Below are positions 1 to 64,000 of a stretch of 64,000 nt of DNA, piece after piece. The translations under genes were made by a program, and so were the position numbers. The notes below the pieces were generated by a model. The model searched no databases. It was not told where the DNA came from and saw only the letters and a program-made list of their open reading frames with translations. The stretch is from Conchocele bisecta (Eukaryota > Mollusca > Bivalvia > Lucinida > Thyasiridae): assembly GCA_029237695.1 (NCBI GenBank), contig CM055273.1:61369968-61433967 (forward strand). Reading direction: 5' to 3'. Each line of letters opens with the position of its first letter. Within the stretch, counting starts at the first letter, position 1.

Positions 1-3000
1 ACAGTCATTTCAATGGTACACTCCTGTCAATGGTACACTCCTGTTAATGGTACAGTCCTGTCAATGGTACAGTTCTGTCAATGGTACAGTCATGTAAATG
101 GTACAGTCATTTCAATGGTACACTCCTGTCAATGGTACACTCCTGTCAATGGTGCATACCTGTCAATGATACAGTCCTGTCAATGGTACAGTCATGTCAA
201 TGGTACAGTGCTGTCAACTGTACCATCATATCATTGGTACAGTCATGGCAATCATACAGTCATTTCAATGGTACACTCCTGTCTGTCAATGGTACAGTAC
301 TGTCATTGGTACGGTCAGGTCAATGGTACAGCCATGTCAACGGTACAGTCCTGTCAATGGTACACTCCTGTCAATGGTACAGTCATGTCAATGGTACATT
401 CATGTCAATGGGTACAGTCATGTAAATGGTACAGTCCTGTCAATGGTACAGTCATGTAAATGGAGTCATGTCAAGGTCAGCATGTAAATGTACAGTCATG
501 TAAATGGTACACTCCTGTCAATGGTACAGTCCTGTCAATGGTACAGTTATGTCAATGGTACAGTCATGTCAATGGTACAGTCAGTCAATGTACAGATTTC
601 AAGGTCATCCTGTTAATGGTACATCCTGCAATGGTACATCATGTCAATAGTACAGTCCTGTCAATGGTACAGTCCGTCAATTGTACAGTCATTTCAATGG
701 TACACTCCTGTCAATGGTACATCCTGTCAATGGTACATCCTGTCAATGGTACAGTCATGAAATGGTACAGTTCATGTAAATGACACCCTGTCAATGGTAC
801 ACTCCTGTCAATGTAACCTGTCAATGATCAGTCTGACATGTACATGCCTGGTCACAGTACATCATTTAATCATGTCAGTCACAATGGTACAAGTCATGTC
901 AATCATTACAGGGATCATCAATGGTAGCATGGTAACACTCATCTCAATGGTACTCCTGTCAATGGTACAGTCATGTCAATGGGGTCCCCCACAGGTACAA
1001 TCCCTGTCAATGGTACAGTCATGTAAATGGTACAGTCATGAAATGGTACACTTGGTAACAGTCATGTATTGGTACATCCTGTCAATGGTACAGTCTGTCA
1101 TGGTACAGTCCTGTCAATGCTACAGTCAATGTCAAGGTGTCATGTTCAATGGTACAGTCATTTTTAAATGGTCATTGGTAAAGTCTGTTCAAATGTACAG
1201 TCATGTCAATTTAGGTACAGTCTGGATCAATGGTACAGTCATGTCAAATTGGTACAGTTCAATTTCGGCAAGGTCAATGGTACATCCTGTCAATGGTACA
1301 GTCAATGTCAATGGTAACACAGTCATGTGTACAGTCCAAGGTACAAGGTACGTCCTGTCAATTGGTACAGTCAATGTATGTACATTTCCTGTCAAATTGG
1401 TACAGTCCCATTTGGGGTGGGTCATGTACAGTTCCCTGGTTTTCAAATGGTACTCTTCCTGGTTCAATGGTTACAGTCAATTGTAAATGGTACAGCAATA
1501 AAATGGTACAGTCTGTAAATGGGTTAGTAATGTCAATGGTACAGTCCTGTCAATTGTACAGTCATTGTAGAAATGGTTACAGTCCTGGCAATTGGAGTCC
1601 TGTCAATGGTACAGTCCTGTACAGAATGGTACAGTCATGTAAATGGTAGTCTGTCCAATTGGTAACAGTCATGTAAATGGTGGCAGTCATTTTAAAATGG
1701 TTACGTCCTGTTAAATGGTACAGTATGTCAAATGGTACGTCCCTGTCAATTGGTACAGTCCAAATGTAAATGGCTACAGGTCCCTGAAATGGAAGTTGTT
1801 CAATGGTACAGTCCTGTCAATTGTAAACAGCAAATGGAAAATGGTATATCCTGTCATGTACATCCAAATGGTAAATGGACAGTCCATTTAAATGGTACAT
1901 GGTCCCAGTATGTAAACCAAAGGTAAAGTCAATGGTAACAGTCCATGTTCAATTGGTACAGTCATGTAAAATGGACAAAGTCCTGGAAATGGGAGTCCTG
2001 TCATTGTAACAGTCCCTGTCAAATGGTACAGTCATGTAAATGGTACAGGTCCTGTCAATAGGTACAGTCATGTAAATGGTACAGTCATGTCAATGGTACA
2101 GTCATGTAAATGGTACAGTCATGTAAATGGTACACTCCTGTCAATGGTACAGTCCTGTCAATGGTACAGTTATGTCAATGGTACAGTCATGTCAATGGTA
2201 CAGTCATTTCAATGGTACACTCCTGTTAATGGTACAGTCCTGTCAATGGTACACTCATGTCAATAGTACAGTCCTGTCAATGGTACAGTCATGTCAATTG
2301 TACAGTCATTTCAGTGGTACACTCCTGTCAATGGTACAGTTCTGTCAATGGTACAGTCCTGTCAATGGTACAGTCATGTAAATGGTAGAGTCATGTAAAT
2401 GGTACACTCCTGTCAATGGTACACTCCTGTCAATGGTACAGTCCTGTCAATGGTACAGTCCTGTCAATGGTACAGTCCTGTCAACAGTACCATCATATCA
2501 TTGGTACAGTCAAGCCAATGGTACAGTCATGTCAATCATACAGCCATTTCAATGGTACACTCCTGTCTATCAATGGTACAGTCCTGTCATTGGTACAGTC
2601 AGGTCAATGGTACAGTCATGTCAATGGTACAGTCATGTCAATGGTACAGTGATGTAAATGGTACATTACTGTCAATGGTACAGTCATGTAAATGGTACAG
2701 TCCTGTCAATGGTACAGTCATGTCAATGGTACACTCCTGTCAATGGTACACTCATGTCAATGGTACATTCATGTCAATGGGTACAGTCATGTAAATGGTA
2801 CAGTCCTGTCAATGGTACAGTCATGTAAATGGTACATTCCTGTCAATGGTACAGTCATGTCAATGGTACAGTCCTGTCAATGGTACTCTCCTGTCAATGG
2901 TACAGTCATCTAAATGGTACAGTCATTTAAATGGTACAGTCATGTAAATGGTACAGTAATGTCAATGGTACAGTCCTGTCAATTGTACAGTCATGTAAAT

Positions 3001-6000
3001 GGTACAGTCCTGGCAATGGAGTCCTGTCAATGGTACAGTCCTGTCAATGGTACAGTCATGTAAATGGTACAGTCCTGTCAATGGTACAGTCATGTCAATG
3101 GTACAGTCAGTCATGTCAATGGTACAGTCCTGTCATCCGTACAGTCATGTTAATGGTACTGTCCTGTCAATGTTACAGGCATGTCAATGGTACAGTCCTG
3201 TCAACGGTACCATCAAATCATTGGTACAGTCATGTCAATGGTACAGTCATGTCAATGGTACAGTACTGTCAATGGTACAGTCCTGTCAATGGTAGTCATG
3301 TCAATGGTACAGTCCTGTCAATGGTAGATTCATGTGAATGGTACAGTCCTGTCAATGGTAGAGTCATGTCAATGGTACAGTCCTGTCAATGGTAGATTCT
3401 AGTGAATGGTACAGTCCTGTCAATGATACAGCCATGTCAATGGTACAGTCCTGTCAACGGTACCATCATATCATTGGTACAGTCATGTCAATGGTACAGT
3501 ATTGTCAATGGTACAGCCATGTCAACGGCACCATCATGTCAATGATAGTCATGTCAATGGTACAGTCCTGTCAATGGTACAGTCTTGTAAATGGTACAGT
3601 CCTGTCAACGGTACCATCAGATCATTGGTACTGTCTTGTCAATGGTACAGTATTGTCAATGGTACAGTCCTGTCAATGGTACAGTCATGCCAATGGTACA
3701 GTCATGTCAACGGTACCATCATATCATTCGTACAGTCATGTCAATGGAACAGTCAGGTCAATGATACAGTAATGTCAATGGTACACTCATGTCAATGGTA
3801 CAGTCATATCAATGGTACAGTCCTGTCAATGGTACATCCATGTCAATGATACCATCATATCATTGGTACAGTCGTGTCAATGGTACAGTCCTGTCAACTG
3901 TACCATCATATCATTGGTACAGTCCTGTCAATGGTACAGTATTGTAAATGGTACAGTAGTGTCAATGGTACAGTCATGTCAACGGCATCATCATGCCAAT
4001 GATATAGTCATGCCAATGGTATAGTCCTGTCAACGGTACCATCATATCATTGGTACAGTCTTGTCAATGACCAATGCTACAGCCATGTCATTGGTACAGT
4101 CATGTCAATGATACAGTATTGTCAATGGTACAGTCATGTCCACGGCACCATCATGTCAATGATATAGCCATGTCAATGGTACAGTCCTGTCAAAGGTACA
4201 GTCTTGTCAATGGTACAGTCCTGTAAATGGTACAGTCATTTCAATGGTACACTCCTGTCAATGGTACACTCCTGTTAATGGTACAGTCCTGTCAATGGTA
4301 CAGTTCTGTCAATGGTACAGTCATGTAAATGGTACAGTCATTTCAATGGTACACTCCTGTCAATGGTACACTCCTGTCAATGGTGCATACCTGTCAATGG
4401 TACAGTCCTGTCAATGGTACAGTCATGTCAATGGTACAGTGCTGTCAACTGTACCATCATATCATTGGTACAGTCATGGCAATCATACAGTCATTTCAAT
4501 GGTACACTCCTGTCTGTCAATGGTACTGTCTTGTCAATGGTACAGTATTGTCAATGGTACAGTCCTGTCAATGGTACAGTCATGCCAATGGTACAGTCAT
4601 GTCAACGGTACCATCATATCATTGGTACAGTCATGTCAATGGAACAGTCAGGTCAATGATACAGTAATGTCAATGGTACACTCATGTCAATGGTACAGTC
4701 ATATCAATGGTACAGTCCTGTCAATGGTACATCCATGTCAATGATACCATCATATCATTGGTACAGTCGTGTCAATGGTACAGTCCTGTCAACTGTACCA
4801 TCATATCATTGGTACAGTCCTGTCAATGGTACAGTATTGTAAATGGTACAGTATTGTCAATTGTACAGTCATGTCAACGGCATCATCATGTCAATGATAT
4901 AGTCATGCCAATGGTATAGTCCTGTCAACGGTACCATCATATCATTGGTACAGTCTTGTCAATGATCAATGGTACAGCCATATCATTGGTACAGTCATGT
5001 CAATGGTACAGTATTGTCAATGGTACAGTCATGTCCACGGCACCATCATGTCAATGATATAGCCATGTCAATGGTACAGTCCTGTCAAAGGTACAGTCTT
5101 GTCAATGGTACAGTCCTGTCAACGGTACCATTATATCATTGGTACAGTCTTGTCAATGATACAGGCATGTAAATGATACAGTCATGTCAATGGTACAGTG
5201 ATGTCAATGGTACACTCGTGTCAATGATACAGTCATGTCAATGATACAGTCCTGTCAATGGTACCGTCCTGTCAATGGTACAGTCATGTCAATGATACAG
5301 TCATGTCAATGGTACATTACTGTCAATGGTACACCCCTGTCAATGATAGTCACGTCAATGGTACAGTCATGTCAATGGTACAGTAATTTCAATGGTACAC
5401 TCCTGTCAATGGTACAGTCATGTCAATGGTACAGTCATGTCAATGGTACACTCTTGTAAATGGTACAGTCCTGTCAATGGTACTGTCATGTCAATTGTAC
5501 AGTCATGTCAATGGTACAGTCATTTCAATGGTACACTCCTGTAAATGGTACAGTCCTGTCAATGGTACAGTCCTGTAAATGGTACAGTCCTGTAAATGGT
5601 ACAGTCATTTCAATGGTTCACTCCTGTCAATGGTACACTCCTGTTAATGGTACAGTCCTGTCAATGGTACAGTTCTGTCAATGGTACAGTCATGTAAATG
5701 GTACAGTCATTTCAATGGTACACTCCTGTCAATGGTCACTTCCTGTCAATGGTGCTACCTGTCATGATACAGTCCTGTCAATGGTACAGTCATGTCAATG
5801 ATACAGTGCTGTCAACTGTACCATCATATCATTGGTACAGTCATGGCAATCATACAGTCATTTCAATGGTACACTCCTGTCTGTCAATGGTACAGTACTG
5901 TCATTGGTACGGTCAGGTCAATGGTACAGCCATGTCAACGGTACAGTCCTGTCAATGGTACACTCCTGTCAATGGTACAGTCATGTCAATGGTACATTCA

Positions 6001-9000
6001 TGTCAATGGGTACAGTCATGTAAATGGTACAGTCCTGTCAATGGTACAGTCATGTAAATGGTACAGTCATGTCAATGGTACAGTCATGTATAAATGGTAC
6101 ACTCCTGTCAATGGTACAGTCCTGTCAATGGTACAGGTTATGTTCAATGGTAAATCAGTCAATGGTACAGTCATTTCAAATGGAACACTCCTGTTAATGG
6201 TACAGTCCCGTCAATGGTACACTCCAGTCAATGTACATCCCTGTCAAGGTACAGTCCTCCAATGTAGTCATCCCCTTTAATGGGTACAGTCATGAATGGA
6301 CACCCTCTGTCAAAGGTACAGTCGTCATGTACATCCGTCAATGGTACAGTCTTACAATGTCAAGTGCGTCAACATACCATCATATCATTGACAGTCAAGC
6401 CAATGTAACAGTCATGAATATACAGTCATTTTCAATGGTAAACACCTGTCTATCAATGGTACAGTCCCCTGTCATTGGTAGTCAGGTCAATGGTACAGTC
6501 AGTCCAATGGTACAGTCATGTCAATTGGTACAGTGATAAAGGTACATTACTATCAAAGGTACAGTCATGTAAATGGTATCCTGTCAATGGTACAGTCATG
6601 TCAATGTACACTCCTGTCAAGGTACAGTCAATGTCAATGGACTTCATGTCAATGGTACAGTCATGTAAATGGAACGTCCTGCAATGGTACTCAAGTAAAG
6701 GTACATTCCTGTCAATGGTACAGTCATGTCAATGGTACAGTCCTCAATGGTACTCCTGTCAATGGTACAGTCATAAATGGACATCATTTAAAAAAAATGG
6801 ACATCCAGTAAATGGTACAGTAATGTCAATGGAACAGTCCCCTTCAATTGTACAGTCAGTAAATGGTACAGTCCGGCAATGGAGTCCTGTCAATGGTAAC
6901 AGTCCTGTCAAAGTACAGTCAAGTCAAGGTACAGTCATCATGTCAATGGTACAGTCCAGTCATCCGTACAGTCCTGTCAATGTACGTCCTGTCAAGGAAC
7001 AGGCATGTCAATTGTACACCTGTCAACGGTACCATCAAATCATTGGTACAGTCAATCAAGTACAGTCATGTCAATGGTACAGTACTGTCAATGTACAGTC
7101 CCTGTCAATGTACAGTACTGTCAATGGACAGTCCTGTCAATGTAGTCTGTCAAAAGACGTTCTGTCAATGGTAGATTCATGAATGGACAGTCCTGTCAAT
7201 GGTAGTCATGTCAAGGTACAGTCCTTTCAAATGGTATTCAGTAATGGTACAGTCCTCAATTGTACAGTCCGTCAATGGGTACATCCTGTCAATGGTGATC
7301 CATGCAAATGGTACATCGTGTCAAAGATACAGCCAGTCAAGGTACAGTCCTCAACGGTACCATCATATCATTGGTACAGTCATGTCAATGGACAGTATTG
7401 TCCAATGTTACACTTGTCAAGGCACCATCATGTCTAATAGTCATCAATGGTCATCCTTCAATGGTACATCATGAAATGGGACAGTCATTTTCAATGGTAC
7501 ACTCCGCAATGGTACACTCCTCAAGTGCATACCTGTCAATATACAGTCCGTCAATGGTACAGTCATGCAATGGTAGTCTGTCAAAAAACTGTACCATCAT
7601 ACATTGGTACGTCATGGCAATCACAGTCCCTTTCAAAGGTACACACCTGTCTCATGTACAAGTCTGTCATTGGTACGGTCAGTCAATGGTACAGCCATGT
7701 CAACGGTACATCCTGTCAAGGTACACTCCTGTCAATGGACAGTCATGTCAATGGTACATTCTGTCAAAGGACAGTCATGAAAATGGTACACCTGTCAAGG
7801 TAAGTCATGTAAATGGTACAGTCATCAATGGAACATCATATAAATGGAACACCCTGTCAATGGTACAGTCCTGTCAAGGTACTTTATGTCAATGGTAGTC
7901 ATGTCAATGGACGTCATTTCAAAGTACTCCTGTTAATGGACAGTCCGTCAATGGTACACTCATCAATATACAGTCCTCAATGGTACAGTCATGCAATTGA
8001 GTCATTTCAATGGTACAACTCCTGTCAATGGACAGTCCTCAATGGTAGTCCTCAATGGTACATCATGTAAATGGTCAGTCCATGTAAATGATCACTCCTT
8101 CAATGGTACACTCCTGTCATGGACAGTCCCCTGTCAAGGACAGTCCTGTCAATGACAGTCTGTCAACATACCACTATCATTGTACATCAAGCCAATGGTA
8201 CAGTCATGAATCATACAGTCATTTTCAATGGTACACTCCTGTCATCAATGGTAGTCCTGGTCATTGGTACAGTCAGTCAATGGTACATCCTGTCAATGGA
8301 AACAAGTCATCAATGGTACAGTGAGTAAATGGTACATTACTATCAATGGTAGTCATGTAAAGGACAGTCCTGTCAAGTTTACAGTCATGTCATGTACACT
8401 CCTCAATGGTACATCATGTCAATGGTAAATTCATGTCAATGGTACAGTCATGTAAATGGTACAGTCCTGTCATGTCAGTCCAGAAAATGGTACATTTCCT
8501 GTCATTGTACAGTCATGTCAATGGTACAGTCCTGTCAATGGACTCTCCTCAATGGTCAGTCAAAAAATGGTACAGTCATTTAAATGGTACATCATGTAAA
8601 TGGACAGTAATGTCAATGGTAGTCCTGTCAATTGTACAGTCATGTAAATGGTACAGTCCTGGCAATGGAGTCCTTTCAATGGTACAGTCCTGTCAATGGT
8701 ACAGTCATGTCAATGGTACAGTCAGTCATGTCAATGGTACAGTCCTGTCATCCGTACAGTCATGTCAATGGTACTGTCCTGTCAATGGTACAGGCATGTC
8801 AATGGTACAGTCCTGTCAACGGTACCATCAAATCATTGGTACAGTCATGTCAATGGTACAGTCATGTCAATGGTACAGTACTGTCAATGGTACAGTCCTG
8901 TCAATGGTACAGTACTGTCAATGGTACAGTCCTGTCAATGGTAGTCATGTCAATGGTACCGTCCTGTCAATGGTAGATTCATGTGAATGGTACAGTCCTG

Positions 9001-11996
9001 TCAATGGTACAGTCATGTCAATGGTACAGTCCTTTCAATGGTAGATTCTAGTGAATGGTACAGTCCTGTCAATGGTACAGTCCTGTCAATGGGTACAGTC
9101 CTGTCAATGGTGCATCCATGACAATGGTACAGTCGTGTCAATGATACAGCCATGTCAATGGTACAGTCCTGTCAACGGTACCATCATATCATTGGTACAG
9201 TCATGTCAATGGTACAGTATTGTCAATGGTACAGCCATGTCAACGGCACCATCATGTCAATGATAGTCATGTCAATGGTACAGTCCTGTCAATGGTACAG
9301 TATTGTAAATGGTACAGTCCTGTCAACGTACCCCCATCAGATCATTGGACTGCTTGTCAATGGTACAGAATTGTCAAGGTACAGTCCTCAATGTACAGTC
9401 TTCCATGGTACAGTCATGTCAACTGTCCATCATATAAGTACAGTCATGTCAATGGAACAGTCACGTCCAATGATACAGTAATGTCAATGGTACAACTCCT
9501 CAATGGTCAGTCATCAATGGTACATCCTGTCAATGGTACATCCATGTCAATGATACCCATCATATCATTGGTACAGTCGTGTCAATGGTATCAGTCCTGT
9601 CAACTGTACCACATATCATGGTACAGCCTGTCAATGGTACAGTATGTAAATGGTACAGTGTGTCAATGGTACCAGTCAGTCAAGGCACATCATCCAATGA
9701 TATAGTCATGCCAATGGTATGTCCAGTCAACTGTACCATCATATCATTGGAACAGTCTCAATAATCAATGGTACAGCCATATCATTGGACAGTCATCAAT
9801 GGTACAGTATTGTCAATGTACATCTGTCCACGGCACCATCATGTCAATGATATACCATGTAAATGGTACAGTCCTGTCAAAGTAAAAGTCTTGTCAATGG
9901 ATCCTGTCAATGGTACATCCATGCAATGGTCAGTATGTCAACGGTACCATCATAAATGGTACAGTCATGTCAATGGAACATCACGTCAATGATACAGTAA
10001 TGTAATGGTACACTCATGTCAATGGTACAGTCATATCAATGGTACAGTCCTGTCAATGGTACATCCAGTCAATTGATACCATCACATTGGTACATCGTGT
10101 CAATGGTACATCCTGTCAACTGTACCATCATACATTGTACATCCTGTCAAGGTACATATTGAAATGGTACAGTAGTGTCAATGGTACGTCATGTCAACGG
10201 CATCATCATGCAAGATAGTCTCAATGGTATAAGTCCCTGTCAACTACCTCATATCATTGGTACAGTCTTGTCAATGATCAATGGTACAGCCATCATTGGA
10301 CAGTCATCAATGGTACTATTGTCAATGTACAGTCATGTCCACGGCACCATCAGTCAATGATATAGCCATGTCAATGGTACAGTCCTGTCAAAGTCAGTCT
10401 TGTCAATGGTAGTCCTAAATGGTACAGTCATTTCAATTGGTACACTCCTGAATGGTACACTCCTTTAATGGTACAGTCCTCAATGGTACAGTTCTGTCAA
10501 TGGTACAGTCATGTAAATGAAACTCATTTCAATGGTACAGTGCTGTCAACTACCATCATACATTGTACAGTCATGGCAATCATACAGTCATTTCAATGGT
10601 ACACTCCTGTCTGTCAAAGGTACTGTCTTGTCAATGGTACGTATTGTCAATGTACAGTCCTGCAATGGTACAGTCAGCCAATGGTACAGTCATGTCAACG
10701 GTACCATCATATCATTGGTACATCAGGTCAATGGAACAGTCACGTCAATGATACAGTAATCAATGGTACACTCAGTCAGTCAGTCATCAATGGTACATCC
10801 TGTCAATAGTACATCCATGTCAAGTAACCATCATACAATGGTACAGTGTCAATGGTACAGTCCTCAACTGTACCATCATCATTGGTACGTCCTGCAAGAC
10901 AGTATTGTAAATGGTACAGTAGTGCAATGGACAGTCATCAAAGGCATCACAGCCAATGATATAGTCAGCCAATGGTAGTCCCGTCAACGGACCATCATAC
11001 ATTGTACAGTCTCAATGATCAATGGTAGCCATATCATGGTACAGTCAGTCATGTACAGTATTGTCAATGGTACAGTCATGTCCACGGCACCATCATGTCA
11101 ATGATATACCATCAATGGTAGTCCTTCAAAGGTACAGTCTTGTCAATGGTACAGTCAACGGTACCATTATATCATTGGTACAGTCTTGTCAATGATACAG
11201 GCATGTCAATGATACAGTCATGTCAATGGTACAGTGATGTTAATGGTACACTCATGTCAATGGTACAGTCATATCAATGGTACAGTCATGTCAATGGTAC
11301 ATCCATGTCAATGATACCATCATATCATTGGTACAGTCGTGTCAATGGTACAGTCCTGTCAACTGTACCATCATATCATTGGTACAGTCCTGTCAATGGT
11401 ACAGTATTGTAAATGGTACAGTATTGTCAATGGTACAGTCATGTCAACGGCATGATCATGTCAATGATATAGTCATGCCAATGGTATAGTCCTGTCAACG
11501 GTACCATCATATCATTGATACAGTCTTGTCAATGATCGATGGTACAGCCATATCATTGGTACAGTCATGTCAATGGTACAGTATTGTCAATGGTACAGTC
11601 ATGTCCACGGCACCATCATGTCAATGATATAGCCATGTCAATGGTACAGTCCTGTCAAAGGTACAGTCTTGTCAATGGTACAGTCCTGTCAACGGTACCA
11701 TTATATCATTGGTACAGTATTGTCAATGATACAGGCATGTAAATGATACAGTCATGTCAATGGTACAGTGATGTCAATGGTACACTCGTGTCAATGATAC
11801 AGTCATGTCAATGATACAGTCCTGTCAATGGTACCGTCCTGTCAATGGTACAGTCATTTCAATGATACAGTCATGTCAATGATACAGTCATGTCAATGGT
11901 ACCGTCCTGTCAATTGTACAGTCATTTCAATGATACAGTCATGTCAATGATACAGTCATGTCAATGATACAGTCATGTCAATGGTACAGTCATGTC
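1..11996. repeat. 17-bp minisatellite array with higher-order repeats
   Basis: The whole segment is built from a 17-bp unit, tcaatggtacagtcctg, with common variants (…cagtcatg, …cactcctg, taaatgg…, tcaacggtaccatcata). At 17 bp per unit this is roughly 700 copies. The array is open at the left window edge and stops at about 11996. Rare variants recur in the same order (for example the start at 1, again at 4226, 5603 and degraded at 10423), so the array has a higher-order structure of several kb. Blocks at about 480-2040, 6070-8640 and 9310-11130 show frequent 1-4 base losses relative to clean copies. Because 17 is not a multiple of 3 and the unit has no stop in any forward phase, all three forward frames read through as a 17-residue repeat; these readings are not genes. 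Confidence 0.97.
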
Positions 11997-12000
11997 ATCA

Positions 12001-12176
12001 CTGATTCGGGCCTGATTTCTGGCTGATTCGGACCTCGGTGTTGGCTGATTCGGACCTTTTTCTATTTTACGATTTGGCTGATTCGGACCTCACGGTTGGC
12101 TGATTAGGACCATAGGCTAGCTTATTCTGACCTCAATGTTGGCTTATTAGGACCTCAATGTTGGCTTATTAGGACC
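12001..12176. repeat. short 22-bp tandem repeat at the array edge
   Basis: About seven diverged copies of a unit of about 22 bp (ggctgattcggacctcggtg plus tt) follow directly after the 17-bp array. The left copies carry 'attcggacc' and the right copies 'attaggacc'. It is unrelated in sequence to the 17-bp unit. Confidence 0.8.
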
Positions 12177-12244
12177 CACTAAAAATATTATTTTGACGAC
12201 AAACTGTTGGTTATTAAACACATAACATCTAAAACATAATAAAT

Positions 12245-12630
12245 GTATGTACTTTTTCATCAATAATAAAATGATAATCACCCTCCCCAAAGTGTTTCTT
12301 TATTTGATGAAATTTCATAAAATATTGATTTTATTGCTAAAACGCAAATTTCCTATCGGAATTCAACATGGTGCAACAATGAGATGGAGAGTGACGAGGA
12401 GACTAGAAAAACTTTTTTTTGTGCGATTTGACTCGCAAATCTAGCTACATAGCTTGGAAATAATGTAACTAAGAAAACAAGTTAGATATTGAAAATCGGT
12501 CCACAAATTCCAAAATTATTGAAAGAAAGTATTCCCCCATGTTACATTTCCATAGGATAGGATATATATACTTTGAAAGTTTGTCGACCGATTTTGAACA
12601 TCTACACTTGTTTTCTTAGTTGCATTGAAC
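12245..12630. mobile_element. MITE-like inverted-repeat element (fragment)
   Basis: An inverted repeat pairs about 12463-12510 with about 12582-12625 (aactaagaaaacaagt against its complement), and 12255-12330 resembles parts of the elements at 52337-52766, 60629-61208 and 62659-63788. Shared features are 'caccctcccc', 'catgttaaattcccatag' and a block of the form 'gaaaatcggtcc'. It has no coding capacity. A short open frame at 12247-12444 is treated as chance. Confidence 0.55.
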
Positions 12631-12928
12631 CCCTTACAAGCTAGCAATCATGTGTTAATAATATGAAATAGGCACTACTTATGACGGGCGACGTTAGTAT
12701 ATGAAACTAAATTTACCAATTGATAGCTTTACCATGATGTTATATAGTATGCTATAAACGGTACCGTAGTATATTGTAGTATTGCAGAGCTACTTCCCGC
12801 AACTACCACGGTGTTACAACTTCTCTATTATTATTAAATGGTGTCATTGTCGCACTTCTCTTATTTGAACCAGTGATACAATTTAGATATTTCCTTTTCA
12901 TATATAGTACATTAATAGCCTAGGCATA

Positions 12929-13085
12929 GTCGAGCGCGTGGTCGGGCGGTCTGAGGCGTCGGACTGCTGATCTTACGTCCTCATCGGGGGCGTGCGTTGT
13001 GTCGTTGAGCAAGACACTTTATCCACACTACTTCATTCCACCCAGCTGTAAATGGGTACCGGCTAAATACCGGGAAAATCGATAG
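12929..13085 (+). mobile_element. tRNA-derived SINE (tRNA-Leu/Ser-like head)
   Basis: The head 'gcgtggtcgggcggtctgag' followed by 'gcgtcggactgctgatctta' resembles a class II tRNA (Leu/Ser) with its A box. It is followed by a tail with 'ttgagcaagacactttatcc' and 'cccagctgtaaatgggtacc', the kind of conserved 3' block seen in metazoan SINEs. It is transcribable by RNA polymerase III in principle and non-coding. The family name is not assigned. Confidence 0.6.
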
Positions 13086-13289
13086 TATTTGATTGTATGT
13101 ACATGTACTTATGAATAAAAATATGATCCACTGCATGGTGATAAGCCTCAGTATTGAGGGTATATTGAGGTATACTGGCAAAAGCAAAGCATTATATAAA
13201 CTGTATTAGTACATTTACGATCATTTTAAGAAAAAATATCAAGGCTAAGAATCTTCTGTGATATTATTCCCAATTTTCGCAATCATTGA

Positions 13290-13830
13290 GCACGACTGTC
13301 ACTTCGAGAGTTAATACACATTTTGTCCATTTTTGGTATGAATTGTGTTAAGTTTTACATTTACTTTTAATTAACCCAGTGCTATGTCAGATGTGTTTGT
13401 ATCCTGGACTACAGCAACAGGTGCACTAGACGCACACTTGCAATGCATACTTTGTTCTGGTAGTCGTGTTCACCAATTATCCCGGATCGCTCGACTTTGT
13501 CTTGTACTTTTAAACTCACATCAGCGAAGTTAAGTGCAGCTTGGCGGCTATAGAAATTCTCCAGGTGTGTCCTTCCAGTGAAGCTATTATTTTATTGATC
13601 CCTGGTGGTCTTTGAGCACATTTTGACTATTTTTCGTATTAGTTTTGTCCTTTTTACACACAGTTTCACTTCAGCTGTTGGGAAGAGGTACTTGTGTCAT
13701 GGACTGTGAATACAGCACAGGCCGTGACACAACCGAACAGGCGCAATAAAACAGCAGTTGCAATGCATACTTGTTTCTGTTAGTCATGTCCACAGAGTAT
13801 CATGGATCGCTTGACTTTGTCTTGTAAACA
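13290..13830. repeat. diverged direct duplication
   Basis: About 13300-13510 and 13612-13827 are two diverged direct copies. Both end in 'tgcaatgcatac' followed by a 'gtcatgttcacc-like' stretch and then 'gcttgactttgtcttgta'. No gene is seen. 13840-13980 holds a weak tandem of 'tttctatctaatgatgttga' units leading into the GA-rich block. Confidence 0.6.
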
Positions 13831-13985
13831 AAATCACAACATGTGCGGTTTCTATCTAATGATATTGAGAGAGATATAGTGTGTTTCTATCTAATGATGT
13901 TGAAAGATAGAGAAATAAATATTATGGTTTCTATTAATGATGTTGAGAGAATGTGGGTGGGGTGCGGGGGAGAGATATATTGTGG

Positions 13986-14026
13986 TTTCTAGGTAATGAT
14001 AGAGAAAGAGAAAGAGATGAGAAAGA

Positions 14027-14082
<56 letters not shown>

Positions 14083-14165
14083 AGAGAGAGACCGAGAGAG
14101 AGAGAGACCAGAGAGAGAGAGAGAGAGACCAGAGAGAGAGACCAGAGAGAGAGAGACCTAGAGAG

Positions 14166-14229
<64 letters not shown>

Positions 14230-14456
14230 AGAGAGAGAGACCAGAGAGAGAGAGACCAGAAAGAGACCAGAGAGAGAGACCAGAGAGAGAGACCAGAGAC
14301 CAGAGACCAGAGACCGGCCGGCCCGACCGGGCCGGGCCGACCGGGCCAGACCGGACCGGACCGGACCGGACCGGACCGGACCGGACCGGACCGGACCGGA
14401 CCGGACCGGACCGGACCGGACCGGACCGGACCGGACCGGACCGGACCGGACCGGAC

Positions 14457-14494
<38 letters not shown>

Positions 14495-14621
14495 AGAGAG
14501 AGACCAGAGAGAGACAGAGAGACCAGAGTGAGAGACCAGAGGAGAGACCAGAGAGAGAGAGAGAGAGAGAGACCAGAGAGAGAGACCAGAGAGAGAGACC
14601 AGAGAGAGAGACCAGAGAGAG

Positions 14622-14669
<48 letters not shown>

Positions 14670-14950
14670 AGAGAGATCCAGAGAGAGAGACCAGAGAGAG
14701 AGACCAGAGACCAGAGACCAGAGACCGGCCGGCCGGACCGGACCGGACCGGACCGGACCGGACCGGACCGGACCGGACCGGACCGGACCGGACCGGACCG
14801 GACCGGACCGGACCGGACCGGACCGGACCGGACCGGACCGGACCGGCCGGACCGGACCGGACCGGACCGGACCGGACCGGACCGGACCGGACCGGACCGG
14901 ACCGGACCGGACCGGACCGGACCGGACCGGACCGGACCGGACCGGACCGG
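13986..14950. repeat. compound (GA)n / gagaccaga / (ACCGG)n microsatellite, duplicated
   Basis: Purine-rich (GA)n with interspersed gagaccaga spans about 13990-14315. It is followed by a GC-rich transition and (ACCGG)n to 14459, then a second GA-rich block (14460-14724) and a second (ACCGG)n block to 14950. Thus the whole [GA][ACCGG] module occurs twice. Each pentamer holds CCGG, giving one CpG every 5 bp. Open frames on both strands (RSGPV-type on minus, ERERDQ-type and DRTGP-type on plus) are repeat artefacts. Confidence 0.97.
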
Positions 14951-15831
14951 CGTACAGGAACTGCGTACAGAGAATGGGGAGCTGAAGGAAAAAGTGGCCC
15001 ATTTGGAATCTAAATTCACTGCAAGTTATGTTAAGGGTAGTGACGAGGAGGTGAAACATTTAACAGGATTACCATCATTCACAGTTATATATATATTGTT
15101 TAATTTTCTGGAGCCTCACCTGCCATCCAGTCTGGTCATGCCCAAATTCAAGGTAATGATATTGACATTAGTGAAATTGCGACTAAATTTGTCAAATCTC
15201 TTTCTTGCGTATGAATTTGACACTACTCAATCAACAATATCTAGACCTTTTTACACGGACAATTGACTGTATATACAAGCGGCTAAAGAAACTCATAAGA
15301 TGGCCAGAGCGCGAGACATTGAGAAAAACCATGCCAATGGAATTTAGGAAGTACTTCGGCCACAGGTGTGCAGTGATAATTGATGGTTTTGAGGTATTTA
15401 TTGAGAAACCAAGTGGTTTGAAAGCCAGAGTAGAAACCTGGTCTTCATACAAACACCACCACACTGTGAAATTTCTAATTAGACTTACTCCTCAGGGCAG
15501 TGTGTTCTTCATATCGAAAGCAAGGGGTGGATTTGATGTCAAGGACAGTGTTGGCTCGGTAGCTGCAGAAGTGAAGATTCCAGCATTTACGAAATGTCTT
15601 GATCAGCTATCCCCTCTGGACGTGGAATCAACGCGTAAACTTGCCCACTCAAGGATACATGTGAAACGGGTTATTGGTTCAGTTCGACAGAAATATACTA
15701 TATTGAACGGTTGTTTTCCCATTAATTGTCTCATGAACAAGGATAAGTTTGGTAAGACGGTCACTGACAAAATTGTTACCGTTTCGTGTGGACTAGTAAA
15801 TTTGTGTGACTCAATTGTTGATTTTAACTGA
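14951..15831 (+). pseudogene. THAP-type DDE_Tnp_4 transposase remnant
   Basis: A decayed transposase in two frames. The first frame, from about 14952 to 15260, starts inside a coiled coil (VQELRTENGELKEKVAHLES) and contains a helix-turn-helix like HTH_Tnp_4 (LTLVKLRLNLSNLFLAYEF). A one-base frameshift near 15250 moves into the frame that runs to the stop at 15831. That frame carries the DDE_Tnp_4 catalytic core: the first Asp in VIIDGFEVFIEKPS, then ETWSSYKHHHTVKF and RIHVKRVIG near the C terminus. Between SKARGG and FDVKDSVG about 30 residues expected in the family are missing, including the DRGF motif with the second catalytic Asp. The N-terminal THAP zinc finger is absent because the coding sequence begins exactly at the end of the (ACCGG)n repeat. 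Inactive; ISL2EU/Harbinger-like affiliation is an inference. Confidence 0.85.
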
Positions 15832-15971
15832 ACCAAATTGATCTACACTGGTCCTTGCACTTCTTCGTGTCCTTTTGTAAATACATGTACTTAAAAATCT
15901 TCTTTTTCTGATTCACTTATTTCGCCATCAAACATTTATTTTTGTATTGATTGCAACGAAATAGCGATTAT

Positions 15972-16083
15972 GCGATTTCGGTCGGCTGCCAGCATGGTAC
16001 CGGTAAACAGTTGTCTGTCGGTCGGTATAGTCGACTATACCGACCGACAGCCGACCTGTTTATCTGCAGCCGACCGAAATCGC
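15972..16083. repeat. 112-bp hairpin with perfect 36-bp central palindrome
   Basis: 16015-16050 is a perfect palindrome centred on tagtc|gacta (arm ctgtcggtcggtatagtc). Outer arms gcgatttcggtcggctg (15972-15988) and its exact complement (16067-16083) extend it. It lies about 140 bp after the transposase remnant and could be a subterminal hairpin of that element or an independent MITE core. Confidence 0.85.
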
Positions 16084-16469
16084 TGAATTGGTATTCCTGG
16101 GCCAAGGGTGTGGAATTTCTTCATCAGATTTGCTGGCACCTTTTGAAATTAAAATCATATACATATCCCAATTCAAAACCATTTTTAATAGAAGCTAAAC
16201 ATGTATACTTTATCATTTATTCCATTATCATGATTATCACATAAAGCATGTAATAATAAAGAATAAACAAACATAGTAAGCATGATATTACTTCCTTTCA
16301 ATGGCAATATGACCAGTGAAGGCACAGATCAGCCTGCACATTCACATACAGGAGTGTGCTAGCAGATTAATATCCAGATTGATCAAACCCCATAAGGCCT
16401 TTTTTTCAAGCCACGGTCACATATACTTTTCTATATTTGTGATGCACCGTTAGAGAAACAGTCCACTTA
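16084..16469. other. AT-rich spacer, no feature seen
   Basis: No gene, RNA gene or clear repeat recognised here. Confidence 0.5.
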
Positions 16470-16690
16470 CTTCACTGGTGCTGCACTCCGTGCCGATGGA
16501 AATATTTCAAGACAATCCACTTGAAAGATACAATAGGCGCCATTAATTGTAAAAAAATGTTTCAAGACGAGTAGTAATTTTATTGACTTTTTAACACTCA
16601 TCTAGAAACATTTTATAATGGCGCATATTGTATTTTTCAAGTGGATTGTCTTACATATTCCACCGGCGCGGAGTGTAGCACCGGTGTAAT
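16470..16690. mobile_element. MITE, about 220 bp
   Basis: Near-palindromic. The left arm has 'cactggtgctgcactccg' and 'caagacaatccacttgaa'; the right arm carries their complements around 16630-16690. It is non-coding. A chance open frame (16641-16991) crosses its right arm. Confidence 0.8.
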
Positions 16691-16700
16691 AATGATAATT

Positions 16701-16890
16701 AAGATGCGCCATGTGCTTTGTACCTACACAAATGGGCGTAATTTCATAAACAAATTACAAAATTTACGATATTTTCCTGGAATGACACCGAAGGTACTCG
16801 AAATTTTCAGAGCAAATGCGGAATTCTGTCACATATTTCATGAAATTGCGCACCTGTTTGTAGGTACAAAATCACATGGTGCGTCTCGAT
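16701..16890. mobile_element. MITE of the catgtgattttgtacct family (copy 1)
   Basis: Inverted repeat with outer arm 'ccatgtgctttgtacctac' at left and complement 'gtaggtacaaaatcacatgg' at right. Related copies lie at 39404-39678, 60091-60270 and 61725-61922, which together define a family of about 180-280 bp with arms of the form catgtgattttgtacc. Confidence 0.75.
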
Positions 16891-17024
16891 TATACAGACA
16901 GTATATCTGCATTGGCAATATATACATTGAAGTTCACATACAGTACTTGCACACCAAATTAATCACCTTTTTACACGCTTGTTTTTCTTAAATTCTGGCA
17001 TCTTTCTACAGTCTGGGCAATAGG

Positions 17025-17667
17025 TATATACTGGTAGGCGACCCATTTCCGGCCAAAAATCACGTTTTTTTTCGCAATAATTTTAAACGTTTACATCTGA
17101 CCGTGATTTTTCTCACATTAACAAATACGTCGGCTCGCCTTACATAGAATAACATAAAATTCATTAGTATAGTGGGAGGTAACTGCTGACAATTGGGCCC
17201 GAAAACGGGTAATTAAAAGGCCAATTAAAATACAGGAGGAGACCCATTTTTCCGGACACTAGGATTGTCCGCGATATTTACTTTTTTGTTAAGCTAAAAC
17301 TGAAATATTACAGTGAAAGTAATTAATACTGTATGGTATTGATCAAATGATAGCAATTATTGCATGTATTACTTCGAAGATACTGTTAATTCCTTTATTC
17401 TGTACGCTTTGCCTCTTTTCAACACAAGCGCCCGGTCCCGATAATCAAGTTCCACGTCATACAGGTGTCAACAGAAGTTGGCAGGTATGTACAGTTCAAT
17501 TTAATAGTTTTACTCATTTTTCTCGGAAATCTTCACACCTGACAACTGGAAATGACCACCTTAATGACCAGGAACAAAAATCTCGTATGAAAATGCAGAA
17601 TTAAGCGTTTACGAGGGTGTCCGGGAAAATGGGTACGGACGAAAAATGGGTCTCCTACCAGTATATA
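17025..17667. mobile_element. TIR element, about 640 bp
   Basis: Left end tatatactggtaggcgaccc is mirrored by a right end reading 'gggtctcctaccagtatata'. A related motif (gaggagacccatttttccgg) sits at 17236, so the interior carries a further partial copy of the end. The internal open frame at 17347-17604 has no recognisable domain. Confidence 0.7.
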
Positions 17668-18680
17668 AGATTCCGGCTCCTCGTGTTAATTTATGGCACG
17701 CGGTGTTTTTATAAACTTGAATGTATAAGGTTTCCAAAAATTCCGGGTGCCATTTTTTTAAACCATGTTCAAGGTCATTTCAAGGTCATTGAACTTTATG
17801 CTTGATGGAAGTCGACAATTGCCAATATATGAGCCAATAGGTAGGTCATGGTCCTTAACTTGGAAATTGGTGTAAGTTGTTCAAAAACATTTCAGATTGA
17901 TATATTAAAGAATTTACGTACACTACACTAATATTCAGTATATTATTATCATATTTTCAAGATGGCCGCCAAAAATCGGGTATTTATGAGATTTCGGTTG
18001 ACTTGCTACATATTTGTGTAATGCTAAGCGCCTTCACCTGTATTCAATGGTTAATTCTTTCAACTGGAATACTATTGCAGTTAATATACTCCATTGTCAG
18101 AAAACTCAAAATGGCCGCCAAGTAAATGGCAAATGCATAGTAATTTACTAAATATAATTGGGAGAATTTGGTTGGGGAGGAAATCAACATTTCTCTCACT
18201 TTTCCCTGAGATTCCTTTACTACTAAAATGTATTGAACACTGATTTGATCGGCTAATAACATCATGCTCTGCATGACTTTTCATTCGTCTGTTGTTTTTG
18301 TGTTCCGTTTTGTTTCACTGTAAACGTGTGGTCTACAGAAGGCCATTCACGATTGAAAAACATAACACGCCCTGGCAAGTTACATTTAATTAATTGATTG
18401 CGCATATCTCACTGGGTTTCTACAATATAGCCAAATTCTCAGAAGTTCTCTTCCCGCACTAAGTTCCGCCGAGTTATTTTTTTCACAGATTAAAAAAAGT
18501 TCCATACTGTATGTATATTGTTATGAACGTCTCACTTAGTTTCTGCAATGTTTGCCAAATTCGCAGAGTTCTTTTCACGCTATTTTGCACAAATTCTTTA
18601 AACTCCCATATTTTGTTATGCATATTTTTGACACAGCTTTTGCTCAGTGTCTAGGGTAGCGACATTGCTCAAGTGTGCAT
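17668..18680. other. intergenic; two diverged atggccgccaa-containing repeats
   Basis: Around 17960 ('caagatggccgccaaaaatc') and 18110 ('aaaatggccgccaagt') two weakly similar stretches occur in direct orientation. They share the motif found in the long inverted repeats of the element at 19631-24129. No gene recognised. Confidence 0.5.
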
Positions 18681-19048
18681 TGCTCCAGATAAGGAATTAG
18701 TAATTGAGTATTGTCACTCCATCATTAGCAATTGCGTATTTCAAAATTTTAATTGTGTAAAATAGAATCACACAACTGTTTACACATCAGCAAACCGCTC
18801 ATTGAATAATTTGTTTCTAAATGAAAACACATATTGGTATTTCATTAGAATTGTCTCCTTACCAATATGTGTTTTCATGGAAAAATAAGAAAATATGCTA
18901 TATTTGTGGTCTGTTTATTGTTTTCTGTAGCATGATAAAGATACCACAATTTTTTCATTGCTTTTTGATACTCACTACTTCTGATTTCAATTGGGTTTTT
19001 GGCAATTTTAATTGGGTATTTACGCAAATACGCACCTTATCTGGAGCT
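18681..19048. mobile_element. MITE of the gctccagataag family (copy 1)
   Basis: Ends are tgctccagataaggaatta at left and 'accttatctggagct' at right. A central hairpin is built from 'aacacatattggtatttcat' and its complement. Full and partial relatives lie at 51694-52065 and 46848-47149. Confidence 0.8.
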
Positions 19049-19630
19049 CTGAGTGTGTACTCATCAGGCACTAGAATAAGTTGACAAACAAATCGCGCTA
19101 ACAGCATTCTTGAGTTACATTGTCAAAAAATGGTATACTTGTTTCCACATTTTGCGGTCGAAATGTTAAGAAACAAAAAACACTTCCGAGTACGTTTAGA
19201 ATGCATTTCCACACATACTGTAACAATGTTACGATGTATGAAAAAAAACAACAACAATTTGGCGGCATGTACCGTAATTTTATGATATTCATTTATGTAA
19301 ATAATATTAAAAATTAAAAACTAAAATACCATTTTGCATTTTTTTGCCAACTGTGTCAATTGTCTTACCTTGTTAGTTGGTTATGTCGTTTGTCGTAGAT
19401 GTCAAAATAACATTCCAATGTAATTTGTTATTTCCGCGAAATTGACAATTAATTAAAATTGTATATTTATGTCATTAACTTCCAAAATTTATATACGATT
19501 ATAACTATATATTGTTTATTTCTCCAATGTGCAGAAAAAATATTCCTACAAACCATCAACCGTCCGCGGCTAGGGTGTGTATCTAATGCAATAACCGATA
19601 ACGCTAGCAGTGCGCGCTTATACATACCCA
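19049..19630. other. AT-rich intergenic DNA
   Basis: No gene, RNA gene or clear repeat recognised. Short open frames on both strands look random. Confidence 0.5.
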
Positions 19631-20312
19631 TTAGTCCTGGCCCTGCCATAGAGACCCGTATACATTTTCATTAGGATATACGTTGACAGTTGATTTGAAT
19701 ATGGGATACTCCCAGTGTCAAGAATCTACTAGGTGGAATTCCAAAATTCATAGCATGAGTCGGTGAGCGGTCAGGCATGTACCAAAACTGAAATGCATAT
19801 ACATTTTGATAGCAATATACAATGTAGTAGATGGATGATTTTGGTGTCAATTATGTGATTTTCAAGCATGTCCGATACAGCTATGATGTTAAAAAACATA
19901 TTAGACGTTGCCTAGTTACCGTAACCCAAGATGGCCGCCATCAAAAGTCCACAAAAATGTCAACATGTGTAAGTCTTGATATGAGCGTAGTAGATCAATG
20001 AGTTTGGTGTGCATAATGATGTTTTCATGTATACCAAATATAGCGAAAGTATAAAAAAATCCTTTTAGATGTTACCTAGTTGCAAAATTCAAGATGGCCG
20101 CCATAAAACAGGCAAACATGTGCTAATTTCGATAGGAATTATAAGCAATTGGTACATTGTGTTAGTGTATTATGGAGTTTTCAGGCATACAGGCAAATCA
20201 GTGGTATCAATATACATTTTAGATGTTGTCTAGTTATCAGAACCCAAGTAGGCCGCCACAGAAAGATCCGTAAAACATGAACGTATACATATTTCGATTG
20301 GAACGTAGTAGA
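19631..20312 (+). repeat. left long terminal inverted repeat
   Basis: Contains three diverged sub-repeats of about 165 bp, with 'aagatggccgccat' near 19929 and 20093 and a decayed version, 'caagtaggccgcca', near 20247. Each sub-repeat has a 'ttagatgttacctagtt'-type stretch upstream of the motif. It is complementary to 23452-24129. Confidence 0.85.
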
Positions 20313-20399
20313 CAGATGCATTTCACAAAATACAGCAGGACAGTTAATAAAAACATCAATCAAATAGCTTAAACTCCCATGCCACTGACCAAATAGTTA

Positions 20400-23335
20400 T
20401 TACTTATTTGGACACACTGATTTTTGTTGTTTATGACAAAATCTCACGCAATTTACTCCGACCTTTTTACATGGACAGCGCTTTGTGTAACACATTTCCG
20501 TGCATTTGCAGATGCCAAGCTCCCCAAGTGGTAGTGGATTGACAAGTTTTGCAGGCAAGAGGGTGCCATAATCACTCACCCAACCATAGTTCGTTGTATC
20601 TGCAGTTGAATTGGGTCGTTTAGAAGGCACAGGACATTACACACAAGAAGACATGCTATATGGATATGACCATGAATCACACTGCTGTATGGGGGGTATG
20701 GCTTACAGAGGTTTCGGTGGCGATGCTCGGATATGCCACTCTACTCGAAGCTCGTATTTGACTTTGCACCAGCCCACACATGAACCAGATATTCCTCAGC
20801 CTTCTGAACCATCGCTTCAGTTAACTGATCTGACTCTGCAAAGTCGGCTAGGAATTAATGTGATTCACACGAGAGAGACGTGTGTTTTGTGCCAATCTTG
20901 CTCAGAGTATCGTCGCCAGTGAGGACATGCGCTTTCAATATGAACCTGCACAGTCCCACTCCTAACGTATCAGCGAGAACATGAGTGGTAGATGACGCCT
21001 ATGCTCACCGGGGCCAAACTGTACCTAAAACTCATGAAGTCCATTCTCACGCAATTGAGGCATAAACCGAAGTAAGTACACTATTGTATCTGTATCGTTG
21101 GAGATCAAAAACACCCGTATACTCCAATGACCCACTTCCCCACCACAGTGCAGAACAATGCGATGATCGATCGGCTTCTTGTACATCGCACGTCAGCGCT
21201 TCGATATGTATCGCATTTTCAGATGACAGTGGTGTTGATGTCCTGTCAGCATGTAACATGTGTGCTGGAAGAACTGCCTCGTCTGTGATGCATCCACTAA
21301 GCACGACGGTCAGCTTGGCCAGTTCGGAAGTTGATGCCAGCTGGCGAGCCAGCTGCTGCAATTTGATTATATTGGTTGGTGATGTCCAGAATGTGTCCAG
21401 CTGGTGCAGTATTGGGACAGTTTGTGATTTCTATGAGGTCAACAGACCCTACTCCTCCAGCAAGACGAAGCATTTTCCCAAGATTTAATGGACGACTGCA
21501 GGTAGCTATCAAACACGACGTGGAGACTGGCCCTGGAACAAACTGCATGGCCTGCAGATAGGGCACCGCTAATTGCGCGATCGGATGTTCCAAATGATGT
21601 TAATTTTCGAAATGACGGAACTTTAGACGTCTAAGATAATACATACATTTCCCCCAGTAATTGTTTTGTCATCTGTTACATACTTTTCCGGCAATCAGTG
21701 CACTCTTGTCAGGCTTGGATGGGAGTTCACCTTCAAATAGTGTTGAAGTTTGGATGATATCATGGCTATATATAGAGTTGAGTGCCATTCCCCGATCTTT
21801 GACGATCTCAATGTCACGCTGAGCTGCTGCTATCAGCAGCTGGTTTGTAGTACATTTGTGGCAGGTTTCTTTTTGATATGGCGGCAGACATATTTTGGTA
21901 TTTTGTAGGAACCGCTCTTACCTGAATTATTTGACCAGTATATCTCCATTCTCTAGCATCTGGAGAAGTGTTGTGGAGCTTAATTCTCTCACTTTGGATT
22001 AAGTATGGATTGCCTCTATCTCAAACAGCGTCCAGACGCCTTGCCAAATTTTCATTGAGCTTATCAGCTTTGCAACCAGTAAGTTCATTATGCAATGCAC
22101 CCTTGCTGATTCGTGGTGATTCATCGATACATCACTCATCATTTCCTGGAAAATATTTGAGACAAGTAGAATTTCGTGTAATATAAGCTGCCACTCGACT
22201 GTGATTGCGAGGTTTATAGTTTGTCCCTCAATACCACCTGTACTCTTTGGCGATCTCTGGATCGATTGTTCCAGCTTTATATGTGGTGCAACAGCATTAA
22301 AAGAATCCTCAGCCCGATTCCAGATAGAAGGTACTGTAGCAGAGGTAATTTAGACAGTCGCTCTCCCTAAAGATCGTCAGAGATTTTTCTATAGAGGCCA
22401 TGTGTACAAGAGGGAAGTTTCATTCTCGATCTGATGCTACAGCATGCTTCATGACGCTAGCTATGTGCTGAAACTGTTGTAAGTACTGGCCCATCTCAAC
22501 ATTCATTCATGAAACACTCAAATTGTTCATGATGTTCTGAAGATTGATGGACAAGCTCTGCTAACTTCTCGACTGACAATTTCTCACAAAAATCACGATG
22601 TACCTCGACCGCACATGTCATTATAGTATCATTGATTTTGTGACCACTGTGTAACAACCACTGCCAGATAGCCTCCCATGCCAACAAACCGTTCACGTCT
22701 GAAACCATCATTATTCATTGTAAGGAGTGAACATAATGACTGCCTTCCAACACAGAGTTCAAATTCAGTTTGCCAAACACTTCCGTCTCGATACGAGTAT
22801 CCTCAATCCTCTAATATACCGCCCAGCACATATCAGCAGGATTTCGACCCATTGAAACATTCCCATCATGCCATGAACATCGGAAGATTAATTTGGTTCA
22901 GTTATCATGATATCGGCCACAGTATGAAATACACCCACATCACAAAATACAGGTATGAGGGACTGAGATGGGGTTGAGTTGCCGACGGAAACTTTGGAAA
23001 TTTTGAAGGATCTTACGTACAGCTGCATAGTCAATCACAGGGGAGGGAATCACAGGCATAAACCCTACTCGCATTATCGGCATCGTCGCAGCATATAACA
23101 GAGCTTGCGAACCACCTCATGTAGGCAGTGTACAACAAGTAGTATGAACCTTTGGAAGTCCTAACTTGATGAAGGATATAATGAACTCACGCTGATCTGC
23201 GTCAAGGAGAGCAGACACACACTCGATATGCTTGGTAGTTTCACAGGCAAGCACGCTGTATCCAACAATCTGATTATGAATATCCATAAATACAGAATAA
23301 GTAGTAAAATGGTGCCCTATTGCATGGTCTGACAT
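20400..23335 (-). pseudogene. decayed gene of an uncharacterised, expanded invertebrate protein family
   Basis: Reading from 23335 down to the stop at 20400, fragments in shifting frames follow the order of one protein family that I recognise from many invertebrate genomes but that has no assigned function. N-terminal pieces include DIHNQIVGYSVLA and, near 23050, VGFMPVIPSPVIDYAAVRKI. Then come a block like VFHTVADIM…HGMMGMFQW, MMVSDVNGLLAWEAIWQWLL (22650-22711), VMKHAVASDREWNFPL with ESDCLNYL (about 22350-22470), a piece like KLEQSIQRS, and LTCDVQEAD (about 21200). The C-terminal pieces are HVLTGDDTLSKIGTKHTSL (about 20876-20932), an SSVIHGHIH block and the tail ending at 20400. That tail is Cys-rich (CKCTEMCYTKRCPCKK, then CVRFCH). 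Several stops and frameshifts make it inactive. It exactly fills the interior between the long inverted repeats. A nuclease-like (PIN-like) role is only a guess. Confidence 0.8.
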
Positions 23336-23451
23336 ATTAACCTCAATAAATGTTTGCCATTTATGTATAAACTTGTGTGTATCTTATTTTAAGCCATTTG
23401 ACTGATGTTTTTTATTGACCGTCATGCTTCAATTTTGGTAATGCATCAGTT

Positions 23452-24129
23452 TAATACATTCCAATCAAAATTAGTTTACGTTCACTTGTTTTACAGACTT
23501 TTGTGGCGGCCATCTTGGATTCTGATAACTAGACAACAACTAAAATGTATATTTATACCACTGATGTGCCTCGTATGCATGTAAACTCCATAATACACAA
23601 ACAAAATGTACCAATTGCTTATGTTCCTATCAAAATTAGCACATGTTTGCCTGTTTGGGTGATATTTTATGGCGGCCATCTTGAATTTTGCAACTAGGTA
23701 ACATCTAAATGATTTTTGACACAATAGCTATATATGGTATACATGTAAACATCATTATGGACACCAAGCTCATTCATCTACTACGCTCATATCAAGAATT
23801 ACACATGTTTACATTTTTTGTCGACTTTTGATGGCGGCCATCTTGGATTACGGTAAATAGGCAACGTCAAGATGATTATTGACATAACAGCTATTTCGGA
23901 CATGCCTATAAATCACATACTTGACACCAAAATCATCAATCTACTACATTCCTATAAAATGCCTGACGGCAGCCATCTTGGAAAATGGCCGCTCACCGAT
24001 TCATGCTATGAATTTTGGAATTCCACCTAGTAGATTCTTGACACTGGGGGTATCCCATATTCAAATCAACTGTCAAAGTCTATGCTAATGAAAATGTATA
24101 CGGGTCTCTATGACAGGGCCTGGACTAAA
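23452..24129 (-). repeat. right long terminal inverted repeat
   Basis: Reverse-complement partner of 19631-20312. 'atggcggccatcttgga'-like blocks occur near 23505, 23670, 23831 and 23970, so it keeps one more recognisable motif than the left arm. Confidence 0.85.
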
Positions 24130-24532
24130 TGAGGCGGATTGACGAAACATATAACACTCTACTTATATTCCGAATCTATTTTTAAATCTGTGTAATGTGA
24201 CCAATATAAATCATCGCAACGATAATATTTGTTGCTAGCAATATATATTTGAGTTTATGTAGATTTGGCGTTCCATATTTATGAACATGGAGTGTTTTTG
24301 TTATCAAAATTATGAAAATTAATTGCAAAAAGTGAAAATCCTGATCTACACTGTTTGCCAATACCACTATGCAGGCCTGCGGGTTAATGAACGGGTTAAG
24401 GGGGTGCGTACGCACCCGCCGCACCCCCACTGCGTACGGGCCTGAATTGGACGTTTTCGACTGGTATTAAGTTTCGTCGTTAAATTAGTCACTTGATCAA
24501 AGCATACGTACTGGGGATGTAGCGTTCGTTCG
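24130..24532. other. AT-rich intergenic DNA
   Basis: Nothing recognised apart from a GC-rich patch near 24390-24440 (gggtgcgtacgcacccgccg), which is a small imperfect palindrome. Confidence 0.5.
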
Positions 24533-24682
24533 TCAGACTGTGACTGGAGAAATGGGGCTTATGGGATTTATGACCAGTGCAGCTCATGATCAACATTCAT
24601 ATAGCCTGAAAACGATCTATATTCTTTGTTAGAAGTATGACGACGAATGTTTCATTGGTGGAATGGCGAACAGTGCAGATCC
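24533..24682. mobile_element. palindromic repeat, tgactggagaaatggggctt family
   Basis: Starts with 'ctgtgactggagaaatgggg' and continues with 'gaccagtgcagctcatgatc' and 'gcgaacagtgcagatcctg'. The family recurs as near-palindromes at 27786-27905, 39165-39400 (diverged), 42541-42745 and 55803-55975, where both arms (…ggagaaatggggcttatgg and its complement) are visible. Confidence 0.7.
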
Positions 24683-24731
24683 TGTATTATGTATGTATGA
24701 TCGCGATATGTATCGTATCGTCCCAATGGGT

Positions 24732-25525
24732 AGTTGGTTGGGAGCATGCGAAGGGTAAAATTAACGGCAGGATTCATCCTTTCCGGAATCCCGATCTACC
24801 TGGTTTGGCCCTCAGGTACGTTTTTTGCCTTCTGGTACTTGATTTAAATCCGGTTATACCACATTTTAAGAGTAGTAGGATTAGTACTAATTATATTACT
24901 TTTAGGGGCCAGGGCTAAGTGACTCTGGTGTGTTTAGGACCTGGCAACAGGTCAGGTTATTCTAATTTCAGGACTGAATATATATTATTGTAAATATTCA
25001 GTTCTGATTTTGGGATCCCCCCCACCCGATCCAACAGGCGACATACGAGACTTGATCCCGTTGACCCGGCCTAAAATGACCTTGGCTGTTGACAGGCCGT
25101 TAAATACCATCAAGCAATCAATCATATCGTCCCAGCCCTACCTAATACCTTGGTATTGGTTTTGCATACCATGTAAGAGGGACATTACTTTCATTTCCTA
25201 GAATCTTGTTTATTCATTCAGAAAAATGTGAATAAAGTTTATTCATCATGAAATTATTTTATTATACATCTACAAATTGACCCCATTCAATTGCATTGTG
25301 AATTACCCAATGTATAGAATCACAATATCTATTGTTTTGGTGGGGGTGGGGGGTGGGGGATTTGGTTGGGAGCATGGTAAGGGTAAACTTAATGTCGGGA
25401 TTCATCCTTTCCGATCCCGATCTACCTGGTTTGGCCCTTTTGCATTTGATAGTTGAATCCGGATGTACCCATTGTATGAGTATTAGGATTAGCACTAATC
25501 ATATTGCTTTGTTTTAGGGACTGGA
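24732..25525. repeat. direct duplication (about 180 bp, 630 bp apart) around a SINE tail
   Basis: 24732-24912 and 25361-25525 are similar: both have 'tggttgggagcatg', 'ccgatctacctggtttggcc' and 'aggattag-actaat-atatt'. Between them, 25043-25118 carries 'aaaatgaccttggctgttga' and 'aggccgttaaata', the 3' block typical of the tRNA-derived SINEs seen at 40316 and 42244. No gene recognised. Confidence 0.65.
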
Positions 25526-25834
25526 CTAATGACGAAACTGTCATGGTTGCGTTCTGAGGTACATCTTATATTTCTTCCTTTTAATGATGACCATGTTCCA
25601 GCTATTAACGCTAGGAGTCCAACAATACCAAATTTAGCAACATTACTTCTATAGTTTGTCTGAACATTCGGCAGAGAATTCCAAATCCAAAAACCGTTGA
25701 CTTGAATGTTCAGACAAACTACAGAAGTATTGTTGGACTCGCAGCGCTAATTGCTGGAACATGGCCATCATTAACAAGAAGAAACAGCAGTCGTATTGAT
25801 GAAAACTAAGATTTACCTCAGTTTCGTCATCAAA
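25526..25834. mobile_element. MITE, about 310 bp
   Basis: Arms: 'taatgacgaaactgtcatgg' and 'aatgatgaccatgttccagc' at left, with complements at 25735-25834 ('gctggaacatggccatcatt' and 'ctcagtttcgtcat'). Non-coding. Confidence 0.8.
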
Positions 25835-26233
25835 ACAAATCGACCTCGTGATCCTACACCCTATTGTCTGAAGGTAGAACTATTTTGTTTATGATTTTAG
25901 ACAAACCAGTCACAATTGGTTGCTGATATCTCTCATTGAAGTCTGTATGAATTTGTGAACATGGATAGATCCATACTTGCTATCAAAAGACTTATATATT
26001 CTTATGTCCCTGGCATCTAAAAAATGTTGTAATTATGCATTTGTATCGTCTCAATGAGAAGGGTCGTCAGGACATATATTTATGGCGGGACTAGAAAAGT
26101 TTACCCAATTTCAATCCGGCATGAAAGGAGTTCAATATTTGTATCATTTTCAAAGAAATACACAAATTTGTCCCGGTCGAAAGTCATAATGTAACTTGAG
26201 ATAGTATGTGTCGATGAGAAATGAGGCGCATTA
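25835..26233. other. intergenic, nothing recognised
   Basis: No gene or repeat recognised. Confidence 0.4.
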
Positions 26234-26539
26234 TTTCAGCAACCCATGTGCAATGGTAAGTCTTTTCCTGGCTGCAACTTCTTGGTCCTGTTCCCTAAAG
26301 TTCTGAACATTTGGAAGCACATGAGGGACTTCGTCTTCAGCTCGAACATTTTGAAAGTCATCTTTATCCATGAGGCATATATGTTGTGCAAATCACAACC
26401 TGTCAGTATTGTCTGAACAATCGTTCTAATATCCCTTTGATATATATTTTGCAATGATATCTACATCACTACAGTCAGTACTGTCTTCCTCCTCGCTACT
26501 CTCAAGAACAATCACGGCAAGTTTGCGTTTCCCGAACAT
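26234..26539 (-). pseudogene. internally deleted Harbinger-type transposase ORF
   Basis: On the minus strand an ATG at 26539 begins a short acidic N terminus (MFGKRKLAVIVLESSEEED…) that stops at 26426. Immediately after it, in another frame, comes a C-terminal motif, TILTGCDLHNIY (compare LHNIC in HARBI1-like DDE_Tnp_4 transposases). A further frame change leads to MDKDDFQNVRAEDEVPHVLP and NFREQDQEVAARKRL, ending at the stop at 26234. The central catalytic domain is absent, as expected for a non-autonomous deletion derivative. Family assignment rests on the C-terminal motif and on the acidic N terminus; moderate confidence. Confidence 0.5.
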
Positions 26540-28282
26540 CTTAACTTGTTGTTGTTGTTGAAAATACCGGATCTGGATATGTTGAGTACGTGTTCATTCG
26601 ACTGAGCTCGGAACGTTCAGTACGGTCTACCCACTGCGCATGTGGGCGGAGCTTAGAAGTGCTTAACAAAAACGAGCCAGTCGAATACGTCCAATTAATA
26701 CATACAACATGCAATATAAATACGAAGCAAGGACGGTAACTGTTGAATGTGTTCTAAAATTGGAGCAGATCGACGCTCGATGAAGCAGACGAACATTGAT
26801 AGATTGTTATGTTGGAGAATAAACACAATGTGGCATGGCAGCCGCGAACAACGTCGACAAATAGATGAACAGTGAACGGGTAAGTGAGTCGTAAGTGAGT
26901 CTTGACGTTGATCGCTAAGTTCCGCTGCTCAAATGAGGTTGGATGTGAAATCGTATACATTTGTACAATAGTGCACTCTTGGAGGTCATAGACATTGCGC
27001 GTGTTCTCGGCATTTTTTTTAATATTGATAAAAAATCAACTTTACACATACGCATTCGCCTTGAATTAAATTTATATTATAGATATGTAACACTATATTA
27101 TATACAACAATAATTTGTTTGTTCATGCTGTTATTTAGAAGATGTATACAGGCGCGGATACAGAAATAATTACTGACGCGTGAACCGGGTGATTTAATCC
27201 GTAATGTTTTTTGGTTCTAATTAACCTGTTATCTATCTCCTTTGACGCGTGCCGCGGTATTCGGATATAACCCCATTCGTGTGAAAATGACAGCATGGAC
27301 AAAATCCCGTTCATGATTTTGACGATCTTTTCTGTACATGTTGGACTGAATATAAAGTGCCCAAACTGCTACTTGAATGTTTGCATTAGCAACACATGTT
27401 GTATTAATCCCGGTAATTAATGAAGGGGTTTTGTCCACCCTGTACACATCATGAAGGGGGTTTTGTCCATGTTGTCAAATGGTGATTTGTCCTACACTCA
27501 CGTGCCGCGCATATAGTGTAACACATATACCCGGTCTGATCAGGATCTACACTGATAGTATACAACATATATAATGGCTACCCTGTTGTTGTTTTCCAGG
27601 CTGCTAACGAGGGTTTGAAGACGCTGTCCGTCGCTGTCGTCAGAGAAAACATGTTTTTGAAACGCATTCCACTTGAATCGACATTACACTCCGATTTCCG
27701 TGATCATGTACAAGATCCCTTATCCACGCATACCTGAACACTTATCCATGTATGACAGTTATAATATGTGACGATGACTAGAGAAAGTGATGTTTATTGA
27801 TGAAATGGCGAACAATGCATATCCTGATCAGACTGCGCGGATGCACATGCTGATCTGGTATTGCTCGCAAAACACATATGCCCCATTTCTCCAGTCACAT
27901 CCGGATGTGATGATACAATAAGAAAATCATGCATTCTGGTGCTTCTATTCTTAAAATATATGACGTTTATAGCTCCAATGATCCCTATATTGATATAACT
28001 TAAAATAAATATAGCAGTTGGCATACATTGTTTTTTTGTGTTGTTTCGTACCTCACTCAGTACAATAATGATCAATCTGTGTCGTTGTATATATTATAGT
28101 ATGTGACATCTGAATTGTCTCGGTACAGCAAAAATATGCACATACATAGTACATACATATACACACATTACTTATTATCAATTTGAACTTCTCTTGCCAT
28201 TGAATTAAACGTTAACGGCTGAGATCTGAAGCAGTCTCGTCAAGAATATGAAGTCTGAGTCTGCACAACTGCCGTTTTTAAA
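26540..28282. other. intergenic with repeat fragments
   Basis: 27003-27150 is a partial copy of the unit of about 200 bp that is tandemly repeated at 28283-28680 (shared 'atatattatagatatgtaac'). 27786-27905 is a copy of the tgactggagaaatgggg palindromic family. A (ttg)n run lies at about 26547. No gene recognised. Confidence 0.6.
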
Positions 28283-28760
28283 ACTCCAATGCGCCCCGAA
28301 ATCTCCAATGCGCCGAGGCCATATTATATTTGTGTTAGGTATTTTTCTAAAATTGATACATCAACTTTACACACGCGCATTCACCTTGACTTAAATATAT
28401 ATTATAGATATGTAACAGTATATTATATATAAGAAAAAGAAAAAACTGAATTTAAAGATTTTATTAAGAAGATATATAGCATATAAAACTCCAATGCGCC
28501 CCGAAATCTCTAATGCGCCGAGGCCGTATTAAATTTTCGCTAGGTATTTTTCTAAAATTTATAAAAAATAAACTTTACACATGCGCATTCACCTTGACTT
28601 AAATATATATTATAGATATGTAACAATATATTATATATAAGAAAATGAATTTAATGTTTTTATTAAGAAGATATATAATATATAAAACTCCAATGCGCCG
28701 CGAAATCTCCAATGCGCCCAATGAGCCCAATGCGCCAAAAATTCTCCAATGCGCACTTTA
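28283..28760. repeat. ~200-bp tandem repeat carrying CCAATGCGCC motifs, upstream of eIF3m
   Basis: Two full units (about 28283-28484 and 28485-28680) and a partial third share 'aaaactccaatgcgcc' and 'ctttacacacgcgcattcac'. Seven perfect ccaatgcgc motifs occur (near 28286, 28305, 28491, 28690, 28708, 28726 and 28746), the last four packed within about 70 bp. The block ends about 80 bp before the eIF3m start codon. Confidence 0.85.
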
Positions 28761-28830
28761 GTTATACCCGTCTTATATCTATTCCGGGGAATAAACACGT
28801 GCGCCATTTTTGTCTGGTTTGCTCGTCAAA
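28745..28830 (+). promoter_or_regulatory. putative eIF3m proximal promoter / 5' UTR
   Basis: Between the last CCAAT-type motif and the ATG at 28831 lie an E-box, cacgtg (28797-28802), and a pyrimidine-rich stretch (ttttgtctggtttgctcgtc). No TATA box is evident. The transcription start is not determinable from sequence alone. Confidence 0.4.
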
Positions 28831-28872
28831 ATGAGCATTCCAACATTTATCGAGATAGACGTTCTTGACCAG
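28831..28872 (+). CDS. eif3m: eIF3m coding exon 1
   Basis: Encodes [14 protein letters not shown] and ends at CAG|gtaata in phase 0. Upstream 'tcgtcaaaATGA' gives a purine at -3. The following intron is 10,833 bp. Confidence 0.93.
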
Positions 28873-31800
28873 GTAATACGTTGGTTATATGAAATAATGA
28901 ATAGAACAGTATGATAATGATAGTCTTACAGTTGATCAATATTGTTTTAGCACACTATAGTAGTATTGTCATTGGTTTAGCACAGTATTGCGACAGATGT
29001 TTTGCCGAACATTACCCAATATCCGTTGAGATGCAGTATACGTTGTACACGTTTATCTGTTGCATGCAACCTTGCTGTGTTTTTTCTCTTGGCACTCCGG
29101 TTTTTCTCCACATGAAAAACAGGTCACGGCCAACCGTAGTTCTAAGCACATAACTCCAATTACATTTCATTGCACTGCATTACATGAGAGTTATGACTGA
29201 GTAGTCTTTCCAAATGTGCGTTTGAAGTGTTCTTTGTTTATGTCACGGTACAGATCTAGTAACTCCGGAGAGAGAATATGTATCTGGGGTGGCACGATTT
29301 ACCCAAATCTACCCAAATCTTACCCAAATCTACCCAAATCTACCCAAATCTTACCCAAATCTACCCAAATCTTCATATAATTACAGTTCTTTAGTGTTTA
29401 GCGGATAGCTAAGAAGATTATTGCTGCATACGTCTTTAAAGTAGAACTTTTGGACAAGTACCTGGTACCAATAGACAGGAAAAAGTGTCTTCTTTCCAAA
29501 TTGGGTTACTTCTTTAGTTTATTCCAATGTTTTCCTCGCATAATTCCTTGTTTACCTAACGCACTGAATTAGTCAGTAACGGATAGCTTTGGTGTTTATC
29601 GGATACGTGTGCGACAGTTGCTGAGGGGGTGTCTCAAAACATTCCAAATCATGTATTGTTTTGTAAATGACTAGGAAACATGCTTACATGCATATGTATC
29701 ACATTAACACTGATTAAATATGTTTCATCATGTAATGTGTACATGTGTAACTGAAAAATAAAAAAAAATATTTACACTGCTTAAACTTTTTTTTCATCCC
29801 AATATTTTCTTGAAGCAATGTGATGGGTGGTGCCATAATTTGGCATAAAAACAAATAAATGTCGTTATGAGACTGAATTAAAATATAGGGTGATGCGGGT
29901 GGGGGGGGGTGGCAGTGGTGCGCCGATTCCCGGCGACACATACTGAATACATACATGGTGGTAAACCGTGTATTAACTGTAATTATTAATTAATAAATCA
30001 TAGAGAATAACTTCACAAATGTACATGTAACATTACCCTTTTAACCTCATGCAGTCATGTATAGTGGTAGTGGCAAACAGTGTACATGCAGATGAGGCGG
30101 CTCTTAATGATCAAAACGTCTCATCAGGATCTGCACTGTGTGCCACACATTTTCTACTACGAGTCCCGGCAATGATTCGAATCCTGTGAAGGGTTGGGCC
30201 GAGGTGGTGGCCGTAAACAGTGTATTAACTGTGATTGGTGATGGTGTCCATTGATGGACCCGCCCGTCGGACCCACGCAAAATGATGGAATGAACCAATC
30301 AGATTGGCTCATTCCGTCAATCCGCGAGGCACCGACGGGCTGGTCCATCAATATACACCATCACCCTGTAATTAGTAATTAATAAATCATAGACTATAAT
30401 ATCACAAATGTACATGTAATATAAACCCTTTTAACCTTACAGGCCTATATAGTAGTGTTGGCAAACAGTGTACATCCAGATGAGCCGGCTCTTAACGAGC
30501 CGTCTCATCAGGATCTGCACTGTTTGATACACATGTTTTATATTTGAATCTCGACAATGATTCAAGTCCTATGAAGGTGTTGGGCCGAGGTAGTGGTAAA
30601 TAAACCGTATATTAACTGTAATTGGTAAGATGGTGTCTATTGATGGACCCGCCCGTCGGAGCCCCGCAAAACCGCGAGGCACCGACGGGCTGGTCTATCA
30701 ATATACACCATCACCCTGTAATTAGTAATTAATAAATCAGACTATAACTTCACGAATGTACATGTAATATTAACCCTTTAAACCTCGCATGCATGTATTG
30801 TGGTATTGACAAACGTGTACATCCAGATGAGCCGGCTCGTAACGAGCTGGCTCATCAGGATCTGCACTGTTTGCCACATATTTTTTGTTTAGCGCCAAAA
30901 TCTGATAAGAAAACTGATCATGAACATGAACCACCAGATACGGCATTAAATATAATGCCCTGAAATCGCATATTTTTTCCAGCAACATTGGCGTAGTGAA
31001 AATAAAACAAAGTCAACACCCCAGAAAAAAATTGGCGACGGGAGGTGGGCACACATGTGCTTTTGTTATTTTTCCAGCAGCATTGGCGTAGTGAAAAAAA
31101 ACACTAAGTCAACACCCCAGAAAAAAAATTGGCGGAGGGAGGTGGGAACACCTGTGATTTTGTTATTTTTTCCAGCAACATTCGGGCTGGAAGAGAAATA
31201 AAAACAAAGTCAACACCCCAGAAAACAATTGGCGAGAGGAGGTGGGCACACATGAGCTTTTGTTATTTTTTCCAGCAACATTGGGGTTGGAAGTAAACAA
31301 AAAAACAAAGTCACCCCAGAAAAAAAAAATGTCGAGGGGAGGTGGGCACACATGTGCTATTGTTATTTTTCCAGCAACAATGTATATTGGCGTCGAGTGA
31401 AAAAAAAACCCACTAAGTCAACAACCCAGCATGCGCCGACAGTTCGCCTCAACTTTTTACAGAAATTCAAACATACCGCAAAACGATCGAGTGTAAAAAA
31501 ATCATAAAAAGTAGTATAGGCCTCTAATACGCAAAATCTGAGACAAGGCGGCTGCCTCGTCTGCCTCATCCTGGCTACGGCCCTGACCAGTATTATTTTT
31601 ATTTAGAAAATTAATGCCATTTAATAAAATAAATATTCACAAATTTTAAAATTGTAGTTGTCAATGTCAATTAGAATTTTCAATCCCTGTGGTGTTGATC
31701 TCTCTACAATGAAACACCCCCTCTTTCATGAAGATAGAATGAAGCTACATACATGTATAATAATAAAAGCAACGTATGTATAGATGCTATGGCCAGTTTG

Positions 31801-34800
31801 AAAAACTGTTACGACCTGGTTAACCAAAACGTGTGACGGACTGACATACGGACGGACAGACGGACGAACGGATTGACGGACGGTCCGAACACTGTGTGCC
31901 ACCCGTCTCCGGTGGCATAACAAAAACATTTGATATAGCGTTCGCAGGTCATATTGATTTTGAGACGATCCCCGCAAATCTGATTTGTACGCAAATTAGG
32001 ATGATCCGTTACTGCCGGAAGCACGTGCGTTATTATTGACGTCTGTGTTCAGTGACATGGTGTGATTTATGAACCAAGCTTCTTTCCAGTTATAGAGGAC
32101 ATGATTATACTCATATTATTCACAGAGTTTGTTTCTTCAAAACTAACTGTTTATACATTTTCAGTGAAATTACTCTGGAGCAACTTACTTTCGCTTTACC
32201 TGGTGTAAACTTCCGGTTACGTCATTGTGTTTCTTGAAGCTTTACGCCCACGGCAAGGAAACTGCTATATCAAAGTAAACATGTCATTGTGTGGGGGATG
32301 GATCACTGTTCCTAACGGTAATATTTTATTTATTTTAAATGTACAATATAAAAAAATATTGTGTTAAAAAGTATATACCTATCCGCTATACCCTAAAATC
32401 CGCTATACCCTAAAGAACTGTACTATAGCCTGGAACTGCCAGAAATCGGTCACCTAGCATGTTTATCAACATAATTCTTAATTAAAAGACATGTCATGAA
32501 ATTAATGTTATACACACTTATAATACAACATTTCATTGTTATAAAACTGTAACTTTAACAAAGATTACCTTGAAATATGTCCAGTAATCAGCTGTGAACA
32601 CCGGTGACCCACTTTCCAATACTGCAGAAATTCACAACCGGTTTTCGGTCAATTTTATGACATCTACAGGATATGCCCAAAATAACACACACTCACAATG
32701 AAACTTTATTAAGTCTTTGGAAAATTAAAATTATTGTAAATGTAACTCGAATTAACTTCAAATAACTGATTTAACTTATTTACAATGTATACTCATGTAC
32801 TTAGTCCTGGGTTGGAGTGATGGCAGCATCACAGTGTGGGCACAAAAATGTGTCCCCACGCCTAATTACTCTCACTGGTGTACAAAATGCCAAATGGACC
32901 CACCGTTTGCATTTTTCACATTCACCCCAAGCGCTGAAAGACACAATTAAGTGCGCTAAATACATGATGCACCTTCTTACCTATGCATAAAAGCATATCT
33001 CATTCACACATATGCCTAAATCATCAGTGAAAAAAAAATATTTGATAACTCAACTGCATAAATTGTCTCTCACTTTTGGCCAACACCTGTACATTGACAC
33101 CGCTTGGCAAGTGCGTGGGCCCTGGAAAATATCCATTTTAGCAGACGGTGAATGAAAAATTTGATAAACTTGTTATTTTGAGGATTTTTTTGGTATTTTA
33201 TGAATGGGAACTTTTGGTCATAGTGAAAATGCATTAAATTAGGACTTGGCATGATTTTATAACAGTTATTACCTTTCTAATCTCCATTTTCACGCAGCAA
33301 ACAACTTTGACAGCTCGGTAGTCAGCGTAAACAATGTGGTGCACGCGCAACCAGTGTTGTCGTAAAAAATAAGCAATTTTTTTTAAAATCTCCGGAGCCG
33401 ACCGGAAACAGGCAGTGACCGATTTCTGGCAGTTCGACGATATATGTCAATACAAATAAGCTATAGCCCCAATTCTCATGGATTCATGCCTTCTCATTGA
33501 TTCGTGCCCCTAGAAAACAAGTGTATAAGCATATTCTAAGAATAGTGTTAATTGAAAATTATTTTAAAAATATATTTTAAGTTGTATCCCACTGTTTTCT
33601 AAGTTACAGTTACATACAATTGTGATTTACCACCTATTTTGTGGTTTTTCTACATATTTCCTTAATCTGAAGAGGGTCTGTTCGCAAATGATGCATAAAA
33701 TGTGATAAATGTTGATTTCTAGGTGAATCTGGACTTCACCATATTTAAATTTGATTCATCCAGGCAGCAACACTTCTTTATTGTATGAGTGATCAAGGAA
33801 TGGCACTCAAATGTGAAAAAGGTTTTAGGGCACGAACCTGATGAGAAGTTTCAAGATCAATTAGGTGACTTGGGTGGGTTATTTCTAGGGACTCTAAGAC
33901 TTGCATAAACAATAATTTTGGTGAATTCCTAATGTCAACTCATAGTCAAGTGTTTGAACTTTATGTTGATGTATACATTTTCAGAAATTAATCAGAATAT
34001 AACACACAATATGAATGTATGTGCTTAGGGGCACGGATCCATGAGAATAGGGACTACACATCATACTAACGATGTCTGGACTGTACTTACATAATGTATG
34101 TCATTGATTTGCTCATACCAGGGCCCATTTTAATGTTTTGATGCAAAATGGAAATATTTGTATATGAAATAAAGGGAGAGTACCGCGATAAACTTAATAC
34201 TAGGAAGCCAAGGAAGATAATCCACTTTATAATGGCTAAACATGCTAAATGGGAATGATTATTTTTAATTGAAATACAAATACAAAACTGTAGAACCTCT
34301 CTAATGTTGACATACAAGGAGACAGTAGTGTGAAGGTGTCGACTGTATACTGGCCGTTTTCGCCCGCCAGGGCGTGTAGCCATCTTGTACATAATCACTT
34401 GTTGAGGCTATACCTCTAAGAAAATTTGCAATCACAGTCTGATCAGGGTCTACACTGTTTTCCATCTTGTACATAATCACTGTATACCATATACAAGAAG
34501 CAAGCCGCGTGTCGCCCGCCAGGCCATCTTATAACAATCACTTGTTGAGGCTATACATTCTAGGGGAAATTTGCAATCACAGTCTGATCAGGGTCTACCC
34601 GGTTCCCCATTTTATGCATAACCACTTGTTGAGGCTATACCTGTAGGTGAAATATGCATTCACAATCTAATCAGGATCTACACAGTTTCCCATATTGTAC
34701 ATAGTCAACTATATATAACGAGCTACCCCACTAAAATACACTGTGTTCTGGTCAATACAATATAATATTGGGCTTTGTCTACATAGAGGTGTGAAAAACA

Positions 34801-37800
34801 TTCAAGCTATTTGACAAGATATACAAACTATACACAAATTTAAAAATATATATATTGCATGCATATTATGGTTCATTTTCATCAATGTTCTTAATACAAG
34901 ATCGTTTATTATTGTTATTGTAGATGAATATTAAGAATATTTATATATATATATATGTATAACAACTCCGTAAATTAAATTGCAATAACTAAACTATGCC
35001 CAGAAGTCATTTGTGCTAATAAAAGCATTCATTCAATGCATTATACTTTGTTTTTAACTATTTCAAAAAGATGTTGGCATATAATTACTCGGCAAAATAA
35101 ATATTGCAATACTATGGAGGTGACCGGTTACTTAGACAGTTGGACTATTATATGTGCCATATGAAATCATGATCGATGGCAACTTAAAGTTAGACAACTG
35201 AGACATAATGAATGAGTCTCGATCACATTAGTCTCCCTTTATAATAATGATACATGTATATTAATCGCTTTCCCGCGGAAATATGTGCTTTATTCTTCCA
35301 TTTTTCAGTCAAAATGTGCTTATTGTATGATATACTAATGATATATTGTTGAAAACGTATATAACATAATCATAAATGTTATTTTTAATGAAGCTTTGGG
35401 TAAGATTTGGGTAAATCGTGCTGCCGATGTATCTGCCCGGTTAGCTCAGTCGGTAGAGCGACCGCCTTGTAAGCGGGAGGTGTCGAGTCCTGGGTCGGGT
35501 GCATATTTTCTCATACTGTTACATTTGGCACCCAACGAGGGACCGTGACTGATATATATACTCCGAGATTGTCCCACAGATAATCACTACCCAAAAAAAT
35601 ATGTAATTCGAGGACGCATATTTTCTTTTCCTGTTACATTTGGCGCCCAACGTAACGGGATGAGAAAATATGCACCCGACCCAGGACTCGAACCCGGTAC
35701 CTCCCGCTTACAAGGCGGTTGCTCTACCGACTGAGCTAACCGGGCACAGATACACATCTTCTCTCCTGAGTTACTAGATCCGTAGCGTGACGTACTTCCC
35801 GCCAAATGGAAATTCGTCCTCGAATTACATATTTTTTTGAGTACAGTGATTATCTGTACCCAAAAAAATATATTCGAGGACGAATTTCAATTTGGCGGGG
35901 GAGTATGTCATGGTACGGATCTAGTAACTCGGGAGAGAGAATATGTATCTGTGCCCGGTTAGCTCAGTCGGTAGAGCGACCGCCTTGTAAGCGGGAGGTG
36001 ACGGGTTCGAGTCATGGGTCGGGGGGCCGCACGATTCACCCAAATCCTCATTTTCCCCCCAAATCCTCATGTAATGAATAAGTTATCCAATTAATATGTC
36101 TCAAAACCTTTTAATATCGTTCTTAAGAAGTTATTGAACCCGATTTGAATACGTTTTTATGGTAAAAAGAGTCTTATTTCGATGTTTTAATTTAACTTAG
36201 GCATTCTAGCAACCAAGGGAGATCATCCAAAATAAATTATGAGATAAGTGCAAGGGAGATAAATGTTGTTTGACCCATTTTGGTCAATTGAAACATGCAA
36301 GTTATTTACCATTCCAAATATGCTGCATATCGGGGCCCGTACTGCATAGACACTTGACATTTACGGACGTGGTCATATTTTCAAGCTATATGTGCTGAAT
36401 TTGATTGATTGATTGAGATGAATGAACATTTGGAATGGTAAATAACTTGCATGTTTCAATTGACCAAAATGGGTCAAACAACATTTATCTCCCTTGCATT
36501 TATCTCATAATTTATTTTGGATGATCTCCCTTGGCTGCTAGAGTGACCTAAGAATTTTGCTAATACACCCTTTATTAGGTAAGTTTATGGTAATATTTTT
36601 TTGTCATATAGTATTAATATCTTAGGTAGGCTACAATTTAATGAGACCAAAAACTCACAACAAATAACCTTTTTAGCTCGATTATTCGAAGAATAAGTAG
36701 AGCTTATGCTGTCACCCCGGCGTCACGTCACGCCTTGGTTAAGGTTTTTAGTCAAGCTTGTATATGGAATACTACTGGCCCTACACCCACCATACTTGGA
36801 CAACTTCATCTCCTAGTGATGTACATCAATAACCCCTGATCTATATTTCACCTTGACCTACATTTCCTCTTGAATTACTTAGTTATTTCCCCTTGGTTAA
36901 GGTTTTTAATCAACCTTGGTTAAGGTTTTTAGTCAAGCTTGTATATGCAATACTACTAGCCCTACACCCACCGTACTTGGACAACTTCATCTCCTAGTGA
37001 TGCACATCAATAACCCCTGATCTATATTTGACCTTCACCTACATTTCCTCTTGAATTACTTAGTTAATTCCCCTTGGTTAAGGTTTTTAGTCAACCTTGG
37101 TTAAGGTTTTTAGTCAAGCTTGTACATGGAACACTATTGTGCATACATACACCATACTTGGACAACCTTTTCTCATAGAGATGTACATCAATAACCCCTG
37201 ATCTATATTTGACCTTCACCTACATTTCCTCTTGAATTACTTAGTTAATTCCCCTTGGTTAAGGTTTTTAGTCAACCTTGGTTAAGGTTTTTAGTCAAGC
37301 TTGTACATGGAACACTATTGTGCATACATACACCATACTTGGACAACCTTTTCTCATAGAGATGTACATCAATAACCCCTGATCTATATTTGACCTTCAC
37401 CTACATTTCCTGGTTAAGGTTTTTAGTCAAGCTTGTACATGGAACACTATTGTGCATACATACACCATACTTGGACAACCTTTTCTCATAGAGATGTAAC
37501 AATCAATTAACCCCTGATCTATATTTGACCTTCACCTACATTTCCTCTTGAATTACTTAGTTACATTCCCCTTGGTTAAGGTTTTAGTCAACCTTGGTTA
37601 AGGTTTTTAGTCAAGCTTGTACATGGAACACTATTGTGCATACATACACCATACTTGGACAACCTTTTCTCATAGAGATGTACATCAATAACCCCTGATC
37701 TATATTTGACCTTCACCTACATTTCCTCTTGAATTACTTAGTTAATTTCCCCTTGGTTATGGTTTTTTGTCAAGCTTGTATATGCAATACTACTGGCCCT

Positions 37801-40800
37801 ACACCCACCATACTTGGACAACTTCATCTCCTAGTGATGTACATCAATAACCCCTGATCTATATTTGATCTTCACCTACATTTCCTCTTGAATTACTTAC
37901 TTAATTCCCCTTGGTTAACGTTTTAGTCAAGCTTGGTTAAGGTTTTTAGTCAAGCTGGTACATGGAATACTATTGTGCATACAGACACCATACTTGACAA
38001 CCTTTTCTCATAGGGATGTACATCAATAACCCCTGATCTATATTTGACCTTGACCTACATTTCCTCTTCAATTACTTAGTTAATTTCCCCTTGGTTATGG
38101 TTTTTTGTCAAGCTTGTATATGGAATACTACTGGCCCTACACCCACCATACTTGGACAACTTCATCTCCTAGTGATGTACATCAATAATCCTTTACCTAT
38201 ATTTGACCTTGACCTACTTTTATCCTTCAATTACTTAGTTATTTCCCCTTGGTTACGGTTTTTAGTCAAGCTTGTATATGGAATACTCCTGGGCCTACAG
38301 AAACCATACTTGGAAAACTTCATCTCCTAGTGATGTACATCAATAACCCCTGACCTATATCTGACATTGACCTACATTTAACCTTGAATTACTTACTTAA
38401 TTTCCCTTGGTTAAGGTTTTTAGTCAACCTTGGTTAAGGTTTTTATGCAGGCCGCAGCCACCTTCTTTGTCAAGCTATGTGTACATCGACAACCCTCGTA
38501 GTCGAGCTATGCTGTTCTCCTACAGCTCTTGTTGTGGCTGTCGTAATCGAGGCTAGATGGAAAAAATAGTTCATCAATATCGTTTTTATTAGCAAGTTTG
38601 GAAAAAAAGTGAGAACTTTTACTAAAATACACTGTTCTGGAAGTCAGCGTGACGTATCACTAGTCACGTGACCCGATATGTTTGTCGATACATTTTGCTC
38701 TAAAATAAATAATTTTTATGCCAGAATATTTCACATTTAGAACTACGAAAATACTAAATGGTGATAAGAATATTTTTTAATGACCATTTAACATTATAAA
38801 TCTGCATTGAAATTTGATTTAGTGATTGGAATTTAGTTGTTTGAAGCATTCACAAATTATTAAATTATATAAGAAACAGGTCAGATTTCCCCCTGCGCTC
38901 CTCGACAGGGGAGATAATTATAGCCTGCTGGTGCGCGAAATGGACGAAGTCCGACTTCCACAATGCAACAGTCCTTCATAAACTAATTCCAAAGTATTTG
39001 ATCAACTGGTCTGAAACTAAATGTATATTACTGGCATATGTTTGACACACACTGTTATATTATTCAGAAACGACAAAAATGTGGTATGGTTTGTTGAACG
39101 TAGCAATTTGTGATAAATTTGTAGGGGCCAGGCCACAATTTAGAGCAAGGTATTCCACTGTAACTGGATAAATGGTGTTTATACCCTTTTCCATCTGACA
39201 TCATCAGTGTAGACCCAGATCAGCCTGGTCAGTCGCTCTGTCGTATCAGCGTCTACTCTGTTTGCCGTTCAAATAGTGAAGCACCTGTCATGTTTCCGTA
39301 CAACAAACTGTGTTATCAGGCTGCAGGAGTGCTAGTACCGGTAGATCAGTATCATGACTGGCCATAAATGTCATAAGCCCACTGTCTCCAGTCACAACCA
39401 ACTTAGACACTCCATGTGAATTTGTTGTACAATGTACCTTCGGACATCTGCGTAATTTCATTAAATACATTTACAAAATTTCCAACATTTTTCATAAATA
39501 AAGTCAAAGTTGAAAAAGTTTCCAGAGTACATGCGGAATATATATAATATAAGTCCGCATGTACTCTGTCAATTATATCAAATTTGGACGCCATTTGCGA
39601 AAAAATTGTAAATTTTGTAAACATATTTCATGAAATCACGCAGATGTCCAAAGGTACAAAATCACATGGCTTGTCTGAAATATGAGATGTTTTGCTGTGT
39701 TACAGACATTGGAACTGCGATCATACCTGAAGGATCTTGGAGCGGAAATATCTGAAGAGAACAGTGGAGATGCTATCAAAGATTTGCAGCAGTGTGTGGA
39801 GGCGAGTGATGTCTGTTGGAAGGAGGTCAGCTCAGATTCAGGTAAACATGCGCCTCACCACAGCAACAAGGTGTTTAACCCTAAGTGACTGGAATGGACT
39901 GTGATATGTTAATTTTCCGACCAACGCAATCATCACAAAATAATTTTCAGACTAAGCTGTGTTTTTTTGTCTCTAAAAAAATATAAAAATTACCTGCATG
40001 AAATGCAGATCCTGATGAGACGGCTCGTCACGACGGCTCATCTGGATCTACACTGTTTGCATGCACCACCATAGAGGTCTGTAGTGTTGAAATGGTTAAA
40101 TGGTTTTTGTCGCGCCTGCATTAGCAGAGACGCGACTATAGACGGCGCTTTTTCCGTCGTCGTCCGTTTTTTTTTGTAAGGCAAATGCGTTATTGTTTTT
40201 TCACAACACGGTCAAATGCCTTGGCAGGCGTGATACCGCTTCCATGGCGGAATTCTTGTGTTTGTTTCTGATCATTGTAGCTGCTCAACGTAACTGTAAC
40301 GACATTGCTCCATCATGGACTGCGGGATGGGTCGTGGCCAAGGGGATATGGCATTGAACTTCAATACTGGAGGTTGTGAGTTCAAGACTCACCCTAGGCG
40401 TGAATACTTACTTACAAGTATTTCCATCCGACTGGTCTGTCGGATGAGACATTAAACTGTGGTCCCGTCTCTAAATGACCTTAGCTGTTGCTGGGACGTT
40501 AAACCATTGACTTTTATTTTTTTTAAGACCTAGAAATGGTCACTCAATTACAATGTATTATAGCAACTTTAAATTGTGATTGAATACTTGAATAAGGATG
40601 GTGCATGTAATAACTGAGAAAAAAAAACAAATTTCTGATTTTCAAAACACTGAACATCAGCCCCTATTATATGTATAGCGAATCTTACATGAGTGATGAT
40701 TTAAAATGATATTTATTAAACAAGTTTACTGATTTCATAAGAAACGAGGCTTTGCCAAGTTTCTTATGAATAAATTTAGTCAACAAGTTTAATAAATACC

Positions 40801-43800
40801 ATATTAAATCATCAGAAATGCTAGATTATATTTATTGCATAAGCACATCTTACATAAGCTGTATTAGTCACCAAATCTGTTTTCTGTAACGGGCTAATTT
40901 GCATATTTATTACACTAGTGTATTATTACATGGTGTTATGACACTGTGAAAATCCATTTTGTGCAATAAAAACAGCCCTGCATCGTACTGATCCCAAAGT
41001 TGCTCGTTTCAGACATAGAAATGGTGTTCAATGGAATAATATCCATGGTGCTGCTGATCGCGGTTGAGCAGGCAGAGGAACCCGTGTCTCTCTTCTGTCA
41101 AAAGGTCGCCAAGTTCCCAAAGGGAGATAAAAAAGGCAGCGTGCGGTTACGGATGTTGTCAAACTTGTTTCATGGTTTGGAAGAAAAATCGCCGCTAAAA
41201 GCTGACATTTACTTGAGTATGTTGCGGCTGGCACGGGAAGCAGATTTAGCTAACATGGTCGTCACAGACTTGGATCAGGTACCTATCTATCTATGGCTCT
41301 ATATGACCATAACTGTTGCTGCAATGTTAAACCCTTTCAAAATTTAATTCCACACTGTGGTGCAGGTTTCACAGATTATTCTAATTATACCCCCCGCAAC
41401 GAGTTGCGGGGGGGGGGGGTATACTGGAGTCGGGTTGTCCGTCCGTGCATCCGTCATTAAATATTGTTATAACTTCTATTTCCTTCATCTAAAATGATTA
41501 ATATTTCACACATGCATTCCTGTAAGGCTCTACTACCATGCTGTGCCAAATCCACGACCGTCCAACCCCCGCTGATCCCAAGGTCAATGTCAAATACTTA
41601 GTCTCTTTACAAAACTTAACATCAGAGAAATATTGTTATAACTTCTATTTCCTTCATCTAAAATGCTTAATATTTCACACATGCATTCCTGTTAGGCTCT
41701 ACTACCATGCTGTGCCAAATCCACGACCGTCCAACCCCCGCTGATCCCAAGCTCAAGGTCAAATACTTAGTCTCTTTACAAAACTTAACATCAGAGAAAT
41801 AAGTTCTAACTTCTATTTCCTTCATTGAAAATTCTTAATATTTCACTCGTGCATTCCTCTAAAAATTCATATTTCATGCATGCATTCCTCTAAGGCTCTA
41901 CTATCATGCTGTGACAAATCCCCGCTGATTTCGAGGTGAAGGTCACATACTTAGTCTCTTTACAAAACTTTAACGTCAAAGAAATCGGTTATAACTTCTA
42001 TTTCCTTGCTCGGATCTGCTTCACATTTTACACACGCATTGCTCCAATGGACCTCTACCACCCTGTCACAAATTCACGTTCGTGCCGCCCCCGCTAAGCC
42101 CAGAGTCGAGGTCAAAACCCCACACACTTGGATTTTTTTTTTAATATTTAGGGGTACCTGGGCCCATGCAGGGGCTATTCCGTAAGCCTCGCTTACTGAC
42201 CAATCTAGTTATAAAATCGTAACTCCAGACAAACCATCTAATTCTGCTTGGGATGGGTTGTGACCTAGGGGTTTTAGGAAAATCTGGAGGTTGTGGGTTC
42301 AAACCTCGCCTAGGGCATCAACAATACTTTCATAGTATTTCCATCACACTGGTGCGTCGGATGAGACTTTAAACTGTGTTCCCATCTCTATATAACCTTA
42401 GCTGTTGCTGGGACGTTAATCTCGTTCACTTTCACCTAATTGTGCTGCCTTTATGTGTGATTTCACTTGCCATAGCTGCATTGTCAGTTTCCCGCCACAA
42501 TTTACCCTGTACCGAGCATTGTATAGAGAAATGTTATAGGTGGCTGTGACTGGAGAAATGGGGCTTATGGTTTTTGCAACCAGTCTGTTCAGGATCTGCA
42601 CTGTTCGCCATTCCATCAATGGAACACCAGTCATGTTTCTAACAAGCAATATAGATCGCTATCAGGCCACATGAATGCACTATTTGATCAGGAGCTACAC
42701 TGGTCGCAAATTCTATAAGCCCCATTTCTCCAGTCACAGCCACATATTTGTACATTTTCTGAAGATGAGATTTTCATTGAGCACCGGGACACGAGTAAAT
42801 GACATAATTTAAACATGATTATAATGGTATCTGTCATTTGTTTCCGATCTATATTTTATGATTTTACCACCTAATACAAATAAGCAAACAACAAAATCAT
42901 ATTCAGCATTGTAAGTGTTAACATTTCATCCAATTTTGCAGGTAAAACAGTGGGTTAGTGACTGGGACATTGGTACACAGAAGGTACAGAATCTATACAG
43001 GGCCCTCCATGAAACACTGATAGACGCCAAAATGAGGCAAGTATTGTTTCACAATAGTTCACTGTTTGTGTACATGTATTCTATTTGCACACATTAATTA
43101 AAATCAATTTTGAGAGACATTTGTTACAAGTGATAATTATTCCCCCCGCAACGAGTTGTGGGGGGTATACTGAAGTCAGGTTGTCCGTCCGTCCGTGCGT
43201 GTGTGCATCCGTCCGTGCGTCCGTAAACTTAACATCAGAGAAATATGTTATAACTTCTATTTCCTTCATCTAAAATGCTTAATATTTCACACATGCATTC
43301 CTATAAGGCTCTACTACCATGCTGTGCCAAATCCACGATTGTCCAACCCCCGCTGATCCCAAGGTGAAGGTGAAATACTTAGTCTCTTTTTAGTCTACTT
43401 CGTCTATTTCCTTCATCTAAAATGCTTAATATTTCATACATGCATTCCCGTAAGGCTCTACTACCATGCTGTGCCAAATCCACGACCGTCCAACCCCCGC
43501 TGATCCCAAGGTGAAAGTCAAATACTTAGTCTCTTTACAAAACTTAACATCAGAGAAATAAGTTATAACTTCTATTTCCTTTATTGAAAATTCTTAATAT
43601 TTCACTTGTGCATTCCTATAAGGTTGTTCTATCATGCTGTGACAAATCTACGACCGTCTAACCCCCGCTGATCCCAAGGTCAAGTTCACATACTTAGTCT
43701 CTTTACAAAACTTAACATCTTAATATTTCATGCATGCATTCCTCTAAGGCTCTACTATCATGCTGTGACAAATTCCTGCTGATGTCGGGGTCAAGGTCAC

Positions 43801-46800
43801 ATACTTAGTCTCTTTACAAAACTTAACATCAGAGAAATCGGTTATAACTTCTATTTCCTTGCTTGGATCTGCTTCACATTTCACACACGCATTGCTCCAA
43901 TGGACCTGTACCACCCTGTGACAAATTCACGTTCATGCCAGTGGTACCTGGGCCCACACGGGGGGGTATTCCGTAAGCCTTGCTTACTGACCAATCTAGT
44001 TACATTTAGATCTTCATGATAATTAGATTTAGATCTTCATGTTCATTATGAGATCCTGTCTGTACATGACCTTGCTGTTGAACTAAAACCCCATTATGAG
44101 GTCAAAGCATTTTTTTTGTATGCTCATCACAATAGTGAAGTGTGTAGTTTTGCTATCATTGTCCGTCCATCTGTCTTGTCACAAACATTGTAATTCACAA
44201 ACGTTTAAACCATACCAGGTAGAGGCTTGATACTTGGTATGTAGCTTCCTTAGTGTATAGGCATGTTCAAGTTTATTGGAGTCAGATTGTTTACTGCTAT
44301 CTATCGTCTGTCTGTTGTCACGTTGCAGTGAGATAGCCACCAAGGTGATGATTGAACTCCTGGGAACGTACACTGAGGACAATGCGTCGCAGGCACGGGA
44401 CGACGCACAGAGGTAACTGTCTTTGCTCAGCTCTATGTTCGTCCCTAACCCATGTTCCACCAAGGGGGAAAAAAAGCCAGGGTGCCGTTTCACTAAACTT
44501 TGTACGACTAAAATGTTTGTAAGTGCAAAATTATGATAGTCTGTAAATTTCACAGTTACAATATTTTCTTGTAAACAATTATTGAATTTACATTTATTGA
44601 GCATAGGCTGCATATGCAATATGCAGCCTATGCTCAATTAATGTAAATCCATCAATTGACATTTCCAGACGATCCTAAATTTAAATATTTTAATCGTACA
44701 AAGGTTAGTGAAACGGTCCCCAGATGGCTGGGTGGATGGGCGGAAACTACACCCTCAGCAAAAGCAGGGGGAAATAAGCAATCTAGCCAGATCACTTGTT
44801 TCCGTCCAGCTATCGTCCAAAATCTTTAAAATATACTGTTTATCATTTTTGCAGTGTCTAGATTGGTGTAAATAATTGACAGGTTTTCTGAAACAAACAG
44901 TAGTGTTTGAGATGCCAAGTTTATAATACTGGGTTCGACAACAAAAATAGTAAAGGCTATTCCAGTAAAATCTATATGGGGGGCGGGGGGGGGGAGAAGG
45001 CGTTTTTTGCCGGGGGTAACCTACGACATATAAAAAAACAATTGTCAGCCTACCTACGGTGTTTTAATTTTTTTTTTTTAAACCCAACCACCAATGAAAA
45101 AACAAAAAAAATAAAGAATCACAACCTACAGTAAATAAAAATAAAAATCTAAAAAAATGCAACCTACAATAAATAAAAATAAAAATCTCAACGTACAATT
45201 AACCAAAAATATTAAATAAAAAAAATCTGTTTATTGAATGGCTTTTATACCAAGTCATTTTGTTACATATATTATAGTATATAGTATATACAGTGCCTAA
45301 ATGATATTAAACAATGAAATTGTGCATTTAATACATTAAAATTACACATGTTGCTTTTATTATTAAAATGTGATGTTTATTGTTATATTTGACAAAGAAA
45401 TGTCATTAAGGTGGTGCTCTACCACAGTAGTCCTAACATCGATATCCTCCAAGACATTGGCACCATTGCATCTTGTTATTTACACTATGGCCCAAGGTTA
45501 TAAAATATTGACTTGTCAACAAACTTCCAATTTTTGGACCAAAATCATTACAATTGCCTTTAAATATGGATTTCATGTTTCAGGTCTATTAAACTGTGAA
45601 CATTTTCGTGACCAGTGTAGAACCTGATATAAAGGCTGTGTACCGTAAGCATAGGCTGGTCTGGAAATGCCTTGAAAATAATTATTAACAAATTTTAGCC
45701 GTCAATTTGAATTTGTCAGATAGAATGAAGCTAGATAAATAATAAAAATTCTTACCGTCACATTTCTTGAAATTAGAGTCATGGTTCTCGGACGGAACAC
45801 TTCCCAGGCATGATTAAATTTCATATATTTAGTTTTGAAAATACACATGTTTTTCCATAATCTTACCTGTCTGATAGTTTCACATTACATGCTCACAAGG
45901 AAAACTATTTCAAACACCATGACGAATTTTGCACCCAACCCCTCCTGCTTGAAGAATTTACACACTGACGAATATATATTTTGGAGATTAATACCCAAAA
46001 TTTAACTGACGACAATTAATGCGTCCACAGTACAAATGTACGTTGCAAGGCGGTGCTCCGACGAGTCGACGGAGGATCCATACGTAGAAACAACTTGGGG
46101 ACGTGTTTTGGATTGGGGCTGTATGGCTATTATTTGTTTGGCATAACATTTATAAATATTATTTATTAAATAATTATTAAGTAATTTTCATTTTAAATTG
46201 CAAAAAGTATAAATAAATAACAGTACAACCCAATTGTACTGCTATTTATTTATCCTTTTTTGTTTGCAATTTGAAATGAAAAAAAATAAAAATTTATTGA
46301 TGGGAGCCAGTATAGAAATCGCAACCCCAACTTCTGAAGTTCTGGTCGATACCACCAGGCCTCCGCGTCGATGTAGAATTAGAAACAAAATATCCTACTA
46401 TGTGCGTTCTTGGAGTTGTTTTGTACATTTTGGGAAACTTTTAAACTAACAACAACAACAATTGCTGGGCCGTCAGCGTCTGTATAATTCTTTTCTGGCT
46501 GACAATAACCCACAATTTATTATACAGATTATGAAAACAACAAGCATAAAATATTTTTTATTTCAATACTATGACATGCAATGAATTGTAATTAACAAAT
46601 TTACCCTCCTACAGGTTAAATTATTTTTCGTTGGCAATAACCTACGATAAATAATCAATGGACCTGCCGCTCCCCCCCCCCCCCCCCCCACCCTCCCACT
46701 TCTGTTGGGTCAACCATTCTCTTGTTTTCAGATGCATTATAACCTGCTTAGAAGATCCAAACACATTCTTATTGGACCATCTACTCACGCTGAAGCCAGT

Positions 46801-49800
46801 CAAGTTCTTAGAAGGGGCACCTATTCACGATGTAAGTAGTGTCACTCGCAAATTTGTGGTACCTTTCACATGCTGCAGAAAATGATAAACAAACCACAAA
46901 TATAGCATATTTTTATTATTTTCCATGAAAACACATCTTGGTATTTCATTTGAATTGTCTCCAAGGAGACAATTCTAATGAAATGCCAAGAAATGTTTTC
47001 ATTTCAAAACAAACTGTTCAATAATTGCTGTCTGTTGATGTGTAATCAGTGGTGTGATTTTATTTTACCCAATTAAAATTTTGAAATACCCAATACTTCA
47101 GAAATGATGGAGTGACAATACTCAATTACTAATTCCTTATCTGGAGCCCTGCATAGGATCTAAGTGTGGGACGTAGAGATTGAATGCAGATGTTAAACAG
47201 TAATCCTGAAAATGTTTTAGATTGAATGCAGTAATTCCAAATAAATATATGCCGTCAGTTACCTGATAATGCAAGCGGGGTATATTGCATTGCTCTTGAG
47301 GTTGCATACGTTCGTCCGTGTACATTTATGTCAAAAAGTTTGTAAGAGTTTCTCCAACATGTAATATCTTCACTATTACATAATGGATTGCTTCGATACT
47401 TGGACACTTGAATCACCTGAACATTTGTCACACACTCCCGCCACCATTGACATGACCTTGACCTTTTTTTATTGTCAGAAGGTCGTTGAAACACGGCCAT
47501 TTTTTACAGTCAAGGAGGCATATCCATGTTTTACAAACCTAATGTCTAGTTTTGTTGGTCATTATCTCGGCACTATATGTTGCATTACCATGATGCATCG
47601 TGGTTTTATTTGGTTATCTCGAGGCTGCACACAAACGACAGGTTGCACGGAATCATTCAACCGTAACTATGCACATGCCGGAAATGATAAAACTACTTTT
47701 CCGACTTGAACGTGATTATGCAATATCAATCAGCATAATGTTTAATGTATCGGCTCAACATTCTTCTTTAACCCTTACACCGCTAATGGGCTATCTTAAT
47801 TTTGTTGTTGTCTGCTGTTTATTTTCCATTTTTATCATCAAAAACATGCTTTAACAGCACTTTAGAATAATTTACAACATGCTTTGACAGCACTTCAGAA
47901 TCATTTCCATTGGAAATGATTCTGAAGTGCTGTCAAAACATGTTTTTATTGAGAAATAAGGCAAGATATAAAAGCAACAGCAAACGACAATTGTTGTGAG
48001 TAGCGGTCTAAGGGTTAAAGGTAGATTTGATATAAAAATATGTGGCAAGTCGTTTAGAAATATAGTTGAGCTCTTTTAAAAACTGTACGGATTCTTCTGT
48101 CGCTGAGTATACTGTGATATTGGCCTGAACAACTGTAACTAACTTGTCTCGATGGTTTTACTCAGTTGCCATTCTATACTAAACTTTAATGTTTACTCTT
48201 TGACCACTAAGTATCTGCCTTCGGATATTTGTCTTACCCACGTTAGTGTAAAGTAAGATATAGCGTTCACAATTATGGTACAGGGATCCTCCAGATTATC
48301 GGACAAAAATGGCAGTTTTTTTAACAATATTTTTCTTAAAATAGCAGCTACGGGCATAAACTTTTCACAGAAAAATCGTCGTTTCTTGCTTTCTCAACGC
48401 ATGTAAACTATTTAGCAAACTGTGCCATCTTTCTCGCTTAATATCGGGTCAGATCATCAGTCGTCAGATTGCCCCAAAATTAACATCGACAATCAGTTAT
48501 CCGGACAAACATCTTATAACTTCTATTCTCACGTCGAAATTATAATGTTATCGCGTGTAAACCAGTGTAAACAGCATTGTGTATTTCTGCATACAAGTCA
48601 GTCACCCTTCGTTTCTTGGAAAACACCGTCATCATGTGACCTACATCACAGGACCAGACCTGAATCACATGATCTGTAAATCTAAATATAGCCTGGAATT
48701 TATGAGATCTAAAAATAGACTCTGAAATGCCCAGATACCACTAAAATAAACATGGAATAGTGTCTATGGCAGTATTCTGTTTTATTTTAAGATGTTATCT
48801 TTAATGAAACACAGAATAGCCAGTGTCACCTTAATATTTATACCTTTATTACTTTAATAAATGAGTGGACTGGTTTGGCCGCAAAGCGGAAAATACATAT
48901 GGAAAATTCAGCCTTCGGAAGTCGCGAGCATGAATGCAACCAATCATTTGCAACCATGAAAAGCAACCATGTAAAGCAACCATGTACACGGCCTGTACAG
49001 TAACTTGAAGATTAAAATATATTAGGAGGCTATGCAGGTGACTGCGCACCATTGTTATGGACCCATACAATAAATTGTATGACTTCATGCGGAAGGACAA
49101 AACACCCAACCTCCTAATGCAACTGCAACCTTGCAACCGTAGAACTAAGTAGTGCACCAAGCATAAAGCTTCCCAGTGATGGTGTGCCCTCTAACTGGAA
49201 TTGTTCAGCCATAGTGCACTACTCAGTACTATGTCGGAATACTGTCTATGGCAGTATTCTGTTTTATAGAACAATGACGTAATTGGGCGCACTCGATTGA
49301 GCCCCCGCATGACTTTTGTCGTTGTAAACAACTTCTGCACAGAGTTGGGAATGTGTTCAGCAAATGTTACTAAAATGATTACCATGCCGACATATTCTTC
49401 ACACTGGCATGGAAAAAGCATGCACCTGCATGACTTAGATGCATTTGTTGCACAATTGGATCAAAAGAATGCGCGTAATTAACAGGTATTTTCATTTGTC
49501 CGATAAACTGATTGTCCGGATAATTGGTATGACCCCTGTATAGGTAACGTCATCGTAGTCGGCATCGTGATCAACAATTTTGGACTTGTGTCCAAATGTT
49601 GACGCATATATCCTGATCCGTTCGTCGGATTATTACCAAATTTCATCAATAACTTTGATTGCTATCCAACCAGTGTTATTTGGATGACCTTGACCTTCGT
49701 TGGCAACCGTTGGCAACCATTAGGATTGTGGCCTGTAGTGGTGAAAAAATGGTTAACTCTTTCATTATACCCCCCCCCCCCCCCCCCACCCCCCGCAACG

Positions 49801-52800
49801 AAGTTGTGGGGGGGCGTATACTGGAGTCAGCTTGTCCGGGCCAACGTCCGGGGGTTTGAGAGCTTAGGGGCGGGGTTAGGAACAAAAGATTCCTTTGTAA
49901 TATTCCGTAAGCTCATAAACTCTATTGTTGTTTAGGGGCTTTTTCATTGTTCTTCAAACAATGGAAATACCCCATAAACCCAAAATGTTGGAACGTCCGT
50001 CCGTCCGAGCTTCCGTGTTTCCGTCCGTCACAAAACTTAACAATTGTAAATCTCCTTTTAACTTCTCTTTCCCTTTGCGGATATCTTTCATATTTTACCC
50101 GCCCCTTCTCTGACACTCATACATCATTCTGCAACAAACCTACGACCCCCATTTATGCCAGGGGTAAAGGTCATGGACTTAGAAACTTAGAAAAAAAAGA
50201 AAACTTAACAATTGTAAATTTCCTTTTAACTTCTCTTTCCCTTTGCGGAAATCTTTCATATTTTACCCACCCCTTCTCTGACACTCGTACATCATTCTGC
50301 AACAAACCTATGACCCCCATTTATGCCAGGGCTCAAGGACACGGACTTATAAACTTAGAAAAAAGCAACTTCTCTTTCCCTTTGCGGAATGCAGTGATAT
50401 TTTACCCGGCCCTTCTCTGACACTCATACATCATTCTGCAACAAACCTACAACCCCCATTTATGCCAGGGGTCAAGGTCATGGACTTAGAATGTCTAGTT
50501 TGCTTTTTTCAACTGGAACCACCATCGCACTCTCCATATGTGCTGACATAGTCTTTTATCTGAAAATGATAGTATGCGAGCTGGAATTCATTCTAGGTCA
50601 GGGCTGACGCGTGGGGGTATTCCGTAAGTCCCCGCTTACTGACAAATCTAGTTACATCGGGAATACACTTTATTTATAGACATATAGTTGAATTTGATAT
50701 TACTTCTTTTCTGAGTTTCGTTTATTTCGAAGAAACACAAAAGCTGTTACCACCATTTGAACTGTCTGAACAAGACTCTTCAAATGGTGGTCACACACAA
50801 CATATACTTTCATTGAGAAAGGATGAAAATAGAAATCATTTTTAGATTCCTATACTGTTTTTATCGAGCTCCATTAATTGGCTTGCCTTAATTGCAGTTG
50901 TTGACGGTGTTTGTCACTGGGAAACTGCTTGAGTACCAACAGTTCTACAAAAACAACCAGGAATTCATCCAGTCACTAGGTAGGTAGGTAACTGGAGCCA
51001 TTTTCACTAAACTTTGTACGACTAAAATGTTCGTAAGTGCAAATTTAGGACCGTCTAGAAATTTCAATTGATGGGTTTACATTTATTGAGCATAGGCTGC
51101 ATATATGCAGCCTATGCTCAATAAATGTAAATCCATCAATTGTTTACAAGAAAATATTGTTAATGTGAAATTTACAGACTATCATAATTTTACACAAACA
51201 TTTTAGTCGTAGAAAGTTTAGTGAAACGGCCCCCTGATGTTTTGTGCCTGTTTGATGTATAGGATATACTGTGGTCTGTCCGATTGTTACACTTGCAACA
51301 TTATTTTGTGGTAGACCGTAGTACCACTTTTCATTACCGCATTATACTGTACAAAAACGTTGATTTTCAGAGTTACGCCCTATTTTCACTTGTAATAAAT
51401 GACTTTTACAAGTTCCAGCTTTTTGAGTTGAGACGTAACTAAAATACCTTTGTGCTTTCATGTTAATAAGAGCTGTATTATGCCCCTCCACATTAGTGGA
51501 GGGGGCATTTAGTGTTACCCTTGTCCGTCTGTCCTGTCCGTCTGTCGCGCGGTAAGTTGTTTGATATTGTATCTTCAATTTGAATGTTTGCCTTGTCAAA
51601 GCGGTACGTGGGGCATCCGTGTTCTATGAACACATTTTCTAGTTATTACCTGTGTTTCCTGCAAAACCAACATACTAAAACTAGATAAACTCAGGGCTCC
51701 AGATAAGTTGCGTATTTGCTTAAAGACCCAATTAAAATTGCCAAAAACCAAATTGAAATCAGAAGAAAGTGTATCAAAAAGCAATAACAAATGTGTGCTA
51801 CCTATATCATGCTGCAGAAAACAATTAACAGACCACAAATATATTATATTTTTTCTTATTTTCCATGAAAACACATCTTGGTATTTCATTAGAATTGTCT
51901 CCAAGGACATGTTTTCATTTCGAAGCAAAGTATTCAATTCTTGCAGTCTGTTGATGGGTAGACAGTAGTGTGATTTTATTTTACCCAATTAATATTTTGA
52001 AATACCCAATTGCTTCAGAAATGATAGAGTGACAATAATCAATTACTAATTCTTATCTGGAGCGCCGAAACTAGAGATATAGATTCGTCAGCATAGAACA
52101 GTAGTATAGTGGAACCTCTCTAAACCGAACAACCTTGCAACATTCATGTGTTGAATTATGACCGAGTTCACTGTCTAGTATCGCTGATGTTTATCAGTGT
52201 TCATGATTGGAATGCACACAGACATGTTCCATTGCTCTTACATCAGAATTACAGTGAAACATCTCTCAACCGGACACCCTGGGGACCTCCCTCCCAGGGT
52301 GTCCGGTTTAGAGAGGTTCCACTGTAGTACTACTCCACTACTGTCACATTAAATCTAAAAAAGATTTAAATGCAAGTAGTTTTTCATCAATAACAAAAGT
52401 CACCCTCACTGGATTTGTTTTGATTTTATGGTGAAAAATTTGGAGATTGACTCAGAAACCTGGCTAGATAGCTTTGAAATGATGTACCGGTAAATAAGAA
52501 AACAAAAGTTAGATTTTGAAAATCGGCCCACAAATAAAAAATTATGTAAACAAAAATCTATTTTTAGCCCCCATGTTAAATTCCCATAGGAAAATCGTTT
52601 TTTCGCAATAAAATAAATTTTTGATGGAATTTCTTCAAATAAATATTTTTGGGGAGGGTGACTTTTTTGTTATTTATGACAAACTACATACATTTATATA
52701 TTCAGATTTAATGTGTTTAATTGATAAAAGTTTATCGGCAGCAAAACGTGGAACAGACAGTAGTAGGTTGGTTTCAGTGTTCATAGTTACTACTCTGCAA

Positions 52801-55800
52801 TGGTATCAGGATTTATATGTATATGAAATGTACTAATACCATCATTCATAATTGCATCATGAAAATTCTACACATGGCAGATTGTGCCGTTTGTAGAAAA
52901 TCAATGATGCTACAGTAAGGTGGAGACATCCAAGGGGCCCAGTAGTTCCCTCATTGGGCCCCATTTTCACCCTCCAAACATTTACGTGTTTATTGTAAGC
53001 AGTAACTGTAATGGATAAAGGGATAGCCCCATTCTGGGTATTGCTGGAATTTAATTATTGTTTTAACTGTAAAAACCATACGAGTATGCTAATTGAACTT
53101 TAATTGCATCATGAAAATTCTACCCGTGGCTGAATGTGCCGTGTGTAGAAAATCAGTGGTGATACAGTAAGTTGGAGACATCCAAGGAGCCGCACTGTCC
53201 CCTCAGTCGGCTCCATTTTCACCCTCCATACAGTTTGTGTTGTGCTACAAATTGCTGCAGTGTCTGACTATGCATTCTGTTAGCTGCTGAGCCAAATGAT
53301 ACTCTGTGTAGTATACTCCACCAAGCAAACAATGCATCTAGAAAATCCTGCACACAGCTGGATGTGCTCAGTGTAGATATCAACGATGCCAGAGTAACGT
53401 GGAGACATCCAAGGGGCCCTGTCGTACTTCAATGGGCCCCATTTTCACCCTTCATACATCGTGTCCTTATGCCATCTGTATGATACTGCAGGTTGATCTG
53501 TATCTATACATGACACAAACGTTGGCTGGCCCCATTTGTCAGCCGTGTACCTGTGTTTGTTTGGGTGTTATGGCATGATCTGAGATGTGGCTGCACAACA
53601 ATACTGTATTGGGCTTCGAGTCTTCTAATGCCTAAGCATGCACTGTCTACTGATTTTATGATGCATCTAGAAAATCCTACACACAGCTGGACATGCTCTG
53701 TCTAGATATCAACGATGCCAGAGTAACGTGGAGACATCCAAGGGGCCCTGCCGTACTTCAATGGGCCCCATTTTCACCCTTCATACATACATGTATAATT
53801 ATCCTTCCTCGAGCCATTTCTGTCTGAAGTTCACTCTGAACATACATGCTCGTCTGGACTGTATAGGATGCACATGTCTCAATGCTAAGGACTTACCATT
53901 TCTGTTATTGGATTATATGGTAAGATACACGTGGACCCGAGATGTTACTGTCTTATGATATTTGCAATTTATTGATTACCAAGCTGCGTACTGGTATGTA
54001 ACTTGTCAATCGTGCATCTAGAAAATCCTACACTCAGCTCGACATGCTCTGTGTAGATATCAACGATGCCAGACTAAAGTGGAGACATCCAAGGGGCCCT
54101 GTCGTACTTCAATGTGCCCCATTTTCACCCTTCATACATCGTGTCCTTGTACCATTTGCCTGTGTATGTGCAGCCTGATTTGGAGATGTACTTGTCTCGA
54201 GCGTTTCCCTGCCAGAGTTAACATGCAGTTATCAGATATCATGGCAAGATACATAATCCAGCGTCATGCCTATGAGTTTTATAACTGGAAGTTTATGACC
54301 TAAGCTGTCTACATGTACAGTCAGTCAACTGATATTAAGAAACAATGCATCTAGAAAATCCTACACTCAGCTTGACGTACTCTGTGTAGATATCAACGAT
54401 GCCAGAGTAAAGTGGAGACATCCAAGGGGCCCAGGTCTACTTCACTTGGCCCCATTTTCACCCTTCATATATGCTTTCCTTGTGTGATTTGTCTTTGAAA
54501 GTGCTGACTGATGAGGAGTTCTACTTGGTGCAAATAGCATATAGCTCATTTTGTCGGCTGGAGACATGTGGTTGTCTATTAAATAATAATTTATTGCACA
54601 AAAATCTTTTTATGATGTGTTCTAACCCATTTCATAAAAGTGATATGACGCACTTAAATATTAAAGCAATGTTGATTTGACAGACGTCGTCATGTTTTAA
54701 ACATCATTAGAAACATCAGTGACTCAATAAAATCTTTTTGTGGAATTTATTGGATTATATGGTAAGTACACGTGGACCCGAGATGTTACTGCCTTATGAT
54801 ATTGGCAATTTATTGATTACCAAGCTGCGTACTTGTATGTAACTTGTCAATCGTGCATCTAGAAAATCCTACACTCAGCTCGACATGCTCCGTGTAGATA
54901 TCAACGATGCCAGACTAAAGTGAAGATATCCAAGGGGCCCTGTCGTACTTCAATGGGCCCCATTTTCACCCTTCATACATCGTGTCCTTGTGCCATTTGC
55001 CTGTGTATGTGCAGCCTGATTTGGAGATGTACTTGTCTCGAGCGTTTCCCTGCCTGAGATAACATGCAGTTATCGGATAACATGCAGTTATCAGATACAT
55101 AATCCAGCTTCATGGCTATGAGTTTTATAACTGGAAGTTTATGACCTAAGCTGTCTACATGTACAGTCAGTCAACTGATATTAAGAAACAATGCATCTAG
55201 AAAATCCTACACTCGGCTTGACGTACTCTGTGTAGATATCAACGATGCCAGAGTAAAGTGGAGACATCCAAAGGGCCCAGTTCTACTTCACTTGGCCCCA
55301 TTTTCACCCTTCATATATGTTGTCCTTCCTTAACAATTCACCCATAGAAAACGTGTACAAACACGATCCAGATGAGCTGGCTTGCAGCAAGCCCTTTATC
55401 AGGATCTACGGTACATGTATTTGTCAGTAATGATGAAGTATAAAATCCTCCATATTTTCTCGTTAACCCTTAGACCACTATCTGTTTATTTTCCATTTTT
55501 ATCATCAAAAACATGCTTTGACAGCACTTTAGAATAATTAACAACATGCTTTGACAGCACTTCAGAATCATTTCCATGTTTTTATTGAGAAATAAGGCAA
55601 GATATAAAAGCAACAGCAGACGACAATTGTTGTGTGTTGTGGTCTAAGGGTTAATGAAAAAAATAGGATGAAACAGTAACTTTTTGAATTGATGTTTTGG
55701 GATAAAATGGTAAATAATGCACGCATATGTAGTGTGGCTATAGAGATTGTAGACGTGACAATGGAGGTTTTCATCTGTGAATAATGTTGGAATTACATTT

Positions 55801-58800
55801 GTTGCTGTGACTGGAGAAATATGGTTTATGGGATTTGTGACCAGTGTAGCTCCTGATCAATTATCACGCTCCTGTAGCCTGAAAACAGTCTATATTGCTT
55901 GAATGCACAAGCTGATCTTGATCTACACTGGCCGCAAAATCCGTAAGCACAATTTTTCCAGTCACAGCCACATACACATATCATACTTAACCCTTACTAC
56001 GCTGAATTAAATGTTGTCGTCTGCTGGAGATGATTCTCATGTGCTGTCAAAACCAGTGTTTTGCTAAGAAATAAAGCAAAAATTAAAAACAGCAGACGGC
56101 AGTATCTGTCAACAGTGTAGGAAGGGTTAATGAACTGACCATCAATATGCACCATGAAAATTCTACACATGGCTGATTGTGCCGTGTGTAGAAAATCATT
56201 GATGCTACAGTAAGGTGGAGACATCCAAGGGGCCCAGTAGTTCCCTCATTGGGCCCCATTTTCACCCTCCAAACAGTTGTTTATTCTAAGCAGTAACTAA
56301 CGGATAAAGTGATAGCCCCATTCTGGGTATTGCTGGAATTTTATTGTGTGTTTTAGCTCTTAAAAACACCTTTTTATTCTAATTGAACATTAATTGCATC
56401 ATGAAAATTCTACCCGTGGCTGAATGTGCCGTGTGTAGAAAATCAGTGGTGCTACAGTAAGTTGGAGACATCCAAGGGGCCGCACTGTCCCCTCAGTCGG
56501 CTCCATTTTCACCCTCCATACACACACCATTGTGATGAGTAAAACCTACACAATGGATGTCTGAGATGTATTAAGATACAGCACTGTCTGTCCATCCATC
56601 TAGTTTAGTGTCTATGTAATAACTTTTCCAATCCAGTTTACTTCATTTTAAATGTACAGTCAAGCACCAGTATCTCGAAGTCGAAGGGAGATCATATTTT
56701 AGTCGAGATAGGACTAGGTTCGAGATACCGAGGAAGTGACATGGTCAAATATTTTCGCAAAAAAATATCAAATTATGTTACCCATCACATCACGAGTAAA
56801 CAATAAAGGAATAATGAAACAAAACATGTGTTGCTTTTATTATTTTATATACCAATTAATTGACAAACAACAATATGAACATTACATACATTATATATAT
56901 GTATTCAATAGACAATAAATATGTCACTAACTAACAAGGAAATAAAGTTGTGTTTACATAATGAGTAACATATAATACAAGAAACAGAAACGAAACGAAA
57001 TGGACACCGTCACCGTCAGGTCTCGTGAAGAAGCCCTTGCTTCGTACACCAGCGTCTATACAGCTGTGTGAAGAATGCCGCGGACTTTGACAGGGCGTTA
57101 AGAATGTCATGTGGCACGTCGAGATATGCTTAATGAATCGTGTCAAACACTCAAACAAATCGAGGTGGACCGATTAAGCAAACAACCCGAGGCGGGTGTG
57201 AATTTATTTTGTTTCGTTTGATAATAGGTTTTGAAAATTAGTGTTAACCAAATTGATCTTGGCAGCCAGGCGCTTGGGTGATTTACCCAAGCGTTTATGT
57301 GATAGCGAAGTGATTTTTAATGTATTTTTATACGAAGGGGACTGAATGAACAGTCGAGATAGAGAACATGTTCGAGATAGGGCATGTTCGAGATAGCCGA
57401 GGAAAGTTACATTAAACAAATAAGGATATAATTTGGGACTTTAGCGAATCATTGAGATAGGGGATACCATCGAGATACTGACGTTCGAGGTACTGGTGCT
57501 CGACTGTACTTGATATAATTATGGCTTTGTCTACATTGAGATTACTATTACTATGCTGAATTTATGTTTTTGTCGTCTGCCGGAACTGTTTTATTTTCAA
57601 TATTTCTCGACAAAAAACCTGTTTCGACAACACATGAGAATCGTCTCCACGTGCTCATAGATTCTCATGTGCTGTCAAAACCGTTTTTGTTTTAAGAATT
57701 AAGGCAAAAATGATAAACAACAACCGGCAATTTCCGTCTCCAGTGTAGTGAGGGTTAAATGCAAGTTTTGTTCCAAAATACATGTAGAAGTGGTCCACCT
57801 TTTTACCTGGCTAGCTTTGCCCGATTGGTCACATGGATTACATTCAATCCTTGCCCAAGGTATGCAAAATGCTTTCATGGTATTTCAATCTCACTTTTGG
57901 ATGATACTTGAACTGAGGCCCCATCTCCTTTTTGATCTAACTGTTGCTGGGACCTTAAACCCTTTTACATTTTTAGCCTGCCACAAACTTATGCATTCCT
58001 CGGCCACTATAACAGCTACGGCTACCAATAAATAACTTTGCTATCCGGATTCCGGAGTACTTTCTTACCTCCATTCTTCGGCCACTCAATGAAATAGTAC
58101 GGATCCTACTAAAACTTAGCATTGCTTTTCACCATGTCGGTGTGCAATACTGTGGAATTCGACAATGGTGTAATTGTGTTACCTGTGCTTATTGCCCACT
58201 AGTCTTACAGCTTTCATTGATATATGCTACCAGTCGGGACGCATTTCTAGTCACACGGATGACATATTTTATACGTGTTTGCCTGCAGGCCTATCACATG
58301 AGGAGAACCTGCGGAAAATGCGATTGCTGACCTTCATGCAAATGGCAGAGGGCAGGAAGGACATCGACTACGCGAGTATACAGCGGGAAATGGACATAGG
58401 AGAGGATGGCGTCGAGGACTTCATTATTGATGGTACGTCCGAGCAGGATGCTTGTATATCTGGGGCCCGTTTCACTAAACTTTGTACCACAAAAATGTTT
58501 GTATGAAGATTTCACTTCACACATCAATGTGGTTCCTTAATATTACCATCTTCCACCTACATGTAGCATGGGGAAACATGAAACCAACATTCAACAAAAT
58601 GTTTCACACATAATTTACACGACAAAATTGGTCTTCCTGAGTATGACACCAGTGTATCCTTAGATCAGGCTGCTCATCTATGATCTACAGCGTTGCCCAT
58701 TAAATTGGGGAAGCATTCCTAGTGACTAATAAGGCTTAAAAAAGCTGGGTGATGTGCACAACCTGACCCTATGGAGACATTTCTGAAATAAAAGGGCAAA

Positions 58801-59336
58801 AAACATCAATTTCAATCACTTTCGCCATGAAATTAGGTTTGAACTCGTTTACGATTTCTTATATCCCGCAAATCAAGTTGGCAGGCAAGACTTATGCAAT
58901 ACATACAAATGTCTAACTAGTATTACTAAAAAAAAAAATTAATAAAAAGCTGCCCAACCTAGTATATTCCGGACTTGCCTGCACCACAAACTATTTTTAG
59001 GCCTATAACAATGCGTTTCAAACTGCACGAGTGTTCGAGTTGACCAGGAGATAGGTTGGCAGAAAACTGTACATGTTCGTTCATTTTACTCATGCCGGGT
59101 GACATTGTTATAAACGCCCATTTCCAGTATTGCGTACCAAGACGGTGCATGCGAAGATTGATCAGCTACAGAAGCGGGTGTTGATAACGGCGACGACCCA
59201 CCGCACATTCGGGCGCCAGCAGTGGCAGCTGCTGCACCAGTACCTGGTGCGCTGGCAGAACAACGTGTCGTCCGTCCACACGAGTCTACGCACCCTTGAG
59301 ATGGTGCAGTCTCAGTCGGCCGGCACCGCACAGTGA
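28831..59336 (+). CDS. eif3m: eukaryotic translation initiation factor 3 subunit M, nine coding exons
   Basis: eIF3m is a PCI-domain subunit of the eIF3 complex, which helps assemble the 43S pre-initiation complex on the 40S ribosome in the cytoplasm. Exons: 28831-28872, 39706-39841, 41013-41278, 42942-43036, 44329-44412, 46732-46831, 50898-50979, 58289-58432 and 59128-59336. They join in frame to 385 codons plus TGA; human eIF3m has 374 residues. Family landmarks in order are MSIPTFIEI (start), [35 protein letters not shown] (across an exon junction), [33 protein letters not shown] and [10 protein letters not shown]. The C-terminal half (about residues 190-350) is the PCI domain. All phases match and splice sites are GT-AG except intron 4 (GC-AG). 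Intron 7 hosts ten H/ACA-like RNAs. The start is the first ATG of the conserved N terminus. Confidence 0.96.
29241..29372 (+). repeat. LTR-like 5' fragment plus (tacccaaatct)n minisatellite
   Basis: 29241-29286 'tgtcacggtacagatctagt…gagagaatatgtatctg' matches the start of the LTR-like unit at 35906, but here no tRNA-like sequence follows. 29292-29372 is a run of about seven units of 11-12 bp (tacccaaatct / ttacccaaatc). The reverse complement of this junction (tttgggtaaatcgtgct) appears at about 35405-35423. Confidence 0.7.
30000..30870. repeat. direct repeat of palindromic units, gatgagccggctc family
   Basis: Two similar units (about 30000-30370 and 30370-30720) each contain a hairpin 'gatgagccggctcttaacga…' and a second palindrome with 'gacccgcccgtcggaccc' / 'gcaccgacgggctggtc'. 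A third hairpin lies at 30818-30870 (cagatgagccggctcgtaac with its complement). Relatives are at 40008-40060, 55365-55412 and 60531-60575. Confidence 0.75.
30968..31440. repeat. ~100-bp tandem repeat, about 4.5 copies
   Basis: Units share 'ttattttttccagcaacatt', 'aagtcaacaccccagaaaa' and 'ggaggtgggcacacatgtgc', at intervals of about 95-105 bp. Minus-strand open frames through it are repeat readings. Confidence 0.85.
31441..32427. other. intron 1 sequence, nothing recognised
   Basis: No gene recognised. 31838-31880 contains a gacggac-rich stretch (ggacggacagacggacgaac), as in other repeats of this genome. Confidence 0.4.
32801..32933 (-). CDS. C-terminal exon of PHD-finger-like protein (in transposon)
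   Basis: After a consensus acceptor (tgtctttcag on the minus strand) the frame reads [17 protein letters not shown], then [17 protein letters not shown] and ends at TAA (32801-32803). The spacing ECEKC-x4-H-x3-C-x15-CPHC fits the second half of a PHD-type zinc finger. Joined to the exon at 33074-33121 across a 140-bp intron, the first pair RCQC is supplied and the frame is kept (Q-N-A-W). PHD fingers read histone tails; in a transposon they could target chromatin, which is an inference. It could be a captured host exon instead. Confidence 0.5.
33074..33121 (-). CDS. upstream exon of the PHD-finger-like fragment
   Basis: Reads [15 protein letters not shown] on the minus strand, between a possible acceptor (atattttccag) and donor aaaa|gtgaga. 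The frame is also open upstream to 33252, so the true left boundary of this exon is uncertain. Confidence 0.4.
33469..34053. mobile_element. TIR element, about 585 bp
   Basis: Left 'caattctcatggattcatgc' plus 'gattcgtgcccctag' is mirrored at right by 'ttaggggcacggatccatga' plus 'gaatagggac'. A third related motif (ttagggcacgaacctgatga) is internal at about 33825. Non-coding. Confidence 0.65.
34376..34685. repeat. ~115-bp direct tandem repeat, three copies
   Basis: Each copy has 'cttgttgaggctatac', 'gcaatcacagtctgatcagg' and 'gtctac', starting near 34376, 34525 and 34615. Related to the 'gatcaggatctacactg' repeats elsewhere in the window. Confidence 0.75.
34686..35396. other. AT-rich intron sequence
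   Basis: Nothing recognised except a short (at)n run near 34938-34956. Confidence 0.4.
35435..35501 (+). tRNA. tRNA-Thr(TGT)-like copy 1, broken T arm
   Basis: Acceptor, D arm (gctcagtcggtagagc) and anticodon arm with loop cttgtaa are present. Compared with the other copies six bases (acgggt) of the T arm are missing, so it should not fold fully. Probably a repeat-borne pseudo-tRNA. Confidence 0.55.
35673..35745 (-). tRNA. tRNA-Thr(TGT)-like copy 2, complete cloverleaf
   Basis: 73 nt with all four arms: gcccggt/gtcgggt, gctc/gagc, anticodon arm ccgc/gcgg with loop cttgtaa (TGT), and T arm ccggg-ttcgagt-cctgg. The acceptor stem includes three G-U pairs and there is an A-G mismatch at the base of the anticodon stem. 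It lies inside an LTR-like repeat, so functional status is uncertain. Confidence 0.6.
35953..36025 (+). tRNA. tRNA-Thr(TGT)-like copy 3, degraded
   Basis: Same body as copy 2, but the T stem has mismatches (acggg against catgg) and the 3' end reads gtcggggg. It is followed by 'ccgcacgattcacccaaatc', as at 29287. Confidence 0.5.
36196..36552. mobile_element. MITE, about 357 bp
   Basis: Arms of about 125 bp are nearly exact complements: left 'aagggagatcatccaaaata', 'gtttgacccattttggtcaa', 'catgcaagttatttaccatt'; right 36426-36552. The loop (36324-36425) has no further feature. Confidence 0.92.
36674..38552. repeat. ~180-bp tandem satellite inside intron 1, about ten units
   Basis: Units of 160-183 bp share 'ggttaaggtttttagtcaag', 'catacttggacaac' and 'atcaataacccctgatctat'. 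Copies near 37330-37740 are almost identical; outer copies are more diverged. The array is bounded by tagctcgattattcgaag (36674) and by gtaatcgaggcta (ending about 38552), which are partly complementary, so the array may be the core of a TIR element. Confidence 0.9.
38553..39403. other. intron 1 sequence
   Basis: No gene recognised. 39165-39400 contains a diverged member of the palindromic family with 'gatcagcctggtcagtcgct' and 'cccactgtctccagtcacaa'. Confidence 0.45.
39404..39678. mobile_element. MITE of the catgtgattttgtacct family (copy 2), next to exon 2
   Basis: Arms 'ttcggacatctgcgtaattt' (left) and complement 'catgaaatcacgcagatgtc' (right). The loop is itself a palindrome (cagagtacatgcgga at 39521 and its complement at 39555). 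It ends 27 bp before the eIF3m exon 2. Confidence 0.85.
39706..39841 (+). CDS. eif3m: eIF3m coding exon 2
   Basis: Acceptor 'gctgtgttacag' and donor 'g|gtaaac'. Encodes [19 protein letters not shown] followed by [20 protein letters not shown] and ends with one base of the next codon. A MITE ends only 27 bp before the acceptor. Confidence 0.95.
40316..40505 (+). mobile_element. tRNA-derived SINE (copy a)
   Basis: 'gggatgggtcgtggccaagg' (A-box-like) and 'ggttgtgagttcaagactca' (B-box-like) are followed by 'gtcggatgagacattaaact' and the tail 'cttagctgttgctgggacgt'. Sense to eIF3m, in intron 2. A hairpin of the gatgag-cggctc family lies at 40008-40060 upstream. Confidence 0.75.
41013..41278 (+). 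CDS. eif3m: eIF3m coding exon 3
   Basis: Acceptor 'ctcgtttcag', donor 'cag|gtacct'. Largest exon, encoding [20 protein letters not shown] and ending TDLDQ in phase 0. A SINE-tail fragment (ctgttgctgcaatgttaaac) lies about 30 bp after the donor. Confidence 0.96.
41386..42210. mobile_element. ccccgcaacgagttgcggggg element (copy 1)
   Basis: Starts with a palindromic hairpin (cccgcaacgagttgcggg) followed by 'tatactggagtcgggttgtc' and GTCC-rich DNA. Then come four to five tandem units of about 165 bp ('aacttctatttccttcatct', 'taaggctctactaccatgct', 'atacttagtctctttacaaa'), ending 'ccgtaagcctcgcttactga' plus 'ccaatctagtt'. Class unknown; non-coding. Confidence 0.85.
42244..42420 (+). mobile_element. 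tRNA-derived SINE (copy b)
   Basis: Same layout as the copy at 40316 ('gggatgggttgtgacctagg', 'ggttgtgggttcaaacctcg', 'gtcggatgagactttaaact', 'gctgttgctgggacgttaat'). It is followed at 42541-42745 by a palindromic tgactggagaaatgggg copy. Confidence 0.75.
42942..43036 (+). CDS. eif3m: eIF3m coding exon 4 (GC donor)
   Basis: Acceptor 'caattttgcag'. Encodes [20 protein letters not shown] then [11 protein letters not shown]. The exon must end at ...atgag to keep frame with exon 5 (M-S-E-I-A), so the donor is gcaagt, a GC-AG intron with otherwise perfect consensus AG|GCAAGT. Confidence 0.94.
43136..44001. mobile_element. ccccgcaacgagttgcggggg element (copy 2)
   Basis: Same start hairpin, 'ggttgtccgtccgtccgtgc', tandem units and end 'gcttactgaccaatctagtt' as at 41386-42210. 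It sits in intron 4, about 100 bp after the GC donor. Confidence 0.85.
44329..44412 (+). CDS. eif3m: eIF3m coding exon 5
   Basis: Acceptor 'cacgttgcag', donor 'agag|gtaact'. Encodes [20 protein letters not shown] then QARDDAQ, the most conserved motif block before the PCI domain, and ends with two bases of an Arg codon. Confidence 0.95.
44482..44721. mobile_element. MITE of the gtttcactaaactttgtacg family (copy 1)
   Basis: Arm 'cgtttcactaaactttgtac' and end 'aggttagtgaaacggtcccc'. The centre is a long palindrome around 'attgagcataggctgcatat'. In intron 5. Confidence 0.9.
44722..46731. other. intron 5 remainder
   Basis: AT-rich, with several (a)n-rich low-complexity stretches (45060-45220) and a poly(C) run at 46674-46690. 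A short inverted repeat near 46200-46280 pairs 'aaaagtataaataaataaca' with its complement. No RNA gene or second gene recognised. Confidence 0.45.
46732..46831 (+). CDS. eif3m: eIF3m coding exon 6
   Basis: Acceptor 'cttgttttcag', donor 'gat|gtaagt'. Encodes [20 protein letters not shown] then [13 protein letters not shown], phase 0 end. A poly(C) tract lies about 50 bp upstream and a MITE copy starts about 17 bp downstream. Confidence 0.96.
46848..47149. mobile_element. MITE of the gctccagataag family (copy 2, 5'-truncated)
   Basis: 'ttccatgaaaacacatcttg', a perfect palindrome around 'attgtctccaaggagacaat', and right end 'aattccttatctggagccct'. The left terminus is missing. Confidence 0.75.
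47150..47767. other. intron 6 sequence with diverged repeat
   Basis: 47300-47720 looks like an old bivalve-type repeat ('ccattgacatgaccttgacc') with chance open frames. No gene recognised. Confidence 0.4.
47768..48018. mobile_element. MITE of the ttaacccttaga family (copy 1)
   Basis: Ends ttaacccttacaccgctaa and 'tagcggtctaagggttaa'. Long central hairpin from 'gctttgacagcacttcagaa' and 'tcatttccattgg' with complement. Relatives: 55463-55654, 55987-56130, 57544-57758 and 59852-60055. Confidence 0.88.
48281..49538. mobile_element. Tigger/pogo-like TIR element, about 1.26 kb
   Basis: CAGGGATCCTCCAGATTATC with 'ggacaaaa' at left and 'tttgtccgataa…ggtatgacccctg' at right, flanked by TA on both sides (TA|CAGGG … CCCTG|TA), as expected for Tc1/mariner-pogo insertions. 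The interior carries a direct repeat 'gtctatggcagtattctgtt' (48762 and 49244), probably a secondary insertion. No intact transposase. Confidence 0.65.
49763..50652. mobile_element. ccccgcaacgaagttgtgggg element (copy 3, distinct internal units)
   Basis: Same hairpin start and 'ccgtaagtccccgcttactg' end, but the internal tandem units differ ('aacttctctttccctttgcg', 'gacactcatacatcattctg', 'aacaaacctacgacccccat'). It thus defines a second subfamily with the same ends. The start contains a poly(C) run. Confidence 0.8.
50898..50979 (+). CDS. eif3m: eIF3m coding exon 7
   Basis: Acceptor 'ttaattgcag', donor 'ctag|gtaggt'. Encodes [20 protein letters not shown] then QEFIQSL and ends with one base. 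The tandem 'gtaggtaggta' offers alternative donors, but only this one keeps frame with exon 8. A MITE begins 17 bp after the donor. Confidence 0.95.
50996..51234. mobile_element. MITE of the gtttcactaaactttgtacg family (copy 2)
   Basis: Same arms as 44482-44721 and a near-perfect central palindrome (51073-51128). It starts 17 bp after the exon 7 donor. A third, truncated arm lies at 58463-58508, about 30 bp after the exon 8 donor. Confidence 0.9.
51694..52065. mobile_element. MITE of the gctccagataag family (copy 3, complete)
   Basis: Ends 'gggctccagataagttgcg' and 'ttcttatctggagcgcc', with the same internal sequence as the copy at 18681-19048 in opposite orientation. In intron 7. Confidence 0.85.
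52107..52326. mobile_element. MITE of the aacctctctaaaccgga family (copy 1)
   Basis: Ends 'agtggaacctctctaaaccg' and 'ggtttagagaggttccactg'. A second internal hairpin (52253-52326) repeats the same arms around 'acaccctgggg'. Confidence 0.85.
52337..52766. mobile_element. MITE of the actgtctgttccacg family (TIR partly deleted)
   Basis: Right end 'aaaacgtggaacagacagta' matches the ends of the element at 62659-63788. The left end has only 'actactgtc' and then lacks about 30 bp before 'acattaaatct'. Subterminal arms with 'catcaataacaaaagtcacc' are complementary. In intron 7, ending 88 bp before the first H/ACA-like unit. Confidence 0.75.
52854..52983 (+). ncRNA. H/ACA snoRNA-like unit 1 (subfamily A)
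   Basis: Hairpin 1: outer stem gcatcat/atgatgc, pocket, inner stem ttctaca/tgtagaa. H box acagta. Hairpin 2: lower stem ggtggaga/ttttcacc, upper stem ggggccc/gggcccc. ACA box at 52978-52980, exactly three bases from the end. Sense to eIF3m. Confidence 0.75.
53106..53235 (+). ncRNA. H/ACA snoRNA-like unit 2 (subfamily A)
   Basis: H box acagta. The upper stem of hairpin 2 is ggagccg/cggctcc: two base pairs differ from unit 1 (ggggccc/gggcccc) and both are compensated. ACA at 53230-53232. The base of hairpin 1 is weakened (gtggtgat). Confidence 0.72.
53334..53461 (+). ncRNA. H/ACA snoRNA-like unit 3 (subfamily B)
   Basis: Hairpin 1 gcatc/gatgc and ctgcac/gtgtag around a pocket of tagaaaatc and atatcaac. 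H box agagta lies 14 nt from the upper stem, the canonical spacing. Hairpin 2 gtggaga/ttttcac with ggggccc/gggcccc. ACA at 53456-53458. Confidence 0.75.
53663..53790 (+). ncRNA. H/ACA snoRNA-like unit 4 (subfamily B)
   Basis: As unit 3. The inner stem ctacac/gtctag has one mismatch. H box agagta, ACA at 53785-53787. Confidence 0.72.
54014..54141 (+). ncRNA. H/ACA snoRNA-like unit 5 (subfamily B)
   Basis: Inner stem ctacac/gtgtag intact. H box agacta (fits ANANNA). The upper stem of hairpin 2 has one mismatch (gtgcccc). ACA at 54136-54138. Confidence 0.72.
54347..54474 (+). ncRNA. H/ACA snoRNA-like unit 6 (subfamily B, AUA box)
   Basis: H box agagta. The upper stem is shortened to ggggcc/ggcccc with a different apical loop (aggtctacttcac). 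The 3' box reads ATA (54469-54471), a known tolerated variant of ACA. Confidence 0.7.
54855..54982 (+). ncRNA. H/ACA snoRNA-like unit 7 (subfamily B)
   Basis: Near-duplicate of unit 5, including H box agacta and flanks. Lower stem gtgaaga/ttttcac changes a G-U pair to A-U, keeping pairing. ACA at 54977-54979. Confidence 0.73.
55193..55320 (+). ncRNA. H/ACA snoRNA-like unit 8 (subfamily B, AUA box)
   Basis: Near-duplicate of unit 6. The upper stem is reduced to gggcc/ggccc, H box agagta, 3' box ATA at 55315-55317. Confidence 0.68.
55463..55654. mobile_element. MITE of the ttaacccttaga family (copy 2)
   Basis: Ends ttaacccttagaccacta and 'tgtggtctaagggttaa'. The arm is interrupted relative to copy 1, so the central hairpin is lost. 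It lies between RNA units 8 and 9. Confidence 0.85.
55803..55975. mobile_element. palindromic repeat, tgactggagaaatggggctt family
   Basis: Arms 'gctgtgactggagaaatatg' and 'cacaatttttccagtcacag', with 'gaccagtgtagctcctgatc' and 'tgatcttgatctacactggc' inside. Between RNA units 8 and 9. Confidence 0.8.
55987..56130. mobile_element. MITE of the ttaacccttaga family (copy 3, short)
   Basis: Ends ttaacccttactacgctga and 'acagtgtaggaagggttaa', with 'gtcgtctgctggagatgatt' inside. Confidence 0.8.
56149..56278 (+). ncRNA. H/ACA snoRNA-like unit 9 (subfamily A)
   Basis: Near-duplicate of unit 1, with one mismatch in the basal stem (gcaccat). H box acagta, ggtggaga/ttttcacc and ggggccc/gggcccc. ACA at 56273-56275. 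A MITE (55987-56130) lies just upstream. Confidence 0.74.
56396..56525 (+). ncRNA. H/ACA snoRNA-like unit 10 (subfamily A)
   Basis: Near-duplicate of unit 2. Basal stem gcatcat/gtggtgc pairs with G-U. Upper stem ggggccg/cggctcc has one G-U in place of unit 2's A-U. H box acagta, ACA at 56520-56522. Confidence 0.74.
56657..57506. mobile_element. pogo/Tigger-type MITE, 850 bp
   Basis: CAGTCAAGCACCAGTATCTC at left and 'gaggtactggtgctcgactg' at right, flanked by TA (56655-56656 and 57507-57508). Internal repeats of 'ttcgagatag' near both ends. No intact transposase is seen. In intron 7 downstream of the RNA array. Confidence 0.88.
57544..57758. mobile_element. MITE of the ttaacccttaga family (copy 4)
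   Basis: Left arm 'actatgctgaatttatgttt', right end 'agtgtagtgagggttaa'. The central hairpin pairs 'acacatgagaatcgtctcca' with 'tagattctcatgtgctgtca'. A SINE tail (gatctaactgttgctgggac) follows near 57930. Confidence 0.8.
58289..58432 (+). CDS. eif3m: eIF3m coding exon 8
   Basis: Acceptor 'tttgcctgcag', donor 'gatg|gtacgt'. Encodes [20 protein letters not shown], then [20 protein letters not shown] and VEDFIID. This is the winged-helix part of the PCI domain. Confidence 0.95.
58433..59127. other. intron 8
   Basis: Contains a truncated arm of the gtttcactaaactttgtac MITE family at 58463-58508. Nothing else recognised. Confidence 0.6.
59128..59336 (+). CDS. eif3m: eIF3m coding exon 9 (terminal)
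   Basis: Acceptor 'gcccatttccag'. Encodes [20 protein letters not shown], then [20 protein letters not shown] and further, with TGA at 59334-59336. The C terminus is about ten residues longer than human. Its GC content and codon use are clearly higher than in the surrounding intron. Confidence 0.95.
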
Positions 59337-59506
59337 TATTTAGCTGATTTCACCAAAATTGCTAAGCATACTTATCTAGCTATGTATATGTTGAGAGTAA
59401 TCATTTATTTTTCCCTAAATGCATTATTTCATATAGAACTAGCAACTGCATATATTTGATGGTTAGAAGTATGCAGAATTATTATACTGAATTTATGTGA
59501 TAATGT

Positions 59507-59536
59507 AATAAATTCAGTATAATAAAAATTAATAAA
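59507..59536 (+). terminator. candidate polyadenylation signals of eIF3m
   Basis: AATAAA occurs at 59507-59512, 59521-59526 and 59531-59536, about 170-200 bp after the stop codon. They sit in and after an AT-rich hairpin (ttatactgaattta with its complement). They are the closest good signals downstream of the last exon. Confidence 0.55.
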
Positions 59537-59851
59537 TTTATCCGTAAATTGAAAATTTTTCTCTCGAAGTGTACTTTTCTCGTATACTTTGCAATTTTGT
59601 ATACTTTGCTTTGCAACTTTGTATATAAGTATACTTTGCAATTTTGGTGAACTAGGCTACTGGGAATTTTCGATCTGGATGAGTGGTAATTTGAAGAGAT
59701 AGTGCAGCATATACATTGAAACATATAGAAATGTATGAGTTGAAATCCAATCTGGACGAGTGGAAAATTAAGAACTTGTAGAGGCCTGAATTGGTCTTGT
59801 CAAATTGGTTTCTTCTGAAAAAATGGCGTGTCGTTTCAGGAGTGCAAATAG

Positions 59852-60055
59852 GTAACCCTTAGAATGCCGAGAACGAAAATTGTCGTCTGCTGTTGTTTTA
59901 TATTTGTGCCTTCTTTCTCGATAAAAACATGGTTTGATGGCACATTAGAATCATTTCCCTTTGGAAATGAAATTATTCTAAAGTGCTGTCAATCATGTAT
60001 TTAGGAGAAAGATTGAAAATAAAAATAAACAGCAGACGACAAAATTTATTTTCAG
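59852..60055. mobile_element. MITE of the ttaacccttaga family (copy 5, right end missing)
   Basis: Left end taacccttagaatgccga and central hairpin 'cattagaatcatttcccttt' with complement. It breaks off after 'aacagcagacgac'. Downstream of eIF3m. Confidence 0.7.
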
Positions 60056-60090
60056 CAGACTGTAAATGTATATGGGCTCTGGCCGACAAA

Positions 60091-60270
60091 AGCACATACG
60101 AGACGAGCCTCGTGATTTTGTACCTAAGAAGAAGTGCGATATCTCCTGAAAAATATTTACAGAAACTGATATTTTTTTGTAAAAATCTGTAAATATTGAC
60201 AATTGTGTTAACTTTTGTAAATATTCGTCTTGGGTACAAAATCACATGGCTCAACTCATATGCGTCGCAG
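60091..60270. mobile_element. MITE of the catgtgattttgtacct family (copy 3)
   Basis: Left 'gagcctcgtgattttgtacc', right 'gggtacaaaatcacatggct'. The inner arms pair 'aaaatatttacagaaactga' with 'tttttgtaaaaatctgtaaa'. Confidence 0.8.
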
Positions 60271-60628
60271 AAGGAAACAGGTGCTTTTGTGAAGCAAGAT
60301 TTGCTCTATTATATGTGTGTAGCTTATGATCAGTTAAGATGGGTATGCAGACTAATTTTACATGGTTTAACCCTTTCACCCCTAAGTAACTGGAATGGAA
60401 TAATCCATTTTAATGTTCAGACTTCCATTTAATCGGAAAAGTGGGAATTTTTAGAAAGACTTGCAGATCCAAATCTGACCGAAAAGGGGGAATTTTTACA
60501 TATATTTAGAAAATACTGTTTTTCCGGATGAGAAGTCTCGCGACGAGCTGGCTCATCTGGATCTATATTTGCAAGCAGTAGAGATAGAAGCATGTGGTGT
60601 AATTGCCCTGATACAGTATTCAGCTAAA
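60271..60628. other. downstream intergenic DNA
   Basis: A gatgag-cggctc-type hairpin remnant lies at 60531-60575. No gene recognised. Confidence 0.45.
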
Positions 60629-61208
60629 CTATAGTCTGTTTCACGAAACCTGCCCAAATTTTACGGCTATATAGACAATTCAAAAACAATATTATTTTCG
60701 ATAATATTAAATTAAAGGAAAATTTAAGAATGAGCCTTCTTTTTATTTCGTGAAATTCGGTCAAATATTGGTTTTATTACGAAAAATTGATTTGTCTTTG
60801 GGAATTTAACATTGGGGAAAAAGAGGTAAGGCAGTGTGGGAGGAGTCAAAAAACGAAAAAATTTGGAAATTGACTCCGAAACCTGACTAGATAGCTTGGA
60901 TATGATCTAACTAAGAAAACAAGTTAAATTTTAAAAATCAGTCCAGTATTTCTAAAATTCGAAAAAATTTCCCCATGTTAAATTCCCATAGACATCTTCA
61001 CTCCGTCACTCCGTGAAGATGTCTATGGGGATTTAACATGGGGAAATTTTGTTTTCGCAATAAAATCAATATTTGACCAAATTTCACGAAATAAAAAGAA
61101 GGCTCATTCTTAAATTGTCCTTTAATTTAATATTATCGAAAAAAATATTGTTTTTGAATTGTTTATATGGCCGTAAAATTTGGGCAGCTTTCGTGAAACA
61201 GACTATAG
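60629..61208. mobile_element. fully palindromic MITE, 580 bp
   Basis: Begins ctatagtctgtttcacgaaa and ends with its exact complement. Arms stay complementary for over 150 bp ('aagaatgagccttctttttatttcgtgaaat' region, in pieces). A central hairpin at 60962-61062 carries 'ttccccatgttaaattccca'. It shares this core with 12245-12630 and 52337-52766. Confidence 0.92.
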
Positions 61209-61724
61209 GAACATAGTAGAAGGTACAGGTAGCTGACTGGCAGATTCCGAGACTATTTGACAGAAAATGTTCAACAAATTGTTAGTTGTGCCACTGATTT
61301 ATGATCATTATTAATATGTGTACAACATTTATTTATTTTTGACCATATTGGCATGTCGGATGCATTTAACTAACGATGACATATTGAGGGAAACATTTGT
61401 TTGAGCACATGATCATGTAATAATTGCATGAATTGCAAACATGAAAATAAAAAATAAATAAAAGTTTAAATGAGGTAACAGTTTTATGTATTCCTTTATT
61501 TCCAATATTTGGGTGTGTGTGATTGTTACCTTGTGTGAGCTTGTACTTGCAATTCTGTTCCTGTGGTTACAATACACGAGCACAATCTCCAAATTTCTCC
61601 AAATCAAGCAGTTTGATGGCTGAGACCGAGCATAGCTTGACCGTGACCAAGCAAACTTCCTGATTTCGAGAATCTATTGTAATTTCAGTCTTGGACGTAT
61701 GGTACATGTGCATTCCCATCTGTT
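61209..61724. other. AT-rich intergenic DNA
   Basis: No gene or repeat recognised. Confidence 0.4.
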
Positions 61725-61922
61725 TTCGAGACACACCATGGGGATTTTGTACCTGAGATTTTTCATGAAAGATATTTACTGAAACTGTGATATTTTCCGT
61801 AAAGGATGTCGAAAGATGACTAAATTTTCATAGTACATGGCTTTCGACTTTCGACACCACTTACGGAAACTGTCGTAAATTTTGTAAATATGTTTCATGA
61901 AATATCACCCGACGTGTCTCGT
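61725..61922. mobile_element. MITE of the catgtgattttgtacct family (copy 4)
   Basis: Left 'accatggggattttgtacct', inner 'atgtcgaaag' / 'ctttcgactttcgacacca', right 'taaatatgtttcatgaaata' and 'cgtgtctcg'. More diverged than the other copies. Confidence 0.65.
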
Positions 61923-62117
61923 GACATCGCTGTTGAACGGACATAACCCCAATCAATCATATACAGATGGTATCTAGGGATACTCGCTATCCTATAAACC
62001 TGCAATCTCGGGGAGAAAAATGATGTTGGCCATGCCAAATTCTTTAGTCAACTACCACAAAACAAATGCAACAAACTGTTCATAAAGATTTTAAGGATTT
62101 ATTTAATCAAGAAAGTT

Positions 62118-62332
62118 CAGTGGAACCTCTCTAAACCGAACAAAAGAAAATATCTGATCTTATTTTTGATGAGTTTCTTGGTCATTTATCACTGGTGATA
62201 CTGTCTGTTCGTAATCGCATAGCAAACGGCTATAGCTCAGAATGATCAAATGCCCGATTTACAGTGAAACCTCTCTAAACCGGACACCCTGGGGAGTCCC
62301 CAGGGTGTCCGGTTTAGAGAGGTTTCACTGTA
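62118..62332. mobile_element. MITE of the aacctctctaaaccgga family (copy 2)
   Basis: Same arms. 62261-62332 is an almost perfect 72-bp palindrome centred on ggggagtcccc. Confidence 0.9.
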
Positions 62333-62658
62333 ATTGAAAGGGTGCCATAGCGGGCAACAGAATATGTGACTATTTCATGTTTTGTCCGGTTATAATTTGA
62401 AGCAATACTGCAGATGATTGTTTCTACCATAGACTAAATGTTACATTTATGGTGTTTTGGCGTAGATAAAATTTGCAACAGCATACAAGATTTTCTTCTC
62501 GGTGATAAATTTGCTGTGATTTGACATAACCAGGCGTTCGTGACCAGTGTAGTCCCAGACGAACCTGCGTTTTTGCTCGGCCTACTTAGGGTGTTCAATG
62601 ATCACCATTCAATCGGTGAATCATCCAATAAGAATAGTGTCTATTACTTTTGGAAGAT

Positions 62659-63788
62659 ACTGTCTGTTCCACGTTTTTCTGCCGACAAACTTTGAAATTT
62701 TTATTATTTTTTTCGTAATAAGATCAATATTTGATGGAATTTCATCAAGTAAAATTTGAAGGGAGGGTGACTTTTTGTTATCGATGAAAAAGTAGGGGCA
62801 ATCCAGGAAAACACGGACATAGGAAAAATATGGACACCCATTGATGTAACGGGTTCCCTGCATAAGTAGTGTCATTTTCATTATTTTTGGTCCATTTAGC
62901 CATTTTCAGGTCATTTCCCGCGAATGTGACACATGCGGTTATGAGGTACACCCATATCAATGACATCATACACCTACTTTAGTGACGCTATACACACAAC
63001 CTTTTCCAAAAGACTTTGACTTTCAAATGTCCCATTTTTGGACGGGAAAAATACACTCGAACTGGGTATCACGAATGTGTTTCGTGAATTTTATTCCTGC
63101 CAGTAAAACAATTATTTCCACCCCCCCCCCCCCCCCCAAATCAATAACGCTATTCATTTACACAATTGATAACATAGATGTTACAAAAACCGTAAAATAA
63201 TAACACTGTCCGTATTAAACCTACCGGTATCATTTTTTGATTGTCGTAAAACTACGGACAATCCGGTCCGTATTTTACCATATCAAAATAGTATTCTGCA
63301 GTAAATTCCGAGTATGCAGGCATATATTTTACTTAAATGATTGTAAGTTGTACACACTTATTAAATGAATTACTAGTGAGTATAGAGTCTAAAACATTGT
63401 AATTTTTAAAAAAATCTTTTTTTGTCCGTATTTTCTCTATCATAATTTGCTATGTCCGTAATTTGCCGACTATGTCCGTGATTCCCCGATCCATGTCCGT
63501 ATTTCACCCTTTTCAAGTATCTTCAATTATATGTAAAGCTCGGGGGTTGAACGACCTAAAACACTGTATTTGAAATATGGACTAATTAGTTCGGACACCC
63601 TCGCATATCACCATAGCGAGACCTTTATTATATTGCGACATACATCGTGATTATGAACACAAACATCAGCGTCTCCAGAAAGTTGTCCGTATTTACCCGG
63701 ATTGCCCCTACTTGCATTTAAATATATTTTAGATTTAATGTGTTTAATATCCAAAAGTTTGTTGCAGAAAAACGTGGAATAGACAGTA
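62659..63788. mobile_element. MITE of the actgtctgttccacg family, split by a nested insertion
   Basis: Ends actgtctgttccacgttttt (left) and 'aaaacgtggaatagacagt' (right). Internal parts match the element at 52337-52766. Nested element at about 62791-63712. Confidence 0.85.
62791..63712. mobile_element. nested TIR element, about 920 bp
   Basis: agtaggggcaatccaggaaa at left and 'acccggattgcccctact' at right. The interior carries several 'tgtccgtattt' repeats and a poly(C) run (63121-63137). Removing it restores the contiguous host sequence seen in reverse at 52370-52395 (aaatgcaagtagtttttcat). Confidence 0.8.
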
Positions 63789-64000
63789 ATATGCCATTTT
63801 ACTGACGAAATATGCCAAATAATTCCTTTATGTCTCGTCAGATTTATACATCAGGGTGGTCATCCAACGTGACTTAATAAGGTTCACACCGAATTTGGAA
63901 GAAAGTCGCTCTATTCGAGATAAGAAAATGTCAATTTCTCAGCTTGTTCACAACCGACTTTGATGAAATAAAGCGCACCGTACTTGCTAATGCCAGTAGT
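63789..64000. other. right edge, nothing recognised
   Basis: No gene or repeat recognised up to the window end. Confidence 0.4.

Follow-up and report, generated by a model that had tools for sequence, protein, structure and literature searches.

We found that a single intron of the eIF3m gene of Conchocele bisecta holds ten units of about 130 nt, and we read them as paralogous genes of one SNORA14-family box H/ACA snoRNA that was amplified within this intron (probability about 0.87). The features computed for this reading are the SNORA14 match of the two highest-scoring copies, a shared structure, the boxes and their spacing, block duplication, complementarity to 18S U966 (human rRNA) and a lower divergence of the A units than of their own spacers. 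The window, i.e., the whole stretch analyzed, comprises 64,000 nt of the forward strand (GCA_029237695.1, contig CM055273.1, 61,369,968-61,433,967). Joined exon translations of the host gene matched the eIF3 subunit M chains in PDB (E 4e-122) and the Pfam eIF3m_C_helix, and exon 7 (50898-50979) precedes the array while exon 8 (58289-58432; numbering from the coding exons found) follows it, which confirms the intron 7 location given in an earlier note on this DNA. The intron was delimited by tblastn with human eIF3m and by exon reading. Its donor was set at 50980 because the frame there (S-L-G/L-S) agrees with human; the donor matrix favours 50984 over 50980, and 50984 would shift the frame. 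The acceptor CAG has its last base at 58288. The host intron and its units are as follows.

50980..58288, + strand: intron 7 of eIF3m, host of all ten units; length 7,309 nt
52854..52983, + strand: u1, subfamily A; ACAGTA, ACA; RF00397 37.5 bits (gathering 36); fold z -6.48
53106..53235, + strand: u2, subfamily A; ACAGTA, ACA; RF00397 29.0 bits, below gathering; 2 consensus pairs broken
53334..53461, + strand: u3, subfamily B; AGAGTA, ACA; RF00397 25.0 bits, below gathering; 26/26 consensus pairs intact
53663..53791, + strand: u4, subfamily B; AGAGTA, ACA; RF00397 22.4 bits, below gathering; 1 consensus pair broken
54014..54142, + strand: u5, subfamily B; AGACTA, ACA; RF00397 21.4 bits, below gathering; 1 consensus pair broken
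54347..54475, + strand: u6, subfamily B; AGAGTA, AUA; RF00397 28.1 bits, below gathering; 2 consensus pairs broken
54855..54983, + strand: u7, subfamily B; AGACTA, ACA; RF00397 27.7 bits, below gathering; 26/26 consensus pairs intact; fold z -4.21; block duplicate of u5
55193..55321, + strand: u8, subfamily B; AGAGTA, AUA; RF00397 24.4 bits, below gathering; 3 consensus pairs broken; block duplicate of u6
56149..56278, + strand: u9, subfamily A; ACAGTA, ACA; RF00397 40.9 bits (gathering 36), the best match; fold z -5.76; block duplicate of u1
56396..56525, + strand: u10, subfamily A; ACAGTA, ACA; RF00397 30.5 bits, below gathering; block duplicate of u2

All ten starts proposed earlier were right, and the single intron contains more than one snoRNA gene on the host strand (10 units within 50980-58288, all +). 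The ten units were used to build a covariance model, which over both strands of the 64 kb recovered ten full-length plus-strand copies (135-155 bits, a match by construction), and its six weak minus-strand matches (18.7-32.8 bits) each overlap a unit and its left flank. Two subfamilies can be distinguished: A (u1, u2, u9, u10) and B (u3-u8). The succession of hairpin, ANANNA box, hairpin and ACA or AUA described in the earlier note was recovered in every unit. The H box fits ANANNA throughout (ACAGTA in four units, AGAGTA in four, AGACTA in two), and the position three bases before the predicted 3' end holds ACA in eight units and AUA in two (u6, u8), AUA being a variant found in other H/ACA RNAs. 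The distance from the upper stem is 14-15 nt to the H box and 15 nt to the ACA in all ten units; in box H/ACA snoRNAs, which are bound by dyskerin, GAR1, NOP10 and NHP2, the pocket lies ~14-16 nt from the H or ACA box.

The H/ACA snoRNA identity is supported by the SNORA14 model, the two-hairpin structure, the box spacing, the U966 target and the conserved units of one block. Covariance-model scoring, which had been suggested along with that identity, placed u9 and u1 above the gathering threshold of Rfam SNORA14 (RF00397; 36 bits) and the other eight units below it, at 21.4-30.5 bits, with u5 the weakest match (E 1.2 in a 5.5-kb search). What links these eight to u1 and u9 is an identity of 76-87%. 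When the whole window was scanned with E up to 2, all snoRNA and scaRNA matches overlapped a unit. Matches to SCARNA3, SNORA55 and SNORA68 were dropped, being below gathering and overlapping units.

The RNAalifold consensus of the ten units is a hairpin-hinge-hairpin-tail structure with 26 pairs. Pairing is possible in 95.4% of the 260 cells, compared with only 30.8-47.7% after sliding by 1-3 columns, and enforcing the consensus pairs costs 0.0-2.9 kcal/mol over the free minimum in all ten units. The full consensus shape is itself the free minimum only in u2 and u10, with one or both hairpins partly rearranged in the others. Stability exceeded that of dinucleotide shuffles in five units (u1, u2, u7, u9 and u10; z -4.1 to -6.5) and was not clearly above it in u3-u6 and u8 (z -1.4 to -1.9). 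Covariation is weak, with both-sided changes at 3 pairs, a level reached by 92 of 500 shuffles. Five B copies fold no better than shuffles and some may be decaying; u8, with three broken pairs, is the likeliest of them. Together with the AUA of u6 and u8, these signs lend some weight to a reading that overlaps ours and shares its identity, in which one or a few SNORA14 genes work and the rest are snoRNA pseudogenes derived by duplication. We consider this a serious minority possibility; against it, the 3' guide score is equal in all ten units and the H box is ANANNA in all ten.

The guide pockets were compared with 663 uridines of human rRNAs, the 28S being covered by its last ~1.4 kb only. 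The 3' pocket is given here for u9.

56223..56266, + strand: 3' pocket of u9; AUCCAA (56223-56228) 5' of the upper stem and AUUUUCACC (56258-56266) 3' of it

In all ten units the 3' pocket scores best, among the 663 uridines, with 18S U966 (score 27), which does not amount to ten independent matches because the pockets are homologous. At U966 itself, 2 of 1000 shuffles of each of the three distinct 3' pockets score as well, and with any site allowed 46-118 of 1000 reach 27 somewhere, so the assignment depends on the site having been named in advance. As a positive control, the Rfam SNORA14 consensus also picks U966 first (28.7 vs 23.1 for the runner-up). The pocket is strongly conserved, with 16 of 17 columns invariant; the same hairpin's loop has 5 invariant columns out of 15. 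The 3' guide carries one extra U relative to the SNORA14 (RF00397) family consensus, and by eye U965 is for that reason also a possible target. Human 18S U966 is 89% pseudouridine (PMC6182160), and its guide is SNORA14A according to an excerpt of PMC9886955. For the chicken ACA14 homologue, the available part of PMC2653536 gives the 18S-927 target to the 5' pocket, whereas in the present array it is the 3' pocket that fits U966. Two patterns for 18S gave 0 matches each in viral contigs.

The 5' pockets favour one 28S stretch with known pseudouridines (score 24-26; human rRNA), and by complementarity they probably guide the 28S site in CUUGAUC-UU-GAUUUUCA. Between 25 and 130 of 1000 shuffled 5' pockets equal the 28S score somewhere among the 663 uridines, and 0-4 of 1000 do so at the site itself, which was picked after looking; the evidence for this assignment is modest and weaker than that for U966 and the 3' pocket. 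Among 18S, 5.8S and snRNA positions, the best candidates were U5 position 12 (18.7 in u1 and u9, 22.7 in u2 and u10), 18S 892 (17.1) and 18S 1677 (17.7, B units). U5 position 12 is only two points behind in u2 and u10 because the 28S site scores 24.7 there. For the 5' pocket of the Rfam SNORA14 consensus the 28S site is outside the five best; the 5' pocket of the array differs from it and fits 28S.

Two block duplications took in units together with the sequence between them.

53905..54481, + strand: block with u5 and u6, copied at 54747-55327 (u7 and u8); 95.5% identity over 582 aligned columns
52847..53232, + strand: block with u1 and u2, copied at 56140-56522 (u9 and u10); 91.5% identity over 389 aligned columns

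The spacers between most neighbouring units had been described as unrelated, which mostly holds outside the two blocks and fails within them, as both duplications take in spacers. Outside the blocks, clear flank similarity was found only to the right of the units, in the pairs u5/u6 and u6/u7. On the left side, a few flanks have a similarity that just 2-5 of 200 shuffles attain, which is roughly the number to be expected from 90 comparisons. In the u1+u2/u9+u10 block, the units are 97.3% identical vs 86.3% for the spacers (Fisher p 0.00014), and the B units are 86-96% alike even though an alignment is no longer possible for the majority of their spacers. Both observations argue against an array made up mostly of pseudogenes, whereas the younger block, without a contrast between units and spacers (96.9% vs 96.5%, p = 1), favours one. 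Unit-restricted gene conversion could be another source of the contrast in the older block.

Between most units the similarity ends at or near the unit ends and the spacers are unalignable, which gives the units the look of insertions, and intron 7 contains other repeats. A SINE-like or other transposable element folding like an H/ACA RNA and inserted ten times is nevertheless very improbable, and we rejected it as the main reading. In simple scans of all ten units there was no Pol III A box and the B-box core had at least 2-3 mismatches, and neither an A tail nor a target-site duplication was seen (A runs of at most 4 nt within 25 nt of the 3' end of the unit; exact flanking repeats of at most 7 nt). 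Furthermore, the units all lie on one strand, two blocks were copied spacers and all, and a SNORA14 match with the U966 guide as the best-conserved part is not expected of a transposon. The 64 kb contains no further full-length copy, although it is too short to speak against hundreds of dispersed ones.

The arrangement of the snoRNA genes could also conceal small exons within intron 7, such that each snoRNA would occupy its own intron and the rule of one per intron would be kept. Strong donors do occur upstream of u5 (8.2 bits; 16 of 200 shuffled spacers) and u7 (9.9 bits; 11 of 200), each with a candidate acceptor 31 nt downstream of the unit, but these acceptors are ordinary (equalled by 79 and 89 of 200 shuffles), and in the remaining eight units the best donor and best acceptor are no better than in shuffled spacers (50-194 of 200). 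Mini-introns round each unit are thus unsupported for 8 of 10, in a weak test whose matrix scores the gene's own acceptors at only -2.5 to 6.6, and we regard hidden exons as improbable. Marginally less so, yet still unlikely, is that units at the intron ends protect sno-lncRNAs that are themselves active, in place of ten single snoRNAs. Two snoRNAs in one intron can yield sno-lncRNAs, including the H/ACA SLERT, by the usual trimming (PMC11028025, in part). Most spacers in the present intron do not align outside the copied blocks, and a function of the sequence between units is therefore without support.

For the ten paralogous snoRNA genes, we infer a course of expression, protein binding and modification. 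Intron 7 with its ten units would be carried by the eIF3m pre-mRNA, each ~130-nt unit would be bound by the core H/ACA proteins including dyskerin, and the surrounding intron would be removed, leaving the mature RNAs. Through the 3' pocket these would direct pseudouridylation of 18S at the equivalent of human U966, and the 5' pocket would act as a second guide, probably for the 28S site at the equivalent of human 4266 in the numbering of PMC6182160. Ten copies would provide a larger supply of one guide pair. In a tentative history, possible in outline and rather doubtful as a whole, a SNORA14 lineage gained a 28S-directed 5' pocket and was duplicated within the intron; two subfamilies then arose with both targets retained, and the units are freed by cuts in the spacers in place of the trimming that is usual for one snoRNA per intron. 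If this is true, the dose of two ribosomal pseudouridines would be coupled to eIF3m transcription. A single intronic snoRNA has its ends trimmed back to one protected particle; here ten units share one intron, and the presumed freeing of the inner copies is therefore directly testable.

To judge by its title, Huang et al. 2004 reportedly describes several intronic clusters of H/ACA snoRNAs in Drosophila, likewise an invertebrate. Thus, the claim that ten per intron is unusual stands as to the rarity of the arrangement and not as to a lack of precedent. The accompanying claim that animal introns usually carry a single snoRNA agrees with excerpts of PMC1821038 and PMC11028025, which give this as the predominant rule, and the fly clusters are mostly spread over different introns of one host (PMC5932544, in part). 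More than one snoRNA per intron also occurs in plant intronic clusters and in Plasmodium, where the available part of PMC2656528 describes two C/D snoRNAs, in contrast to ten paralogues of one H/ACA family here. The SNORD115/SNORD116 genes of human SNHG14 are a comparable case of a snoRNA family expanded into many tandem copies within a single host transcript, but are C/D-like and occupy 48 and 29 separate introns (PMC11608373, in excerpt). For human snoRNA families, retrotransposition is considered the main route of spread of the H/ACA type, and recombination within the host that of the C/D type (PMC8178906, in part); unlike this H/ACA pattern, the present copies multiplied inside one intron, twice as blocks with their flanks. 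Among the matches listed for open-licence PMC, there was no account of the present array (some queries apparently missed the slash spelling H/ACA), and only PMC9886955 named eIF3m and SNORA14 together, an excerpt of it stating that SNORA14A upregulates the EIF3M protein. Human SNORA14A (135 nt, POR intron 1) shares with the units its length, two hairpins, H and ACA boxes and a U966 3' pocket, and differs in its host, POR rather than eIF3m, and in the ten copies found here. The SNORA14 family and intronic snoRNA clustering are already known; what is unusual is the copy number per intron and not the kind of RNA, and the new part is ten copies in one animal intron together with a second target. 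The array also offers a case in which the dose of modification may depend on how many copies of one guide pair are present.

We further examined whether the predicted units and their host stand up to independent comparison. Sequence reading together with an alignment of the ten units bore out the earlier note's claim of ten segments of 128-130 bp, with every start confirmed. A covariance model built from them returned ten full-length + strand copies in the window, its remaining matches being six weak ones on the - strand, which all fall on a unit plus the flank to its left. The host, found by means of a human eIF3m query and then checked against PDB and Pfam, is eIF3m as proposed: the joined exon translations matched PDB eIF3 subunit M chains (E = 4e-122) and contained the Pfam PCI and eIF3m_C_helix domains. 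The array lies on the host strand in intron 7, where exon numbers count the coding exons found. The window holds the following features.

794-9705, + strand: several MVQSCQWYS-type open frames, resembling short-tandem-repeat products
13934-15059, both strands: repeat-rich stretch open in several frames, with long SGPVR/TGPDR-type runs
15205-15831: DDE_Tnp_4 transposase domain in an open frame (Pfam PF13359, E = 5e-28)
35435-36025, eIF3m intron: three matches to the Rfam tRNA model inside 600 bp, of which ARAGORN also called two as tRNA-Thr (TGT), on opposite strands; either a small cluster of tRNAs or repeats of tRNA origin
44576-44658 and 51066-51141 (the latter in intron 7), both strands: mir-26 model matches, 38.7-41.8 bits and below the gathering score of 57; probably palindromic repeats
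ending at 50979, + strand: eIF3m exon 7
52854-56525, + strand: ten H/ACA snoRNA-like units (u1-u10)
55800-55972, u8-u9 spacer: inverted repeat whose two 60-nt arms are 53 nt apart and 77% complementary, which looks like a small inverted-repeat element
starting at 58289, + strand: eIF3m exon 8

Against the Rfam SNORA14 model (RF00397), u9 (40.9 bits) and u1 (37.5 bits) exceeded the gathering score of 36 at which the model accepts a match, and at a permissive threshold the remaining eight units scored 21.4-30.5 bits, below gathering, with u5 weakest (E = 1.2). In a whole-window scan with E up to 2, SNORA14 listed seven of the ten units, and all snoRNA and scaRNA matches overlapped units. The boxes read earlier were recovered as well: an ANANNA H box fits in all ten units, and the tail box is ACA in eight and AUA in two, with 14-15 nt between pocket (the predicted rRNA-pairing guide loop) and box. 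The hairpin-hinge-hairpin-tail layout agreed with an RNAalifold consensus of the ten units (26 pairs), in which pairing was present in 95.4% of 260 cells versus 30.8-47.7% with partners slid. Three consensus pairs carried two-sided changes, a number equalled in 92 of 500 shuffles, so covariation is weak as sole evidence for the fold; the covariation score was equalled in 1 of 500 shuffles, a figure inflated by the kinship of the units. By z-score against dinucleotide shuffles, five units were clearly stable (u1, u2, u7, u9, and u10) and five subfamily B copies were not clearly so. The full consensus shape was the unforced minimum in u2 and u10 only, and with consensus pairs enforced all ten units stayed within 2.9 kcal/mol of the free minimum.

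The units form two subfamilies, A (u1, u2, u9, and u10) and B (u3-u8), with 72-79% identity between them and 86-96% within each, occurring in the order A A B B B B B B A A along the intron. Two blocks were copied together with their spacers (u1+u2 and u9+u10, 91.5%; u5+u6 and u7+u8, 95.5%), and the array therefore grew in part through block duplication. The earlier statement that spacers between most neighbouring units are unrelated needs correction for these copied blocks; elsewhere, clear similarity between flanks was confined to the right side of u5/u6 and u6/u7. The remaining growth possibly reflects older duplication with constrained units, unit-limited gene conversion, or movement of the units alone; the units showed neither an A tail nor a long repeat in their flanks. 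In the older block pair (u1+u2 and u9+u10), units were 97.3% identical (249/256) versus 86.3% for spacers (107/124; Fisher P = 0.00014), which fits selection on the A units or unit-limited conversion. The younger pair (units 96.9%, 250/258; spacers 96.5%, 306/317; P = 1) says nothing about selection on the most recent B copies. Over the ten units together, the 3' pocket has 17 columns, of which 16 were invariant, versus 5 of 15 loop columns in that hairpin, and the 5' hairpin had 11 of 18 invariant columns in its pocket and 1 of 7 in its loop.

Pocket targets were scored over 663 human uridines, 395 of them in a provisional 18S rRNA sequence, whose length equals the published 1,869 nt, and 268 in a provisional sequence of the final 1,396 nt of 28S. 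Among these, 18S U966 was the top site for the 3' pocket in all ten units. The 3' pockets fall into three distinct sequences, and for each one 2 of 1000 shuffled versions equalled its score at that site. Because 46-118 of 1000 shuffled 3' pockets equalled the score at some site, the U966 argument depends on the family fixing the site beforehand. As a positive control, the Rfam SNORA14 consensus ranked U966 first (28.7; next site, 23.1). SNORA14A, from POR intron 1, is described as guiding U966 (PMC9886955), a position given as 89% pseudouridine in human 18S (PMC6182160). The 3' guide of our units carries an extra U relative to the family consensus, so the modified base, judged by eye, may be U965 instead. 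A table in a chicken survey places the homologous target in the 5' pocket (PMC2653536), which contradicts the 3' pocket assignment made here.

For the 5' pocket, the best fit in both subfamilies was one stretch of the provisional human 28S sequence, CUUGAUC-UU-GAUUUUCA. In its central UU, A units favoured the second U, while in B units the first scored one point higher. We take this second U to be probably pseudouridine 4266, since the spacing of sites along the stretch matches that of the known human sites; if 28S is assumed to be 5,070 nt long, counting back from its 3' end gives 4297 instead. The human sites reported there are pseudouridines 4263, 4266, 4269, and 4282 and Um 4276 (PMC6182160). 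As 25-130 of 1000 shuffled pockets equalled the score somewhere, this stretch is a lead for a putative target; agreement between the diverged A and B units, despite their common ancestry, strengthens it a little. The site was missing from the five best for the 5' pocket of the SNORA14 consensus.

In the working we propose, eIF3m pre-mRNA would supply the intron, the units would be assembled into dyskerin-type particles, and the mature RNAs would direct the formation of one pseudouridine in 18S and probably another in 28S. End trimming of the debranched intron would free the outer copies only or leave snoRNA-ended long RNAs, of the kind reviewed for introns with two snoRNAs (PMC11028025). Inner copies would then need cleavage between units or a splicing-independent route for their release. 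Hidden exons that would place every unit in an intron of its own were looked for with an approximate splice-site matrix under which eIF3m's own acceptors score only -2.5 to 6.6. Both u5 and u7 are preceded, at a distance of ~94 nt, by a strong donor-like site (53920, ATG/GTAAGA; 54762, ATG/GTAAGT) and followed 31 nt downstream by a TGTGCAG acceptor-like site with an unexceptional score; these sites are possible hidden exon boundaries. Around the other eight units, splice sites were no better than in shuffled spacers under this weak matrix.

H/ACA snoRNA intronic clusters in Drosophila were reportedly described by Huang et al. in 2004. Fly clusters are named at the Uhg1-8, lola, Arpc2, and dom loci in a preprint (PMC13228274), and a Plasmodium intron with two C/D snoRNAs and intronic clusters in plants are mentioned elsewhere (PMC2656528). 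One snoRNA per intron, which the earlier note took as usual in animals, is stated to be the predominant rule (PMC1821038; PMC11028025). Human SNORD115 and SNORD116 are described as arising from separate introns (PMC11608373), and human H/ACA families as spreading mostly via retrotransposition (PMC8178906). Among the matches listed from the open-licence literature, none concerned ten paralogous copies from a single H/ACA family within one animal intron, in eIF3m; the RNA family and intronic clustering are both already known.
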